Of a stretch of DNA of 64,000 nt, positions 1-64,000 are shown one piece after another. This DNA is from Branchiostoma floridae (Eukaryota > Chordata > Leptocardii > Amphioxiformes > Branchiostomatidae): assembly GCF_000003815.2 (NCBI RefSeq), contig NC_049987.1, forward strand, positions 19,812,614-19,876,613. The letters run 5' to 3'. The notes under the pieces are model-generated. The model did no database searches. It was not told the origin of the DNA and saw nothing but the letters and a program-made list of their open reading frames with translations. Both the position numbers and the translations under genes were made by a program. Position 1 is the first letter of the stretch. Every line of letters starts with the position of its first letter.

Positions 1-240
1 TATAGGACCCACACAATGGATTATGGTCATGTTCACTTTATAATGACTCTATTTCCTAGCATTACCATCAGCCTGTGAGTTCGGATCTATGCTTAGTGTT
101 TGTTAATATATTATGTATTTTTGTTTGTTGACATTCTGCACGTATAAGTTTCTTTGTAACAAACCTACGCAATTCAGGGTATACCATGTGTGTATTTCCC
201 TGCCTATTTACGTTTGAGGAAAACATAAATAAATAATAAC

Positions 241-1045
241 TAGGCAAAGGAATTACACCTTACTTACCTGTATAATGCCCTATCTGGTCTATAGGCAAAG
301 GAAAGACACCTTACTCATCAGTTTAATACCCTATCTGGTCTATAGGCAAAGGAAAGACACTTTACTCATCAGTTTAATACCCTATCTGGTCTATATGCAA
401 AGGAAAGTTGCTTTACTCACCTGCATAATACCCTATCTTGTCTATAGGCAAAGGAAAGGCACCTAACTCACCTGTATAATACCCTATCTGGTCTATAGGC
501 AAAGGAAAGTTGCTTTACTCACCTGCATGATACCCTATCTGGTCTATAGGCAAAGGAAAGACGCCTTACTCGCCTGTTTAATGGCCTATATGGTATATAG
601 GCAAAGGAAAGACGCCTTACTCACCTGTATAATACACTATCTGGTCTATAGGCAAAGGAAAAACCTTACTCACCTGTGCGGTGTCTTACCTGGTCTGCAA
701 TCAAAGGAAATACACGTTACTCACCTGTACGGTGTCTTACCTGGTCTGTTATAAAAAGAAACACACCTTACTCACCTGTATGGTGTTTTACCTGGCCTGT
801 TATCAAAGGAAATACACATTACTCACCTGCACGGTGTCTTACCTGGTCTGTAATCAAAGGAAATACACGTTACTCACCTGTACGGTGTCTTACCTAGTCT
901 GTAGTCAAAGAAACACACCTTACTCACCTGTACGGTGTCTTACCTGGTCTGCTATAAAAGGAAACACACCTTATTTACCTGTACGGTGTCTTACCTGGCC
1001 TGTTATAAAAGGAAACACACCTTACTTACCTGTATGGTCGTCATT
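241..1045. repeat. 51-bp tandem minisatellite, about 15 copies
   Basis: The segment tatctggtct or its variant tacctggtct recurs at 281, 332, 383, 434, 485, 536, 587, 638, 687, 738, 789, 840, 891, 941 and 992, a period of 51 bp with occasional 49-50 bp units. Two sub-families are visible: copies before about 650 read ctatctggtctatagg, later ones cttacctggtctg. Because 51 is divisible by three, open frames run through the array and give a 17-residue repeat (core PYLVYRQRK). I read these as a by-product of the period, not as a gene. Confidence 0.9.
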
Positions 1046-2146
1046 TATTAAGAAGAGAAAAACAATTTGTTTGTCAATGTTAATAAAGGTACATTTTACA
1101 AATGAAATTTTCTACGTCATAACTAAATGTTATAAAACATTTCCTTTGTGTACTCAGAAGAGGAGCCCGCTCATGCCATGTTGCACCATTTTATTAGACT
1201 ATTAATAGCATGTGATTACATTTTTCTGCACACAAATAATGCAATTAATATTGTTTATGTGTCAACCCCTTCCAATACTTTAAAAAATATTTAGGAAGTT
1301 AAATGAAATACATTTTTGTATTTGAAATAAGTTTGTACACACTGTAACAGATACTCATCTAATCAAATCCCCGTTGTAACAATGTTTGTGTGATAAATAA
1401 AGATAAGAAAAGTCCAGTTTGGTGAAGAGTTATTATTATAATGTAAATAGTATTGTTAATAATGAATAGCTATGTTTTTTTAGTATTGGTTACCTGCCCC
1501 TAGTCAGGTTTATAACACAAATGTGTCTGAGCCTTTTGTACATAAATTGGGCACTGAGGAGAATCAATATTCATATTTGCACTAAGTTCCTCAAACTTGG
1601 GTAATTATAGCACAGAAAAAAGGACCACAATGTAAATATCAGTCAGATGATAGCACTATGAATTGAAAATCTTGTTCAGAATTCACTCTAAAATGGTTGT
1701 ATGATAAGCTATGCTACAACAGTCCCTCCCGCGATACTTATAGAACAGTCCCGCAAGGAGGTCACATGACTAGTGCCCGCCATTTTGAATTGCCATTGTT
1801 AATGTATGGCAGTATCGGCGCTGTACATTTTGACCAAAAACAGGGACTCAAAATGCTTGTAAAGCACGGAAACTCCGTACACATCAATGGGACACCATCT
1901 TGAACATGTTTGTGGCGGTAGGTTTAGGTGTCGTTGCGCGACGGCCGATATTTTTGTGGATATAGTGGGCATTCGCTAAAAAGACATTTTACTGGGCGTT
2001 CGCTAAAAAGACCATCGAGAATCGAAAACTTTGATTTATGTCACTTCGGGTCGATGGATTGACTTGAAACTCAAGATTAATACATGGGAGCACAACGTGG
2101 ACATATTCCAAGCAAAAAAAATGAGATTCGTGTAGCGCGGACTTCT
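1046..2146. other. Non-genic stretch with short repeated motif
   Basis: AT-rich sequence with no supportable exon. The string ttcgctaaaaagac occurs three times (about 1971-1986, 1999-2013 and 2168-2183, the last in the edge of the LINE remnant), suggesting a decayed repeat unit. Nothing else was recognised. Confidence 0.5.
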
Positions 2147-2595
2147 CTAGAGTGGGCGTTTGTGGGCATTCGCTAAAAAGACCCTCCCTTTTGTTTCTAT
2201 CTCATTTGTTACGAGACCTTTGATGTCTGTGTTACTCCTGATTCTAATAGCTAGTAATTCGACAGCCACAATAAAAAGATAGGGTGAAAGAGGGCATCCT
2301 TGTCTTACCCCTCTCTGGGGCTGGAAAGGTTCTGACAAATTTCCATAATTGACAATCCTACTCGAGATATTGCTATAAAGAACTTGCACCCATTTGACAA
2401 AGGAGTTTCCAAAGTTGAAGAACTGCAATGCCTTTAAGATAAAGTCCCACCTAATGCGGTCAAATGCCTTTTCATAGTCGGTTACAAAAATTATTCCTGG
2501 TAAATTCTCTTCTTCATATTTTTCAATGATCTCCAAGATTCTGCGAATGCCATCTCCAATGTATCGTTTCTGCATAAAATTGGTCTGGTCACTTT
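2147..2595 (-). mobile_element. L1/Tx1-type LINE reverse transcriptase fragment (3' part)
   Basis: The minus strand encodes the middle of a non-LTR reverse transcriptase of the L1/Tx1 type. YIGDGIRR is followed by FVTDYEKAFDRIRWDFI (the catalytic F-x-D-x-x-K-A-F-D motif), an ILYSNISS segment and QRGVRQGCPLSPYLF (RT motif with GCPLSPYLF). The frame ends at 2147. The FADD box and C-terminal parts are absent, so this is a dead fragment. It continues the L1/Tx1 sequence found at 5142-5343; the two halves are separated by another LINE, indicating a nested insertion. Confidence 0.8.
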
Positions 2596-5140
2596 CATCA
2601 TCATCATCATCTCCAGTACTGCTTATCCCACAACAATGTGGATTATTAGCAGCTGCGCATGACGTAGGTGCATGTGAAAACAAAGGGTAAAGGACATGGA
2701 CATGTGCAGACAGGACAAGTGATATTACAACACATTTATTTACACTATGTACAATGGACTGGGGGCAGCTCAGTGCAGCGAAGCCCGTCCCAGCTCAGTT
2801 TTGAACTGGGAGAGGGACTCCGCCTCCGCCACACTAGGCTCAAGTTCATTCCACTCTTTGATGGTACGAGGGAAGTACGAGAGCCTGTAATAGTTGTTCT
2901 TACTCGCGATGGTCTGCAGCTTGAAAGCATGATTAGTGCGGCGGGAGCACCGAGCTGCTGGGACGAGACTCGAGGTGTGTGGGACGGAGATGGTGTTGTG
3001 TAGGATTTTGTGCATTGTGGTCAGCCTGGCCATTTTGCGGCGTTCCGACAGTGGCTGCCATCCAAGGTCTTTGAGCATTGAGGTTACGGAGGCCGTACGC
3101 TGGTAGTTATTACATACATACCTGGCAGCTCTACGCTGCACAGCCTCCACCCTACTCACCTGTTCGGCAGTGTGGGGGTCCCAGACCGAAGCACCATACT
3201 CAACAGATGGCCTGACCAGTGCCATGTAGGCTCGTTCTTTTGCCGCCACACTGGCAATCCGCAGGTTTCGTCGTAGCAGTCCTAGTGTTCGGTTTGCTTT
3301 GGCAGTGATGTTGTCGACATGGCAGTTCCAAGAAAGGTTTGCAGAGATAGTTAAGCCAAGGTACTTTGCTTTACTTACCTTAGTCATTATGCTGCCGTGA
3401 AGTGTGTAAGGGTGATTGAGGGGTTTTCTTGATGAAGGGATGGACATAACTTCACACTTGGATGGATTAAATTGCATGAGCCATGTCCTTTCCCAATCAC
3501 AAATGCTATCTATGTCATGTTGCAATTTATCACAATCTTCTGGTTCTTGTACTGCCATCTGCAATATGCAGTCATCGGCGAATAGTCGAACCTTAGCATA
3601 TGCAGCATGGTTAGGCAGGTCATTAATATATGCCAAGAAGAGGATGGGCCCCAGGACAGTGCCCTGGGGAACACCCGAAGTCACTGGTACTGAGTCAGAG
3701 CATTCCCCTTCTAGTAGGACACGTTGGGTCCTACCAGTTAGGAAAGTCTCTATCCAGTTTAAGGCTTTACCCCTGACACCATAGTGCTCAAGTTTGTGTA
3801 AGAGTCGGCGGTGAGGAACCTTATCAAAGGCCTTGGCAAAGTCCATCAGTACAATGTCAGTCTGAATACCATTGTTTCTATTTGCTGCTAGGTCGTCCAT
3901 GAGTGAGAGAAGTTGTGTCTCACAAGACTTGCCATGTCTGAAACCATGTTGCATGTCATATAAGATGTCATTGGTGTCTAAGTGGTTCATCATAGCACTA
4001 GCAATAACATGTTCCATAAGTTTGCAGCATATAGATGTAAGCGAAATTGGTCGATAATTTTCAACTTTATACCTGTCACCTTTTTTGTAGATTGGTGATA
4101 TGTTGGCTTCTTTCCATGATTCAGGCATTGTGCCGGTATCTAGGCTTTTCTGAAAGATGACCTGTAAGATAGGACTTATGATATCACTAAGTTCTTTGAG
4201 TACATAAGCATGGACCTGGTCTGGACCAGATGCCTTATGTGGGTTTAAGTTCTTTAAGAGTTTGTGTACACCACTTTCCTCTATGGTGATGTCTGGCATA
4301 GAGGGGTGAGGGCTAGGCCCCATGTCAGGTAAGGGATCGTCTGTGGGTTCACGGGTAAAGACAGACTGGAACTGTTGGTTAAGGAGGTTCGCTTTTTCTT
4401 TGCTTTCGGACACCAAGATTCCATTGCTCTTAATGTGGTCGACACCAGACCTTTCGGACTTCATACTTTTAAGAAAGCCCCAGAATTTCTTAGTTCCTAG
4501 CTTGGCAGAAGACTTACCCTGATCATGATCACTAACATCAATATCCAGTACTACTGCTTCGATATAATTCCAGTAGCAGTCTTTCATTTTCTTATTGATT
4601 TCTTTCTTGAACTGGTTTAGTCTATCTTTTCTTTCGGGGGTGTTTTGGCCTATTGTCTTCCTGTAATAACGGTCTCGTTTCCTCATGAGCCGTTTGAGGT
4701 CAGGAGTGATGTAGGGAAGGTGTTTTCTGTCGTTAGTCGTTTTCGAGGGTACATATTTTTCCACGCAGGAGGATAGTTTAGATGTAAATTTATTGTACAA
4801 CTCATCTACATTTGTATCAGTATTTGCAAGCTCTAAGAATTGTGACTTGAAGTCAGTCATCTCGTCGCGAAACTTTTCCCAGTTAGAGCGTTTATATAGG
4901 TAGACTTTGCGTGATTTAGCTTTGTGTTTACACGGGTGGAGATCAGCTTCGACAAACACTAAGTCGTGGTCCCCAATAGGCGGTAGTGTACGTACACAAT
5001 TAACACAGTTCTCGTTAGACATGAGTACTAGATCTAGGGTGTTTTCATTCCTAGTTGGTTTGTCAACGATTTGTGACATATTGTAGTCACAAAGCAGATC
5101 TACAAACTGTCTGTGTAGCCCTGGGTAGGCACAGGATGGC
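2596..5140 (-). mobile_element. CR1/Jockey-type LINE, 5'-truncated, with long RT ORF
   Basis: A 769-codon open frame (5079 to 2770, minus) encodes the end of an AP endonuclease (GDHDLVFVEADL) followed by a full reverse transcriptase. Visible motifs are NYRPISLTS, QHGFRHGKSC, the DFAKAFDKVPH catalytic motif, SGVPQGTVLGPILF and the FADDC active-site box. The C-terminal region with the SVEYGASVWDPH segment typical of Jockey/CR1 elements follows. The start of the endonuclease is missing, so the copy is 5'-truncated. The RT itself has no stop codon, suggesting recent insertion. The element ends at about 2600 in a short GAT-repeat tail (gatgatgatgatga on the minus strand), a 3' end form common in this class. 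All plus-strand frames over this interval are shadows. Confidence 0.88.
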
Positions 5141-5141
5141 T

Positions 5142-5343
5142 TTAAGACTGGTTGTTGGGGATCAGTCCAGTCCCAACCTGGAAGATTAAAGAAAAACTTT
5201 CTATAATGTTATGTAGCACTTTACACATTCTCTTCGCTAAACATTTGGACAGAATCCGAACATCACATGTTAATAAAGTTAAGGGGCGCCAGTTCGCCAC
5301 AACATATCTTGTGATAACGAACGACTTCCACAAGCTTCATTGA
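5142..5343 (-). mobile_element. L1/Tx1-type LINE reverse transcriptase fragment (5' part)
   Basis: Minus-strand translation gives NWRPLTLLTCDVRILSKCLA followed by GTGLIPNNQS, the RT fingers motif (N-W-R-P-I-T-L-L-N-x-D-x-K-I) and the start of the Q-T-G-F-I-P-G-R box of L1/Tx1-type LINEs. Upstream the similarity continues in another frame, so the copy is frameshifted. It stops where the CR1/Jockey-type element begins. The next part of the same protein resumes at about 2590. Confidence 0.7.
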
Positions 5344-5996
5344 TCTTGAACGATTTCTAAAGTAGATAATGCCCGTGGCCAGATTCACTAACAAAATTTA
5401 ACGTTGCCGTTTGAGTAAGGCAGTCGTATCACTTTTATGAGCCACATGTAAGACAACAAATTGCCCTTTTTGTGAAGTTTTTACAGTCTTTCGTACCTTC
5501 TGTAGGAACAAGGAATGATTATTTGTTATCATGTGTAGCCAACATTGATAGGCAAATTGTTTTCAATACTGATCCCATTATTCGATGCTTTCTGCGTCAT
5601 TTCCTTTACCCGGTATAAGATTTCAAACAAAACTGTCAAGTTTCTATATATATGTGTTCCGTCTTACATCCTCTTATACTTAAACGATGCAGCCAAAATT
5701 GTAAATCATTTCGACGAGTAAAGCGAATGTTTATTATGTAAAACACCTTACCTTACCGGTAATGCTTATTACGTCTGCCTATGATACATAACAAATGAAA
5801 CATTGTTCCTAAGCAATAATGAGATAATCTATTTTTCAAACCTGAATCGAATAAGAGAATAGAGAATACCAAAAGTAATGCCCAAAAAAATAGCGTAAAA
5901 ATGCAAGCCAAAATAATCAGGATCTCATTCCGGTGACCATGATTGTTCTTTTAAAATATGCATGAGGTTGACCAGCACTTTCTCCCTTGTATACAG
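5344..5996. other. Upstream flank and intron before the GPCR exon
   Basis: AT-rich with no exon recognised. It ends in a good splice acceptor (pyrimidine-rich, ...tatacag at 5990-5996) for the GPCR exon. A TM1 exon for that receptor should lie upstream but was not found. Confidence 0.4.
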
Positions 5997-6920
5997 GAAG
6001 CAGGAAATATCTTCCTGTGTGCCCTTGCGCTCGCGGACATGGCCCAGATACTGGTCTACGCACCCCCAACCGTTTACAACTTGGTGCACGGAGAGATCCT
6101 CGGTGAGGGCTGGTGTAGGGTACAAGCCTTCCTCATGAAGTTCCTACCCGTGCTCTCAATCTACCTACAGACGAGTCTGTGGATCTGCAGATTCATATAC
6201 ATCGCCTTTCCTCTCGACTATGCTTCAATCATGACCAAACGCCGCCTCGCCGTGGCGATGGCCGCCTGCCTGCTGATTGCCCTGGTAACACCGGTGGTTG
6301 GCCTCGCTCGTGTCGGCACGGTGCAGTCATGGACAGTAGATGAGTACCCCGGGGCCGTCGACATCGCACAGCCTATCAGCCTGATGCTGTCGTGTCTGTC
6401 GGGTGGAGCTGAAGTTGACAGCATGATGGCACTGATCTCCGTCGGCCTGACCATCAGCTTCATCACTGCGTGTCTCATCTACAAGGTGGCCTGGGATAGC
6501 GGGAAGAACCAAGAGAAGCTGACTGGGATCGCCAAGGATCAGCTCAAGCACAAGCTGGCAGCAGCCAAGACGTTGGGGATCATATTTGGAGTGCAGCTGA
6601 TAACGTGGCTTCCTTCGACGATCAACACATTCCTGTGGAAAACTGGAGTCATCGCACCTAACAAAGGTGTCATCGCTGCTGATATCTTCTTCATCGTCAC
6701 GATGACAAGCACATTCTTGGTGTTCGCCAATTCCAAAAACATCTACCGCCGAGCTCTGACCAGCATGTACTACAACATCAGGAAAATCATCCAGTGGGTT
6801 GGAGAAATCGAGATTATCCCGTTGGTCATGTTGCGCATGCGTAGACCAGAAAGCAACTCGCGACCGGACCCCGTCCGAAAGCCCATCCAACCCATCATAG
6901 AATATGAAACGACTGTGTAA
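5997..6920 (+). CDS. Rhodopsin-class (class A) GPCR, terminal exon
   Basis: One long exon carries TM2 to the C-terminus of a seven-transmembrane receptor. The frame starts after an acceptor at 5996 (phase 0) and stops at TAA 6918-6920, about 307 codons. TM2 has the class A signature GNIFLCALALADM. W-C-R-V at the top of TM3 supplies the conserved disulfide cysteine, with a possible partner in LMLSCLSGG of the second extracellular loop. TM6 contains TWLP in place of CWxP. Two class A hallmarks are changed: the DRY box after TM3 reads CRF (LWICRFIYIAFP), and NPxxY in TM7 is replaced near FANSKNIYRRA. The tail is short and basic, ending YETTV, a possible PDZ ligand. TM1 must lie on an upstream exon not identified here. 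The ligand is unknown. Confidence 0.75.
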   Translation, partial: EAGNIFLCALALADMAQILVYAPPTVYNLVHGEILGEGWCRVQAFLMKFLPVLSIYLQTSLWICRFIYIAFPLDYASIMTKRRLAVAMAACLLIALVTPVVGLARVGTVQSWTVDEYPGAVDIAQPISLMLSCLSGGAEVDSMMALISVGLTISFITACLIYKVAWDSGKNQEKLTGIAKDQLKHKLAAAKTLGIIFGVQLITWLPSTINTFLWKTGVIAPNKGVIAADIFFIVTMTSTFLVFANSKNIYRRALTSMYYNIRKIIQWVGEIEIIPLVMLRMRRPESNSRPDPVRKPIQPIIEYETTV

Positions 6921-7434
6921 TGTTACGGTCGCATTTGCACCGATGCCTGTGGGGGTGAAACCCCGGTCAGGTCTCTAATAACAATAAACAACTGAGAGTA
7001 GCGCGAAAACAACCGAAAACAAACAATAAAGGCAACATTTTCTCAAACATGCAGAATAACAACCGGAAACAAGCTTAAAAAACAAAAGCAAATTGAGAAC
7101 AACCGGAACCAAACGAAAATTGCCTACAATAATCTAAGATAAAACAATTATAACAAACAAAAAGCGCTTGGATATAGATGAAGACATTCCTAAATGAATG
7201 CCATCTTACTTTCATTTAGTGTTTTTCGGTTAAGTTTCAGTGAAATAATTCGTCATCATTATTTGCTTTCGGGCAGGATTCTGCGTTAGCTGGATTCAAT
7301 AACACCCATGTTATAAACGAAAATAGCTTTAGTAGGATCAAACTCGTGCTTACTGATTCGTGATCGGGGACTTCTTGGCAAACTCGCAAAGTAGTAAATG
7401 GATTTTTCACCACATGGTGCCGATTGTGTAGCAT
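6921..7434. other. Non-genic, A-rich flank after the GPCR
   Basis: Contains a run of related aacaaccg(g/a)aaac words between about 7000 and 7110, likely a small degenerate repeat. aataaa occurs near 6982 and 7026 and could serve as the GPCR poly(A) signal. No exon was recognised. Confidence 0.4.
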
Positions 7435-7830
7435 CTACCAGACTACGCGGATCGGTGTTCTAATTGTAGAAATTGGACAAATAGAGTCTATAGTACGGTA
7501 GGAGAGTCAGCCTAGTCTCTACCAGGCTCCGCGGATCGGTGTTCTTATTGTAGAAATTGGACCAATAGAGTCTATAGTACGCTAGGGGAGTCAGCCTAGC
7601 CTCTACCAGGCTCCGTGGATCGGTGTTCTAATTGTAGAAATTGGACAAATAGAGTCTATAGTACGGTAGGAGAGTCAGCCTAGTCTCTACCAGGCTCCGC
7701 GGATCGGTGTTCTTATTGTTTTGTAGAAATTGGACGAATAGAGTACGCTTGGAGAGTCAGCCTAGTCTCTACCAAGCTTCGCGGATCGCTGGTCTTGTAG
7801 AAATTGGACAAATAGAGTCTATAGTACGCA
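7435..7830. repeat. 84-bp tandem repeat, 4.7 copies
   Basis: The words ctacca, cggatcggtgttct, ttgtagaaattgga and aatagagt recur in order from starts at 7435, 7519, 7603, 7687 and 7769. The period is 84 bp (82 in the last step). The last copy ends near cagaatgg at about 7830. Copies differ by a few substitutions and one small insertion at about 7715. Confidence 0.9.
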
Positions 7831-8246
7831 GAATGGTTCATTTTGATCTTTACAGTTGGAAAAATTGTAGTACCTAGTACATTTTGGCTTCTTTACTTAG
7901 AGTACACTTTCACATTTTGGGGTGGGTCATTAACCCTTAATCAAACGACCGAATGTCCGACTTAAAGAATTATGCCCGTTTGTCTACGCCCGCCTGAGTG
8001 AAGTATACTCGCTATATATACCACTGTGCTACTCATTGCCCAGAATACTGACGTTCATGCCTGCATGCATCCACCTTTGTCAGGAGCCGGGGCAAAGCCC
8101 CATGTACGGCGGATGCCAGGTGGCTCTCGGCTTGAGCCTGGATGCATTGATTGTTTCATAAAGGGCACCAGGAGTCAAGCACAGACACATTAAGGCGCCA
8201 TATGCCTGGATATATGGTTAACACTATGTCTCAAACGCTTACGGCG

Positions 8247-8340
8247 AAACTACGTACACAGGGAATTGACACATTAAAACTACGTACACAGGAGATTGAC
8301 ACATTAAAACTACGTACATATAGGGATTGACACATAAAAT
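8247..8340. repeat. Short tandem repeat, three 31-33 bp units
   Basis: aaactacgtacac(agg)...gattgacacatt is present three times in a row with small changes. No coding role is seen. Confidence 0.8.
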
Positions 8341-8612
8341 CTTACCATCTTAACATCCTCATAAGTTTCCTGTAAATGTTTCGTAACGCTTTTTATATTC
8401 TATCTAAACAACACCGACTGGGCCTAAATGGGCAGCACGCCCTAGAAAGTAAATCTTTACTTTGGTACATCAAGGATATGATGTTATATATTTATGAACG
8501 ATGTCAATTTTCTATATAAATATACATAAAACAATTTCGGAGACTGGAAAGGACGACATTTTACTAATGCCAGCATGTACTTACGTATGTATGTATGTAT
8601 GTATGTGCGCAA

Positions 8613-8823
8613 TACTGTAAATGTATTTTAAGTTCGCGGGGAATTAATTTCGCAGCAGCTGGACAATGTAGTGTTCGTGGTGGTTTTGAGTTCGCGGTAG
8701 CGCCACATACTGTAGTCACATACTGTAAAGGATAATGTTCGCGGTGGTTATGAGTTCGCGTTGAGGCGGCCGCGTGAAAACAGTGAACATAAAACCACCG
8801 CGAACATTTCTGCATTTACAGTA
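8613..8823. mobile_element. MITE-like element with tactgtaaatg terminal inverted repeats
   Basis: The element starts tactgtaaatg and ends catttacagta, an exact 11-bp terminal inverted repeat. The interior repeats the word gttcgcggtggtt in both orientations (for example about 8738 and, inverted, about 8790). It has no ORF of its own. This form (short, TIR-bounded, non-coding) fits a miniature inverted-repeat DNA transposon. Confidence 0.7.
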
Positions 8824-8827
8824 TGTG

Positions 8828-9010
8828 AGACCGCGTGGCGTGCGTGTTTGACCGAGAGGTCCTGTGTTTGAATCCTGTCGTGTCAGCGTTCTTGTGCCCT
8901 TTGAAATGGCACTTAACACGGCTTTCATCACTTTACTCAGGTTGAAATGAGTACCTAGCTTCGGCTAGGGCCGTTCCTCGAATAGGACGTTATATGGAGG
9001 TCCCGTGTTT
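8828..9010 (+). mobile_element. tRNA-derived SINE-like sequence
   Basis: A pol III B-box-like string (gtttgaatcc, about 8867) is followed by gtgccctttgaaatggcactt, then tcactttactcaggttgaaatgagtacctagcttcggctagg. From memory, this order resembles tRNA-derived SINEs widespread in fish and invertebrate deuterostomes. A second tRNA-like B-box (gagttcgatactc) occurs at about 9339. Both assignments are by eye. Confidence 0.45.
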
Positions 9011-11800
9011 TGGGAGAGCTACACCATACACACGTAAAAGCACTTATCGAAAAGAGTAGAGGACCTTCCCGGTGCGAGTGGATCAAATCATTCCAGCCAA
9101 AATGGTGTAGGGAATCTCCCGATCAGCCTTCGTAACGCCTGCTTTGGTATATCTGTCGATTGATTGCTAGTTGGTTGTCTCCTGAACTGGAGAGCACTCA
9201 TGGCAGAGAATTCAGTTCCCAGACAAAGTCACGCAATTCAGCTTTGGATCTGTAGTCGATGTCTGTGATCACCCTTCTAAATTACTTAATCTTGAATTGT
9301 GTTTCCTTATTAATTGTACGAAAATCAGTAGGTCCTGAGTTCGATACTCGCCATACCCCTGCCCCCATGACGGTGGAGTGACGCCCACCGAGCCTCACGG
9401 CTAATCTGTCTGAAGGTGCCAAAAACACCTACGGATTTGGTGCTGCTAGTGTGGCAACATCTGTACAGTTGCCACTAAGACCCGTGAATTTATTTAGTAA
9501 CTGATTCTAGTGTTGTAAGTCATGCCTCAATTCAGTTGTATTATGGTTGCTATGGTATTGAGTGTGACTAGAGTAAATAAGTGGGTCATGTATCTAGTCA
9601 AAGATAACATGAGTAGATATGTTTTATGGAGAGAAGCAAGGGGCATGTCACTATAAAGACACTCAGGATATTGGTGTCTACTGAGAAAGGAAGATGTACC
9701 TTATGTTCATATTGATATAACTTCATTACTCAAGTTGGTTGTATATTAACTTGCACAATTATGTAGCTGCCCATCTATGTTTAGTATATCATCTTAGTTG
9801 TTGGTCTATACCATTTATATAGTTTCTTCGCTTGTATATTTATGTTACTTGTATATCTATATTGTTCGTATACCAATTTTAGTTGTATATCTTAGTAATT
9901 TGTATATCTTTCAGTGAATATTCTTTGCATGTTAATGCCTATAACATAGTCGTATCATGTCAGCTAAAACAGTATGGGTGGTATTCGTGTGTACTAAGGA
10001 TAGTCAGTTCTCCTCAATATATAAAGGAATCAACGTTATCTTCTTATTCTAGCATATATGTTACTTGTATACATGTATGTATATATTATGCGGATATATG
10101 TCTTGCATTAAAATCTTTGTTGCTTGTGTCAAGGTAATGTAGGTTCGTTGAGTTCTTAGTATACGGAAGGAATCGATGTGATGATGTTGTACCAGTATAT
10201 AATGTTTAATTTACATTACGCGGATAGATGTATTTCATTAATCTTTATTGTTTAAGCCATGAAGACTGGAAACTTATTGAGGGCATGGATTGGATCATTG
10301 AAATTTGTCGGAAGGCATTATTGCCATTAACGTTGAACGGTGAGCCCAATGAACGTCTACTGGTTTGGATTTGCAACGTTTGAAGGAAAATATATGTTGT
10401 CAAGATATCTATTGACTTAAATAAACGTGACGTGTAAAAATTACACTTGGGAATTATGGATTTCTTTTACCGCCTCCTGTAGATGGTAGCCCGCAAACAA
10501 CAGCATGTTTTTAAGTAAACCATGAGATAAAGCAGAAACCATAGGATGAAACAGGGTCAGATGAATAATAAGTTATCTCATGGCATGGCTTTATTTCTGC
10601 GTTCAGAACAATTATTCATTCAAGTTATAGTATTACATTGACTGACAGTAAAATGAATATACTCTACTGTAATAAAAAAAGGTTCTTGGATATTAGTCGA
10701 ACGGGTCTATATATTGCTGATCTTGCGAATGCCGACTTTCAACTTGAGGTTTTCCTAATGAGCATGCGCACAAAACACTTAACATATTATAGAAAGAAAG
10801 TTTATTTGCAAGTTCTTGCCCAAGGGCTAATTGCAACATGGGGCATACAGAATACATAAAATAAAAGACTTTCGTATAGATAACAATGGTGACAAGTGGA
10901 AACAAGCGACTATTCTAGCAATAATTTGGACTGTTGAGAGCAACGATCTAAGCATTTATAAAAAGGATTCTGAAACGTACATCAAAATGTACATTGACAC
11001 ATGTCAAACATATGTATTAGATGCTAGCTATGTAATGATGCTTCGCCCCTAAGCTGATAGCTATTTTACATTTATCAACATGGTAAGCAGGATGATTAAG
11101 AATAACAAGAGGGTAACATTTACTTTTAGATAGTCAATCAAGGTTCGATATAGAAATCATGTCAGCTCATATAACATCTGACATTGACTCTGTACCATAT
11201 ACTTTATCTTGGATGTAGATTGGATGGCAGGTTGATTATCGCACACTAAAAAAACTGCCACAGCCTTCTACTTATGAACATTATTCCACGGGACGAACAG
11301 TGATCGAAGATAAGCACTATGTAGACCAAGCTGTGGTTCTGGTCATGACGCATATAGAAACGAGTTATTAAAGAAACCCTACTGTAGCTAGTAGCGAGGG
11401 GGAAGACGAGCTGTTCTCTGTCCGCGGCACTCGACACTCCACGGACATTGTTTCTGCATAACACAAATTAGTTCTGAGATTTGGTAAGGTTATTTGAATG
11501 TATATTAAGCACAGAAAGTCACGACAAGCTAGAGGTACTAGCTTATTATTGTCTTGCTACTTACAAAAGACATGACGCTAAAAGCAAGGCTAAGCGACCA
11601 GGCAAAACATTAACAACACGATTGTACTTTCTCATTCATCTCAAGAACATCTGCTGCAATAATGATATTGACGAATAGCGGGTTTGTAATAAGCGTAAAT
11701 GCATTAAAAATGTCTGTCAGTTATACATAAGAGTATGGAAGAAGTGGGCCCATTTGTAGTTACCTTAAGTTTGTCTTCCTGTCGTCTCTCTACTCCCCTG
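9010..11800. other. Non-genic stretch downstream of the 3' cassette
   Basis: AT-rich, with no exon that I can support. It contains a LINE 3'-tail fragment at 10797-10860 and the second SINE-like B-box near 9339. Candidate poly(A) sites for the minus-strand cassette ending at 11801 could lie here but none stands out. Confidence 0.4.
10797..10860 (-). mobile_element. LINE 3'-tail fragment
   Basis: gtttatttgcaagttcttgc and then gggctaattgcaa match the dispersed repeat seen more fully at 14934, 43722 and 49427. On the minus strand the sequence ends in gcaaataaac, so AATAAA lies at the 3' end, as expected for the tail of a LINE transcript. Confidence 0.55.
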
Positions 11801-11884
11801 TCATTCATTGTTATCCGCAGTGCGTTCGCCTCCACTGCTGCTGCTGGCATCTTGGGCTGATTCTGAAGTCTCAGAATCTGACGC
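11801..11884 (-). CDS. Second 3' cassette, terminal exon
   Basis: After the acceptor ctccag (11885-11890) the exon reads ASDSETSESAQ..., a 27-residue Ser/Asp/Glu-rich tail ending in TGA at 11801-11803. It enters in phase 0 like the terminal exon at 16856-16984, and both start A-S/T-D with a similar hydrophilic composition, so I read them as paralogous last exons. It closes the cassette 14858-14712, 12648-12472, 11884-11801. Confidence 0.6.
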   Translation of the reverse strand, partial: ASDSETSESAQDASSSSGGERTADNNE

Positions 11885-12471
11885 CTGGAGAAAGGAGTGC
11901 AATAGACACCTTTTCAGTAAGTAATTTGTATCGCAGCCACAAGAGTAACCATGAACAATTGTCTACAAACATGGAGAAATAACTGCAGCAATACTTGCAT
12001 ACTGAGGCCATTTTCGCTGAAACACATACGGCGATCGCGGAGCAACCTTACGACAGCCAAAAGTATACAATGTAAGTGACCATTTCGAATGATTTCATAA
12101 CTGGAGTATAACGCAAGATCTAAATGAATGACTTTCAAAGCTTTCGAGAGAACCTAAATACTTGAATTTGAAGAAAAAATAATGAGCATAGGAAATGTTA
12201 CCATGATTTGAATAACTTAACTTCTATCCTACCAGCTTGGCCCGGATTACCTGTCCAAAATCCACCTGTATACAAATGTATTTTTTTCATATTCTATGAT
12301 TTCGTTTGGTTTTACTCAACATTATGTTTGTTATATTTTCTTGTCTGTTATTGTTTCAATGTTCGTTTGTACTCTCAGTTTTTGATAACGGCATGAAAAT
12401 AAGCGTGTTGAGCTTGAGTTTGTCACCATAATGTTATGTACTTATGTGTTACAATAAAAAAAAAATGTTAC

Positions 12472-12648
12472 CATTGGATCGGATCGGAAGCGGAACATGT
12501 ACGGGTTGTATGGCATGAGGCGAGAAGCGCCGGGGGCCAGGGGCGCACAGCTGTACCGGCCGGTCACCATCCTACCGCAGTAGTACCCGCGGGGGCAGTC
12601 CGAGTTCCGCCGGCAGCTCGGCAGGCTGGCCAGGAAGTGGGGGAACAA
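12472..12648 (-). CDS. Second 3' cassette, Cys-module exon (paralogue of the 17.3 kb exon)
   Basis: Fifty-nine codons, phase 0 on both sides, between an acceptor with a pyrimidine tract (...ttccctgtgggtag) and the donor gtaaca. The four-cysteine module is C-RRNSD-C-PRGYY-C-x8-C (GYYCGRMVTGRYSC), followed by APLAPGAS and the aromatic/Asn-Pro tail MPYNPYMFRFRSDPM. The paralogous exon at 17215-17427 has the same order: hydrophobic lead, Cys module, APRGAP, then repeated LYNP and FLFRTE. The Cys spacing and the tail make real coding likely. Confidence 0.7.
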
Positions 12649-13102
12649 CTACCCACAGGGAAGACAGAGTCAGGCATGTAAGCAAACGTCCGTGACTGTG
12701 TGTATAAATCAGCAGAATTCAGCATCATGTCCTGTATTTTGAAACCAGAGATAGATTGCCAAAAAGCAGCTGGATATGATTTTGGAAACCGTCAGACGTT
12801 TCAACTAGCATCCACTAGTTTTCGTCAGTGCTTTTTGGCATATTTTATTACCTGGATGTCTAACCTTCATCGACAGAGATAAATCTAGATTGATTGTAGT
12901 TGTTTACCGTGAGGTTAACTCCCTTGATTGATATAAAAAGCATGCTAATATACAACAAACTGCAATAGTTGTGTATGGATAACGAAATTTAACACATTGA
13001 CCCATGCATTACTGTATCTTCACTATTCAAAAGGCAGCGTATTGATATTTGATAGTACCTAAAGGGCAACTAAAATGTTCAGATACCCCCTTACAGCTTG
13101 AG

Positions 13103-13365
13103 CATATTTACCGGAGTTTGAGGGCGCAAAGCAGCCGCCTATTGAAAAAACACATTCATTGAAACCGACAGCGTAGACACACACATTGAAACATTCATCA
13201 ACACGCACACATTGAACATTGCCATCACTGTAACTATTAGATTCAACGAATGTTTCGATAATGCAATACACTCTCCAAAACGCCCAAATAATGTCAGGTA
13301 CATTCATATTGTTTAAGTATATTTACCGGAGTTTGGGGGCGTAAAGCTGCAGCCTATTAAGGAAA
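13103..13365. repeat. Dispersed ~48-bp repeat, two of three copies
   Basis: tatttaccggagtttgagggcgcaaagcagc and agcctattg occur at about 13106-13145, again at about 13319-13362 (gggggcgtaaagctgcagcctatt) and a third time at 18008-18045. All three lie in introns or spacers of the modular gene. Function unknown. Confidence 0.7.
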
Positions 13366-13465
13366 GTGAAGATCAGTTGAAAATGGTTAGGTTGATTACA
13401 TAAAAGGAAATACAGTCAGGTTCATTTGTCGCGGGATTGTTAGATGGATATACATACCTTAGGTA

Positions 13466-13698
13466 AGGTGCGCTCACACCGCACTTGTGACAAGCTTGCG
13501 TCACTACGGGGTTCGAAAGAAACTCAACGAATCTCAGAGATACAGAGCGAATTGTCTTAATTTTTGTGTTTTTTGTTGTGTTCTAAGTCATACTTTTACG
13601 TATTACTAAATATCTAAATTATTTTTTTTAAACGGAGAAAATAACAAAACAGTGACACAGTGACGCAAGCATGACACAAGTGCGGTGGGAGCGCACCT
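13466..13698. mobile_element. MITE family 1, copy a
   Basis: The left end aggtgcgctcacaccgcactt and the right end aagtgcggtgggagcgcacct are near-perfect inverted repeats. They extend inwards through gacaagcttgcgtcac and its inverted mate gtgacgcaagcatgac. The element is about 233 bp and non-coding. Related copies lie at 16585-16832 and 42919-43152. Confidence 0.8.
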
Positions 13699-14017
13699 GT
13701 AAGGTTAAATGACAATCATACTATCATGGTTCGTAAATAGACAGAGAGAGAGAGAGAGACATAAGACATGTAAAACAAAGGACAGGTAAAACTAAGATGA
13801 TATCGCAAATGATTACATTGGATTACATTGTCAGGTTTCTGTATAACTTTCTAACATATCCCACTAGGTCATAGTCATAATCTGTGCTTGGTTTTAGAAT
13901 AGAGCCAAGGTGGTAGCTGATGAAGATTATTTATTGGTGTTGAAAATTGAAGAACGCATCCGTAAATAACTTCATCAGGTTGGCAATTGTTCATATAGTA
14001 AGGTTCTTTAGGCACAA

Positions 14018-14172
14018 CTTACTTCCAACGTTTCGATGTCTATTAGACACCATCATCAGGGTAGAAAGACTGGAAACTACTTCTTGCTGCTATTTATAGC
14101 CGATGTAGTTTCCAGTCACTCTACCCTGATGATGGTGTCTGATAGACATCGAAACGTTGGAAGTAAGTACTC
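14018..14172. repeat. Long inverted repeat with hammerhead-like core
   Basis: Left arm acttacttccaacgtttcg... (to about 14080) pairs almost perfectly with right arm 14105-14172 (...cgaaacgttggaagtaagt), about 65 bp per arm around a 25-bp centre. Each arm, read in the proper strand, contains ctgatga, a 7-bp hairpin (ggtgtct / agacatc) and then gaaac. That matches the order of the catalytic core strings of a hammerhead ribozyme. A convincing stem I was not found. The origin is probably a transposable element, possibly Penelope-like. Confidence 0.7.
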
Positions 14173-14711
14173 CTTGGTTGTGCCTTGAGGGCATCCGCCA
14201 GTGATTCAATATACAATCTCTTAACAATGGGTTCCTATGCCAAAAAGAGGAGAAAGCAACTGTTAATAACTCAACTTTCTCGGACGTTACTGGCACACAA
14301 ACATGCCCTCATTTGAAAGCCCGACATCTCAGCTATCCAAACAAACACATCTCGGCATGAATCTAACGGCACAAACTTCCGGGAAACTGAAAGATTGACC
14401 CATGACCTCAAAACCGCACCACAACCCAGTGAGGAGGCCATGTGCTTGGGCAAAAAAGTTCCAACTTTAAACCCCCTAACAACCACAAAAACTCAGCTTT
14501 TTGGCCCTAATCAGAAAGTAGAAACCCTCCCCTGTCACACCCACCTCAAAACTGCCAGGATTTCTACCCATCTACCAGAAAAAAAATCTTGAAGTTTTAG
14601 ACCCTGAACTATATTCGACCACCATCAATTTGCATGGCGGATTGACTGGCGGATCCCCTAAAGAACCTTACTACTTTGTATATGCATGTTAATGAGAAAA
14701 GCGTGTCGTAC

Positions 14712-14858
14712 CGCGCTGTTGACATAGTGAGCAGGCAGTCCGCTGACGCTTCTCGGGATGCAGAGGTGAGTCTGCCCCAGGCCGCGGAAACTCTGACAAT
14801 AGTCTCCGGGAAGTCGGCAGTCCCCGTTACTCTGGCAGGTCGTCGTCAGAAAGGGAAC
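14712..14858 (-). CDS. Second 3' cassette, first Cys-module exon (paralogue of the 19.0 kb exon)
   Basis: Forty-nine codons, phase 0 on both sides, acceptor ...tgttttgttccag and donor gtacga. The protein runs VPFLTTTC, then a Cys module with C-x5-C-x6-C-x11-C spacing (CQSNGDC, LPGDYCQSFRGL, HLC), then SVSGLPAHYV. The exon at 18929-19084 reads RPFFTVTC, CNSDADC, IPGDYCQTFHGL, GVC, TVSGLARHYV, so the two are clear paralogues. No other upstream exon of this second set was found between here and 16.8 kb. Confidence 0.75.
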
Positions 14859-14933
14859 CTGGAACAAAACACAAATCGGTTAGGGCATGTACATCTTCAA
14901 AGAATGGCATTAATAAAAAAGCAATAACTGTTT

Positions 14934-15100
14934 ATTGAAGTTTATTTGCAAGTTCGTGCCCGAGGGCTAATTGCAAGTACATGGTATAAACATAGTACAT
15001 ATACAAGTGGAAACGAACAGTATTAAATAATATTCTACTCTAATGTTAGTGTTAGCTATTTATAAACAGGTTGGGTTTGACTTTTCTTTTGCAATGACAA
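14934..15100 (-). mobile_element. LINE 3'-tail copy
   Basis: gaagtttatttgcaagttcg, then tgcccgagggctaattgcaa, then gtacatggtata are shared nearly base for base with 49430-49475. The similarity continues through ctatttataaacaggttggg. On the minus strand AATAAA lies close to the 3' end. It is the 3' untranslated tail of the LINE whose C-terminal coding part is seen at 49539-49730. Confidence 0.65.
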
Positions 15101-16584
15101 ACGCTGATGATGAGTTGAATAAAAAAATCATCAAAAAGAATGAAACAGGCACATTGTTCATATAAGTTTACATGCCATATTCAGGAAACAAGTTAGATAC
15201 AATGTAGCATTGCATTTTGATATGTAATGTTTGCATTGACACAAAACGTGTACATGAGTTCTGTAAGGGTATGGGTTACATTAGAAATATCAACAAGACA
15301 ATGTGAATTGTTAATCATTAAAATTTTAAAGTAATTAATTCCGTGTTAACTGGGGAGAAGAGGGTGATATTTTGTTATTTGTTGTTTCTTGGATTGGTAA
15401 TTCAATCATACGCCGTTTGGTTAAACACGTATAGCCAGAAACGTAACTGAAGCAAATAATGACAAAGAGAAACCCATTAAAAACAAACACCAAGATGATT
15501 GAGTTTAGTGAGACATGGGGTATGTTAATACATGAGGTTTGTGTTGGGACGCTGATTGGAGACAGACATCTTCGTCCATACCTTCGCCACAGTCCTTTAT
15601 TCTTCTTCCTCACTTGTGGCCATCGTTGGAAGGTTTTGTTTTATAACCAGTGCAGTTCATTCTGTTTGCGTCCTGTTGAAGGTCGCTGCTGTCTGCATCC
15701 TCTCTCAAACTCACAGAAACCACGTAATGAGCGTCGCTTTACCAAATGAATGTTCTATTAAATTGTTATCCTTATGTCTCACTTCGTACACCTTGTAGGC
15801 TGTTATAATTTGCTATTCATTCCGTCAACACCGTTTCACTTGGAAATGTACACTACATACACTTAAGCGAGGGTAAGAATGACATGCGAATGATGAAAGG
15901 ACAATTTGGTAATGTTCTGATTATGATTTTATTAAGATGATCTCAAAAGTCCACAGCCGGTCCAGGTCAAATTTCTGATGAGGTTCCATGTCTTAACGTT
16001 AAGTCTATATAAATAACATAGCATACAGTTCGAAAATATAAACGAATAGATATGATAATTACTTCGGGAAAATGGACTGTATGTACTATGTACTGTATCT
16101 GGGACAGAGTACTTGTCGAAAACTAGCAGCAGCTGTTTTCCTGGTGATTATATTAACATGTTATAAAGGCCTTGCTGTCCGTTTTATCTAACAAAGCGGA
16201 GGTATACAAATTTCACAAATGTAAAGCCTCATGACGCCAGAGGGGCACGGACAGTTGCAGACCGTTTCCCCGCGTTACCTACTCGTCCCCAAGTTCCCGT
16301 CGTCGATGCTAAACATACTGTACTGTCCCTAGACTCAGTATCTACTGATTAATTACTTTAAGAGGCTAAATTCGTGATTGCATCGCGTCCCACGCCTGGT
16401 AGGTCTTCACTTGCCGCCGATTCTACGAGCTGCAATGAAATAAATGATGATTGGAATGATTCATTGTAGAGCAAACTGTACGAATTGGTTGTTCATTATT
16501 TACGGGTAGATACGAATAAAGCTCACAATGTTTGATCTACCTTAATTTAATTGTCAAAGCAAAATCTGCATCCGCAAAAACTAA

Positions 16585-16832
16585 AGGTGCACTCTCACTG
16601 CCTTTACGTCAAGCTTGCAAAACTGCGGGGTTCGAAAGATGAATTTCAGAGAGAAAGAACGAATTTTTCTTAGTAATAATACTTGTTGCTGATTTTTGTC
16701 ATCTTCTTAGTCAAATTTCTACGCATTAAGCAATATCTAAATGATAAATAGGAGAATATAACAAAACTGTGACGCAGTCGACGAACCCCGCAGTGACGTA
16801 AGCTTGACACAAGTGCAGTGAGAGTGCACCTT
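16585..16832. mobile_element. MITE family 1, copy b
   Basis: Starts aggtgcactctcactgc and ends gcagtgagagtgcacct, with inner inverted pairs acgtcaagcttg and taagcttgaca. The central gcggggttcgaaag is shared with copy a. It lies only about 24 bp beyond the TAA of the exon ending at 16856, so it may sit within the 3' untranslated region of the modular gene. Confidence 0.8.
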
Positions 16833-16855
16833 AACGCCTTCCAGATAAAGAATTG

Positions 16856-16984
16856 TTACGAACCGAGAAGCCCAGGTGGTCCCCTGGAAGCCGGTTGGCC
16901 TCCTCCCCGCCCCGACTCGGCCTCGTTCCCCTGCTGCTGGGCAGACTCACCGGGCTGGCCGGACTCAGAATGAGGGTCAGTAGC
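16856..16984 (-). CDS. Modular gene, terminal exon
   Basis: After acceptor ...actttaag the exon reads ATDPHSESGQPGESAQQQGN, then a Gly/Arg/Pro tail ending GPPGLLGS and TAA at 16856-16858. Forty-two residues, phase 0 entry. An internal ccc-g/gtgagt resembles a splice donor, but using it would leave phase 1 with no matching downstream exon seen. Confidence 0.6.
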   Translation of the reverse strand, partial: ATDPHSESGQPGESAQQQGNEAESGRGGGQPASRGPPGLLGS

Positions 16985-19900
16985 CTTAAAGTAAACATTT
17001 AAAACAGGCCATTAATGATTTATGTCCTATAAAATCAATACATTGATAATAATGCAAATGACTGAAATGTTTTCTGATATGTGTTGGTACAAATGTGCAC
17101 AGAGAAGAATCGGTGGACTTATCAGAGCTCTTTATTCACATTAATTCAGATATCTAGTATCTAAAGAAAACAACAAACGTTAGGACTGATGACAATACGT
17201 CTACAGGTACTTACTTCTGTCCGGAAGAGGAATGGGTTGTAGAGTCCATACGGGTTGTACAGCCCGTAAGGGTGAGGGTAGAAGGGTGCCCCGCGCGGCG
17301 CACAGGCCAGTCCCCCCGCCACTACGCTGCTGCTGGCACAGTAGTGAGTGGCAGGACAGTCGGCGTCGGTCACACACGCCCTGCCGCCGGCCAGAGCCAG
17401 AGCTGCCGCCGTGGGCAGGTAAGGATACTGCCGGAGACAAGGTAACAGGTTGGTATCATTTTCACCATTACGAAGAAGCGAGGAGAAGCCGAACTTCTGT
17501 ATTACACAAGATTTGTGTTACTTTTATACAACACATGTATGTATATATGTTTTGACTTGTTGTGACCCTACTTGGCTCGGTCGGGCAAAACTGTACAATA
17601 AAAGTCTTCATTCATTCATTAATCCTTGCTATCCCTGATTTCACTTCGACAACATAAAAGGTCAAACATATGTTGCCGTTATTTTCGTATCCAAGACTTC
17701 ACTCACTATCACCTTGAGCTCTTAGCTTTCTTCCTTCCTTCCTTAAGTAGCAACCATGTTTCAAATAATGTCAGCAGAGGATAGAACTCATCAAATGTAT
17801 GATTATACTCTGCCCCCCCCCCCCCCCAAAAAAAAATTCTGTTGTGGGTTCAAGGCTCACATAATTTATGTTCAAACTATCGAGAGTAACGATGGAGTCA
17901 AAAATTATCAACGATAGGTGGTTCTTAAACTTCACAAACTCCACACTGATGGCTGTATTGATTCAAAACACCCCCGTAAAGTGGAAGCACCCCCGTATTG
18001 TAAACATATTTACCGGAGTTTGAGGGCGCAAAGCAGCAGCCTATTGAAGAAAACATTCACATTCATTGAAACAGTGTAGATTGCCCATATACAGAGAAAC
18101 ACCGTATATATATATATATCTATCTAACACTTTAATCCAGGAACTATTCATGCAGTTCGATTAAAGGTATCATCGTCGTTACCTTTAACTGGATTTCTAG
18201 AAATATGGCTTCATATTCAAACATGATTTCAAAGACAAAAAAACGTACAAAGGTCAAATCACATACACCTTTTTATCAATGAAATTTCGTTTAATATACG
18301 AGATTTTGGTCTCACGACAGTTGCCGCCTCAATGGAAAGAAGCATCAGTGATTCCGATTTATGTGAACATGTCGTATATGATTCTTCAGTTCATTCAAAA
18401 TATATCTACTGCTAAACGGAGAGCAAGAGACAGTTTGATTCAAAACGGAGAGCAAGAGACAGTTTGATTCAAAACGAAAAGAAAAAGTTTGATTCAAAAC
18501 GGAGAGCAAGACACAGTTTGATTCAAAACGGAGAGCAACAGACATATCTTGATTCAAAACGGAGAGCACGAAACAGTTTGATTCAAAACGGAGAGCAACA
18601 GACATATCTTGATTCAAATCGGAGAGCACGAAACAGTTTGATTCAAAACGGAGAGCAACAGACATATCTTGATTCAAATCGGAGAGCACGAAACAGTTTG
18701 ATTCAAAACGGAGAGCAAGAAACACATCTTGATTCAAATCGGAGAGCACGAAACAGTTTGATTCAAAACGGAGAGCAAGAAACAGTTTGAATTGATTCAA
18801 AACGGAGAGCAAGAAACAGTTTGATTTGAAACGGAGAGCAAGAAACAATTTGATTCAAAGATTCAAAACTGAGAGCAAGACACGGTTTGATTCAAAACGG
18901 AGAGCAGGAGACAGTTTGATCTACTCACGTAGTTGGGGACATAGTGCCGGGCCAGTCCGCTGACAGTCGCCGGGACGCAGACGCCCGTCTCCCGTAGACC
19001 GTGGAAGGTCTGGCAGTAGTCGCCTGGTATGGTGCAGTCCGCGTCCGAATTACATGTCACGGTGAAGAATGGTCGACCCTGGGCCTGGTTAAGAAATTGT
19101 GAACGTGTCCTTTAATTTGGAATCGCTCTCTTTTGATGATAAGGCACGAATCTGATTACAAAGTGTCCACACACTAAGCTGTCATAGATCGTGATGCCGG
19201 TAGGGCAGTATGCGTTTCAACAATATAAACAGAGTAAAACATGAACAGTGCAACATTAGACAAGTATTAAGAGACGTCACATATCAAGAAAGCCATACAA
19301 CAGCAAAGCCACAGATAACATCGATTCTAAGCTGATAATTAGATGGCGAATTAAAACGGACCACACCATCATACTTCATATTTGACAACGTCAGATGTTA
19401 CAAGCATTAGGAACGTGGGGAGATGAGGGTTAGGGGACCTTTGATACAAAGTGAGTTTTGATGAAAAACACCGAAGCGAGGGTTTTGGAAGCCCGAATTG
19501 ACTCAACATACACATGTGTTATTGACGAAACGGGCAAGATTGTCATTATTCAACACCAGTTTTGCGACACGTAAAACTAAATCATACGAATCATACATAG
19601 AACTATGTACCACACAGATTAGTTCCTATTCACACAATTAGATACTACGTTAAGTTTATTAATTCAGGTTCAAAACCACACCAAAAAAGAACAAGACAGT
19701 GTTCATACCTTCGATCGAACAGTTCTTCCAAAATCAGCCGAAGAGTCTCAGATCATGAGCCTCAATTCAGCACCTTCCATCCAAGTGGACGGGACACATT
19801 CTTGTACACGAATGGTTTACCTTCCTATTGCATAATTGTGTCGTGTGGAATTATGTAAATTCAAGCAAGATCTTCCAGTCGCTGCAATGTTTTATTGTAT

Positions 19901-22900
19901 GCAGCAGAACAATAGACTATTTACAATAACGCATACTTTTACTTGCAAAGTACCGTGTACAAGTATGACAATTCATTTTAGCTGTTTTCCCTACAGCGGT
20001 TATACTTAGACTCTGATTAGTATAAGTTTATTGTATTTCATGGTATTAGATTGATCATTTTAAAGTTAAAAGCGTAAAGGGACACATGTGAAATAAACAA
20101 GCAAAATATATAATTTCTTCTAAATACTTTATTGTAACAACTTTATACACTGTTTTATTTTGATTGCTTCACATCAAATAGCTTGCATATCTCCGCATGT
20201 CTACACTCTATGGTCTCCTTCAATTGATGTAACATTCGCATGGCAACAACTAAGCACGATGGTAATCTATGGGTTAGCACAGTTTCTTAATTCATCACAT
20301 CATCACTTATTATTGATTTTATACTGTTTACCAGTTAACAGTGAAACTAGTAGATTTCAGAGTGATACAGGCACACACATGACTCTGCGTATACGTAGAT
20401 CTTTCAATATCATACTACAATGAGATCGTATTATTCATCTGTCAATCAATTGTCTTGCTGTCGGCTTCTTCAGTCTTCAGCGATCCCGCCTTCAAAGTTA
20501 GCAACTATCAGAGAAAAAAGATGGTTTTATTTATGTTTTGTTATTTTTAAATATTTTTCCAGATTTCTTATAGGGGAAGGCCACTGACGATACTTGTGTT
20601 ACACAGTCTATGGATGCCTGGGGAACCCTTCCAAGATCTCGTGGCCATACCCTTCTAACTTGAGATAAGCGTTCACAGAACTACCAATAGGACCTCAGGA
20701 TTCTTCATCACTATGATAATCAGTCAAGAAGGAGCTCAGTATTTTCTTTCACTATTGAAACTGGTCATCAAAGCTTGTATTTAGTGGTGCTAAGTCTGAC
20801 AATGATTGGTCCAAGGTGGCACATATGCAGAAATCACTAAGATATTCCGGATTCTCCTGACTCAGGCGTACGTCACATTTCCAATGCGGGCCGACCGGGC
20901 AGCTTTCGGGATCAAAAAGTATGATAGGAAAGACACCAAACTACACAAGACGTAAAGACATTAGTTGTAGGCATTATTTGTGCATATTTTTACGTACACA
21001 TTTCAATTTTTCGTTTCCACAAATATTCCGGTTTGAAAATGTGACGTAGGCCTAACCAATGGAAGGGCTGCTAAAAGCGTATTTCAGACATTCTAATGTG
21101 ATACTCACCAGGCTGTTTCTGTGGGGGCTGCTGTCCTCTCGCGGCTTGCGGGGGGATCCAGGGCCCCTGCATGACCGGTGGCATCTGCCCCTGACCTTGC
21201 CCCTGCCCGGGAACTTGGGGAGGAGGCGGGAACCGGTTTCCCCCCATGGGCACAATGTCGTCGTTTCCAGGCTTTGGCCCTTCTCCGCGGGCCACGTTCT
21301 CCCAGAACTTCTTCATCGCCTCCTCAGCCTTCTTCCTCATCTCTTCGTGCTTCGCCCTCATCTCCTCCTCCTGCTCCGGAGTCAGGGATGGGGGAGTGCC
21401 TGCTCCGGGAGGAGTGCCTGCTCCGGGCTCACCGGTCCCCTCGCTGACGTACTGCGTATCAATATTTCACAAATGATCACTTTTGAATTGTTACAACAAT
21501 CAGATACAAAATAAGTATTTGTTTGAACCTTTGTTTAGTCATTCAAGCTCAAATCGGCCTGCAAGCCGCTTTTCATTGAGGTCATGAGGGAAGAGGCAAG
21601 GGTCAGACAAAGTATATAACAGAGATGCAATGTATATAGTTTAAAGTCCTTATGAGTCTCATAATTAACTATGGTTCCCTAGATTGAGCTGTAAAACGTC
21701 TGGCGACACCTTGGAGGAAGCTTGCAATAAACAGGGTTGAGTGTAAGATCTGAAGAAAGACTGATTGCAGCTGCAGAGTGTACATACCATGCACAGCAGT
21801 AGAACACAGTGGACTTAAACTACTACATCTTGTCCATGAAATATCTATGCACTTCCAAGATTCTTTGCTTGCTCAGGCGGACCGGTACCTGTTGTTTCAT
21901 CAAACATCCTGAGAAACATGTCCTGTTGTGTTCTTCAGACTTATGAAGTATAATAGAGTATATGTACGGCCCCCATTCCACTTGACGGCGCTCTCACCGC
22001 GCTCCTATGGCGACCTTGGCGATCCCACTGCGCTCTCAAAGCGATGGTCACATTTGCCATCACCGTGAGAGCGCCGTCCCAGTGGAATGGGGGCATTACA
22101 GATGGATCAATTAATCTATTCAACCCAATAAAAGCAAAACAACTCACCCCAAGGTAGGGGTGTCCGTAGTATGGGTAGGCTCCGTAGTGGTAGGGATATC
22201 CGTATCCGTAGCCACTATAGCCGTAGTTGTAAGGATAACCGTAATTATAAGGGTATCCATAGCTCTGGAGAAACAAAAGGAACAAAACAATAAATTTGGA
22301 TGCTACATCAGAAAGGTGCCATCTCTGGTTGATATATTTGGGAAATAGATTTGATATCATTGTAGTTTTGTCGAGGTTATCATAGGCACTGAGTAGGTAG
22401 ATAGATATGATGGGAAGGACTAGCGGATACATGGCACAATTTTCCATTTCAATCCAGCTGAGCTCTGCACGACACATCCAAAACTGTCCAAAGAATGTCC
22501 TCACTTCTTCCGTACGACATATGTGACATATGTGACATGTGATAGTTCAGAAGCTAAAACAAAAAAAATTATAAGAAAAAAGTTTTATGATCTTACGTAT
22601 GGGTATCCGTATCCATATCCGTATCCGTAGTAAGGGTAGGCATAGCCGGCCCCACCGTAGCTGACGTAGGAGCTGGGGACGCAGAGGGCCCGTCCCACAG
22701 CCGGGAACTCCTGGCAGGTGTACCCGCCGCCGTTGCAGTCTTCGTCGCTCTCACACGTATTGGAGAGGGCTGGGTGGGACCCTGTATACCCGTACCCGTA
22801 TCCTCCATAATACGGGTAATACTGTGCCTGTAGAAAAGCCAGACAGAACCGTGTAAGTGGCGCTCAAGCAAATGTTGTACGAGGAACGGGGTAAGATAGA

Positions 22901-25900
22901 ACACTACAAAGGAGAAAGGCTCTGAGGCCATCTATGGTTAACATTGGCTCAACCGCAAAATATTGGAAGGCCCAAATTTGAAACTAACTCGTGAGGAGAA
23001 GAGGGTAACTCCATGAGGCAGTCCAGGTGAAGTTAGAACTTATATAAGATATAAGACTTTTTCACCGGCAAATAAAGAACTTTTTTCGAAGGAAGAATCG
23101 TTGTAAAACATGGTGCGATAGATCTAGACATTGCCGCTAAGTCTATTCATTTTGGGGCATTTGAGGGGAGTTTAATTGATATTTTTCTTCATGATGCAAT
23201 AACACCGTCTATTTCTGTAATATAATGCGCATTAGGATTCACTATATCTTTTATTCTATCACAGCTCTATTTCAAGTAATCAATAATCATGTTTTAGGAC
23301 CTATCTACCGTCTTTACGATAACGGCAGTAACACAACAAAAGGAACAAATTGCAGCATACCTTCAGGGGGCATTCCGAGGATGCTGCGGCCAGTCCAGAA
23401 CAAAAAAATCTACACCACAGAGTCAACATAGGGGCGGTGCGAAATGATATCACACCAGGTTTGAGCCAATTAAAGATATAGCAACGGATGTAAGGCTCAC
23501 ACTCTCACAACCATCCTGCAGATAATACACATTTGTATGTTCGATCAAAGAATACAATCATACAGCCTCGACTAGCATCGTCATCTGCAAAACAGCAGCT
23601 TTTATTTCAAAAATCATATACATGGTTTGAAACCAGGTGGTAGTCCGTGAGCACACAGCAATAATAAGAGCGAGAATATCTTCGTTTATGATACTGACGT
23701 ATGACGCAAACTACGTACGCAATCCACATTTCTTTTTCCACATTTGTATAAGACACGTAAAGAATACATGTATTTTGTATCGCAAAATATCATGCGTTCA
23801 AATTGTATTTTCCCTTTGTCAACGTCCGTACCAGAATGAACATGATGATTCCTATTTGATTAATTTTGACTTATTCCTTATCAATTGTACACTAGATTTC
23901 AGCAGTTGTAATCGACACGAGACTGTCAATCTTTGGGAGCTCTATGTCAAAGGGATGACTTTTAAAATCCACATCAGATTCTTGTTAAAATGGCTTGTGA
24001 TAATCTTAATCAGTCACACATGCTATGCTAAAGATCACCCACACATTGCATTGCTAATCAGCAGGCTTTGCTGGCAGTAGAAATTAAATCAGTGTCCTTG
24101 TCCGGTCTGAGTCTTGTCATCATTTGTGCAAGTAGAACAATCACTGTCTTCAACAACTCCCCTGTGTCTTTAATTCACTGCGACTCCGTCGTCGTTTACT
24201 ACAGAAAAAGAATTTTGAAAAAGATGTCATTGATGAGTAGCAAGCCCTTCAAAAGAAGGTTGCTACATAAAACCGTGTTGCCACAGCCGAATATCCCATG
24301 CCAATGTGTAACGAAAATCCAATACTGGGGAAATCAAAGAAAAGTTAGAGTTACCTTACCTCTATTGCAAACGTTATGGCGTTATGATTATCTACTAAAT
24401 GCATTTTGTGCGTGCGACAGCATCAATCAACACAAGCTACGTTACCTTGCTCCTCTGTAGCAGGCCTCCGTCCCCTGGGCACGCGGGGCGGCATCCACCT
24501 CCTCCTCTCCTCCTGGTTACCTTGGTTACCCTGCTCCCCCTGGGGTGGGGGCGGCGGTGGAGGGAGCCATTCACCTCCCATCGGCACCACGTGATCCTCC
24601 AGGCTCTCTCCGGGCTTCAGCTGCTCCTTGCCTTGCCTGTTCCTCCAGAACTCTTCTGCCTTCTTCCTCATCTCCTCGTGTTTGGCCTTCGCCTCCTCCA
24701 GCTGCTCGGGTGTGAGGGTCGGGGGAGGGCCCTGCCGTGGCTCTGCCGTGCCCTCGCCGGTGTACTGAAGTGTGACCGGCAAAATGTGGATTTTCAACAA
24801 CTATACCTACCACAAATGATAGATTTACCTTCCTTACGATTTGAAAGATGAAAGTGAAGATACTTACCCCAACGTATGGGTGACCATAGTACGGGTAGTA
24901 GCCGTAGCCGTAGCCGTAGCCGTAGTAAGGGTATGAGCCGTAGTAGTTGTAGTAGGGGTAGTTATAACCATAGTACCCGGATCCGTAGTAGTCGTAGTAG
25001 TTGTAGTAGGGATATCCGCCATATCCATAGTATCCGTAGTACTACATTCAGAACAAAGAGAAATTTCATTAAGAATAGAGACACAAACTAAGCAATATTG
25101 TCGATGTCGCCTGTTGCTGAAAGGGGTTTTGCTACGTAACATCAAATTGCAATGTGGCACAGACAATATTTTGAACTAGAAAGGCCGACATTTGCTTAAG
25201 AGCAAATACAGCATATTTCAGCCATACCCCTTCCCACGCAACATTGGACTGTTCCAAATCACCCCTGCGCAAAAATGGAACATCCTCTTAACAGTACATT
25301 ATCCCCCAAAGTGGACTGGTATTATGAATTGATTCCAGGTAAAAACAGAGCTTGTTTCTATTTTTCAGAAAATGACAATAATCACACCTTCCATTCAGAA
25401 AATTTTCATCATGACTGAAAATTGTTGAATGACTTCATGTAATGTCATTAACAATTTTCAGTACGATAACTAGGTGTAAGTTTAAAAAAGTATAAGCTCC
25501 TTGTGATGTGGGTACATTCATTATTGCAGTGAACTTTTTTTTATTCAAGTAGGGCATACGATTTAATAATTATCAAGCAGGTGCAGGTACTGTAGGAGCG
25601 TTTGTTTTCTTCAAGCTGTAAAACTGTTAAACTGTTTTACTTTGTATGCAATCAGCCATCGAGCCTATTCTTATTTTAGTTTAACAACTTCCTGCCAGAC
25701 CCGGAAGATACGATTGAACCTTGTTCGAGGATTTATTTTCGTCTGTCTGGTCAGTCTGTTCATACCCTCGAGGCTGGCGCTGAGAGTGTTTTATTGGGCT
25801 GAAACTCTGGCAGTTTAAAGTTACTTACAATTTAAATGTTCAAAGTTTATGTCAAACAACAACAGCACTAGGAAATGTGGCCACTATAGACAGGTGGTCA

Positions 25901-28900
25901 CTATAGAGAAAATGCTGATCTATTGACTAGGAGCCATACGTTACACATGATCATTAATCATATAAACATTGCACAGGTAAGCCAATTGTTTAGATGTACA
26001 ATTAAGTTCAAATAATTCTGAACAGAAATATTGATGAGAAAATAATCATTCTCGCCACTGTCTAACTTATAATTACGTATCAAAACTAAACGCAGATTTT
26101 CTAACTAACGCACCTTTCGCCGACTTCATCAAAGGACCGCCGGCTATCAATCAAACACGGCTGTTGATTAGACTTAGAGTTTCAAACAGCCATGTGCTGC
26201 CAGTTGACAGCGAACTTCATGCTACGTGATGTTTTACATTGCTTGGACCTTCTTTCCTACAGCGGTGCTTCTACAAAATATTTAGACTGTAACACTGAGT
26301 CCCACATGTTTTATAGAATAGAATTTGACGCAGAACAGCGTTTTTTGCTGGGTATTTTTCTTGAAACATGTTCGTGGGAATATCAGCGAGGCGGCGACGT
26401 AGGGATATCAGACCGTCAACAAAAGTCGCACGGCGGCTAACGGCGCATCGAAGATACTAGCGCTATAAATAAGCGCTTCAACTAAGGATGGCAACCCGTA
26501 CAATATTTATGTATACTGTTGAGCTAAGTAAAGTTTGTTGTTTATGAGGTTTTAGTTGTCTTTGAAGCTTTGACCCGAAATATTTTAAAGTCAAACTGCT
26601 GAAGAGAAGTAAGTGACTGCTACGATTATCGTAGATATGGCCCTAAAAAAACTGATAAAAGAAGCCTTCTCAATAGTCTAAAATGCAAGAGCTTCCGGGG
26701 GGGCTTCCCCCCCCACACAGTGGCCCTGGACCCCGCCAGGGACATTCGGCGGCCCCCGGACCCCTGTCCGACGCTTTGAAAAAATCCTGGCGAGAAGTCT
26801 GTACGGCCTGAGTCTTCAAGTTAACGTATTGTGTGGTCCCGCTTATGAATATTAATTAGCCTTCGCTGATTGGCCGAACCATTAATTGAATTAACTCTTC
26901 CTGCCGGCTAGACGCAGGTGCAGATGTCGGCTCTGTGGGGTGAACGTCCGAAAGATCATGGCATGGAGAACGAAAGAAAACCAATTTCCCCTAAAAAAAG
27001 TGCTGTAATTAAGCCTTTTACAGTACTTTAAGCCAAAAATTTTACTTGGATCATTTTACCAATTATCTTATGCCTATCTATACCAAATGTTACTCATACC
27101 AGGGTACAGGGGTGCAAAATATACTGTTATAAGACCGTCAACAACAGTCGCACGGAGCTAACAGCGCAGCGAAAATACCATCGCTAGCGTTTCATCTTCG
27201 GATAACAAGTTATAAGTACTGTTGAACTCAGTAACGTTAAAGTTTGTTTTTAGTTGCCTTTGACGGTTTGACCTGAAATAGTGTTACGCTAAACTCCTGA
27301 AGAGAAGTTAAGTGACTGCTGCGATTATCATAGATATGCCCCTAAGAACTGATACAATATAAAGCCTTCTGAATAGTGTAAAATGCGAGAGCCTCAGGCG
27401 GGCTTCGCTCCCCCTGGCGGGAACACTGCTATATACGGGATCATGAGGCCCCGCTTATGAATATTAATTAGCCTTTGGCCTCCGCTTCGCTGATTGGCTA
27501 GGTCTTTGATTCAATCAACTCTCCGGCTGACGCGCACAGGTGTGGCTCTGTGCGGGGTCACGGAAGGTCACGTCAGGAGGCCAAAAGAAAACAAATTTCC
27601 CCTCAGAAAAGTGCCAAAATTAATCATTTAAAGTTGTTTATGTCAAAAATTTGACTTGAATCTTGTTACCAAGTATCTAATGCCTATCTATACCAAATTT
27701 CAGGTCATTTAATTGTAATACCAGGGTACAGGAGCCAAAAGTGTCCTTTTTTGGTCAAAAATTGGCCAAAAATCGCAAAAAATAAGCCTTTTGTTGCACT
27801 GTACACCAAAAGTGTTATTGAATTTATATGAAGGTATTATCAAGGCACATCTGTGTCAAATTTCAGCTCATTCGGTTGCAATACCAAGGTACAGGAGCCA
27901 AAAGTGTCCTTTTTTGGTCAAAAATTGGTAAAAAAAATCGCAAAAATAAGCATTTTGTTGTACTGTACACCAAAAGTGTTATTGAATTTATATGGGGGCA
28001 TTATCAAGGCACATCTCTGTCAAATTTCAGCTCATTTGGTTGTAATACCAGGGTACAGGGGCCAAAAGTGTCCTTTTTTGGTCAAAAATTGGTCAAAAAA
28101 TCGCAAAAATAAGCATTTTGTTGTACTGTACACCAAAAGTGCTATCGAATTCATATGGGGGCATTATCAAGGCACATCTCTGTCAAATTTCAGCTCATTT
28201 GGTTGTAATATTAGGGTACAGGGGCCAAAATATACAGTTTTGGTCTAAAATTGACCAAAAAAATCTCAATAAAATCATTTTAGAGGCAGATATGAAAAAA
28301 CTGAGAAAAAAGCATCAAGGTATTGGCCCATTCTACCCCTGTGCCAAATTTCAGGTCATTCGGTCCAGGAACGGCGGAGATGAATCACTTTGAAGATTTG
28401 ACAGGAGAAAGAAGAAAGAAAGAAAGAAAGAAACATTACGAATACAATATATTTCACCATACTATGTATGGCTGAAATATAACAAAACTTCTGAAACATC
28501 ATTACATCAGCAATTCTGCACCCAGAAAACGGAATGACAGTAATAAATTGCCAACCAAAATGCGACATGCGTTACCGTTTACGTCATGATTATGAGCTTT
28601 TTCGACCACCAGATTAGCTTGTATTATGTCCATGTCTCTGCATAGTCCGTCTATAGTTAGCCTTACTGGAGACGATAGTAAAAAGATAAAACAACGTACA
28701 TCATATGGGTATCCACCGTATCCGTAGTAGCTGCTGTACGGGTATTGGTACTGGCTTGGCGTGCAATAAGACTTGCCGCTGACGGGCGCGAATTGACACC
28801 GGTACCCGGCGGACCTGCAGTCGCTGTCACTCTCACATTCGGTTGCGTGACCGGACACACCATAGAACTGGTTGTACCCTGGATAACCCGGATAACCCAC

Positions 28901-31900
28901 CTGCGCCTAGAGGGGGACGAAAGTCATGAAATACCAGCGGTCAAAATGGTGCGTCTGACAACTGACGCTGCTGGACGGCAGTGCGCTAGGAGGGTCATCG
29001 CAGACCTACCCATACATGGGGGAGAAGGGGGTGATGAAAGGACTACTCAACGTCTACCCAGAGGTGGATACACGTTATGGATGGAGGAAGGGGGCTCAGT
29101 CGTTAAAAAGAAATGACAGCATTCATTTGGTGCCAAATGTTTGTGGAATTTCGATTTATATAAAGCCAGGCATTTTCTACGTTCAACTAACTACGTGACA
29201 AAATCTATGTCTAAAGGTGTTGATCTGAGCAGTGTTTCTGACCTTATGCACAGGAACTTTTGAACGTAAATAGAACACAAACAATCAGCTTTAGATGTTT
29301 TCTTATTAATTAAGCCATATACAACATGTTGGAATGTATGAAAATATGTAATACGGGGTAATCATGTGACGGTGGTCTCAAATGGTGCCTAGGATGAGCT
29401 ACCTTAAGATTTAAGGGCATGAATTGCTTTTTTGTCAAAGTTAATTTTCAGTCATGAAACATTGATCAACCCAAGGTATGACCATAACATGCTGCTCTTC
29501 CTGGCCTACCTACGCTACTGGACACGCCCCACATCATGTGTCGTGTAATGTTAAACCTGATTTGGTTCTCTAAACTGGCCTGCGAAAAGCAAGGAGAACA
29601 GTTTTGAAAGTTTTCAACTTACCAGAGTTTCCGTGTGGTGTTTTGTACTCAGCGGGGACCAACCTCTCCGCAGATAGACATGCCACAGCCGAGTTCGGAT
29701 TATTGTTGAATCAAGTCAATGACAATATGCGGTACATATAATCGTGTCCCTACTTCATTTTTAACGAATCAGAAATGAAGAACTAAGTATTTCTCAGAAA
29801 AAAAGAAATGCCTACATCAGTGACTAGATCATTTTATTTTTCGTACTAAAATATTTTACAAAAATGACAGCTTTCATGCTAGAATATTTTACAAGTACTG
29901 TAATCTTACTGTAATGCTGTTGCATACACATTTCCTAAGTTTTGTTGTTCTATGTTGGATATGTATGATGACTTTGTGTAATTTCTACATGACAATGTCT
30001 TTATAACAGTAAGAAATCCAGCTTCTTCTTTCCAATAAAGAATCTTTCGCTTGAACACATTCTTTCCTTTCATTAGAAGCATTATAAAAGATCATCAGAG
30101 TATCTATGAACAGTTCGGATCGATATGACATAAACAAGAACTATTAAGGGAAAAAAGTGTGCACAATTATTTCTCATTGATTTCCACAAGCATTGTTATT
30201 GCAGCATAACCATCAATATAAAGGGTTTTGTATTATATTTTTGATTTCTTTCAGACTACTGACATTCCACGAAGCCATGGCACGGCTTATAGCATCTCTA
30301 GCAGCCAAAACATCAATACGTAAAATTACAGAAACGCAATTGAAATCTTGTGCTTGATTTCACAAAATCACCTCCTTACATGCAGACGGCATGATTACAG
30401 GTCGCCTATCGATAATCCATTACAAAAGGTAACTAGTGTGAGAACTGCTTTGCACAACTACATTCGCCTCACCTGTTACTGCGGATATTTCAAAGTTGTG
30501 GTCCCATTGTATACACTGTTGTACTCCAGGGCAGATAGCTCTTCGGAGTGAAAAACCTAGAATCGTTACTACTAAAATCTGTTGATGAATTTTATGACAA
30601 AGCAAGTCTTTAAATAGCATTACCTGTCCTTTCTGACATTAGAATGATCATAGCAGATGATGACAAGTTAAGTCTTATCAAATATATAAAACATACGTCA
30701 ACAAAAAAATAGCACCGAGATAAGATTCTTACATTCAACGTTGGACGGTTGACTTTTTCACTAAAAACTCGCTTTCACTGAACGGTAGTTGCAGTTATAT
30801 CCACAACGACAATTTCGAATTTCACTGTGATTGGTTGTCTGTAAACTTCCCCGTGACTGTGGGCAAAATCACTCAGCCATAGTATCCAGACCCGAGGTCC
30901 TACAAGTAAGCAAAGAACGGAACTCTGTAAGTATCGTTGGACATCAAAAGTTTACACCGAAATGTACTGCTCATTTCATGCTTGTCTGCAACATCTTAAA
31001 AACAACAAAAGGAATAAAAGGTTTAAAAATTCAGCATAAAACTTACAGGGGGTCCTGGTCTTCCCGCGGGAACACGGCTTGGTCTTCGTACTCTTCCTCC
31101 CCGAATGCAAACTCCATAATGCCGTACGCCCATGCCAAATGAGTAGAATGTATCGCAGTAGCTGTTATCATAGTCGTCGCAGTCTTGATCCCGGTAGCAG
31201 TACTGAAACTGTCAAACAGACGATATACGTAAGACCTGACAGCAAATGATATAGATGGTTCTTGAAAATTGACAAATAGTGTAAAGGATATAAAATGAAC
31301 ATGCTTTATTATAGAAAATCCTTACCCGACATAGCCCATAGTCTTGGAACAAGAATGAATGTTTGTCACAGACTTTTGCTGCATCACAATCACTGTCACT
31401 GTAGCAATAGGGCTGGTGGGGACCAAGAAACACAAACAAGTTTATCAATAAAATAAAGATATTGGGATGATTTACATGTTTTTGGCCTGGATATAGAACA
31501 CTTGAAATATATATTTAACTTTCTGTTTACTGAAGGCAAACGCCTCGGTAGACGAGACGTCAGAGCATGAGTGAGGGCAGGATAGGAATGCTTTAATCTT
31601 TAATCCTCAAACATACAGGGACCTGGTTGTCGTCTTCATGTTGAAAGGCCTACAGATCAGAAAATGAAAACATTGCGAATATGCCTACATCTTGAGTCGT
31701 CTAGGTGAAGAAGAAAATACCTACCGATCTTGGCGACCTTTTACATAGTCCATAGTTGGTGTCCCTGTAGTAGTCGCAGTAGGTATTGCCGTCGCAGTCC
31801 GCATGGCTGTAGCAGTACCGAGGCTGATAGGAAAATTAAATCATTGATAGATCAATCAACCACATAAATGGAGATAATGCAATAACATAAAAAGAATATT

Positions 31901-33747
31901 TCTCTTTGCATGCTACAGTGCTTTCTAATCAATACATCAAATTATACCAACTTGGCTTAACGTCAGTGACTGACAATTAGTTAGAAAGAGGATCCCTTTG
32001 AAAGCCATTTATCAAGTTTTCAAGACAACTGTTCTCAGTAACGTCAGCAAATCTTACCCTGCAGATTCCTCCACCAAAGTAGAATCTTCCATATGTTATT
32101 GTGTCGCAAAATGTAGATGGGCCACAATCATTGTCCGAGTAGCAATAGGTCCTCTGAAAACCAGCAAAGTAATTTGATGTAAACGACGTTGAATGATGAG
32201 CGTGCAACCTGTAACATCTGAACCTAAGGAAAACTCAGAAAGCTACAATTAGAGCTAAGGTCTAAGAAATTTAATCAAATTGGAATGGAAGGAAATGATC
32301 GTCAAACTCTAAATGAAAATGTTTTTGTATGAGGTGCGCTAGGGGTATTGCTGGGGTAAATAGCAAACCCTTAGTCTGGTTGGGCGGTCACTGTTCCGAA
32401 CACACGTTCCGTACTGGCCGAAGATCTGGGCGTCACAGTAGCTGTATGCGTCACAATCGACGTCGCTGTAACAGTATCGGGCAGCCTGGCAGAAAACATA
32501 GTACAAAGCGAGTGAAACGGAAGCAGGGTTAGTGCTTGCAAAGTCACATTGTGTCGTTAGAAAGCTTCTATGTCGAATAAAAGCTGAGCATGGAGAGTGT
32601 TAGGTTGCTTGCTTGTTTGTTCAGCGTACATTCTGGTCGCTAAGCGCTGAATTCTAGTGGAAAACATCGGATCGCACAAATAATAGAGACGAAAATTGAC
32701 TGATACTCACTTGAGGTGATAGCTGTTCCGAAGCACCACCGCGAGGCTACCGCGTCACTGCGCTAAATCGGCCATCTTTTCCAGGAGGACCCGGATGTAG
32801 GACCCGGATGTTCTTACCACAAAACTTCGTTTCCGAGGCTACGTCATCGAACGGGGCGAGGAGCTGTAACGCTGTGCCTTACACAGATGTAGTTGAGTGT
32901 AAAAAGAAATCTTTGGAGAGGACTCCGCCGAAACCTGCAGCTATGTCCGCCATATTGTGGTGCAAGGTGAGGAGGAATGTGACCTGAAAGCAGCTGCCAG
33001 GTTTGCGGTCCCTTCCAAAACGCGACATCACAGCAAACATGCGGTTGAGCTTCGGTACAGCCATAACCTTAAGTGATTGCTAGATGTTAAGTTCTAGCAT
33101 GAGAAGTAAATAGTCTACGATCCGTACCTCCAATGGTATGTTCTTCAAGCAGAGGCACTGGCCTAGTCAAACTCAGCTTGAGAACAGATTTTGTAATATG
33201 ATATCTATGCACATATCTTGTAACACTGAAAACTGGGTCATGGAAGGTTTTTTTCCTGCTCTAACAAGGGCAAGTTTAAAACAAGTTAAGAAAATCTTTA
33301 TCATGACAATTTCCTTATTTTTCTTTTAATCTTTTTTTGGGATATCACCCTCTTCTCCCCATCGTTCATGTATAATCAATACACATTATAGGTGCCAATA
33401 TGGCGGACATGCTTGTATTTTTCTGCACTGATTCATTTACTTTTACTTCGTATCACTTGCTGTTCTTTCAGACGTAAAACTTTATCGTTAGATTCCATTT
33501 CGGTTAACGTAATCAATCATGAAATACATACCAGTTTATAAAACTATAAAAGATATAATAGTTTTTTTTTTTTCATTTTGAAGAAATACAACAGCAAACT
33601 TGGACAATTAAAAGCAACAGATGCTGCATTCAATGACAATGTACATCTATCTTTCAGATGTGTGGCTGGAAGACGTCTTACCGACACAAGCTGTGCCGAT
33701 CCCACCACAACAGCCGTCAGGAACAACAGTAATCCGCAGGTCCCCAT
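16856..33747 (-). CDS. Modular secreted Cys-module / Tyr-Gly-Pro protein, ~17 exons
   Basis: Predicted exons (minus strand, high to low): 33747-33682, 32485-32396, 32153-32058, 31823-31725, 31412-31326, 31202-31047, 28906-28700, 25041-24868, 24764-24446, 23383-23361, 22827-22597, 22264-22148, 21451-21109, 19746-19709, 19084-18929, 17427-17215, 16984-16856. The sum is about 847 aa. A signal peptide is followed by five Cys-module exons, then twice the block Cys module, Tyr-rich exon, charged/proline-rich exon and micro-exon, then two Cys modules and a hydrophilic C-terminus. All junctions are phase 0 except those entering the two micro-exons (phase 1), and the frame closes throughout. Nine modules give 36 cysteines. 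The module spacing is loosely like the Dickkopf N-terminal cysteine pattern, but I do not recognise the family. A cross-linked matrix or adhesive role is inferred from composition. The two micro-exons and the 32.4 kb donor are the weak points. Confidence 0.72.
17215..17427 (-). CDS. Modular gene, Cys-module exon with LYNP tail
   Basis: Seventy-one codons, phase 0, acceptor ttgtctccggcag, donor gtaagt. An alanine-rich lead (YPYLPTAAALALAGG) precedes the module C-VTDAD-C-PATHY-C-x11-C. The tail FYPHPYGLYNPYGLYNPFLF contains a tandem YGLYNP. Sharp splice sites and the conserved module make this a confident exon. Confidence 0.75.
18003..18052. repeat. Dispersed ~48-bp repeat, third copy
   Basis: tatttaccggagtttgagggcgcaaagcagcagcctattg, the same unit as at 13106 and 13319, here in the intron between the 19.0 and 17.3 kb exons. 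Confidence 0.65.
18279..18365 (+). pseudogene. Degenerate reverse transcriptase scrap
   Basis: FRLIYEILVSRQLPPQWKEA followed by SVIPIY resembles the RT segment I-x-x-x-S-L-x-x-G-x-x-P-x-x-W-K-x-A-x-V-x-P-I-Y-K of non-LTR retrotransposons. The match lasts only about 29 codons before the minisatellite. Confidence 0.4.
18409..18920. repeat. 30/60-bp minisatellite abutting a splice donor
   Basis: The unit gattcaaaacggagagcaag plus acacagttt is repeated about 17 times. In the centre it forms a 60-bp higher-order unit alternating acagacatatctt and acgaaacagttt. The array ends about 8 bp from the donor of the exon 18929-19084, so it fills the very start of that intron in transcript sense. Open frames through it follow from the period being divisible by three. 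Confidence 0.9.
18929..19084 (-). CDS. Modular gene, Cys-module exon (SVSGLARHYV type)
   Basis: Fifty-two codons, phase 0 in and out, acceptor ...tttcttaaccag, donor gtgagt. Starts AQGRPFFTVTC, then the module C-NSDAD-C-TIPGDY-C-x11-C and ATVSGLARHYVPNY. The leading Ala-Gln is shared with the first residues of the exons at 28906 and 22827, which also begin a block. Paralogous to 14712-14858. Confidence 0.75.
19709..19746 (-). CDS. Candidate 38-nt micro-exon linking block 2 to the C-terminal block
   Basis: The exon at 21109 leaves phase 1 while that at 19084 enters phase 0, so a connector is required. At 19746-19709 a segment between atctgag and gtatga enters phase 1 and leaves phase 0, encoding (D)SSADFGRTVRSK. 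The other connector at 23361 also ends in Lys with a gtatg donor and has Ser-Ser at its start. The acceptor lacks a good pyrimidine tract, so this is tentative. Confidence 0.3.
20864..21055. mobile_element. MITE family 3, copy a
   Basis: The left end aggcgtacgtcacattt is matched inverted at the right end by aaaatgtgacgtaggcct, with inner mates gggccgaccgggcagc and attccggtt. The length is about 192 bp with no ORF. A second copy lies at 62793-63000 and a terminal fragment at 55597-55652. Confidence 0.75.
21109..21451 (-). CDS. Modular gene, block 2 charged-helix and proline-rich exon
   Basis: One hundred and fourteen codons plus one base. Acceptor ...gatacgcag, donor gtgagt, phase 0 in and phase 1 out. 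Order: YVSEGTGEPG and an AGTPPG repeat, then a charged segment LTPEQEEEMRAKHEEMRKKA predicted helical, FWENVARGEG, DDIVPMGGNRFPPPP, and a Gln/Gly/Pro tail with GQGQGQGQ. The exon at 24446-24764 has the same order with LTPEQLEEA, KAKHEEMRKKAEE, FWRN and VVPMGGEWLPPPP, so block 1 and block 2 are internal duplicates. Confidence 0.72.
21968..22094. mobile_element. Short palindromic MITE, relative of family 2
   Basis: ggcccccattccacttgacg and gcgctctcaccg at the left are inverted as cggtgagagcgc and cgtcccagtggaatgggggc at the right. The ends and the gcgctctc motif match MITE family 2, but the AT-rich interior of that family is missing. It lies in the intron next to the Tyr-rich exon at 22148. Confidence 0.75.
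22148..22264 (-). CDS. Modular gene, block 2 Tyr-Gly-Pro exon
   Basis: Thirty-nine codons, phase 0 both sides, acceptor tttgtttctccag, donor gtgagt. The exon is almost wholly Tyr, Gly, Pro and Asn (for example GYPYNYGYPYNYGYSGYGYG) and ends AYPYYGHPYLG. The block 1 counterpart at 24868 ends YYPYYGHPYVG, showing common descent. Tyr-Gly-Pro composition of this kind occurs in structural, silk-like and adhesive proteins; the exact role is unknown. Confidence 0.72.
22597..22827 (-). CDS. Modular gene, block 2 Cys-module exon
   Basis: Seventy-seven codons, phase 0, acceptor cttttctacag, donor gtaaga. Begins AQYYPYYGGYGYGYTG, then the module C-ESDED-C-NGGGYT-C-x10-C, then VPSSYVSYGGAGYAYPYYG and a Gly-Tyr run ending YGYPY. 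Same layout as the exon at 28700-28906. Confidence 0.75.
23361..23383 (-). CDS. Candidate 23-nt micro-exon linking block 1 to block 2
   Basis: A connector is needed because the exon at 24446 leaves phase 1 and that at 22827 enters phase 0. The 23-nt segment between ggccgcag and gtatgc (a T-rich run lies further upstream) enters phase 1 and leaves phase 0, encoding (A)SSECPLK. Phase agreement, a good donor and the parallel with 19709-19746 support it. No transcript evidence is available. Confidence 0.4.
24446..24764 (-). CDS. Modular gene, block 1 charged-helix and proline-rich exon
   Basis: One hundred and six codons plus one base, acceptor cacacttcag, donor gtaacg (phase 1 out). Contains YTGEGTAEPRQGPPP, the helix LTPEQLEEAKAKHEEMRKKA, FWRNRQGKEQL, DHVVPMGGEWLPPPPPPP and an Arg/Pro-rich end (WMPPRVPRGRRP). 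Paralogous to 21109-21451. The helix plus VPMGG is the best conserved non-Cys element of the protein. Confidence 0.72.
24868..25041 (-). CDS. Modular gene, block 1 Tyr-rich exon (31 of 58 residues Tyr)
   Basis: Fifty-eight codons, phase 0 both sides, acceptor ctctttgttctgaatgtag, donor gtaagt. The exon reads YYGYYGYGGYPYYNYYDYYG, continuing in the same style to GYGYGYYPYYGHPYVG. Tyrosine is 53% of residues, the rest mainly Gly, Asn and Pro. There is no Cys or Lys, so intermolecular contacts would have to come from tyrosine itself (dityrosine, DOPA, stacking). That chemistry is inference. Confidence 0.75.
26405..28390. repeat. Diverged direct repeats: two ~0.65-kb copies, then ~164-bp tandem units
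   Basis: Sequence from about 26407 (agaccgtcaacaaaagtcgc) repeats from about 27131 (agaccgtcaacaacagtcgc), and the two stay alignable through cttatgaatattaattagcc and ataccagggtacagg. From about 27700 a 164-bp unit (caaggcacatct... ccaaaagtgtcctttttt) is repeated with starts at 27841, 28005 and 28168. All of it lies in the intron between the exons at 28700 and 25041. Frames translating it are by-products. Confidence 0.8.
28700..28906 (-). CDS. Modular gene, block 1 Cys-module exon
   Basis: Sixty-nine codons, phase 0 both sides, acceptor tcgtccccctctag, donor gtacgt. Order: AQVGYPGYPGYNQFYGVSG, module C-ESDSD-C-RSAGYR-C-x10-C, then a Tyr/Gly/Pro tail ending YSSYYGYGGYPYD. This is the first exon of the duplicated block. 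Confidence 0.75.
30430..30700 (+). pseudogene. Possible degenerate Ty3/Gypsy-type pol scrap
   Basis: VTSVRTALHNYIRLTCYCGY followed by VVPLYTLL resembles the RT thumb/connection segment of Gypsy-type retrotransposons (V-x-x-F-L-G-x-x-x-Y-Y-R-x-F-x-x-x-x-A-x-x-x-x-P-L-x-x-L). Loosely RNase H-like sequence follows in another frame. Very weak; it lies in an intron. Confidence 0.22.
31047..31202 (-). CDS. Modular gene, fifth N-terminal Cys-module exon with basic tail
   Basis: Fifty-two codons, phase 0, acceptor gacagtttcag, donor gtaagt. Module C-YRDQD-C-DDYDNSY-C-x15-C with the longest spacings of the set, then a basic proline tail GGRVRRPSRVPAGRPGPP. The RVRR resembles a furin site, but Pro at P1' argues against cleavage. 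This exon bridges the plain Cys modules and the Tyr-rich blocks. Confidence 0.7.
31326..31412 (-). CDS. Modular gene, fourth N-terminal Cys-module exon
   Basis: Twenty-nine codons, phase 0, acceptor tccccaccag, donor gtaagg: PYCYSDSDCDAAKVCDKHSF then LFQDYGLCR. Module C-x5-C-x5-C-x12-C, one module per exon. Confidence 0.72.
31725..31823 (-). CDS. Modular gene, third N-terminal Cys-module exon
   Basis: Thirty-three codons, phase 0, acceptor ctatcag, donor gtaggt: PRYCYSHADCDGNTYCDYYR then DTNYGLCKRSPRS. Module C-x5-C-x5-C-x10-C. Confidence 0.72.
32058..32153 (-). CDS. Modular gene, second N-terminal Cys-module exon
   Basis: Thirty-two codons, phase 0, acceptor ttttcag, donor gtaaga: RTYCYSDNDCGPSTFCDTIT then YGRFYFGGGICR. 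Module C-x5-C-x5-C-x14-C. Confidence 0.72.
32396..32485 (-). CDS. Modular gene, first N-terminal Cys-module exon (donor uncertain)
   Basis: Acceptor tatgttttctgccag, then AARYCYSDVDCDAYSYCDAQ and IFGQYGTCVR. The sister exons end Cys-Arg before gtaag, but here no consensus donor follows. The best phase-0 options are gtttgc after ...RPTRLR (exon end 32369) or a weak gttcgg directly after the last Cys. The end given (32396) marks the last residue aligned to the sister exons. Confidence 0.6.
33682..33747 (-). CDS. Modular gene, first exon: signal peptide
   Basis: Twenty-two codons from ATG at 33747-33745: MGTCGLLLFLTAVVVGSAQ then LVS, followed by donor gtaaga (phase 0). This is a classical secretion signal with a hydrophobic core and likely cleavage after GSA. 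A TATAA-like string lies about 55 bp upstream in transcript sense (near 33799-33803). The next exon in the same strand and phase is the Cys module at 32485. Confidence 0.7.
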
Positions 33748-34886
33748 GCTTCTTCTTCTTCTTCTGGAAGGAACGATAAGAAATAAAGCAATGTTGTTAT
33801 AATGAATTATGAATTGTCAAATCGGAGAGGATTCTGAGCGGCTGACCCACGAGTATGATTAATGAACTTGCGCAGGAGATCTACATTCTCGGAGATGATT
33901 TCTGTGTGCTCGCCAGTTGCGTTTTCGACAGTCGCCAGACGGTCAGAACCCTATCTTGCACCCCCAAAAATGTCACTGTTTGCACTTCACATGGAACCGA
34001 TGTCTCTGAGCCCGCGACCTTGTCAGAGTCGAGCTTGAGGATAAAATTAATCGGTCTCCACTCGACACATCCTTCATGTCAGACCAAAGCAGACGATTTG
34101 GTAGACAATCGTCGGCGCAACGACAGCGCAACGACAGCTTCGATGATGATGTTGGTAAGGGGTCTTAAGGGATTGTAAGAATCGTTGCTACGTGTTGACT
34201 TTTGTCTCCAGGTGCACAACTAACTCTTTCTTTCATATACGGTAAGAAATTGTCACCAAACCTTTGAATCTTATGGTCCAAGACGGCGATATGGCGCGAC
34301 AATGCATGTCGATATGGCATTTGGCATGGATTTGCAGAGAAATTTTGGCATCTCCGAAACTTACACTGTCTGCCTAAAATACATTTTACACCGCCTCGCG
34401 AACCAGTGGAAGCTGCCAGCTCACAAGTTTATTTTGCGTACCTACCATTTTTCATCGGGTCACTACAAGATGATGATCCAAAATATTTTATAATTAAATG
34501 CATAATGCTGCTTCTGCTTGGTAACATTGATGACGCCTCATTTAGTACATAAGTAAATCAACTCCGACATAAACTATGTTGGATGGCATCCTGGCTAGCA
34601 ACTAGAGACTATAGGACATTAGGACGTTCATGTGGTGTCATTACAGCAAAAATAAACGTAAGAAACAAAAGCTGGAGCGTTGATCCCTGAACACTTGGTA
34701 GGATACGAGTTGAAGAAGCATGGCGGTTCTAAACGTGACATCTACTTTATTCTGTAACCCGGAGTAAAAGAGACGCCTGGGTTAACATTTACAGTCATCT
34801 TTTCTGATATCTTGAAACAACCGCTGGATGACAATTCAAGACTTATGTTAACGCTGAACATTACGACTAAAAGACTGAACTCCTTA

Positions 34887-35132
34887 ATACCCCTTTCCTA
34901 CCAGAACGGCGCACCCGCCGCGCTCTCTCTGCGACCTAATATTTTACAGATTGCTCAACGAATTGTACAGAAAAGAAACGAATCTCTTTACACTTTGTGT
35001 GTTTTTTTGTCTTCTCAGTCACACTTAGACGTTTTGTATGATATACACAGTGTAAAACCGAAGGTTATACATACCCTATTTAGGTCGCAGTGGGAGCGCA
35101 GCGCGATCTCCGTCTAGTGGAAAAGGGGCCTT
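34887..35132. mobile_element. MITE family 2, copy a
   Basis: Left end tacccctttcctaccagaac, right end gtctagtggaaaaggggcc. The interior contains gcgctctctctgcgaccta and its inverted mate taggtcgcagtgggagcgc, then gaaaagaaacgaatc and gtcttctcagtcacactt shared with all long copies. Non-coding, about 246 bp. Confidence 0.8.
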
Positions 35133-38100
35133 ACTGGGTCCACGAATAAAATAATACACCATAGCAGTCCCGTTTGGCGTGTCTAATAGTGTGTATGGAG
35201 ATCACAGATACTTGCTGGCGATGAACGTTCCTGAACAAGCAAGTTCCTTGAAGTCACATCCCTCCTTAAAGAAAGATAAACATATGATCTAAAGCGTGGT
35301 GTTTGCCTTGGCAGTGCAGTAGTATATCATGATATCGAGAGGAGAAAGACGATCTTCATCCCTTCAAAAGTCGTTTAGAAACTACAAATAAGTCTGTTTC
35401 GTCTTCACATGTTACACCGGCAATGCCAAAACCCCTTTGGATCGTCTGGCCGAGTCTAAAACCCATCCGCTACGAACTGCATTAGATAGATTAATTGTCA
35501 TGGAAGAAGCCTGTAGTTTCTAAGAAAAATCTTGTGCTAGCATTATCCCTATATTATGCGCTGTGTATTTCATCTGTATTGTTAAAACATTTTTTTTACT
35601 ATCCGACTGCAGTTTGCAGGAATGACCAGTAGACTGTTTCTATGACCTTACTTTATGTAGACAGAACACGTGACTCAGACACCAGTAGGTTATAAGTTGC
35701 AGGTCGTCTATGGCGAAGCCCCCCCCCCCTCCCAGAAAATTTTGATGAGTGCAAATTGTGGGTGGGGCATTACGAGTTTAACTTTGGTTCAGAACAAGAC
35801 ATTTTGTGTGCATGAGGCTTGGAAGATCTCACTTAGAACGTTGATCAACTCCAATGATCTATATCCAATGAGTTCCGTCCATAAAGGAAGGATATTTCAA
35901 TATTTCAAGACACCCTCCGTGATACGAGACGGTGAGGTATGTCTCCTGCTGGTCCTTTAAATACTTGGTCTACCACTCAGACCAAAAACATTTATAAGAA
36001 AAACGTATCACTTACCGCAAAGTTAACTCGTGTCCCTGTCACAACAAACTTTATTTTCAGAGAGAGGATTCAATTAGTTGGATTAAAATGCCACTGAGGT
36101 CAAGAATAACATCTCAGGGGTAAGAATCTGATGGACAAATATTTCGGCCAACTGTGAGTTGCACGCAACAGCATTTCTAACTCTCATCTACCTGGTGCAT
36201 CGGCAATCACAAGTGTGCGGCCGCTTTTCTACAACTCCTAGGATACCCATAGCATACATAGCATGCCTAGGACAGTTCTGTTGCAGTACCAAGGTCACAC
36301 ATCAGGGCCCACAATTAACTTTGACCATTGTCTTCCCAACCGCCGTCCGCATCCCAAATGTCATTACATTCCATCTGATGTTCTTAAGTTATGCTGACCA
36401 CAAATATTGCAAATAACACACATCAAAAACAATGACTCAATCTCAAAGGAGGTAAAAAGCATAGCACAAAGAAAGAAACTATCATTTCACATTCAAGGAA
36501 CTTTAGTTATGGAGGCACGACGCTCATTTCTAGGAACAGGTACAATTTTTAGTAAGCCAGCATTTATGTAAAACTAATGCCACATTGCGCATTTACATTG
36601 TAATGCTATCCAGACAGTCGTGGCCAAGGCTTCCTGACCATTTCCGCTTCTGTTCAAAATTCGGTGCCAAAATCATCCTCTACCTTTCAGTCGGGACGGA
36701 TTTTGCGTGCGGACTTGGCGAGAGACGCTTTAGATTTGCACCGTATGACTAGTCTCTCCCTGTGCTTAACATGCTCGGGAGAGTAAATGAGGATGTCGGT
36801 AAATATGACCACTGTTACATTTGCTTTGCGTCTTTCCCAAAACGACGAAATGCATGTTTCGTATATACGCCACAGAGTCGTGGACTGTTATTTTCACTTA
36901 TTCCATGCGACTTAGATATATAAAACACTAACAAGTATGATGAACTATGCCATTATCCTTAATGAGACAACTGTTTTAGAGCCTGACTGTGATCTAGAAT
37001 AGATTGGAATATTCAAAGTCATGCACATCAATATCCAAGATACAACGAAACCTTCGTCTTGTCTAATTTCTCACACTTCCTTTATGCTCTATTATCTCCT
37101 CAGCAAATTGTCTTTCTGTTTGACTTGTCTATCTAAATCGAGAGCTATGTACTGAGACCATGAAGTTGTGAAAACAACCTTCGTTTAGTGGCCATGGCAG
37201 ACATTTCAACCATGTAATGTATGCTGGCGAATGGGATGCTATGTCCTGGAATAGAGGCACGTACATACTGTCTCGTTCCATGTTTGTTCATGTTGGCCAA
37301 ACAATGAGGAACTTTCACGAAGTCTTCTATCCTCTTTTGTGTCACGTTAGCTCCTTCCTATGAATGTCTAAGCTGACCGTGTGATGTGTTAAGCAAGCTT
37401 TAAGGATATCTTGCATATACCGATTTCAATACAAAGCCATTGCATTATAATCCAATGTAAAATTTTAGCGTTGTGTATTTGCGTTGCTGCAGTCGCCAGA
37501 CTTGGTTGAATGGATGTTTAAAAGCAAAACATTTCTGTAGCACTAATAGTTCCGAACGGAAGTTTACCATGGAACGTCGTCAACATCAAGGCAGAAGCAT
37601 CAACCGAACTCGTGTTTATTTGCGGCAACGGACTTTTTGACAAGCCGTGAAGCAGTCGCAAGCACGTGTCAGACTGTTTTCCAAACAACAGTGTGGTGTT
37701 AGGGCGGCTAATCTGGTCACTACCCGCCGGTGCCGAGCCATGGTCTGCACTCCACAGTTTCCCTACCAATCTAACCATATCGCACCAACAACTTTGCATG
37801 TATAACACACAGAGACTAAGATATCTTACAGATGAGACGAGACCACATTATACTGCAGTGGTATCCATCTAAGCGCACAACTATGGCCCGACTCTTTGAT
37901 GTCGATTCAAAATCCATCCGGCCCTCCCTAAGTCAACTGAAGCACGGACTCGGTATGCGAGGGGCAATATTGCTTTTCGGTAGGAGCGTTTGGTGACTGT
38001 GGAAATCTTTTAATTTCGCAGCAAACATATAAAGAAACCGATGATCTGGCTCTTAAACCTCATGCAAGCTTTCGGGCAGCTATCACATACGATAAAGCAA

Positions 38101-41100
38101 CACCACTTGTTCTCCTCATATTCAGCAAAATGAAGCGATCAAAGTTTAAAGAGAGCATCTTTGAAACGTAGAACCTTACTGTCCATAAGACATAAGGACT
38201 AACATTTGTGTTCTCAGAAATAACGTTTTGATGGGGGACACTTCACAGTGTGCTCATCATTTTTCAAGATATTGCCAAGAACGCCCAAACAAACATTCTA
38301 AATGGAAAATTTCACAGACTTTTTAGAGTGTACGGTGCAGCTTGATAGCTGGATGCAATCTTCTCAAGTGCGTTTTAAAAGAGCAAGAAATCAGAGAGAG
38401 TAGCGCCCAGCGCTCGTTCATACTCCAATCTTAAGCTACCAACAAAACGATCAGCATCAACTAAGAGGTAAATTTAACAATAGCGCTCAGGTAGTTGCGG
38501 AAAATATCAGAGCTACCAACTAAATAATGAAGAGACCGAAATGTTAAAACAAATTCACAGCACAGACTAAAAATCAGTGGAAAGAAACCACTACTTACCC
38601 TTGCAGCCTGTACGGAGAGGAGCACAAGTGGTAGAGACCTTCTCTTCTCGGCTACAAGTCAGTCGTTCTGTGCACTCAGGCTGCGGACCTCTAGATATAC
38701 TCCCCCAAAGAAAACACCGGCGCGAATTGGCACCCCCGCCAGGCACCTATCCTCTCCAGGAGCCTGCGCGTGCTGGAACTTGACCTCCTGATGGCTATAA
38801 ATGGTGCTGCGGCTTGGCACCATGTGCAGGATTGTCGCGTGACCTGCCTGCCAAGATGAGAGAAATTTAGCCTTTCCTCCGTCAGGGGTGGCCGGGGAGA
38901 CCACGCCTCCACAGCTCGGCGCGCGGGTAGCCTTACAGCGCACACAGGGGCGAAATGTAGACCTCAGGTGCGAAGGCACAGCTATGTCGAAATCGCGCGA
39001 AGTTAGCGGCTGCGGCGTGGTTGGACGTCTGGTATTACTGGGTGCGGGGTTTGCCCGTCCATATGCATCGCAGCGGCCTTAAACTTGACTTGAACTCAGT
39101 ATGTGTGGTCATAAATCCGACGAAGCAGCAGACGCAAATCCGTGATGCCCCACACGTCTACTTGACAGTTGTGTACAAACTGGTGACAGGCAGTCTCAAA
39201 GTGAATGTCAAATCACCGGATATGGGTTATTCCACCATCATCTTGTTGTTGTGATGACTTGGTAATTAGAAAATAAACACAGAAAGAAAACATGACACAA
39301 TCCGATTGGATTGTGCATTTGCACAGGGAAGAAAATGTGGCACTGGTTTCATTCGTGACCGCTGACGTTGTTTCCACTGAAGTGATTAATCACTTCATGC
39401 CGATTGATGGATATATGGCCTCTGAAGTAGGCGAATCTTCATGATAGCGCTATGGTTCTACATTCCCCTTTCTGTTTGGCTTCAATACTTGCTTGACAAG
39501 CTTATCTTAATAGAGAGCCTTTAACGTAATTCGGCTGGCTAACGATTTCCCCTGTAGATTGTTGGGTGATATAAGAGATCATCTCTTAGCTGAAACCACC
39601 TCATCTTTCCTTCCGAGTCACTCTCATAAACTTGGACCCACAAAATACTCTGATAGGTGAGATTCAAACTTCATCACCTCAGAAAGGTATTTCTCTACAA
39701 CGTATCTGTAATGGTCTTCATTTCGTATAGTAATACCAACCATGTCTAAATTCTAGTTCGTAACAACAGCTCCACATCGTCTATTGCTAAATAGTCTACT
39801 TCGTGAGTCTTGGTACAGAGGACTGGGCAGATAAACGAGTTACAACTACAAGTAATTGAAGAATACGGATAGACAGCGAGTACAAAGTTAGCCCTCTGCC
39901 CCGCAATAGTGGAAAGTTGACCATCTACTCAAGACATGAGAGGTGAAAAAGACAAGAGATTACGAGTACGACAGATTATACCAAGAGATCTCAACATCCA
40001 TAGACATTACGCAGTTACACAACATTCAACTGGCTAGTCCATAGTTTCAATTGGTACATATTGCCTTCATATTCGTACTTTGTGTGGAAAGTCTGAAACT
40101 TTTGAATTTCATCTGAATGTAGCGGGGGAACGGTAGATGCTTCATTAAAAACTGGACGGAAACATGTATCTATCACATTATGAACCTCATGAACATTATG
40201 AAGATCGTTGTTTATGTTGTGGTATAAATATAGCACTTTGGTCGCGCTTAAAATACTGCTTCTTCAAGTAAATGTTCAGAAAGGCATGATATGGCAGTTA
40301 TACCTCTTTAATATCCTTAAATCAAACCCGCTGACAACCGCTTATCTCTGTAAATATCCTTTATCCCTCATTTCACTCTCTAATTCAAGTTGATCGGTGT
40401 GTTACCGCAAAGAAACATCCGATGTTGTGGTAACTTTAACCCCTGCTCAACCACACCACGAGACGTGTTTATATCGTCCACTAGTGGTGGAACTAGTCTG
40501 TTGCTACAGATTACGGCGTTGTCATCTTTTCACTCCTCGTGGTTACAGCGCAAACATGCGGGGCTGTTGGTGCCGGACTCGGCGTGGTAGATAGATGAAA
40601 GGGTCTCTGTGTGAGACAGGGGGACGTGTTTGGAAGTATGTCAGTCATCTTAGCTTTAATTCCAGGAGGAAAACATGGAAAAGAACTTCTAGGCCTCCTC
40701 TGGGAATCTTCTATTAGACTGTTAAGTGCAGGATAAGACAGATAGCTTTCTGGAATGTCGGGTTCAGTGAATGTAGATTCTTGGTATCGCAGTATTTGTG
40801 GGTTTATTTGTGGGCTTTACATTTGAAGCTAACATTTGGCTTCAAACACCTCAAACCCAATCCGTCTTTCCAGATTTTTCCACAGAACTTAAAAGTGTGC
40901 TATATCTTGTGGATGATCCCATACCTTGCAACATGAGAAATTTTTTATTACCCTGACCTTTTTTGCACTATAATGATACTTTAGATCGTACAACAGATGC
41001 ACACAGGACGTGCTAGACCTCACATGAAACACATAGTCCATCCCCTGCTGGGAACAGTCTGCAGTGAAAGTATCTTTAGCCTCTACCTATCTATCCCCTG

Positions 41101-42151
41101 GAGTGAGAGTCACTCATCTCTCATCATTAATTTCCTGTTCCTGCTTATGTAAGATGTTTTTCCTCGTCAAGACTACGTGTGACGCAGGAAGGTGTCACTC
41201 ATCCTCCCCCGCCTCACGAGCGCGGCAACATGTAGAAGTACAAGCTTTACAATACAAGTAAACCTTTATTGTACAGCCAGCAACTAGTGTAAACTTTGTC
41301 TTGCAACTTTTGATATGTTGGTTAGACATCCTGGTATTAAGATACGGAATGTACATGTGTAACAGTTTCTCAAGCAACTTGATAGTATCCAGTTGCTTGA
41401 GGAACTTTTCTCTTAAATAGGTAGGTGTCCCTGAATTATGGATTTGGAAAATGCTAAATTGGAACAGAGAATCAACAAATGTACTCGAATCATGCATCTC
41501 TTGCTATTATGTATTTTGTACAATGTATGTAGAATTGCGTATATAGGCTTATATTATAAGACTCATTAGGACCTTATACTGTATCTGCATGTGTTATATG
41601 AATTGTCCGACCCTTGCCTCTTCTCTCTTGCCCCAATGACATTTTTTCTTAAATTAGAAGTTGCCCTTCCACAAAGATTTACTGTAATAGCTTCCAATTA
41701 GACATCTTCTCGGTTGTAGTCTTAGTATATGTGGTTATATGTAGGGCTGATCATGACGACTTTGGAAAAACGATTTCAGATAAAATACTTAGATCATCAA
41801 GTCTAGATTTGTTAGCTTCCTGTTAATAAAAAATATACGAATGAATAAATGGCCCACTTATGAAGACATCTGAAGGTTACGTGGAGTATCTGGTATACAG
41901 ATGTTGTAAAATACTGTGAAACACACTGTGTGGCATTCTTTATTCACGTGTTCCATCCGAATAATGTGAAGTGCAAACTGGTAACACTAGAATATGAGGT
42001 TTCGGTAGTAGTTAACGGGGTGTATTTAATTCTAATTCATATTTGATTACTCCATCTTCCGACTGAAATTTCGGCTGGAAATGCGAATTTGCTGGAAACA
42101 TTTTGGAGCAACACTTTATAGCGAACATTTTTTGTTAAATCATCTTGGTTA

Positions 42152-42397
42152 TACCCTCTTTCCACTAGGACGGCGCTCTCGCCGCGCTCTCTCTGCGACC
42201 TAAAATTTGACAGATCCTTCAACGAATTCTATAGAAAAGAAACGAATCTTTTTACACCTTGTGCGTTTTGTTGTCTTCTCAGTCACACTTTTATGTTTTG
42301 TATGATATACCAAGTGTGAAAGTGAAGATTACACATATCCTATTTAGGTCGCAGTGAGAGCGCAGCGCGATCGCCGTCTAGTGGAAAGGGGGCCTTA
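42152..42397. mobile_element. MITE family 2, copy b
   Basis: Left end taccctctttccactaggac, right end gtctagtggaaagggggcct, with interior landmarks as in copy a. It lies about 120 bp beyond the stop codon of the decarboxylase, probably within its 3' untranslated region. Confidence 0.82.
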
Positions 42398-42519
42398 CAA
42401 TTAACCATTGAGGAATAGCTGGTCAAAACATTTGAAGTCAAATTAACTCTTAATCTTGAAAATGCCAAACCTGTCCAATAATGTTTGTAACATTTTAACA
42501 TTAGATTTTACCTAAACGC

Positions 42520-45500
42520 CTATTGTTTTACCTTGCTAATACATTCCTTGATGACACTGAGGCAGAGATCAATGTGTGCGAGGTGTGTTCTAAACGTGAG
42601 GACACAAATACGCAGACAGAACACCTCATCTACAGTGGTGGACGACAGGAAAATGCGGCCATCTTTCAAGATGGCGTCCAGCAGCCGCCGGTTGAAGTCA
42701 TCTGCACTCCCCCCTAGCGGAGTGTCGTGGTAGTAGAACACAACTACTGAAAGGTCGGGTGGCTTCAGGGTGGTGATCCCCGGGATGTCTGTGGTAACAA
42801 GGAGTCTACATCATCTAACAAACATCTTCGCATGAAAGTTCATCTGTGTTGGTAGATATATTTTAGAAAATTGCCAACACTTAACATTCAACACTGGAAT
42901 TAATACTATAGGGACTTAAGGTACACTCTCACTGCACTTGCGTCAAGCTTGCGTCACTGTGGGATTCGTTCACTGCGTGACTGTTTTGTTATTTTCTTTA
43001 TTTTTATACAATTTAGATATTAATTAATACATAAAAGTATGACTTAGAAGACGACAGAATACACAAAAAGTAAGAAAATTCGTTCTTCATCACTGAAATT
43101 CGTCGAGTATCTTTCGAAGTCCGCAGTGACGCAAGCTTGACGCAAGTGCGGAGTTCGTCCGAAATTTTAGAGGTGTAAAGGTGTACTCTACACCTACACC
43201 TCTAAATTTTCGGACGATCTTCGTCGACCTTGTTCAACGAATGAATGTCCATTATATCTCCAGCAGTGACGACAGGAACACACCACTTTTTCAGAAGAGG
43301 TTCATTCTGTGAACAGATTCGACGGATAGTCCCTATTGTATTAATTCCAGTGTTAAATGCAAAGTGTTACCATATTTTTATCTAACAAACATGTCACACT
43401 AGGCAACTGTACCTATGATTGCCAAATCATCACATTTGGTGATACGAATTGACTTGGCGAATGTAACAAACCTTGAATCTTGTAGTAGAAGTACTTGGCT
43501 AGTAGCAACTTCTCTTCTAGGGCCGATCTGAAGGGTTTCAGTCCGAACAATTTGAGAGGAAGCCACAAACGCGGGGCCCTAAAGGGCAAAAGGATTAAAA
43601 TAAAAAGCTACCCTTGGAAGATTATATACAAAATTCCACATCATAATGAATCTCGCAGTCGTGTTCAGATAAATATCTGTCAGCTTCATGTAAGTCTTTT
43701 AAATTTGAATAAATAAATTAATGTTTATTGCAAATTCTTGCCTGTGGACTAATTGCAGGTAACATGAGAGATTCAAACAATATAAAAACAATATCGCAAG
43801 TGTCTACTCTTGTCTGAAACTAGTAACTAGTAAAAGCTAACTCTATATACTGAGTTATTGTGTTCGACTCCTTTTTCGAAGATAGTGGAAGACAAAAGAT
43901 CCCACCTTTTTCTATTATGTGTGGGTTTTGTGATGTTAGAGGGAGAATTGTTTTTTTTTCGTCAGTTCTTTTCTTTCGTGATCATAAAAACAGCAGTTTG
44001 ACATAAAATGTTTTTCGTCTTCCACCATGTTTGACGTGCATTGTTTGTACGTTCTTTCATACACAGGTAGCTTCTTGTACTAAATTGCTTTTTTCTTGAT
44101 ACTTGAACATCAGCAAAAACCGCTGCCCACCATGCTGCCCACCATAGGTATAATGATTACCTGAAGTGAGTGGTCAGTTCGAACGATAGCTGGAACGGCG
44201 ACATCGCCTGACATCGTTCCGTAGCGTCCTGTACATAGAGGCCGGGACTGTGCGCCGTGTTGGACCGCAGCAGGAGATGACCCTTCCGGACAAGCACCGC
44301 CCCCGTCCCGTAAGGTAGGAACAACCCTTCGAGGGAAACACAAAACCGGGAAATGAAGAATTAAGGTTAATGCCAATAGAGTTACACAAAGCATGCTGTT
44401 TTGTTGTCTTTTGTATCATACCGTTTGTTCCCCAGGCTGCCCTGTCGGGCAACTTTGTAGAAATGTGACGTGAGCCTTTGTTAAATAGGTGTCTAAATTA
44501 TAAATGCCACACTAGCCTTTCGCCATGTTTAGCTCCCTTTCCACTAGACGGTGATCGCGACCTAACTAGGATGTGCAACCTTCACTTTCACATTGGGTAT
44601 ATCATACAGAACGTAAAAGTGTGACTGAGAAGATCACGAAACACACAAAGTGTAAAAATGATTTGTTTCTTTTCTATAGAATTCGTTGAGTGATCTGTCA
44701 AATTTTAGGTCGCAGAGAGAGCGCGGCGAGAGTGCCGTCCAAGTGGAAAGGGGGTATTATATATCAAACATTTCTGCCTTAGGTGGATAATTCTCATCCA
44801 CCTTTGTGAGGATCGACGACGATAGAGTCGCTCCTCTCCGCCCCGCTGAAGAAGTGCCTGGTGCTGTCACACAGGGAGAAGAACCCGCCGTACGCCGCGT
44901 CCAGGTGGAACCACGCACCTGGAAACAACAAACAATTAATCTTCTCGGCAATCTTCTGAACCAACTAAGTAAAATGCCGTCAAAAAATCAAATATCTGGT
45001 TCGGAAGTTGGAACATTGCTATTATAACACTTTTTGTTCGAGGGCACCAAATTTGTTCAACTATTGCATCAAAACATGGGTTTTCTCAGGTGGGTATGAC
45101 ATAAATAGAATGCAACACGGTGTATTGCGCAGTAATCTAACGTTATATGTACTGTTGATCAATAAAACAAACAAACACACACCGTGGCGCGCCGCGACGT
45201 CAGCCAGAGCGTCCACTGGGTCCACCGATCCCACATCCGTGGTGCCGATGGTTCCGATGATCATAAAAGGGATCAAATCGTTCTTTAAAGAGATAGAACA
45301 AATCATGGTGTTATTCGCAATGGGCTTTATCACAGAAGCATGGCATCAACGACTAAGTGATTAGGCAAGGTACATGTAGAATGTTGCTCAAGATTCGTGA
45401 CATAAAATGGATACTGCAATTCTCAATGCGGTTTATCAAGAAAAAAAAAAGCATATGTATATATATAGAGAGAGGGGGGAGCGAGACAGACAGAGGGACA

Positions 45501-47972
45501 GAGTGAGACACAGATGCGGAGAAAGACACAGACACAGAGACACAGGCGCAGAGACACAGGCACAGAGACACAGGCACAGAGACACAGGCACAGAGACACA
45601 GGCACAGAGACACAGGCACAGAGAGAGACACAGGCACAGAGAGAGACACAGGCACAGAGAGAGACACAGGCACAGAGAGAGACACAGGCACAGAGAGAGA
45701 CACAGGCACAAAGACACAGACACAGAGAGACACAAAGACCGGGTAAAAGGAGAGAGAGAAATGTTAACATTCGTGAAAAGACCATTAAGAAATGACACAG
45801 TTGACATATGTTACTTTTATGTCATCCTTTATGAGTCCATCCAGCCTGGACGGATCCATTCTGTAGCTGCTGTCCATAGGAACCTCCCTCCTGACGCAAT
45901 GGTACATTCCGATGACGTTCAGCGCCTTTGCGTAGCAGTGATGAGTTAGCTTAGTGACGTAAACCACGGCCCTAAAGACAAGTCAAAACATATATTAAGT
46001 AAACATATTTTTAAGTCTTGATAAAGTACTTCTAGTTCTTGGACAGCACGTCTGCTCATCAGTCTCTTCCAGAGTTGTCTTTTAATGATGCATTAAGGCC
46101 CCCTTTCCACTAGACGGCGATTGCGATGCGCTCTCACTGCTAAATAAATAGGATATGTGTAACCTTTGATTTCATACTGGGTATATCATACAGCATATAA
46201 AAGTGTGACTGAGAAGACAGCAAAACACACAAAGTGTAAGAAAAGAATTCGTTTCTTTTCTATACAATTCGTTCCAATCTTTCAAATTCTATGCCACAGA
46301 GAGAGAGCGGCGAGAGCGCCGTCTTAGTGGAAATGGGGGTATCAAGAAAGAAAGCTAAGGAAAATTAAAACAAAAATGTCCAACCGGTGAAAATCCTTGG
46401 AGTGTAGTTTTCTCGCGTCTCTTGCTGTTGCCATGGCAAGGAGGATGGCTGCTGTGCCACCGGAGGTCAAGTTTCCCGCGTGGCCTTCTGGGTAGCCAAA
46501 CAGAGTTGCCATCCACTTCAGCAGCATGTTGTTCATCTGCACGCCGCCAGGGCTGGTCGTCTCGATCGCTTAAAGTAAAGTAGACGACATAAACCGTTCT
46601 CCATTTCAAATATTTACAGAGACCAGGGCAAATGGATGTCGCATATTTTAATCTTTAAACTCTCTTTTTGCCCCCGTGATAAAATTTGTAATCAGTTCGT
46701 GTGTCTGCTTGTTTTTTTGTTTGTTTTCTTGTGTTGGAGTGCAGTACGCAGTCATGTCCAAATTACATTGCGGCAGCAAGTAGTGTAGAAGAATACTTGA
46801 ATTCTTTGGGCTCATGTCCAGTTGGTTTGTTTCGGATTCAATGGTGCTGTCCAAATGTAGTTTAGAACCAGGATGGCTCATGAAATTTACAATGCTTAAA
46901 GCTAGACATGTATGAACTGTATGTACATCATTTTTTCCACAATCAATATTTACGTCCTACCAGAATAAGGGTTGAATGAAGCGGCCAGGAAGTCCCCCAG
47001 TGCAGAAGGGAACACCCCTCCTGTCCCGATGTACCCGACGTGCCCCCCATGGCCTGCTCTGAGCCCCACGTCACCGATGGTGCTCCTGAACTCACGTAAC
47101 AGGTGGTCTACACAAAAGGGCAAACAACTTGACCCACAGATGACTGGTGTCAAACTCCACGAAGTCATTGCTTAGGCCCCCTTTCCACTAGACGGCGATC
47201 GCGCTGCGCTCTCACTGCGACCTAAATAGGATATGTGTAACCTTCACTTTCACACTTGGTATATCATACAAAACGTAAAAGTGTGACTGAGAAGACAACA
47301 AAACACACAAGATGTAAAAAGATTCGTTTCTTTTCTATAGAATTCGTTGAAGGATCTGTCAAATTTTAGGTCGCAGAGAGAGCGCGGCGAGAGCGCCGTT
47401 CTAGTGGAAAGGGGGTATAACAGTATTACCGATATACCATGTGTGTTGATCAAGTTATTGTGCACAACGTACCTGTAAAGGATGGATTCTGTATTTATGG
47501 ATTTAAGGATGCATACGCTTTAGCCATAACTAGGTCACTCAACCAGTCGACCCTGCGTAAAACTTCTATCTACACATTATCAAAAGGTATTCGTAATATG
47601 TGCAACCTGTGGCAACCTATTTAAGGTATTGGAAAACCCTTAGATCGAACGTATATCTATTGAACGGCATTGCATGTTACGTCTACTATAAGTATAGTAA
47701 ACACAACCAAAATACACCCTTCATATAGACAAGCATGAACCTATGTCCGTTGGCCCATCCTGTATGAACCCATCCTGTAATGTCCGGAGTTGTTCCGGTT
47801 CCGGGTGAAGATAGGCCTTCTCTGATGGAGCGTCCAGCGTCCCCAGGTATTCCTCGGCGCACCTGCTGACTTCTGCCGTCCACTGGCGCCTCCGGTCCGG
47901 TCCGGGATCGAGCAGGGAAGCCTCGGCCTCCAGTTCTGTGATGGCTGACACAAGATCACCTGTGCAGGCCAT
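42520..47972 (-). CDS. Group II PLP-dependent decarboxylase (AADC-like), complete, 9 exons
   Basis: Exons (minus): 47972-47741, 47107-46961, 46568-46385, 45971-45815, 45282-45183, 44918-44802, 44326-44161, 43578-43472, 42788-42520. They sum to 1479 nt, exactly 492 codons plus stop, with all phases matching. An in-frame TAA two codons before the ATG fixes the start. Family landmarks: [80 protein letters not shown] (stacking His), [24 protein letters not shown] (Asp binding the pyridine N) and the PLP lysine in [20 protein letters not shown] (Lys about residue 312), then [20 protein letters not shown]. The enzyme should decarboxylate an amino acid in the cytosol. The Lys is followed by Gly-Leu, not the Trp of animal DOPA/histidine decarboxylases, so the substrate is not inferred. 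Confidence 0.88.
42919..43152. mobile_element. MITE family 1, copy c (right end altered)
   Basis: Left end aggtacactctcactgcactt and gcgtcaagcttgcgtcactg, mirrored near 43132-43150 by gacgcaagcttgacgcaagt. The outer right terminus is replaced by the palindrome at 43156-43216. It lies in the last intron of the decarboxylase gene. Confidence 0.72.
43156..43216. repeat. Near-perfect palindrome, 22-bp arms
   Basis: cgtccgaaattttagaggtg (43156 on) is mirrored by cacctctaaattttcggacg (to 43216) with one mismatch, around a loop of about 17 bp. It could form a stable hairpin and abuts MITE copy c. Confidence 0.8.
43722..43990 (-). mobile_element. LINE 3' end (C-terminal codons plus tail), decayed
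   Basis: The tail words tttattgcaaattcttgcc and ggactaattgcaggta match 49430 and 14936 with substitutions. Beyond them, minus-strand translation gives [16 protein letters not shown], homologous to the LINE C-terminus at 49539-49730 (TQNPQILENVGLFVSLCF). It lies in an intron of the decarboxylase gene. Confidence 0.6.
44531..44757. mobile_element. MITE family 2, copy c (in decarboxylase intron)
   Basis: ctccctttccactagacggt at the left and ccaagtggaaagggggtatt at the right. Orientation is inverted relative to copies a and b, since the tttctatagaattcgttga block lies to the right. Confidence 0.82.
45470..45745. repeat. GACACAGGCACAGA minisatellite
   Basis: About 20 units of gacacaggcacaga (12 bp) and its 16-bp variant gagagacacaggcaca, in a decarboxylase intron between the exons at 45815 and 45282. 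Frames through it read Thr/Glu/Arg/His repeats in one strand and Cys/Val/Ser/Leu in the other; none is a gene. Confidence 0.92.
46095..46341. mobile_element. MITE family 2, copy d (in decarboxylase intron)
   Basis: Left end taaggccccctttccactag, right end gtcttagtggaaatgggggt, with the same interior landmarks and orientation as copies c and e. It ends about 45 bp from the donor of the exon 46568-46385. Confidence 0.82.
47173..47417. mobile_element. MITE family 2, copy e (in first decarboxylase intron)
   Basis: Left end taggccccctttccactaga, right end gttctagtggaaagggggta. This is the best-preserved copy, with cgacctaaataggatatgtg at the left and aattttaggtcgcagagaga at the right. Confidence 0.85.
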
Positions 47973-48437
47973 TCTTTAACTGGACATTGTCCTGGGCCTA
48001 TCATGCACATTCACACGCTGTCAGGTTGTATAAAGTATAGCCGTGGGCGTGGACTCTTCCAAACAGGATATATACGTCGGGCGACCCGCTCTTGTACGGG
48101 ACAGGTGAAGCAGTTTAAGGTTGATATTCGACAAACTTTCAAGCAAGACATACAAACAACTGCAGTTCGTATGTAGCTTGGGAAGCTTTCGAGACGCAGT
48201 CTGCCTCTTTATGAACCCGGTGGTAGAGCTTCATTGTCACGTGACGGTATGTTTAACCTCAAAGAACTCGTGTGCATGCATGAGGTCAACCGTCGGTCAG
48301 GCGTCACATGCTGTATTGTCAAAATAGTTGTCGTCGCTCTGCCCACAACAGACAGAAGGTTTGATCTTACAAGAAGTTACTTAACTTTACTTTACTTGGA
48401 ATTGCAACAAGTGATGTATACAATGGGGTCACTATAG

Positions 48438-48475
48438 GCTATCTATCTATCTATCGATCTATCTATCTATCTGAT
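48438..48475. repeat. (TCTA)n microsatellite
   Basis: ctatctatctatctatcgatctatctatctatctg, about eight tetranucleotide units with one interruption. Confidence 0.9.
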
Positions 48476-49426
48476 ATTGTGACCACACACATATTGAGTA
48501 CGAAAATGAAGAAACCGTAAGAAAAATCAAACAGTAATAAAAGTAAGTAGTATTTATGAGGTGGAATAAAATAGTAAACATATGATTATATACAGTGGCA
48601 GTCGGAACATGTATTAAACGTAGTTACGTATGGACATCACCTAAATTCAAGTCATGAAACTTGAAATTTGCGAATTTTGATGTTGGACAAATGTAACGTT
48701 AAATTGATAGCAAATATAGGTGCACACTAGATATCGTCATTTTTTCTGTTATGTATCTCATCTTCTACACATACATATTGAGATAAAGTATCATTTTTTA
48801 CGTACGTTCTGTACCAACTGGTACACAAATTCGTAGTTTATATGAAAAACACATGATCCTACATCTGCTCGGAGATAACATCTGTGAAGTTTGAGCAGTT
48901 CAGACTGGTAGTCACAAATCACGGTGACTTTCTTTACCTTCTGTCTGTACTGTGTATGTGGCACTGAACACTGTACAGGCTTCAGAAGTTAATAGCATGA
49001 GTGCAGCATTGTCCTCGTCTGTCCAAAAAGCAAGTGGTGAAGTCATTATCTTAATGGAGATATTGAGGTGCTAGAAGAAAGTGAAGGGAGGACCCTCCGA
49101 TGGCAAAGGTCCACCCACTTCCCGTCAAATCTGCACCTACCTATAGATATAAATACAACCACAGTCACAGTCATAAAGTCTGAAATTTCAGGAGCAGAAC
49201 ATCTTAGCCATGAGTTAGAATAACTGGTGTTTGTGACTCCTCACATGACACAACATTACTTTGGTATTTGACGCTTTTTAAATCTTTTAAGTCTGTGATC
49301 GGAGGGTATTGTGCTAAAGAATGCGTTTGGTGCCCTAGTTACAAGATCCCACTTTAGACGAAGATAGACCATAGACTCGTGTACACACACGGCATGCATA
49401 TGAAAGACAGATAATTATTATTGAAG

Positions 49427-49740
49427 AAGTTTATTTGCAAGTTCGTGCCCGAGGGCTAATTGCAAGTACATGGTATACACATAGTGACAATGGACAGTCA
49501 TAAACAATATTCTAATCTAATACTAGTATTGGCTATTTCTAAACAGGTTGGGTTTGACTTCTTCTTTTTTGGAAGCAGAGGGAGACGAAAAGCCCCACAT
49601 TTTCTAAAATTTGTGGGTTCTGCGTTTTCAAGAGAAAAGTGGCTTTCTGTTCGTCTGTCAATGTGGGGAAGTTGGGATAATTTGGTCTTTTATAATTTGG
49701 GTTTGAGCAAAACTTTGTGGTGTGTTTCACAGAACCACTT
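49427..49740 (-). mobile_element. LINE 3' end: C-terminal RT-ORF codons and tail
   Basis: The minus strand encodes about 63 open codons ending FLLKTQNPQILENVGLFVSL then CFQKRRSQTQPV and a stop. This matches the usual C-terminus of non-LTR ORF2 proteins, where a short helix before the end reads (I/N)xxxxGxFxxxxFxxR. The 3' UTR that follows ends in ...gcacgaacttgcaaataaac (minus strand), with AATAAA. It is the best copy of the repeat also seen at 10797, 14934 and 43722. All are 5'-truncated, as expected for target-primed reverse transcription. Confidence 0.65.
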
Positions 49741-51327
49741 ATCTTGCATACACGTTCTCAAAAGTTGGCACACCCCAAGGACCAGTTTATTACTAGCCAG
49801 TGCGTACAAAGTCAACATATTCTCAAATATCAAATGTCGATTCATAATGCTAATCTTTTGACATTAAGACTTTCAATGTGCTGTATCTTATTCAGTGGAT
49901 AGAAGATGGCTCATTTGGAGCTGTTTTTTCTTCTTTATCCAGTCAGGATGGGTATTGTACATAACCATCCATGCAAGAATCCGGTACCAATATATGTCAA
50001 ATGAAGCTCTAATTTCACTTCAATAAAGCTTAAGATGTGGAACCAGTTTGATGGAAACAAAGTACGTCATTCACTAGATACTCTTTGATCTATCTGTCAT
50101 CTATTTCTTTTATAGTCGCGATTCAAAGAACGAATCTAGTCAAATATGGTAATTATGGTATAAATGCTTTCAGTCATTTGCATTCACTGAGAACATCGCA
50201 ATGAGTAATGGTGACGTACGTAAAAGAGCTCTAGGCGAGAAGTAAATTACTTTTCACGTCAGCGAGGTGATTTTCCCGTCTGCTTCAAGCTGTGTGGGGC
50301 AATGGAGTTCTTGCCTCCTTTTTGGACTAAGACATGACTGACGAAGGACGGCGGATGCTTCCAAAACATCTGACCGTTCCCAAAACTTATCCAGCTGCTT
50401 GAGTAACTTTTAGAGCTTTCTATTAATTTTGATGGACCATGGGGACAGAAATTATCGCGTACACAGTCAACTAAAACACTTTCATGTATAAAAAAAGCAC
50501 ATTAGCGACGGGTATGATTCGCCGCGAGCGGTTACTTTGGAACTTTTCAAATTTTGTTTGATGTAGAGAAAAGGCAGTTTTGTTAACTACAGACAGCTGT
50601 TGATGCGGTAAATAAAACAAACACGTGCAGGGCCTTTACTGTTGTGAGGTGTCTGGTGCGCAAGGAAAGGGTTTTGTTTGTTCTCTTATTTGCTTTGTGG
50701 AGTTGCGCCGCATTTCTAAACTTAGGTCCAGTATCTATTGACTACGCTGTTGTTGTTCTTTGCAACTTACCGTAATGACAAATCCTATGTATATATGGAT
50801 ATGGGTATTAGAATAAAGCGACCAGAGAATAAACTGTATTTATCATCATCGTGGTATATCGTAGCGTATACAGTGTCCCGAATCATGGGAGACGTCAGGC
50901 ATAACAGTACCAAACTTTTGTTCTTTGCTATAATCGTGACATTCAATAACCTTCCCGGCACCGCCAATCGTCGTGTATTACAAAAACGATTTCTCTACAA
51001 AAGAATCCAATCTGATATTTTCCTCGGGCAACTTTTTTTCCAACAGGTTTCAATAGCGTCCCATTGGTTCCCAGATGAATATGAAATTTCGTGTGATGGG
51101 AGTAGTTAGTCCGAACCAGAGGGGACGGTGCACTGAATGGGATAATTTGCTTCTCCATTATGTGAGCACGCGTTACAGGCCGTGGGTTGTTAAGTGGTAT
51201 GACGTTCCACCCTGCCCGTAGGTGTGTCTGCTTTGTGATGCTGGTGCTTTATAATGCGCGCTGGGGGCAGAAAAGGTTTACGGAGATGGAATTCTACAGC
51301 AGTGCGGTGTCCGGTGTTCTTCGACTG

Positions 51328-52417
51328 ATGTCGGAGAGGAGAAGAGTCGTCATGATGTGGAGTTTCTGCTTGCTGCTCTTTCTACCCGTCAACATGGCTA
51401 TCATAACTGGGGTACGTACTGTCTGTTGAGTATGTTGGTGACAGTTAACGGCGGCTTTTCTATAGTTCGTGGAAGTCTTTGTTACATAGATAACAATTAC
51501 AATAGGCAAGCTACAGGGATTTGGATTAATTAAGTATTGCTTCCCATGCATGAAAGAGGCTTTATATCACTGCGGTTAGAATCCTTCTCATGTATTTAGA
51601 TAAAGCGATAGCGCTAGAAAGGAAAGAAGCATATTTTGTTAAAGAAGGCAACCCGCAAAGATTTTCAATGGTCCTGTACTCAAACAGTTCAGAGAGAAAA
51701 AAGAACGCTCTTCGCGATGCTGCATTATATTATTTCTGTCAGACAAGTATTTCCAAATCTGTATACGTACATTTTGTTTTATATACTTTATTGACTCTTT
51801 TTTTTTTCGCAAATCACAACGTGTCTACCTTATAGATGGTGTTTAATATCTATTGATCCATCGTAACGTGTACAGTATTTCTGGGAAAGATAACTCTATT
51901 TCAGTTGTGAAAAGCTTACTTAAGCGTCATACCGCAGTAGATTTCTTCAATACGCATTTGTATATGGTGCAAAATCTGTTCACGTACAATGAAATATATA
52001 TATATATATCGACACAGTCCACGCAGGTATTATCTTTACTCTTCCACATGTAGCTATGTAAGGCTGACAGTGTACAGTTTTATGTTTTTGTTTGCTGTAC
52101 CTGTTGCGTCTGTAAAGCCCGCCCAGTCTTTTTTTAAATTTTTATGTTACTGGGTATAGGTCTGTAAGGCTGACGTGGACTGCCGTTCACACGTTGGGTT
52201 CGGGACGTGCTGCGCCCCTTGGTTCGGCGGGTTCCCCGTGTCCGTGTGCAAGCCCCGGGGGAAGCCTGGAGACCCCTGCTCCCTCCTGGAGGGCGTGATG
52301 GAGGACTTCAGTCCGGAGCCGAACGGATCGTCCCGGGTGTTCTGGCTGTGTCCCTGCCAGCGAGACCTGCGCTGTCTGCCGAGCAGCAACAACCAACTCC
52401 TCGGGAAGTGCGGATAG
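51328..52417 (+). CDS. Prokineticin-like (AVIT family) secreted peptide, two exons
   Basis: Exon 1 (51328-51411) encodes a basic start (MSERRRVV) and a hydrophobic signal MMWSFCLLLFLPVNM, then AIITG at a donor gtacgt (phase 0). Exon 2 (52160-52417, acceptor tgggtatag) continues VCKADVDC, GTCCAPWF, VSVCKPRGKPGDPC, WLCPCQRDLRCLPS and LGKCG, then stop. Prokineticins begin their mature chain with AVITGA and carry ten cysteines. Here the mature chain starts AIITGV and has exactly ten Cys in matching order (C-x5-C, CC, C, C, C-x-C, C, C), about 90 aa. The AVITG end sits just before the intron, as I recall for vertebrate genes. A secreted ligand for a prokineticin-type GPCR is inferred. Start choice: 51328 gives the best signal peptide; ATGs at 51187 and 51286 lie upstream in frame. 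Confidence 0.83.
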
Positions 52418-52878
52418 GAGCCGGCACGTCGGCAGCGTCAACAGAAACACAAATGTAAGGAACGGACAATGCTGAGTCTCACTTTGACAAGAAGGCATGC
52501 CCTTTACATGTTAGAAATAGGCGGCAACGCTTCCAAAGTCCATTCAGGGGCAGTATAAAATGTACTGTTGTAAGCATACGTCGATATGTATAGTAGATTT
52601 TCATTTAATCTTATCTCATTTAGTTCGGCTTATTCGTTTCGTTATGTCTGATTATAAGGTATAAACTTTTGATGCATCTTAAAATTGCGTTAGTTGATTA
52701 CAATATAGCCAGTGGGCACAAGATGATAGTTCATTATATCTCTGATTGCACGGATGGAAAAAAAACGACGGACCACAGGACCTAATTATGCAAAATTGGC
52801 AGCCACTATACCGAAGAATGGGACATGTCCTGATATAAAATGTATTAAATATAAGCAATACATTTTCAACAGAACTTC

Positions 52879-52884
52879 AATAAA
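52879..52884 (+). terminator. Candidate poly(A) signal of the prokineticin-like gene
   Basis: AATAAA about 460 bp after the stop codon at 52417, the first perfect hexamer noticed on the plus strand. Confidence 0.4.
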
Positions 52885-55243
52885 GACTTAACGTTTCATC
52901 ATGCGTTCATTCGTATCTTTGTCATTAACATAATGGACATGGTCTTTGCTATTTTCTTCCGTCCTACAACCATTAAACTGCCCGATAATACGCCATTGCA
53001 GTTTTGTGCAAGTTCCTTAAAGCCCCACAAGTTCATTATCATATACAATTCCGAAGTGAAAATATATGAGTGTTTCCAAAGAAGAATATCTTGATAGTTC
53101 TCCTATCTTGCCAGCCTGGAGTGTGATTAACTGATTGATTACCAATAAGATGATATTTCCAAATAGGTGGGTTTAATTTGATATCATGGTGTTTCTAAAT
53201 CAACGAACCTTGTGCAGTTATCTTTTTTTTATAAAACTCACGAACACTAGGAATATGAAATTATGACGCAGATATGCTAAAACCTGTTGTTTAGGTCATT
53301 CACATAACTGTTTGGCTCTCAAAAATATTTTCAAATTGGGTCCAAAATCTTACATAGCGTACCTTAAAGACCCGACTAGTCGATGGGTTTGATCCACTCA
53401 CATCGGGGTGGGCCCCTATTCTTATCGGTAACCACAATTGTAGGTTCTTTGGCGTCCTCGATGCTCCTCCTCAAACAGAGGACCCCCGACACAAAGTCCC
53501 CTTCCAAGGACCAGTAGGATTTACAGCAGTTGTCAAGTCCAAGTCTATCTTTCCTTTTATTACCAGACACTGTAAACATTACTCCAAAAGAGCAGCAGAG
53601 AGTAAAAAGGACTTGAGGTAGTGATGTAGAGATGAAACTGACTCATTTCCTATTGCTTAGAAAACATTTGTATAAGAACTGATAGCGGCAACCTATCAAG
53701 CTGGTTGTTGTATTATGCCGGCCGATGGCCTACGGGTGACTCTTTAGGCCACAAAAGGTAAATTCTATGGATCAACGCGCTCATTATCTTGTCACTATAA
53801 TTCAAGGTACAACGCTTATAGTGCATATTTTGAAAATTTAGCCGTCTTGTTTTTTTATAGCCAATCTTGTTTTTTTTTTTTCGCCGTATCTCATTATTTT
53901 TGCCGTCTGCATAAAATGTCATCCATAGGATTTACTTGCTGTGTGACCTTATAGTAATTATGTAAATATGATAGAATACTCCTCGCGACAATACCTATGT
54001 ACAGAGTGCTGGAGCCTATTGGAGAGTCTGTGGCCAGGTGTGTGAGAATCAAACGTATCAGTCCCTTCTTACACAGCATATACTTACAGCAGAATATCGG
54101 TGTGCTGCATCTGGAAATTTGCTTTGCTTTATTCGGCTCTATAATGCAACCAGGGCTACCCAACAAGCCGGAGACTATTATCAAAGGCTAGCTCTGGTAA
54201 AATAAAATATAGAATAACATCGTTAACCGATACATGAGGTCTGTTTTTAGAACTGGGTTAGTGCAATTGATAAGATATGCTCATCATATATATGTTACAT
54301 TGTAAATGAACATATCCAACACATTCAATGCGAAAAAAAATCAGTGCAGGGAAAAAGACATGCTCTTTCCACAGCAATACCATGTCCAAAATGTATTCAC
54401 ATTTACCGAGTAATCATATTCAGATCTTCGTTTTCGGCTTTAAGGTGAAAACATAAATGTATCAAGCTCACACATGCATACAGTGGATAAAGATCCTCGA
54501 AAAAAATCAGTGATCAACTGAGCTGCTTGCGTCTTGTGCAATTCCGTGTCAGATGTGCTGTTGAATCTAACTACAAGTACCATCTACGAAGTTCAACACT
54601 GGTAGGCTCTGATGGGAATGAGAGGTATCTGTACGTATGTGCACGGTCAGTGTCAACTCATCGGGGTGTATCTAGAGTCGTTAAGTACCCTACTGCATGA
54701 TGACGTAGACAATAGGGACTGCATAGTGTCGCTCCAATAAGCAATAAAGAACGAAGTTGTGAGTTTTGATCTACGGAGCGCCGGGGACCACTTAAGTCAT
54801 CTTAAGGTGGAGTTAGGTGAGGCAAACCATGACAGCTGACGATGAGACCTATTCCTGTACAGAGTGTGTGTAAGGCACGACCAAGATAATAAGAAATAAG
54901 ATGTGGGCGCCAAGGTCATCTTTCTACATCTTGGAGTGGGGTCACCCCCATGTGTCTACAGCCGTGCGTTATGTTGTTCAGCAAGTACAAAACGACCCAG
55001 CAGTCTGTTTGATGGCTTCTTGTTATAACCGGCTAATGGCAATACAATTTTCTTTTTCAAACACTTCTCGCTTCAAAGAAACCTTCTTATCCCGCACCGA
55101 TATCTGCATGACTCATTACATATTGGGATCCCGGAATTTTTCTCCATTATTGCCATACATCAAACCGCTTCCTGTTGTACAGTATCATATGATTTTAAAC
55201 ACACAATCATGACTCAAAACAAGATGTGAACATCATCGTTCAT

Positions 55244-55249
55244 TTTATT
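55244..55249 (-). terminator. Candidate poly(A) signal of the myosin gene
   Basis: Minus-strand AATAAA about 555 bp after the myosin stop codon, giving a 3' UTR of ordinary length. Confidence 0.35.
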
Positions 55250-55596
55250 GCTGTTACAACGTTCAAACTACTGTAAAAGCATCATTTACGAATACGCAAG
55301 CAAGCATTTCATGCGCGGAGAAGGTAAAGAGGAGTCCAGTGTCAATCAGTCCATGTTTCGGAGAGTTTTCGTCGGTGACCAGCAGACTGTAACGGCTGAA
55401 TACAGAAAACAAAGATACATGGAAAGTGAATGACAGTTTCACAACATTGGCTTCAATAATATATCTGTATACAATTTAGACAAACGTGGATGTTAATATC
55501 CATGTCTACCTAATACCCCAACCACAAGGAAAGACCAAGGGACCCGGTAGGTCAGTAGATATACTAGTAAACATTTGTAGCCGACCTTTATATTAT

Positions 55597-55652
55597 ACAT
55601 TTCGTTCAACAAAACTGCCCGACCGGGCCCCTGTCCTGATTTAAAATGTGAA
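55597..55652. mobile_element. MITE family 3, terminal fragment
   Basis: tttcgttcaacaaaactgcc, cgaccgggcccc and atttaaaatgtga match the right terminus of the copy at 62793-63000. The rest of the element is missing. Confidence 0.55.
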
Positions 55653-55800
55653 CTGAAACTTGACGGAGGAACTATAGTACACCCCTCCCCGCCAGTGACA
55701 CATACGAAGACTGATCTGATGAGGTCATAGGTCGAGGGTCAAAGTTCGTGCATCTAATTTTTGTTTTGAGTGGCGAACAAAACATCCCCATTTCCTCACC

Positions 55801-56208
55801 TTAGTCCTCATCGCTGGAGGTGACAACCCGGCGGGTGGTGCGGGTGACGGTGCGCCTCACCACGGTGGTGCCACCAGCTCCCTCATCCCCGTACACTTGG
55901 CGGGAGGTGTGGGTGGAGCTGGAGCTTCCGCCACCGATGGACAGATGTGCCCCACCGCCACTGGTGTAATGTGCCCCACCGCCGCCGCCGCTGGTGTAAT
56001 GGGCGGAGTGGCCGCCGCTGAAGTGGGCAGAGGGTGCGGCGGAACGCACGCCGGAGCCAACATGACGCCTGGTGACCACGTGGGTCTCGGTGGTGCGGGA
56101 GCGCATCTTGTTCAGCGAGGCCTCCGCCATCTCCATCCGCTCCACCGCGTCCTCCAGCTCGTGCTGGGCGTGCCGGTACTTGGACAGGCTCTGGCCCGCA
56201 CTGCTCTC
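55801..56208 (-). CDS. Myosin terminal exon with long Gly/Ser/Thr tailpiece
   Basis: Phase 0 entry (acceptor tctgtttctgcag), 135 codons to TAA at 55801-55803. The coiled coil ends about residue 50 (SKYRHAQHELEDAVERMEMA, EASLNKMRSR). It is followed by roughly 90 non-helical residues: VVTRRHVGSGVRS, repeats of HYTSGGG, SSSSTHTS, then a basic stretch RRTVTRTTRRVVT and an acidic end SSDED. Vertebrate sarcomeric myosins end with only a few non-helical residues. SSDED fits a casein kinase 2 site, as found in some non-muscle myosin tailpieces. High GC content and good agreement with the upstream exon make the exon secure. Confidence 0.85.
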   Translation of the reverse strand, partial: ESSAGQSLSKYRHAQHELEDAVERMEMAEASLNKMRSRTTETHVVTRRHVGSGVRSAAPSAHFSGGHSAHYTSGGGGGAHYTSGGGAHLSIGGGSSSSTHTSRQVYGDEGAGGTTVVRRTVTRTTRRVVTSSDED

Positions 56209-59200
56209 CTGCAGAAACAGAGATGGGGCGCTTAGAATCTTCCTGGCACTTCCTTGGTCATTTAAACCTAACCTAATGAAGGCCGCAATGATTTGTTTGT
56301 CTACTAGAATGAAAGCACTTTTGGAAGTAGTGTTTGTTCAAACACAAACAAATACGCATGCAAATACAACACACACAAACATATTCATATACATGCACAT
56401 TCACAACACGCACAAGGCACGCACACACAGACACGTACACAACACACACACAACACACAAGTACAAACGTCTATCTACCATTACAAGTGAACAGTTTCAA
56501 CTTCCAATTCTTCAAACAATTTCCCCAAATTCAACAACATGCCGTGAGGATCACATTACTTTTGTACACATCGCTTACTTACCGCCTCCTCCACCTGGCG
56601 TTTGTACATCTTGATCTTGCTCTGAAGCTTCTCGATCAAGTCCTGAAGGCGGATCTGGTTCTTCTTGTTCTCATCATCCTAAAATGTAGAAGTATCCAGG
56701 ATTCAATCAGTGTTTCTTCATGGCATCAATGTTTAATTAGTTCAATTAGCGTTTTACCAGGCAATCAGTACGTCAGTCAGTCTTTACTTAAGCAGGTCAA
56801 AACCAGAAAAGATATGTTCATATAACTAACATACCTATGTCCCATATCTCAGTGCTTGATGTCAACATACATGTATAGTACATGATCATAACTCATAGAT
56901 CTAGTTATGAGAATTAGCAGACCGAAGTTGAGCACTGATGGGACTAAATTGCTTAACGTTTGGAATAGTTTGTGAGAATAACATCTTGTTTATCCTAAAT
57001 TGTTTGATGCCTACGTCACAGTCGTGCATTGGTGATTGGCGTATTCACGGAGATCCTAATAAAACAAACAACCAAACAAACAACCAAGAATAACGGAGTT
57101 CCTTTGGAGATTCCTTGTGAGTGTCCGTACCTGTGGGGTTGACTATGGGACTGACCTAGCCTGACCTGTACGTACCTGTGCAGCGAACTCCTTCAAGGAG
57201 CGGTCGTTCTTCCGCAGAGCCTTGACGTCGTCCTGGTGCTGCTTCTGGATGATTGACAGCTGCATCTCAAGTTCACGGATCTGCCAGGGAAATACAAAGT
57301 ATGACCATCAAACATCATAAAGAGAAACTTATTACAAATTTAACAGAGAAATGACAAAATATTTTCTCCTTTCTCACTAAGTAGTTCTGATGTCTTACGC
57401 AGATGGTGGTGAATGTTACTTTTGATAATGATGAAGATGATGTTGTTGATTTTGATGCTGCTGATGCTGATGGTAATGAAGATAATGATGTAATGATGAT
57501 GATGACGACGACGATGATGATGAAGATGATGATGAAGAGGATGAGACTGCCGATGCTGATGATGACGACGACGACGATGATGATGATGATGACGATGATG
57601 ATGGCGTTGACGACGATGATGATGATTGAACGGCAACATGTTTCTTACCCTTTCCTCCACCTTTGCCAAGGCACGTTTGCCGCCCTTCAGGGCGGACTGC
57701 TCAGCCTCCTCAAGCTGTTGCTGGAGATCCTTGAAGGTCATCTCAAGGTTGTGCTTGACCTTCAGCATGTGTTGGTTCTGATCTTGTTCTGTGCGAAGTT
57801 CTTCGGCCATGCGCCCAGCCTGTAGATGACGACAGTACATTACAATAAATGGGACACTTTTCACGGTTGACACCTGCAGGACTGGAATAAGAGTCGCATT
57901 TGTGGCTCCGTGCATGAGGTTACTTATAATGATACCATTCCGTCAAACTTCTGCGCGTAACAAAAATAAGACTTTTCGAGAAGAGTTGACACAGTAGGAG
58001 GGTTTGGTGGGAAATGCTTAAGGTTGCATGAATAGTCCTGGGAGTAAATTCAAGTTATGTGGATCACAGTTCATTTCAAACAATCAATTTGGATATGGTT
58101 GTTCAGCTAAATGTTATGAGAAGTGAATGACATACGTCGCTGACAGCCCTCTTGGACTTCTCTTCAGTCACGCGGAGTTCGTTGATGTATTCTTCAAGCT
58201 CAGCCCTGAGCGTGTCCAGATCACCCTCGAGTTTGCGCCTCTGGGTGACCAGTCCCGAGGTCTGGGTGGTCAGTTCGCTCACGCGGTCATGGGACTCGGA
58301 CAGGCTGGCGTCTGCAAGCTGGTTTGAAATACATGTGATATAAATTCATTCATTCATCTATGGGTTGACTCAATCTTTGTGGGTAATGATCAATAACTAC
58401 GTACTGTGTGTGTACATAATTTTCAGCTGTAGAGACGAGTCTCACCTCTTTTTTTTTTATTTTTCACGGCAAAATCATTTCAAGCCCACACAAAATGACA
58501 TGTCAATGCCGGCGCCACTATTAGCAGGATCTATTAGAACGTTTCTTTTGCCAAGTTTTGGTTTCAACCAGACATTCATTTATTTGCTCCGCAGATACAT
58601 GCAAGCCGACAAATAGTAAGAGATTGTGTCACAAAATTTTCAGTATGTTTGAGAACTATTCTTTGCAAAATTCTAACTTCTACCAGACTATCGTCCATTT
58701 TCGTCACAGCTTCATGCTGCGGCATGTCCAGTTTCGCTAACAAAAGGAAAGAGATCTGCTTGTGTCACCTTTCTGGCCCGGTCGGCATCCTCCAGCAGCC
58801 TGCGGACCTCCTCTATCTCCGACTGGATGGTGCTGCAGTACCGGTCCTTCAAGCCCACCTGGTCACGCATGTCCGACCGCATGCGCGAAGTTTCGTCCAG
58901 AGTCATCTGTAAAGGTCACGGAATATAACTCAATACCTGGAGAGGTGTTAGTGCGTTATCGTCAGTTTTAAAACAAAGAAGGGCGAGGTCACATAGACCG
59001 CCGTATGATTTGATGATTTTCAAGAAGACTTTGACAGAACCAACCGGCGAACCGACCTCACGAATGTGACCGCTAGTAACCCATTACTACCTAACGAGCT
59101 AAGGGCACGGTCAAATGCGTCATGAAATCGTCGTACGGTTTTGATGACGTAGGATTTACAAGCAGGTTGTTACGACCGACAGGGATCTTAAGACACCCTA

Positions 59201-61009
59201 GCCCTTTTGTGTAGTAATACGGCTGAATTTTTCAAAACAGATGCATGTCCAAAACATTCCCAAAGTTAGCAATCGTACGGCGTATGTAACTGTGCCCTTA
59301 CCTGAAGCTCCTGCAGCTGTGTGTGCAGTTTCGCCAGCAGCTTTTTGGCGTCGTTGTTGGCCCTGGTGGCGCCCTCCAGGTTGATCTCGAGCTCACCCAG
59401 CTGGCCGCTCAGCACGTTGTTCTGACGCAGAGCCTCGGCCCGTCCCCTCGACTCCACATCGACTTGCTCGTTCATTTGCTCGATTGTGCGATGGTGCATT
59501 TTTCTGCACAGAATAAAGTGAGGTTCCGTCACTTTACTGTATTGGTTGCATGCAGCATGTCCGATTAAGGAGATATTGCATTCTTGAAGTAATACTCTTT
59601 CAATTCGGGTCTTGTACAATATAAGTCTTAAAATACTTCATTAACAGAACGTTGCGATTTTGGACAACGGTTTTGATGCTAAATCTGTAACCTACGGTAG
59701 AAAAAAAACACAGTTATTTTCTTTTAACTATAGACGTTTGCCATCAACGAGGAAAGCTCAGCAACAGTTTTCATATTTTTTTCTGAATCTTCACCATGTC
59801 CATCATCGTTCTAAATATACAAGAAACTAAATTGGAACTAACATGGTTGACTCGAACTCCTCCTCCTTCTCGGAAAGGCGCCGGTCGATGTCAGACTTCA
59901 GCTGAGTCAGCTCCAGTTGGATCCTCACAACCTATGACAGGTTAACCAATCATCAAGACCTCTTAATCTAAACAATTGTTATTGTCAACTACAAAGATCA
60001 TGAAAGGCAGCACAACAAAAATTGTTGTTTTTTTCGCGGAATTTTTCGGCGAATCAATTGCAAAACAGGGCGTCACAGGACCAACAAACTACTGGCTACT
60101 TTTTGCGTCAGAAGGCAGCTGAATTCTCTGCGACACATCCAAGCTGTCCCAGGGATATTTTCCGTGTGCTAGTGTGGTGTTTAGCCATAGCCGATGTTGT
60201 TGAGTTGACGTTAATTGGAAATTCAACATGGTCAATACTGAAGGGCGGTGGCAATATTGGTTGTTGTTCATGTATTGGATTTATTGGAATAGCATTTGGA
60301 CTCTTCGTATGAGGTAAATACGTCTCTCCATCTTTATCTCTACTTTGTCCCCCCCAACGACCAGGAGGTAAGGGATTAGGTAGGTAGTTAGGTAGGTAAA
60401 TACTCCTTATGGTCGTTAGATGGCGAACATGGTGGCATACCTTTCCTTGCTCGATCTCGAGAGCGCCCTCTGCCTCGTCCAGTGCGCTCCGCAGGTCCTC
60501 CAGCTCCACCTCCAGGCGGCGCTTGGCTTTCTCCGTCTCGGACACCGCTCTGCCGCTGCCCGACAGCTGGTCCTGCAGGTCCGAGCAATCCTCTGAAGGT
60601 AGAAAAGAGCTTTATTTTGAAATGCTTGCCTAAAGGATAGTTAGAGCATGGAACACTATGTTGAAACCGTACGTAGACATGTGAAGAAGAGACTAGTCCA
60701 ATAAGAGTCTCTAGTTAATGGAGTACAAACTATACTTTTTGGGGTTTTGCTTCTCTGTAAAAGGCTAGGAGTAAAGGAGGAAGTGTCTCTTTTCTTCTGC
60801 ATTGAGTGAGGTTTCTGACCTTAACAAGTACGTAGTTGTAGACCACTTATGAATAGAAAATATAAATGAAAAGTAACGTTTGCTTAAGTATAGATAGGCT
60901 AGCGGAATAGTTGTAATATGAAGAAAAAATGGTTACATTACGAATCATTTATCATTTCAATGTTTGGATCTACTGGTCTTCCTAAGAAATGAAACACAAA
61001 GACTAAAAG

Positions 61010-61061
<52 letters not shown>

Positions 61062-64000
61062 ACGTTTTGTAAGGTTAATGAAATGAATTGCGAGAAGTGG
61101 TTCACGTACGGTGAAGAACCCTCGACTCCTTCCTCTGGATCTCAATAGCCTCGCTGATCTCCTCGATCATGGACCTGAGCTTGAGCATCTCTGCCTGGTG
61201 CGTGCGGCTCTCCACCTGGGACCTCTCCAGGGTGATGGACAGCTCTTCACTCTTCGTCTTCCACTCTATGATCTGTCTGTCCACCAAGGTCTGCTTCTTC
61301 TCCAGCTGAGAGGCAAGGGTGTGGGCCTTCTCCACCTCAACCTGGCGATAGACAAGACACATGCTGGTGTAAATACAGGTATGTTTCATTCCATCTATCA
61401 CCATGGTGAAGGGAGCTCGATACTAGTGTAGGAAATACCATTACAAGTTACACACCATGACAATATCAACAATATAGGTCCATGTCATATACAGTGAGAA
61501 CATTGTTACGTGGTAGGCAGACCCATCACTTATTAGAGTCCCGCTAAAAGCAGTGAGTTGTCTGCTTACATTCTTCTACAAGGGGAGATATTTGTCAACT
61601 ATGGCCTCAATATACATGAAGTCCAGCAGCGGCGTACGTCAGCTTTGCTTTACACTGTATTTGGACGATGTAAGCATCCAACCGATCGAGATGCATGCAC
61701 TTCTTTGCCTTACAGAGTAAGAGGTATCATAGATGACGTACATGGAAGTCCTCCACTTCTGCTGCCAGCCTCATGCGAGTCTTGTCCAGACTCAGGCATC
61801 TCGCGTTCGCCGCGTCCAGAGCCTCCTCAGCCTCCGCCAACCGGAGAGCCATCTTCCGCTTGATCTGGGAAAATACGTCAGACGTATGTCATTCTTGAGC
61901 AGGTAGAACGTATCTATTTGTCTTAGTGAAAAGTGATCCCCCATAAAATCATTTGTACGGCATATACATCTTTGTCGTCTTCCACAACGAAAAACCATCA
62001 AGAACATTGTCCTCTATGGCTTGCTGACTGAATGTTAATTCCGTGTCAAGGCTGAACAATTGGTACACAGTTGGCAAGTCTGGTTTAACATAAGGTTCCA
62101 TAGAAGAAATCGGTATATTACTAGTGTACGCTAGAGGCAGATATCTTCTTCAATTATCTTCATATTCCTAATGCAATTGGATAAACTATGCGTTATAGTT
62201 CCACCTGTCCTTACATTTACAAGTGTCTAAAGAAGAGAGAAGAAGCTGGACATGTACGTACATGTACTAGCATACATTATTAGATGTAGATGTAGTGAGA
62301 TACCGCATCATACTGTAATCAATCCCTGCTTTCTCACTATGACCTGTACTTAGCTTAACCTGTAAGAGCATTAACGGCTTCAGTCAAGAGATTCCATGCC
62401 ATTATGACAAAATAAATTTGAACATAGGAGAGTGTGTGTGTGTGGTACAAAGATCTTGTTACTCACCTCCTCGGACTCCTCCATCTTGCCGGAAACCTCG
62501 CTCTCGTACTTGTTCTTCCACATGAGCACCTCGGCGTTGAGCTTGGAGAGTTCCCTCTGCATGCCCGCGCGGCTCTCCTGCTCCTCCTCGATGGCCTCCT
62601 GGAAGCGGAGCAGCTCGGCCTGCACCGAGCGCAGCTGAGCCATCGTGTTGTTCTTAGCCTTGATCTCCTCGTCCAGGGAGCGCTTAGCCTCCTCAACCTG
62701 CAGGGAAATGTTAGCTGATGGTTATTCCATGACTTTTGTTCACAATGGTTTAACTGCTCGGGCGCACAGCTAGTAGTGCCTAACATACCCTGTTAGGCTT
62801 AGGTCACATTTAAAAAAAAGGGGCCCGGTCGGGCAGCTTTTGGGAGCGAAACGAGTGATATAACCGACATCAAAATGCACAAAATCTCAAAATAAGATTT
62901 AAGGGTATAGTTTGTGTATTTTTCTAGGTATATGATTTGATTTTTCGTTTCTTAAAACATCCCGACCGGTCCCCGGTTTGGAAATGTGACCTAGGCCTTA
63001 CAATGGCAAAGACAAGAACAATAGAACTGGAATTGAGACTTTAGCTTTACAATGTATCCGTTTATAGTGTGCCTAATCTAACCACTCCCTTGAATTCGTA
63101 CGCACATTTGCATTCACACACGACAGTTGGACCTCACAACTTCTCAATATGTTGTCTGTCTGTCTATTCAATGTTTTGCTGTCCGAGTATGCCTTTTATG
63201 CCTGCTGGTAGGGCCAAATTAATATTCACCCAAGCCAACCTTCCAGTCACTTTAATCCTATATTCCGCTTCGCAACCTGTCACCTTACATTATTCAAACA
63301 ACCGACACGCACCAAGACAAACAAACAAAATTAGGTAACAAATTAAAATAATATTAACCTGAGATTTGAGGATGGACTCGTTTCGCCTGAGAGCGTTGAC
63401 GGTGGACTCCGACTCCTCCAGGCGGCGGGTCAGCTCGGCGTTCTCGGCCGTCAGACGAGTCTTGAAGGACTGCAGCTCCGAGATGATGTGAGTGTGCTCC
63501 TCGATCTTCACCGTCACGCTGATGAAGGTCGACTCCAGATGTTTGTTGGCCTTTTCCAACTGAAGCTGTAAAATGAGTAGTCGATCGTCAATGTGGTATT
63601 GGTCAACACGTGTGGACCTAATGTTTCTAAAACATGTATTTATTGGATATGGGAGAATTCTTCTTCACAACCAGTAGATACTAACTTGACTTACGTTTCG
63701 GAAGCATTTATGCATTGTATCTATAAATTCGTACATGAATCTAAAACATAATAATCTGTACCCGATTCACTATACGTACTTGACTTTGTTGAGGTCTCTT
63801 ATATAGATTAAGCGGTCGACCCTTGGGATTCTTCGTCTCTCAGTATATGAACGACAACAGCATATGGAATACATTATCAAGATGCCAGCGCCTACCATGG
63901 CCGAACCCATCGTCGGAGGCCAATGATATAATTACTATATTCACGCGTTTCAATTGTTAAAAGTTCCCAAACAAGTACCTTCTGCTTAGACAACGCCTCG
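55801..64000 (-). CDS. Muscle-type myosin II heavy chain, C-terminal rod (partial, 14 exons)
   Basis: Exons (minus): 64000-63979 (partial), 63565-63359, 62697-62467, 61864-61742, 61341-61110, 60592-60441, 59931-59843, 59503-59302, 58906-58769, 58318-58136, 57819-57649, 57280-57176, 56678-56583, 56208-55801. Every junction is in frame; about 786 residues are seen. The protein is continuous heptad coiled coil matching the light meromyosin region of class II myosins. Examples are VEEAKRSLDEEIKAKN, ELSKLNAEVLMWKNKYE, LAEAEEALDAANARCLSLDK, EKKQTLVDRQIIEWKTK, RIQLELTQLKSDIDRRLSEK, LEEAEQSALKGGKRALAKVE and IRLQDLIEKLQSKIKMYKRQ. The rod assembles thick filaments. The motor, neck and N-terminal rod lie beyond the window edge. 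The sequence is clearly diverged from vertebrate striated myosins, so the isoform and tissue are not assigned. ALKGGK and MYKRQ-EEAE favour muscle-type myosin over paramyosin. Confidence 0.9.
57403..57630. repeat. Impure (GAT/GAC)n trinucleotide array in a myosin intron
   Basis: gatgatgatgaagatgatgatgaag and gacgacgacgatgatgatga, impure over about 230 bp, ending about 20 bp before the exon boundary at 57649. The His-rich frame on the minus strand and the Met/Asp-rich frame on plus are by-products. Confidence 0.9.
61013..61058. repeat. (TA)n microsatellite
   Basis: About 23 uninterrupted TA units in the myosin intron between the exons ending at 61110 and starting at 60592. Confidence 0.95.
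62793..63000. mobile_element. MITE family 3, copy b (in myosin intron)
   Basis: Left end ttaggcttaggtcacattt, right end gaaatgtgacctaggcctta. The inner mates ggggcccggtcgggc and ccgaccggtccccgg repeat the layout of the copy at 20864-21055. Shared interior words include tttttcgttt and cagctttcggga/cagcttttggga. Confidence 0.78.

What the first reader, a model, noticed from the sequence alone, without database searches (positions are those of the whole stretch)
16856..33747. Unrecognised modular secreted protein built from phase-0 exons: four-Cys modules, Tyr-Gly-Pro exons and charged-helix exons
The sequence directly shows a signal-peptide exon, then nine exons each with one four-Cys module (C-x5-C-x5-7-C-x10-15-C, usually C-x-S-D-x-D-C at the start). 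Two duplicated blocks add Tyr-rich and charged/proline-rich exons. Splice phases are consistent across 17 kb. I know of no family with this combination. One module per phase-0 exon is a design suited to exon shuffling and length variation. A cross-linking or adhesive extracellular material (for example notochord sheath, cirri, pharyngeal bars or mucus) is an inference from composition.
Basis: partly seen in the sequence, partly recalled or inferred. Interest (0 to 1): 0.88.

Follow-up and report, generated by a model that had tools for sequence, protein, structure and literature searches.

The report
Half-Dickkopf modules in tyrosine-rich lancelet proteins
A lancelet-type chromosome carries a cluster of exons for what look like secreted proteins made of small four-cysteine units, each resembling half of a Dickkopf signalling-protein domain, mixed with pieces that are up to half tyrosine; this may be a cross-linked extracellular material, and it offers a way to study how the Dickkopf/colipase fold was built from one half-unit.

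Summary
Nine four-Cys modules lie on the minus strand as stated, two more outside the range (14760, 12547). Random sequence gave 0-4 loose and 0 strict matches. Five of six duplicated exon pairs show clear protein-level constraint.

Corrections. (1) The two charged exons have their best donors in phase 1 and run into short stop exons. With two more stop exons the region reads as four stop-terminated blocks, two tandem-duplicated pairs. One strong signal-peptide exon was found. (2) The module is not wholly unrecognised: joined window modules match the first half of Pfam Dickkopf_N (27.1 bits, cut-off 25) and have the Cys spacing of the first subdomain of Dkk4 CRD1. The genome's two true Dkk CRD1 exons start in phase 0, two codons before Cys1. 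Sister arrays lie on contig C19. (3) The charged exon was found only at this locus; for the Tyr-rich exons the search was insensitive.

Best reading: a cluster of secreted proteins with single-subdomain Dkk-type modules, probably an oxidatively cross-linked matrix. Function is inferred from composition only. New variant of a known kind.

The parts
33682..33747 (-). leader (signal-peptide) exon MGTCGLLLFLTAVVVGSAQLVS, phase 0 out
   Evidence: hydrophobic window 3.1, donor 3.3; strongest of 11 candidate ATGs listed for 11-46 kb minus strand
32369..32485 (-). module exon m1 (x5,x5,x10); weak donor (-2.3)
32058..32153 (-). module exon m2 (x5,x5,x14); its acceptor (4.3) was not the top pick of the automatic scan
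31725..31823 (-). module exon m3 (x5,x5,x10)
31326..31412 (-). module exon m4 (x5,x5,x12)
31047..31208 (-). module exon m5 (x5,x7,x15) with GRPGPP tail
30873..30899 (-). possible short alternative terminal exon DLGSGYYG-stop
   Evidence: acceptor 6.9; may be unused
28700..28906 (-). block 2a Tyr/Gly-flanked module exon; donor weak (1.2), 28667 (2.1) is an alternative
   Evidence: 58% aa identity to the 2b copy, pN 0.35 pS 0.73
24868..25041 (-). block 2a Tyr-rich exon (58 aa, 53% Tyr)
24446..24764 (-). block 2a charged/Pro-rich exon, taken to end in phase 1 at 24446 (donor 3.3; 24575 scores 3.9, also phase 1)
24263..24324 (-). candidate terminal exon of block 2a (V-LDFRYTLAWDIRLWQHGFM-stop)
   Evidence: best phase-1 acceptor after the charged exon, 7.9
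23361..23429 (-). weak candidate leader exon for block 2b (MLTLWCRFFCSGLAAASSECPLK)
   Evidence: hydrophobic window 1.79, donor 4.0, phase 0; doubtful
22597..22827 (-). block 2b Tyr/Gly-flanked module exon; donor weak (0.8)
22148..22264 (-). block 2b Tyr-rich exon (39 aa, 44% Tyr)
21109..21451 (-). block 2b charged/Pro-rich exon, ends in phase 1 (donor 6.2); acceptor poor (-3.8)
20470..20504 (-). candidate terminal exon of block 2b (V-ANFEGGIAED-stop)
   Evidence: acceptor 6.2, phase 1 in
18929..19084 (-). block 3 module exon A
   Evidence: 55% aa identity to the block 4 copy
17215..17427 (-). block 3 module exon B
16856..16984 (-). terminal exon of block 3 (ATDPHSESGQPGESAQQQ...GLLGS-stop); acceptor only 2.1
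   Evidence: G+C 0.67 against 0.38 in flanks; weak similarity to the block 4 terminal exon
16951..16998 (-). candidate leader exon MFTLRLLTLILSPASP for block 4, overlapping the block 3 terminal exon in another frame
   Evidence: hydrophobic window 2.04, donor 6.1; conflicts with the reading above
14709..14858 (-). block 4 module exon A (outside reported range); 3' end uncertain, no good phase-0 donor seen
12472..12648 (-). block 4 module exon B (outside reported range); both ends uncertain
11801..11884 (-). block 4 terminal exon (ASDSETSESAQDASSSSGGERTADNNE-stop)
   Evidence: acceptor 7.5

Best explanation
The region codes for a cluster of secreted proteins whose cysteine modules are single subdomains of the Dickkopf/colipase type (two disulfides, expected C1-C3 and C2-C4), one per phase-0 exon. 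The first gene runs from the leader exon through five modules and, most likely, into a Tyr/Gly-flanked module, a 53%-Tyr exon, a charged-helix/Pro exon and a stop. Block 2b is a tandem duplicate of the 2a part; blocks 3 and 4 are duplicates of each other. Mechanism, inferred: the disulfide modules are rigid beads, the Tyr-Gly-Pro arms are sites for oxidative cross-linking (dityrosine or DOPA), and the charged helices associate, giving an insoluble or adhesive extracellular material. Shown here: open exons and their phases, stops, constraint between duplicates, module resemblance. Inferred: splicing, secretion, disulfide pairing, cross-linking, tissue.
For: Modules far above chance. pN below pS in six of six duplicated pairs, clearly in five. 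Dickkopf_N matches of window proteins have their best stretch at profile positions 1-26 of 51: joined five modules 27.1 bits against a cut-off of 25; joined C19 modules reach 39.5. Spacing x5, x4-7, x8-15 in 35 modules (the x5 was imposed for the 11 window modules, 4-6 was allowed for the 24 from C19) against x5, x5, x9 in Dkk4 CRD1. Both Dkk CRD1 exons of this genome start in phase 0 exactly 2 codons before Cys1; module exons start within 5 codons of Cys1 in 28 of 37 rows (22 of 25 on C19, 6 of 12 in the window). AlphaFold2 model of m1, pLDDT 80: of its 20 Foldseek rows 19 are, by my reading of the titles, small disulfide-rich folds, among them squash knottins, a two-disulfide intermediate of MCoTI-II, Draxin, mamba intestinal toxin 1 and Dkk4 CRD1. 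PMC6078440 (passages) gives disulfides C41-C53 and C47-C63 in that subdomain. Tyr 53% and 44%.
Against: No transcript data. No structure match is significant: all 20 have E of 0.99 or more, and the Dkk4 row itself superposes poorly (rmsd 7.6, probability 0.07). hhalign of the modules against the genome's own Dkk exon: probability 17.9%, E 0.0014, 19 columns. The PDB search with the module profile did not list Dkk4. Single window exons stay under the Dickkopf_N cut-off (18.4, 17.5 bits) and four gave no Dickkopf_N row. In the whole-genome Dickkopf_N search the window appears once, at 17.9 bits. One C19 exon with two modules matches positions 2-47, not just the first half. The Cys exons of blocks 2 and 3 start 10-24 codons before Cys1 and do not share the Dkk exon edge. 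Several splice sites are weak: donors of m1 -2.3, 2b.cys 0.8, 2a.cys 1.2; acceptor of 2b.chg -3.8. No cross-linking chemistry was tested.
Confidence: 0.5

Rival explanations
1. One leader exon (33747) serves several alternative, stop-terminated 3' cassettes (2a, 2b, 3, 4): a single switchable gene rather than neighbouring genes.
For: No convincing leader exon in the 2a and 3 gaps and only weak or conflicting ones for 2b and 4. The first exons of blocks 2a, 2b, 3 and 4 open in phase 0, as the leader and m5 close. A C19 array of 21 module matches has one strong leader candidate, at 10455500, with 8 weaker ones (donor 1.0 or less) inside the array.
Against: The leader scan is crude: it gave leaders for 3 of 4 array units (window, C19 II and III) and none for C19 unit I. 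Other candidates exist: 23429, 16998, a hydrophobic frame at 28460 (2.91, donor 1.5) in simple sequence between two 2a exons, and 30620 (2.97, donor -0.9) in the 2a gap. Ordinary tandem gene duplication is commoner.
Confidence: 0.2
2. One reading: one continuous 17-kb gene from 33747 to 16856.
For: Same strand, mostly phase-0 exons, one strong leader; long module arrays exist on C19. The charged exons do have poor phase-0 donors (-2.4 and -2.8), hardly worse than the m1 donor (-2.3) that I accept.
Against: The charged exons' good donors are all phase 1, and each of the two phase-1 acceptors scoring 2.5 or more behind each charged exon leads to a stop. The next blocks begin in phase 0.
Confidence: 0.1
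3. The modules act as secreted inhibitors or ligands (protease inhibitor, Wnt modulator or knottin-like defence peptide), the Tyr-rich parts being spacers.
For: Best PDB sequence match of the module profile is a carboxypeptidase A inhibitor, E 0.00082 for the whole chain. Structural neighbours include squash trypsin inhibitors. Resemblance to Dkk.
Against: No CRD2 match over cut-off; no conserved loop between Cys3 and Cys4 among modules; best single stretch of the PDB match has i-E 0.64. 53% Tyr arms are not expected of an inhibitor (judgement).
Confidence: 0.2

Closest known systems
Dickkopf N-terminal cysteine-rich domain (Pfam PF04706; Dkk4 CRD1, PDB 5o57)
   Same: First four Cys with the same spacing and CxSDxDC start; phase-0 exon start beside Cys1 in this genome's Dkk genes
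   Different: Only 4 of 10 cysteines; no C-subdomain and no CRD2 found; many tandem copies; Tyr-rich and charged exons
C19 arrays of the same assembly (10.37-10.45 Mb and 15.35 Mb)
   Same: Leader exon (two of three units) and mostly one four-Cys module per phase-0 exon
   Different: Pro/Gln linkers in several exons; no Tyr-rich or charged exons seen in the module exons printed
Colipase-fold, AVIT/prokineticin and knottin peptides
   Same: Small disulfide-stabilised hairpin; nearest structural neighbours of the models
   Different: Those have a third disulfide or a second subdomain (recalled); matches are not significant
Carboxypeptidase A inhibitor, PDB 3fju chain B (nematode origin recalled)
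   Same: Repeated C-x-S-D/N-x-D-C starts in a 65-residue protein
   Different: Weak match; no Tyr-rich parts
Tyr/Gly-rich cross-linked structural proteins such as fluke eggshell proteins (recalled; listing only)
   Same: Secreted, very Tyr/Gly-rich segments
   Different: No sequence relationship shown

Membership tests
Dickkopf family | Dickkopf_N profile match over gathering score | tested here: inconclusive
   Five joined modules 27.1 bits against 25; single exons 18.4 and 17.5, four others no row; best stretches at positions 1-26 of 51
Dickkopf family | 10-Cys CRD1 with five disulfides | tested here: not met
   4 Cys per module in 11 of 11 window modules; positive control: the genome's Dkk1/2/4-like exon has the full CRD1
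Dickkopf family | C-terminal CRD2 | tested here: not met
   No CRD2 match over cut-off in the module and charged exons scanned (best DIKK1-2-4_C-subdom1 13.4 bits, cut-off 27); Tyr-rich and terminal exons were not scanned
Dickkopf family | LRP6/Kremen binding, Wnt inhibition | not testable with these tools
   needs protein
Colipase-type fold | two homologous subdomains in one domain | tested here: not met
   one module per exon in the window; a two-module exon occurs on C19
Knottin (ICK) | three disulfides forming a knot | tested here: not met
   only four Cys per module
WAP four-disulfide core | PF00095 over cut-off | tested here: not met
   9.7 and 15 bits against 20.8
DUF7107 | PF23416 over cut-off | tested here: not met
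   20.5 bits against 24.6
Cross-linked Tyr-rich structural protein (functional kind) | signal peptide and Tyr/Gly-rich segments in one protein | tested here: inconclusive
   Leader exon and 44-53% Tyr exons are present; that they share a transcript is not shown
Cross-linked Tyr-rich structural protein (functional kind) | DOPA or dityrosine in the mature protein | not testable with these tools
   needs mass spectrometry

The most novel reading that the evidence does not exclude
One leader exon feeds several mutually exclusive, stop-terminated 3' cassettes, so a single locus makes a switchable set of cross-linkable matrix proteins. Its modules are free-standing copies of the one-subdomain unit from which the Dkk and colipase domains were proposed to have been built.
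Probability: 0.15. Interest if true: 0.75.

Novelty: new variant of a known kind. Interest (0 to 1): 0.5.

Why it matters
A published suggestion (PMC6078440, passages) is that Dkk and colipase domains arose by duplication of an ancestor with just one subdomain. Here is a genome with dozens of single-subdomain-like modules, mostly one per phase-0 exon, many with the same exon edge as true Dkk CRD1 exons. That makes the half-domain idea testable by folding one module, and its direction testable with other deuterostome genomes. The Tyr-rich blocks would be a new use of this fold in a structural material.

Tried and rejected
One-gene chain: set aside on splice phase and stops, though not excluded; its odds were raised from 0.08 to 0.1 on re-reading, because the rejected phase-0 donors are hardly worse than the accepted m1 donor. 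WAP, DUF7107, EB and Lustrin labels: below cut-off. Module-profile hits to aldehyde dehydrogenases and to the P2X4 head: chance-like. First fold model (block 3 exon A, pLDDT 66): weak; its top Foldseek row was mamba intestinal toxin 1 at E 0.4; replaced by m1. Leader scans by hydrophobicity and donor score are crude.

Slips and dropped rows. In one search the m1 exon was entered two bases too long (affects its G+C only), and the block 3 terminal exon three bases too long; one search gives the start 16984. Two rows (L049_15341939, W_13152) are probably false modules; they stay in the 30-of-37 and 28-of-37 counts, and were left out of the 35-module set, which also omits the modules of the 1139-aa frame on C19 and the extra C19 matches. 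For m2 (acceptor), 2a.cys and 2b.cys (donors) and both block 4 Cys exons I chose sites other than the top pick.

Limits of searches. The genome search with the 2b Tyr exon found only itself and missed the 2a copy; the search with block 3 exon B missed the block 4 copy. Exon 3.cysA and exon 2a.tyr were not searched genome-wide. A coiled-coil ORF at 60.1-60.5 kb looked myosin-rod-like from recall, but Pfam and PDB gave nothing at 0.001. Literature searches for amphioxus proteins of this kind found no description: 2 listed of 2; 15 of 118; 0; 0; 12 of 67; 10 of 20; titles and abstract starts only. PMC2652719 was opened (abstract and outline) and not used. No other lancelet genome was available to these tools.

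Full report
Setting. The window is a stretch of contig C9 of a 513.4-Mb, 431-contig assembly. Size and contig layout fit a Branchiostoma floridae assembly, which is my recall and not a call. The exons discussed lie on the minus strand.

Observation. A regular-expression scan found 14 minus-strand and 2 plus-strand matches to C-x5-C-x4..8-C-x6..20-C in the window. Eleven are the modules, nine inside the reported range and two beyond its low end (14760, 12547). Twenty first-order Markov sequences gave 0-4 matches, and none to a strict form. The leader exon at 33747-33682 is the strongest of 11 candidate ATGs listed for 11-46 kb. Two others deserve naming: 28460 (hydrophobic 2.91, donor 1.5, in simple sequence inside block 2a) and 16998 (2.04, donor 6.1).

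Coding reality. The later exons form two duplicated pairs: [Cys+Tyr][Tyr][charged] at 28.9-24.4 and 22.8-21.1 kb, and [Cys A][Cys B][terminal] at 19.1-16.9 and 14.9-11.8 kb. blastn at E 0.01 finds the Tyr, charged and Cys-A pairs; its other matches between blocks are outside exons and look like dispersed repeats. Nei-Gojobori-style counts give pN/pS of 0.35/0.73, 0.23/0.83, 0.31/0.69, 0.30/0.62 and 0.42/0.67 for five pairs, and 0.52/0.86 for the short terminal pair (no test of significance). Exon G+C is 0.44-0.67 against 0.35-0.47 in flanks. The Cys, Tyr and charged exons, including the two Cys exons outside the reported range, have been kept as protein; the terminal pair is the weakest case.

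Gene structure. The module exons are mostly phase 0 (30 of 37 acceptors, 30 of 37 donors in window and C19 together; 9 of 12 and 9 of 12 in the window). The charged exons' good donors are phase 1 (2a: 3.9, 3.3, 2.9; 2b: 6.2); their phase-0 donors score -2.4 at best. I accept an m1 donor of -2.3, so this argument is not absolute. Two phase-1 acceptors scoring at least 2.5 follow each charged exon, and all four open short frames that end in a stop without a donor scoring above 2. The best are V-LDFRYTLAWDIRLWQHGFM-stop (7.9) and V-ANFEGGIAED-stop (6.2). Block 4 ends in a stop exon with a strong acceptor (7.5); block 3 has one with a modest acceptor (2.1). The chain leader-m1..m5-2a is open and in frame. 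Beyond it, one protein is not supported. Leader exons for 2b, 3 and 4 were not found with confidence: 23429 is weak, 16998 overlaps a terminal exon, and block 3 has none. This leaves tandem genes with missed leaders, or one leader with alternative 3' cassettes. The caution of PMC4967905 (abstract and opening) on high rates of gene-prediction error in lancelets applies to any exon chain made by eye, mine included.

What the module is. Pfam gives Dickkopf_N for the joined five modules, 27.1 bits over a cut-off of 25, best stretch at profile positions 2-25 of 51; joined C19 modules reach 39.5. C1-C2 spacing is x5 in 35 of 35 modules, with x4-7 and x8-15 after it; x5 was imposed by the search for the 11 window modules, while 4-6 was allowed for the 24 from C19. 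The Dkk4 CRD1 sequence printed has x5, x5, x9 and the same CxSDxDC opening. PMC6078440 (passages) reports that CRD1 consists of two similar subdomains, the first with disulfides C41-C53 and C47-C63, and suggests that Dkk and colipase domains came from an ancestor with just one subdomain. The genome's own Dkk1/2/4-like gene (contig C3; PDB matches) and a Dkk3-like gene (C10; the Dkk3 label is mine) have CRD1 exons that begin in phase 0 two codons before Cys1. Module exons begin within five codons of Cys1 in 28 of 37 rows: 22 of 25 on C19, 6 of 12 in the window. The Cys exons of blocks 2 and 3 begin 10-24 codons before it. The AlphaFold2 model of m1 (pLDDT 80) has a small hairpin. Its Foldseek neighbours are squash knottins, a two-disulfide MCoTI-II intermediate, Draxin, mamba intestinal toxin 1 and Dkk4 CRD1; none is significant and the Dkk4 row superposes poorly.

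Results against this. hhalign with the Dkk exon gave 17.9% probability, E 0.0014. The module profile did not list Dkk4 in the PDB search; its best match was a carboxypeptidase inhibitor. Single exons fall under the Dickkopf_N cut-off or give no row, and the whole-genome Dickkopf_N search shows the window once, at 17.9 bits, among 22 matches. A C19 exon with two modules matches positions 2-47, more than the first half. I therefore file it as a Dkk-type half-module, not as a Dickkopf protein.

Family context. Contig C19 holds further arrays: 21 pattern matches in one orientation (10453696 down to 10432444; 16 of them given splice sites) behind a leader candidate MTSSLCLLMLSLVLQAVPYG at 10455500, with eight weaker leader candidates inside the array (donors 1.0 or less); a smaller unit at 15.35 Mb with leader MEMWISVCVLVLTLIQTA; a third near 10.37 Mb without a leader found; and a 1139-aa open frame with 17 matches. 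Genome searches with 2b.cys, 2a.chg, 3.cysB and 2b.tyr gave, outside the window, only matches of E 0.19 or worse. The last two searches missed even their known copies in the window, so absence elsewhere is firm only for the charged exon, whose search did find its copy.

How it probably works. Leader exon: secretion (inferred). Modules: small stable beads with two disulfides (inferred from Dkk4). Tyr-rich exons (53% and 44% Tyr): likely substrate for oxidative cross-linking. Charged LTPEQxEExxAKHEEMRKKAEE segments and polyproline: self-association. None of these steps is shown. A binding or inhibitor role for the modules is the main functional rival.

Verdict. A real, constrained and unusual exon cluster. 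The module resembles half of a known domain and the single-gene model is not supported, so it is a new variant of a known kind with moderate to good interest.

Noticed in passing
G000 C19:10380566-10383712 (L044), minus strand: 1139-aa open frame holding 17 four-Cys pattern matches in one frame, unlike the one-module-per-exon arrays beside it.
   Followed up: partly
window 18414-18920: 29/60-nt minisatellite inside the intron between the two block 3 module exons.
   Followed up: no
window 27694-28281: 163-nt tandem repeat, 3.6 copies, in the long intron of block 2a.
   Followed up: no
window 5958-6920 (+): Rhodopsin-type receptor frame (7tm_1, 66.9 bits).
   Followed up: no
window 2770-5079 (-): Reverse-transcriptase frame, probably of a retroelement (RVT_1, 120.3 bits).
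   Followed up: no
window 57340-60545 (-): Frames with stretches that look like a myosin rod (recall); no Pfam match for two frames and no PDB match for one piece at 0.001.
   Followed up: partly
window 16951-16998 and 16856-16984 (-): A leader-like frame with a strong donor overlaps a stop-bearing exon in another frame; both cannot easily be right.
   Followed up: partly
window 28389-28460 (-): Strongly hydrophobic ATG frame with a weak donor inside a TTTC-rich simple repeat; probably not a leader exon.
   Followed up: no
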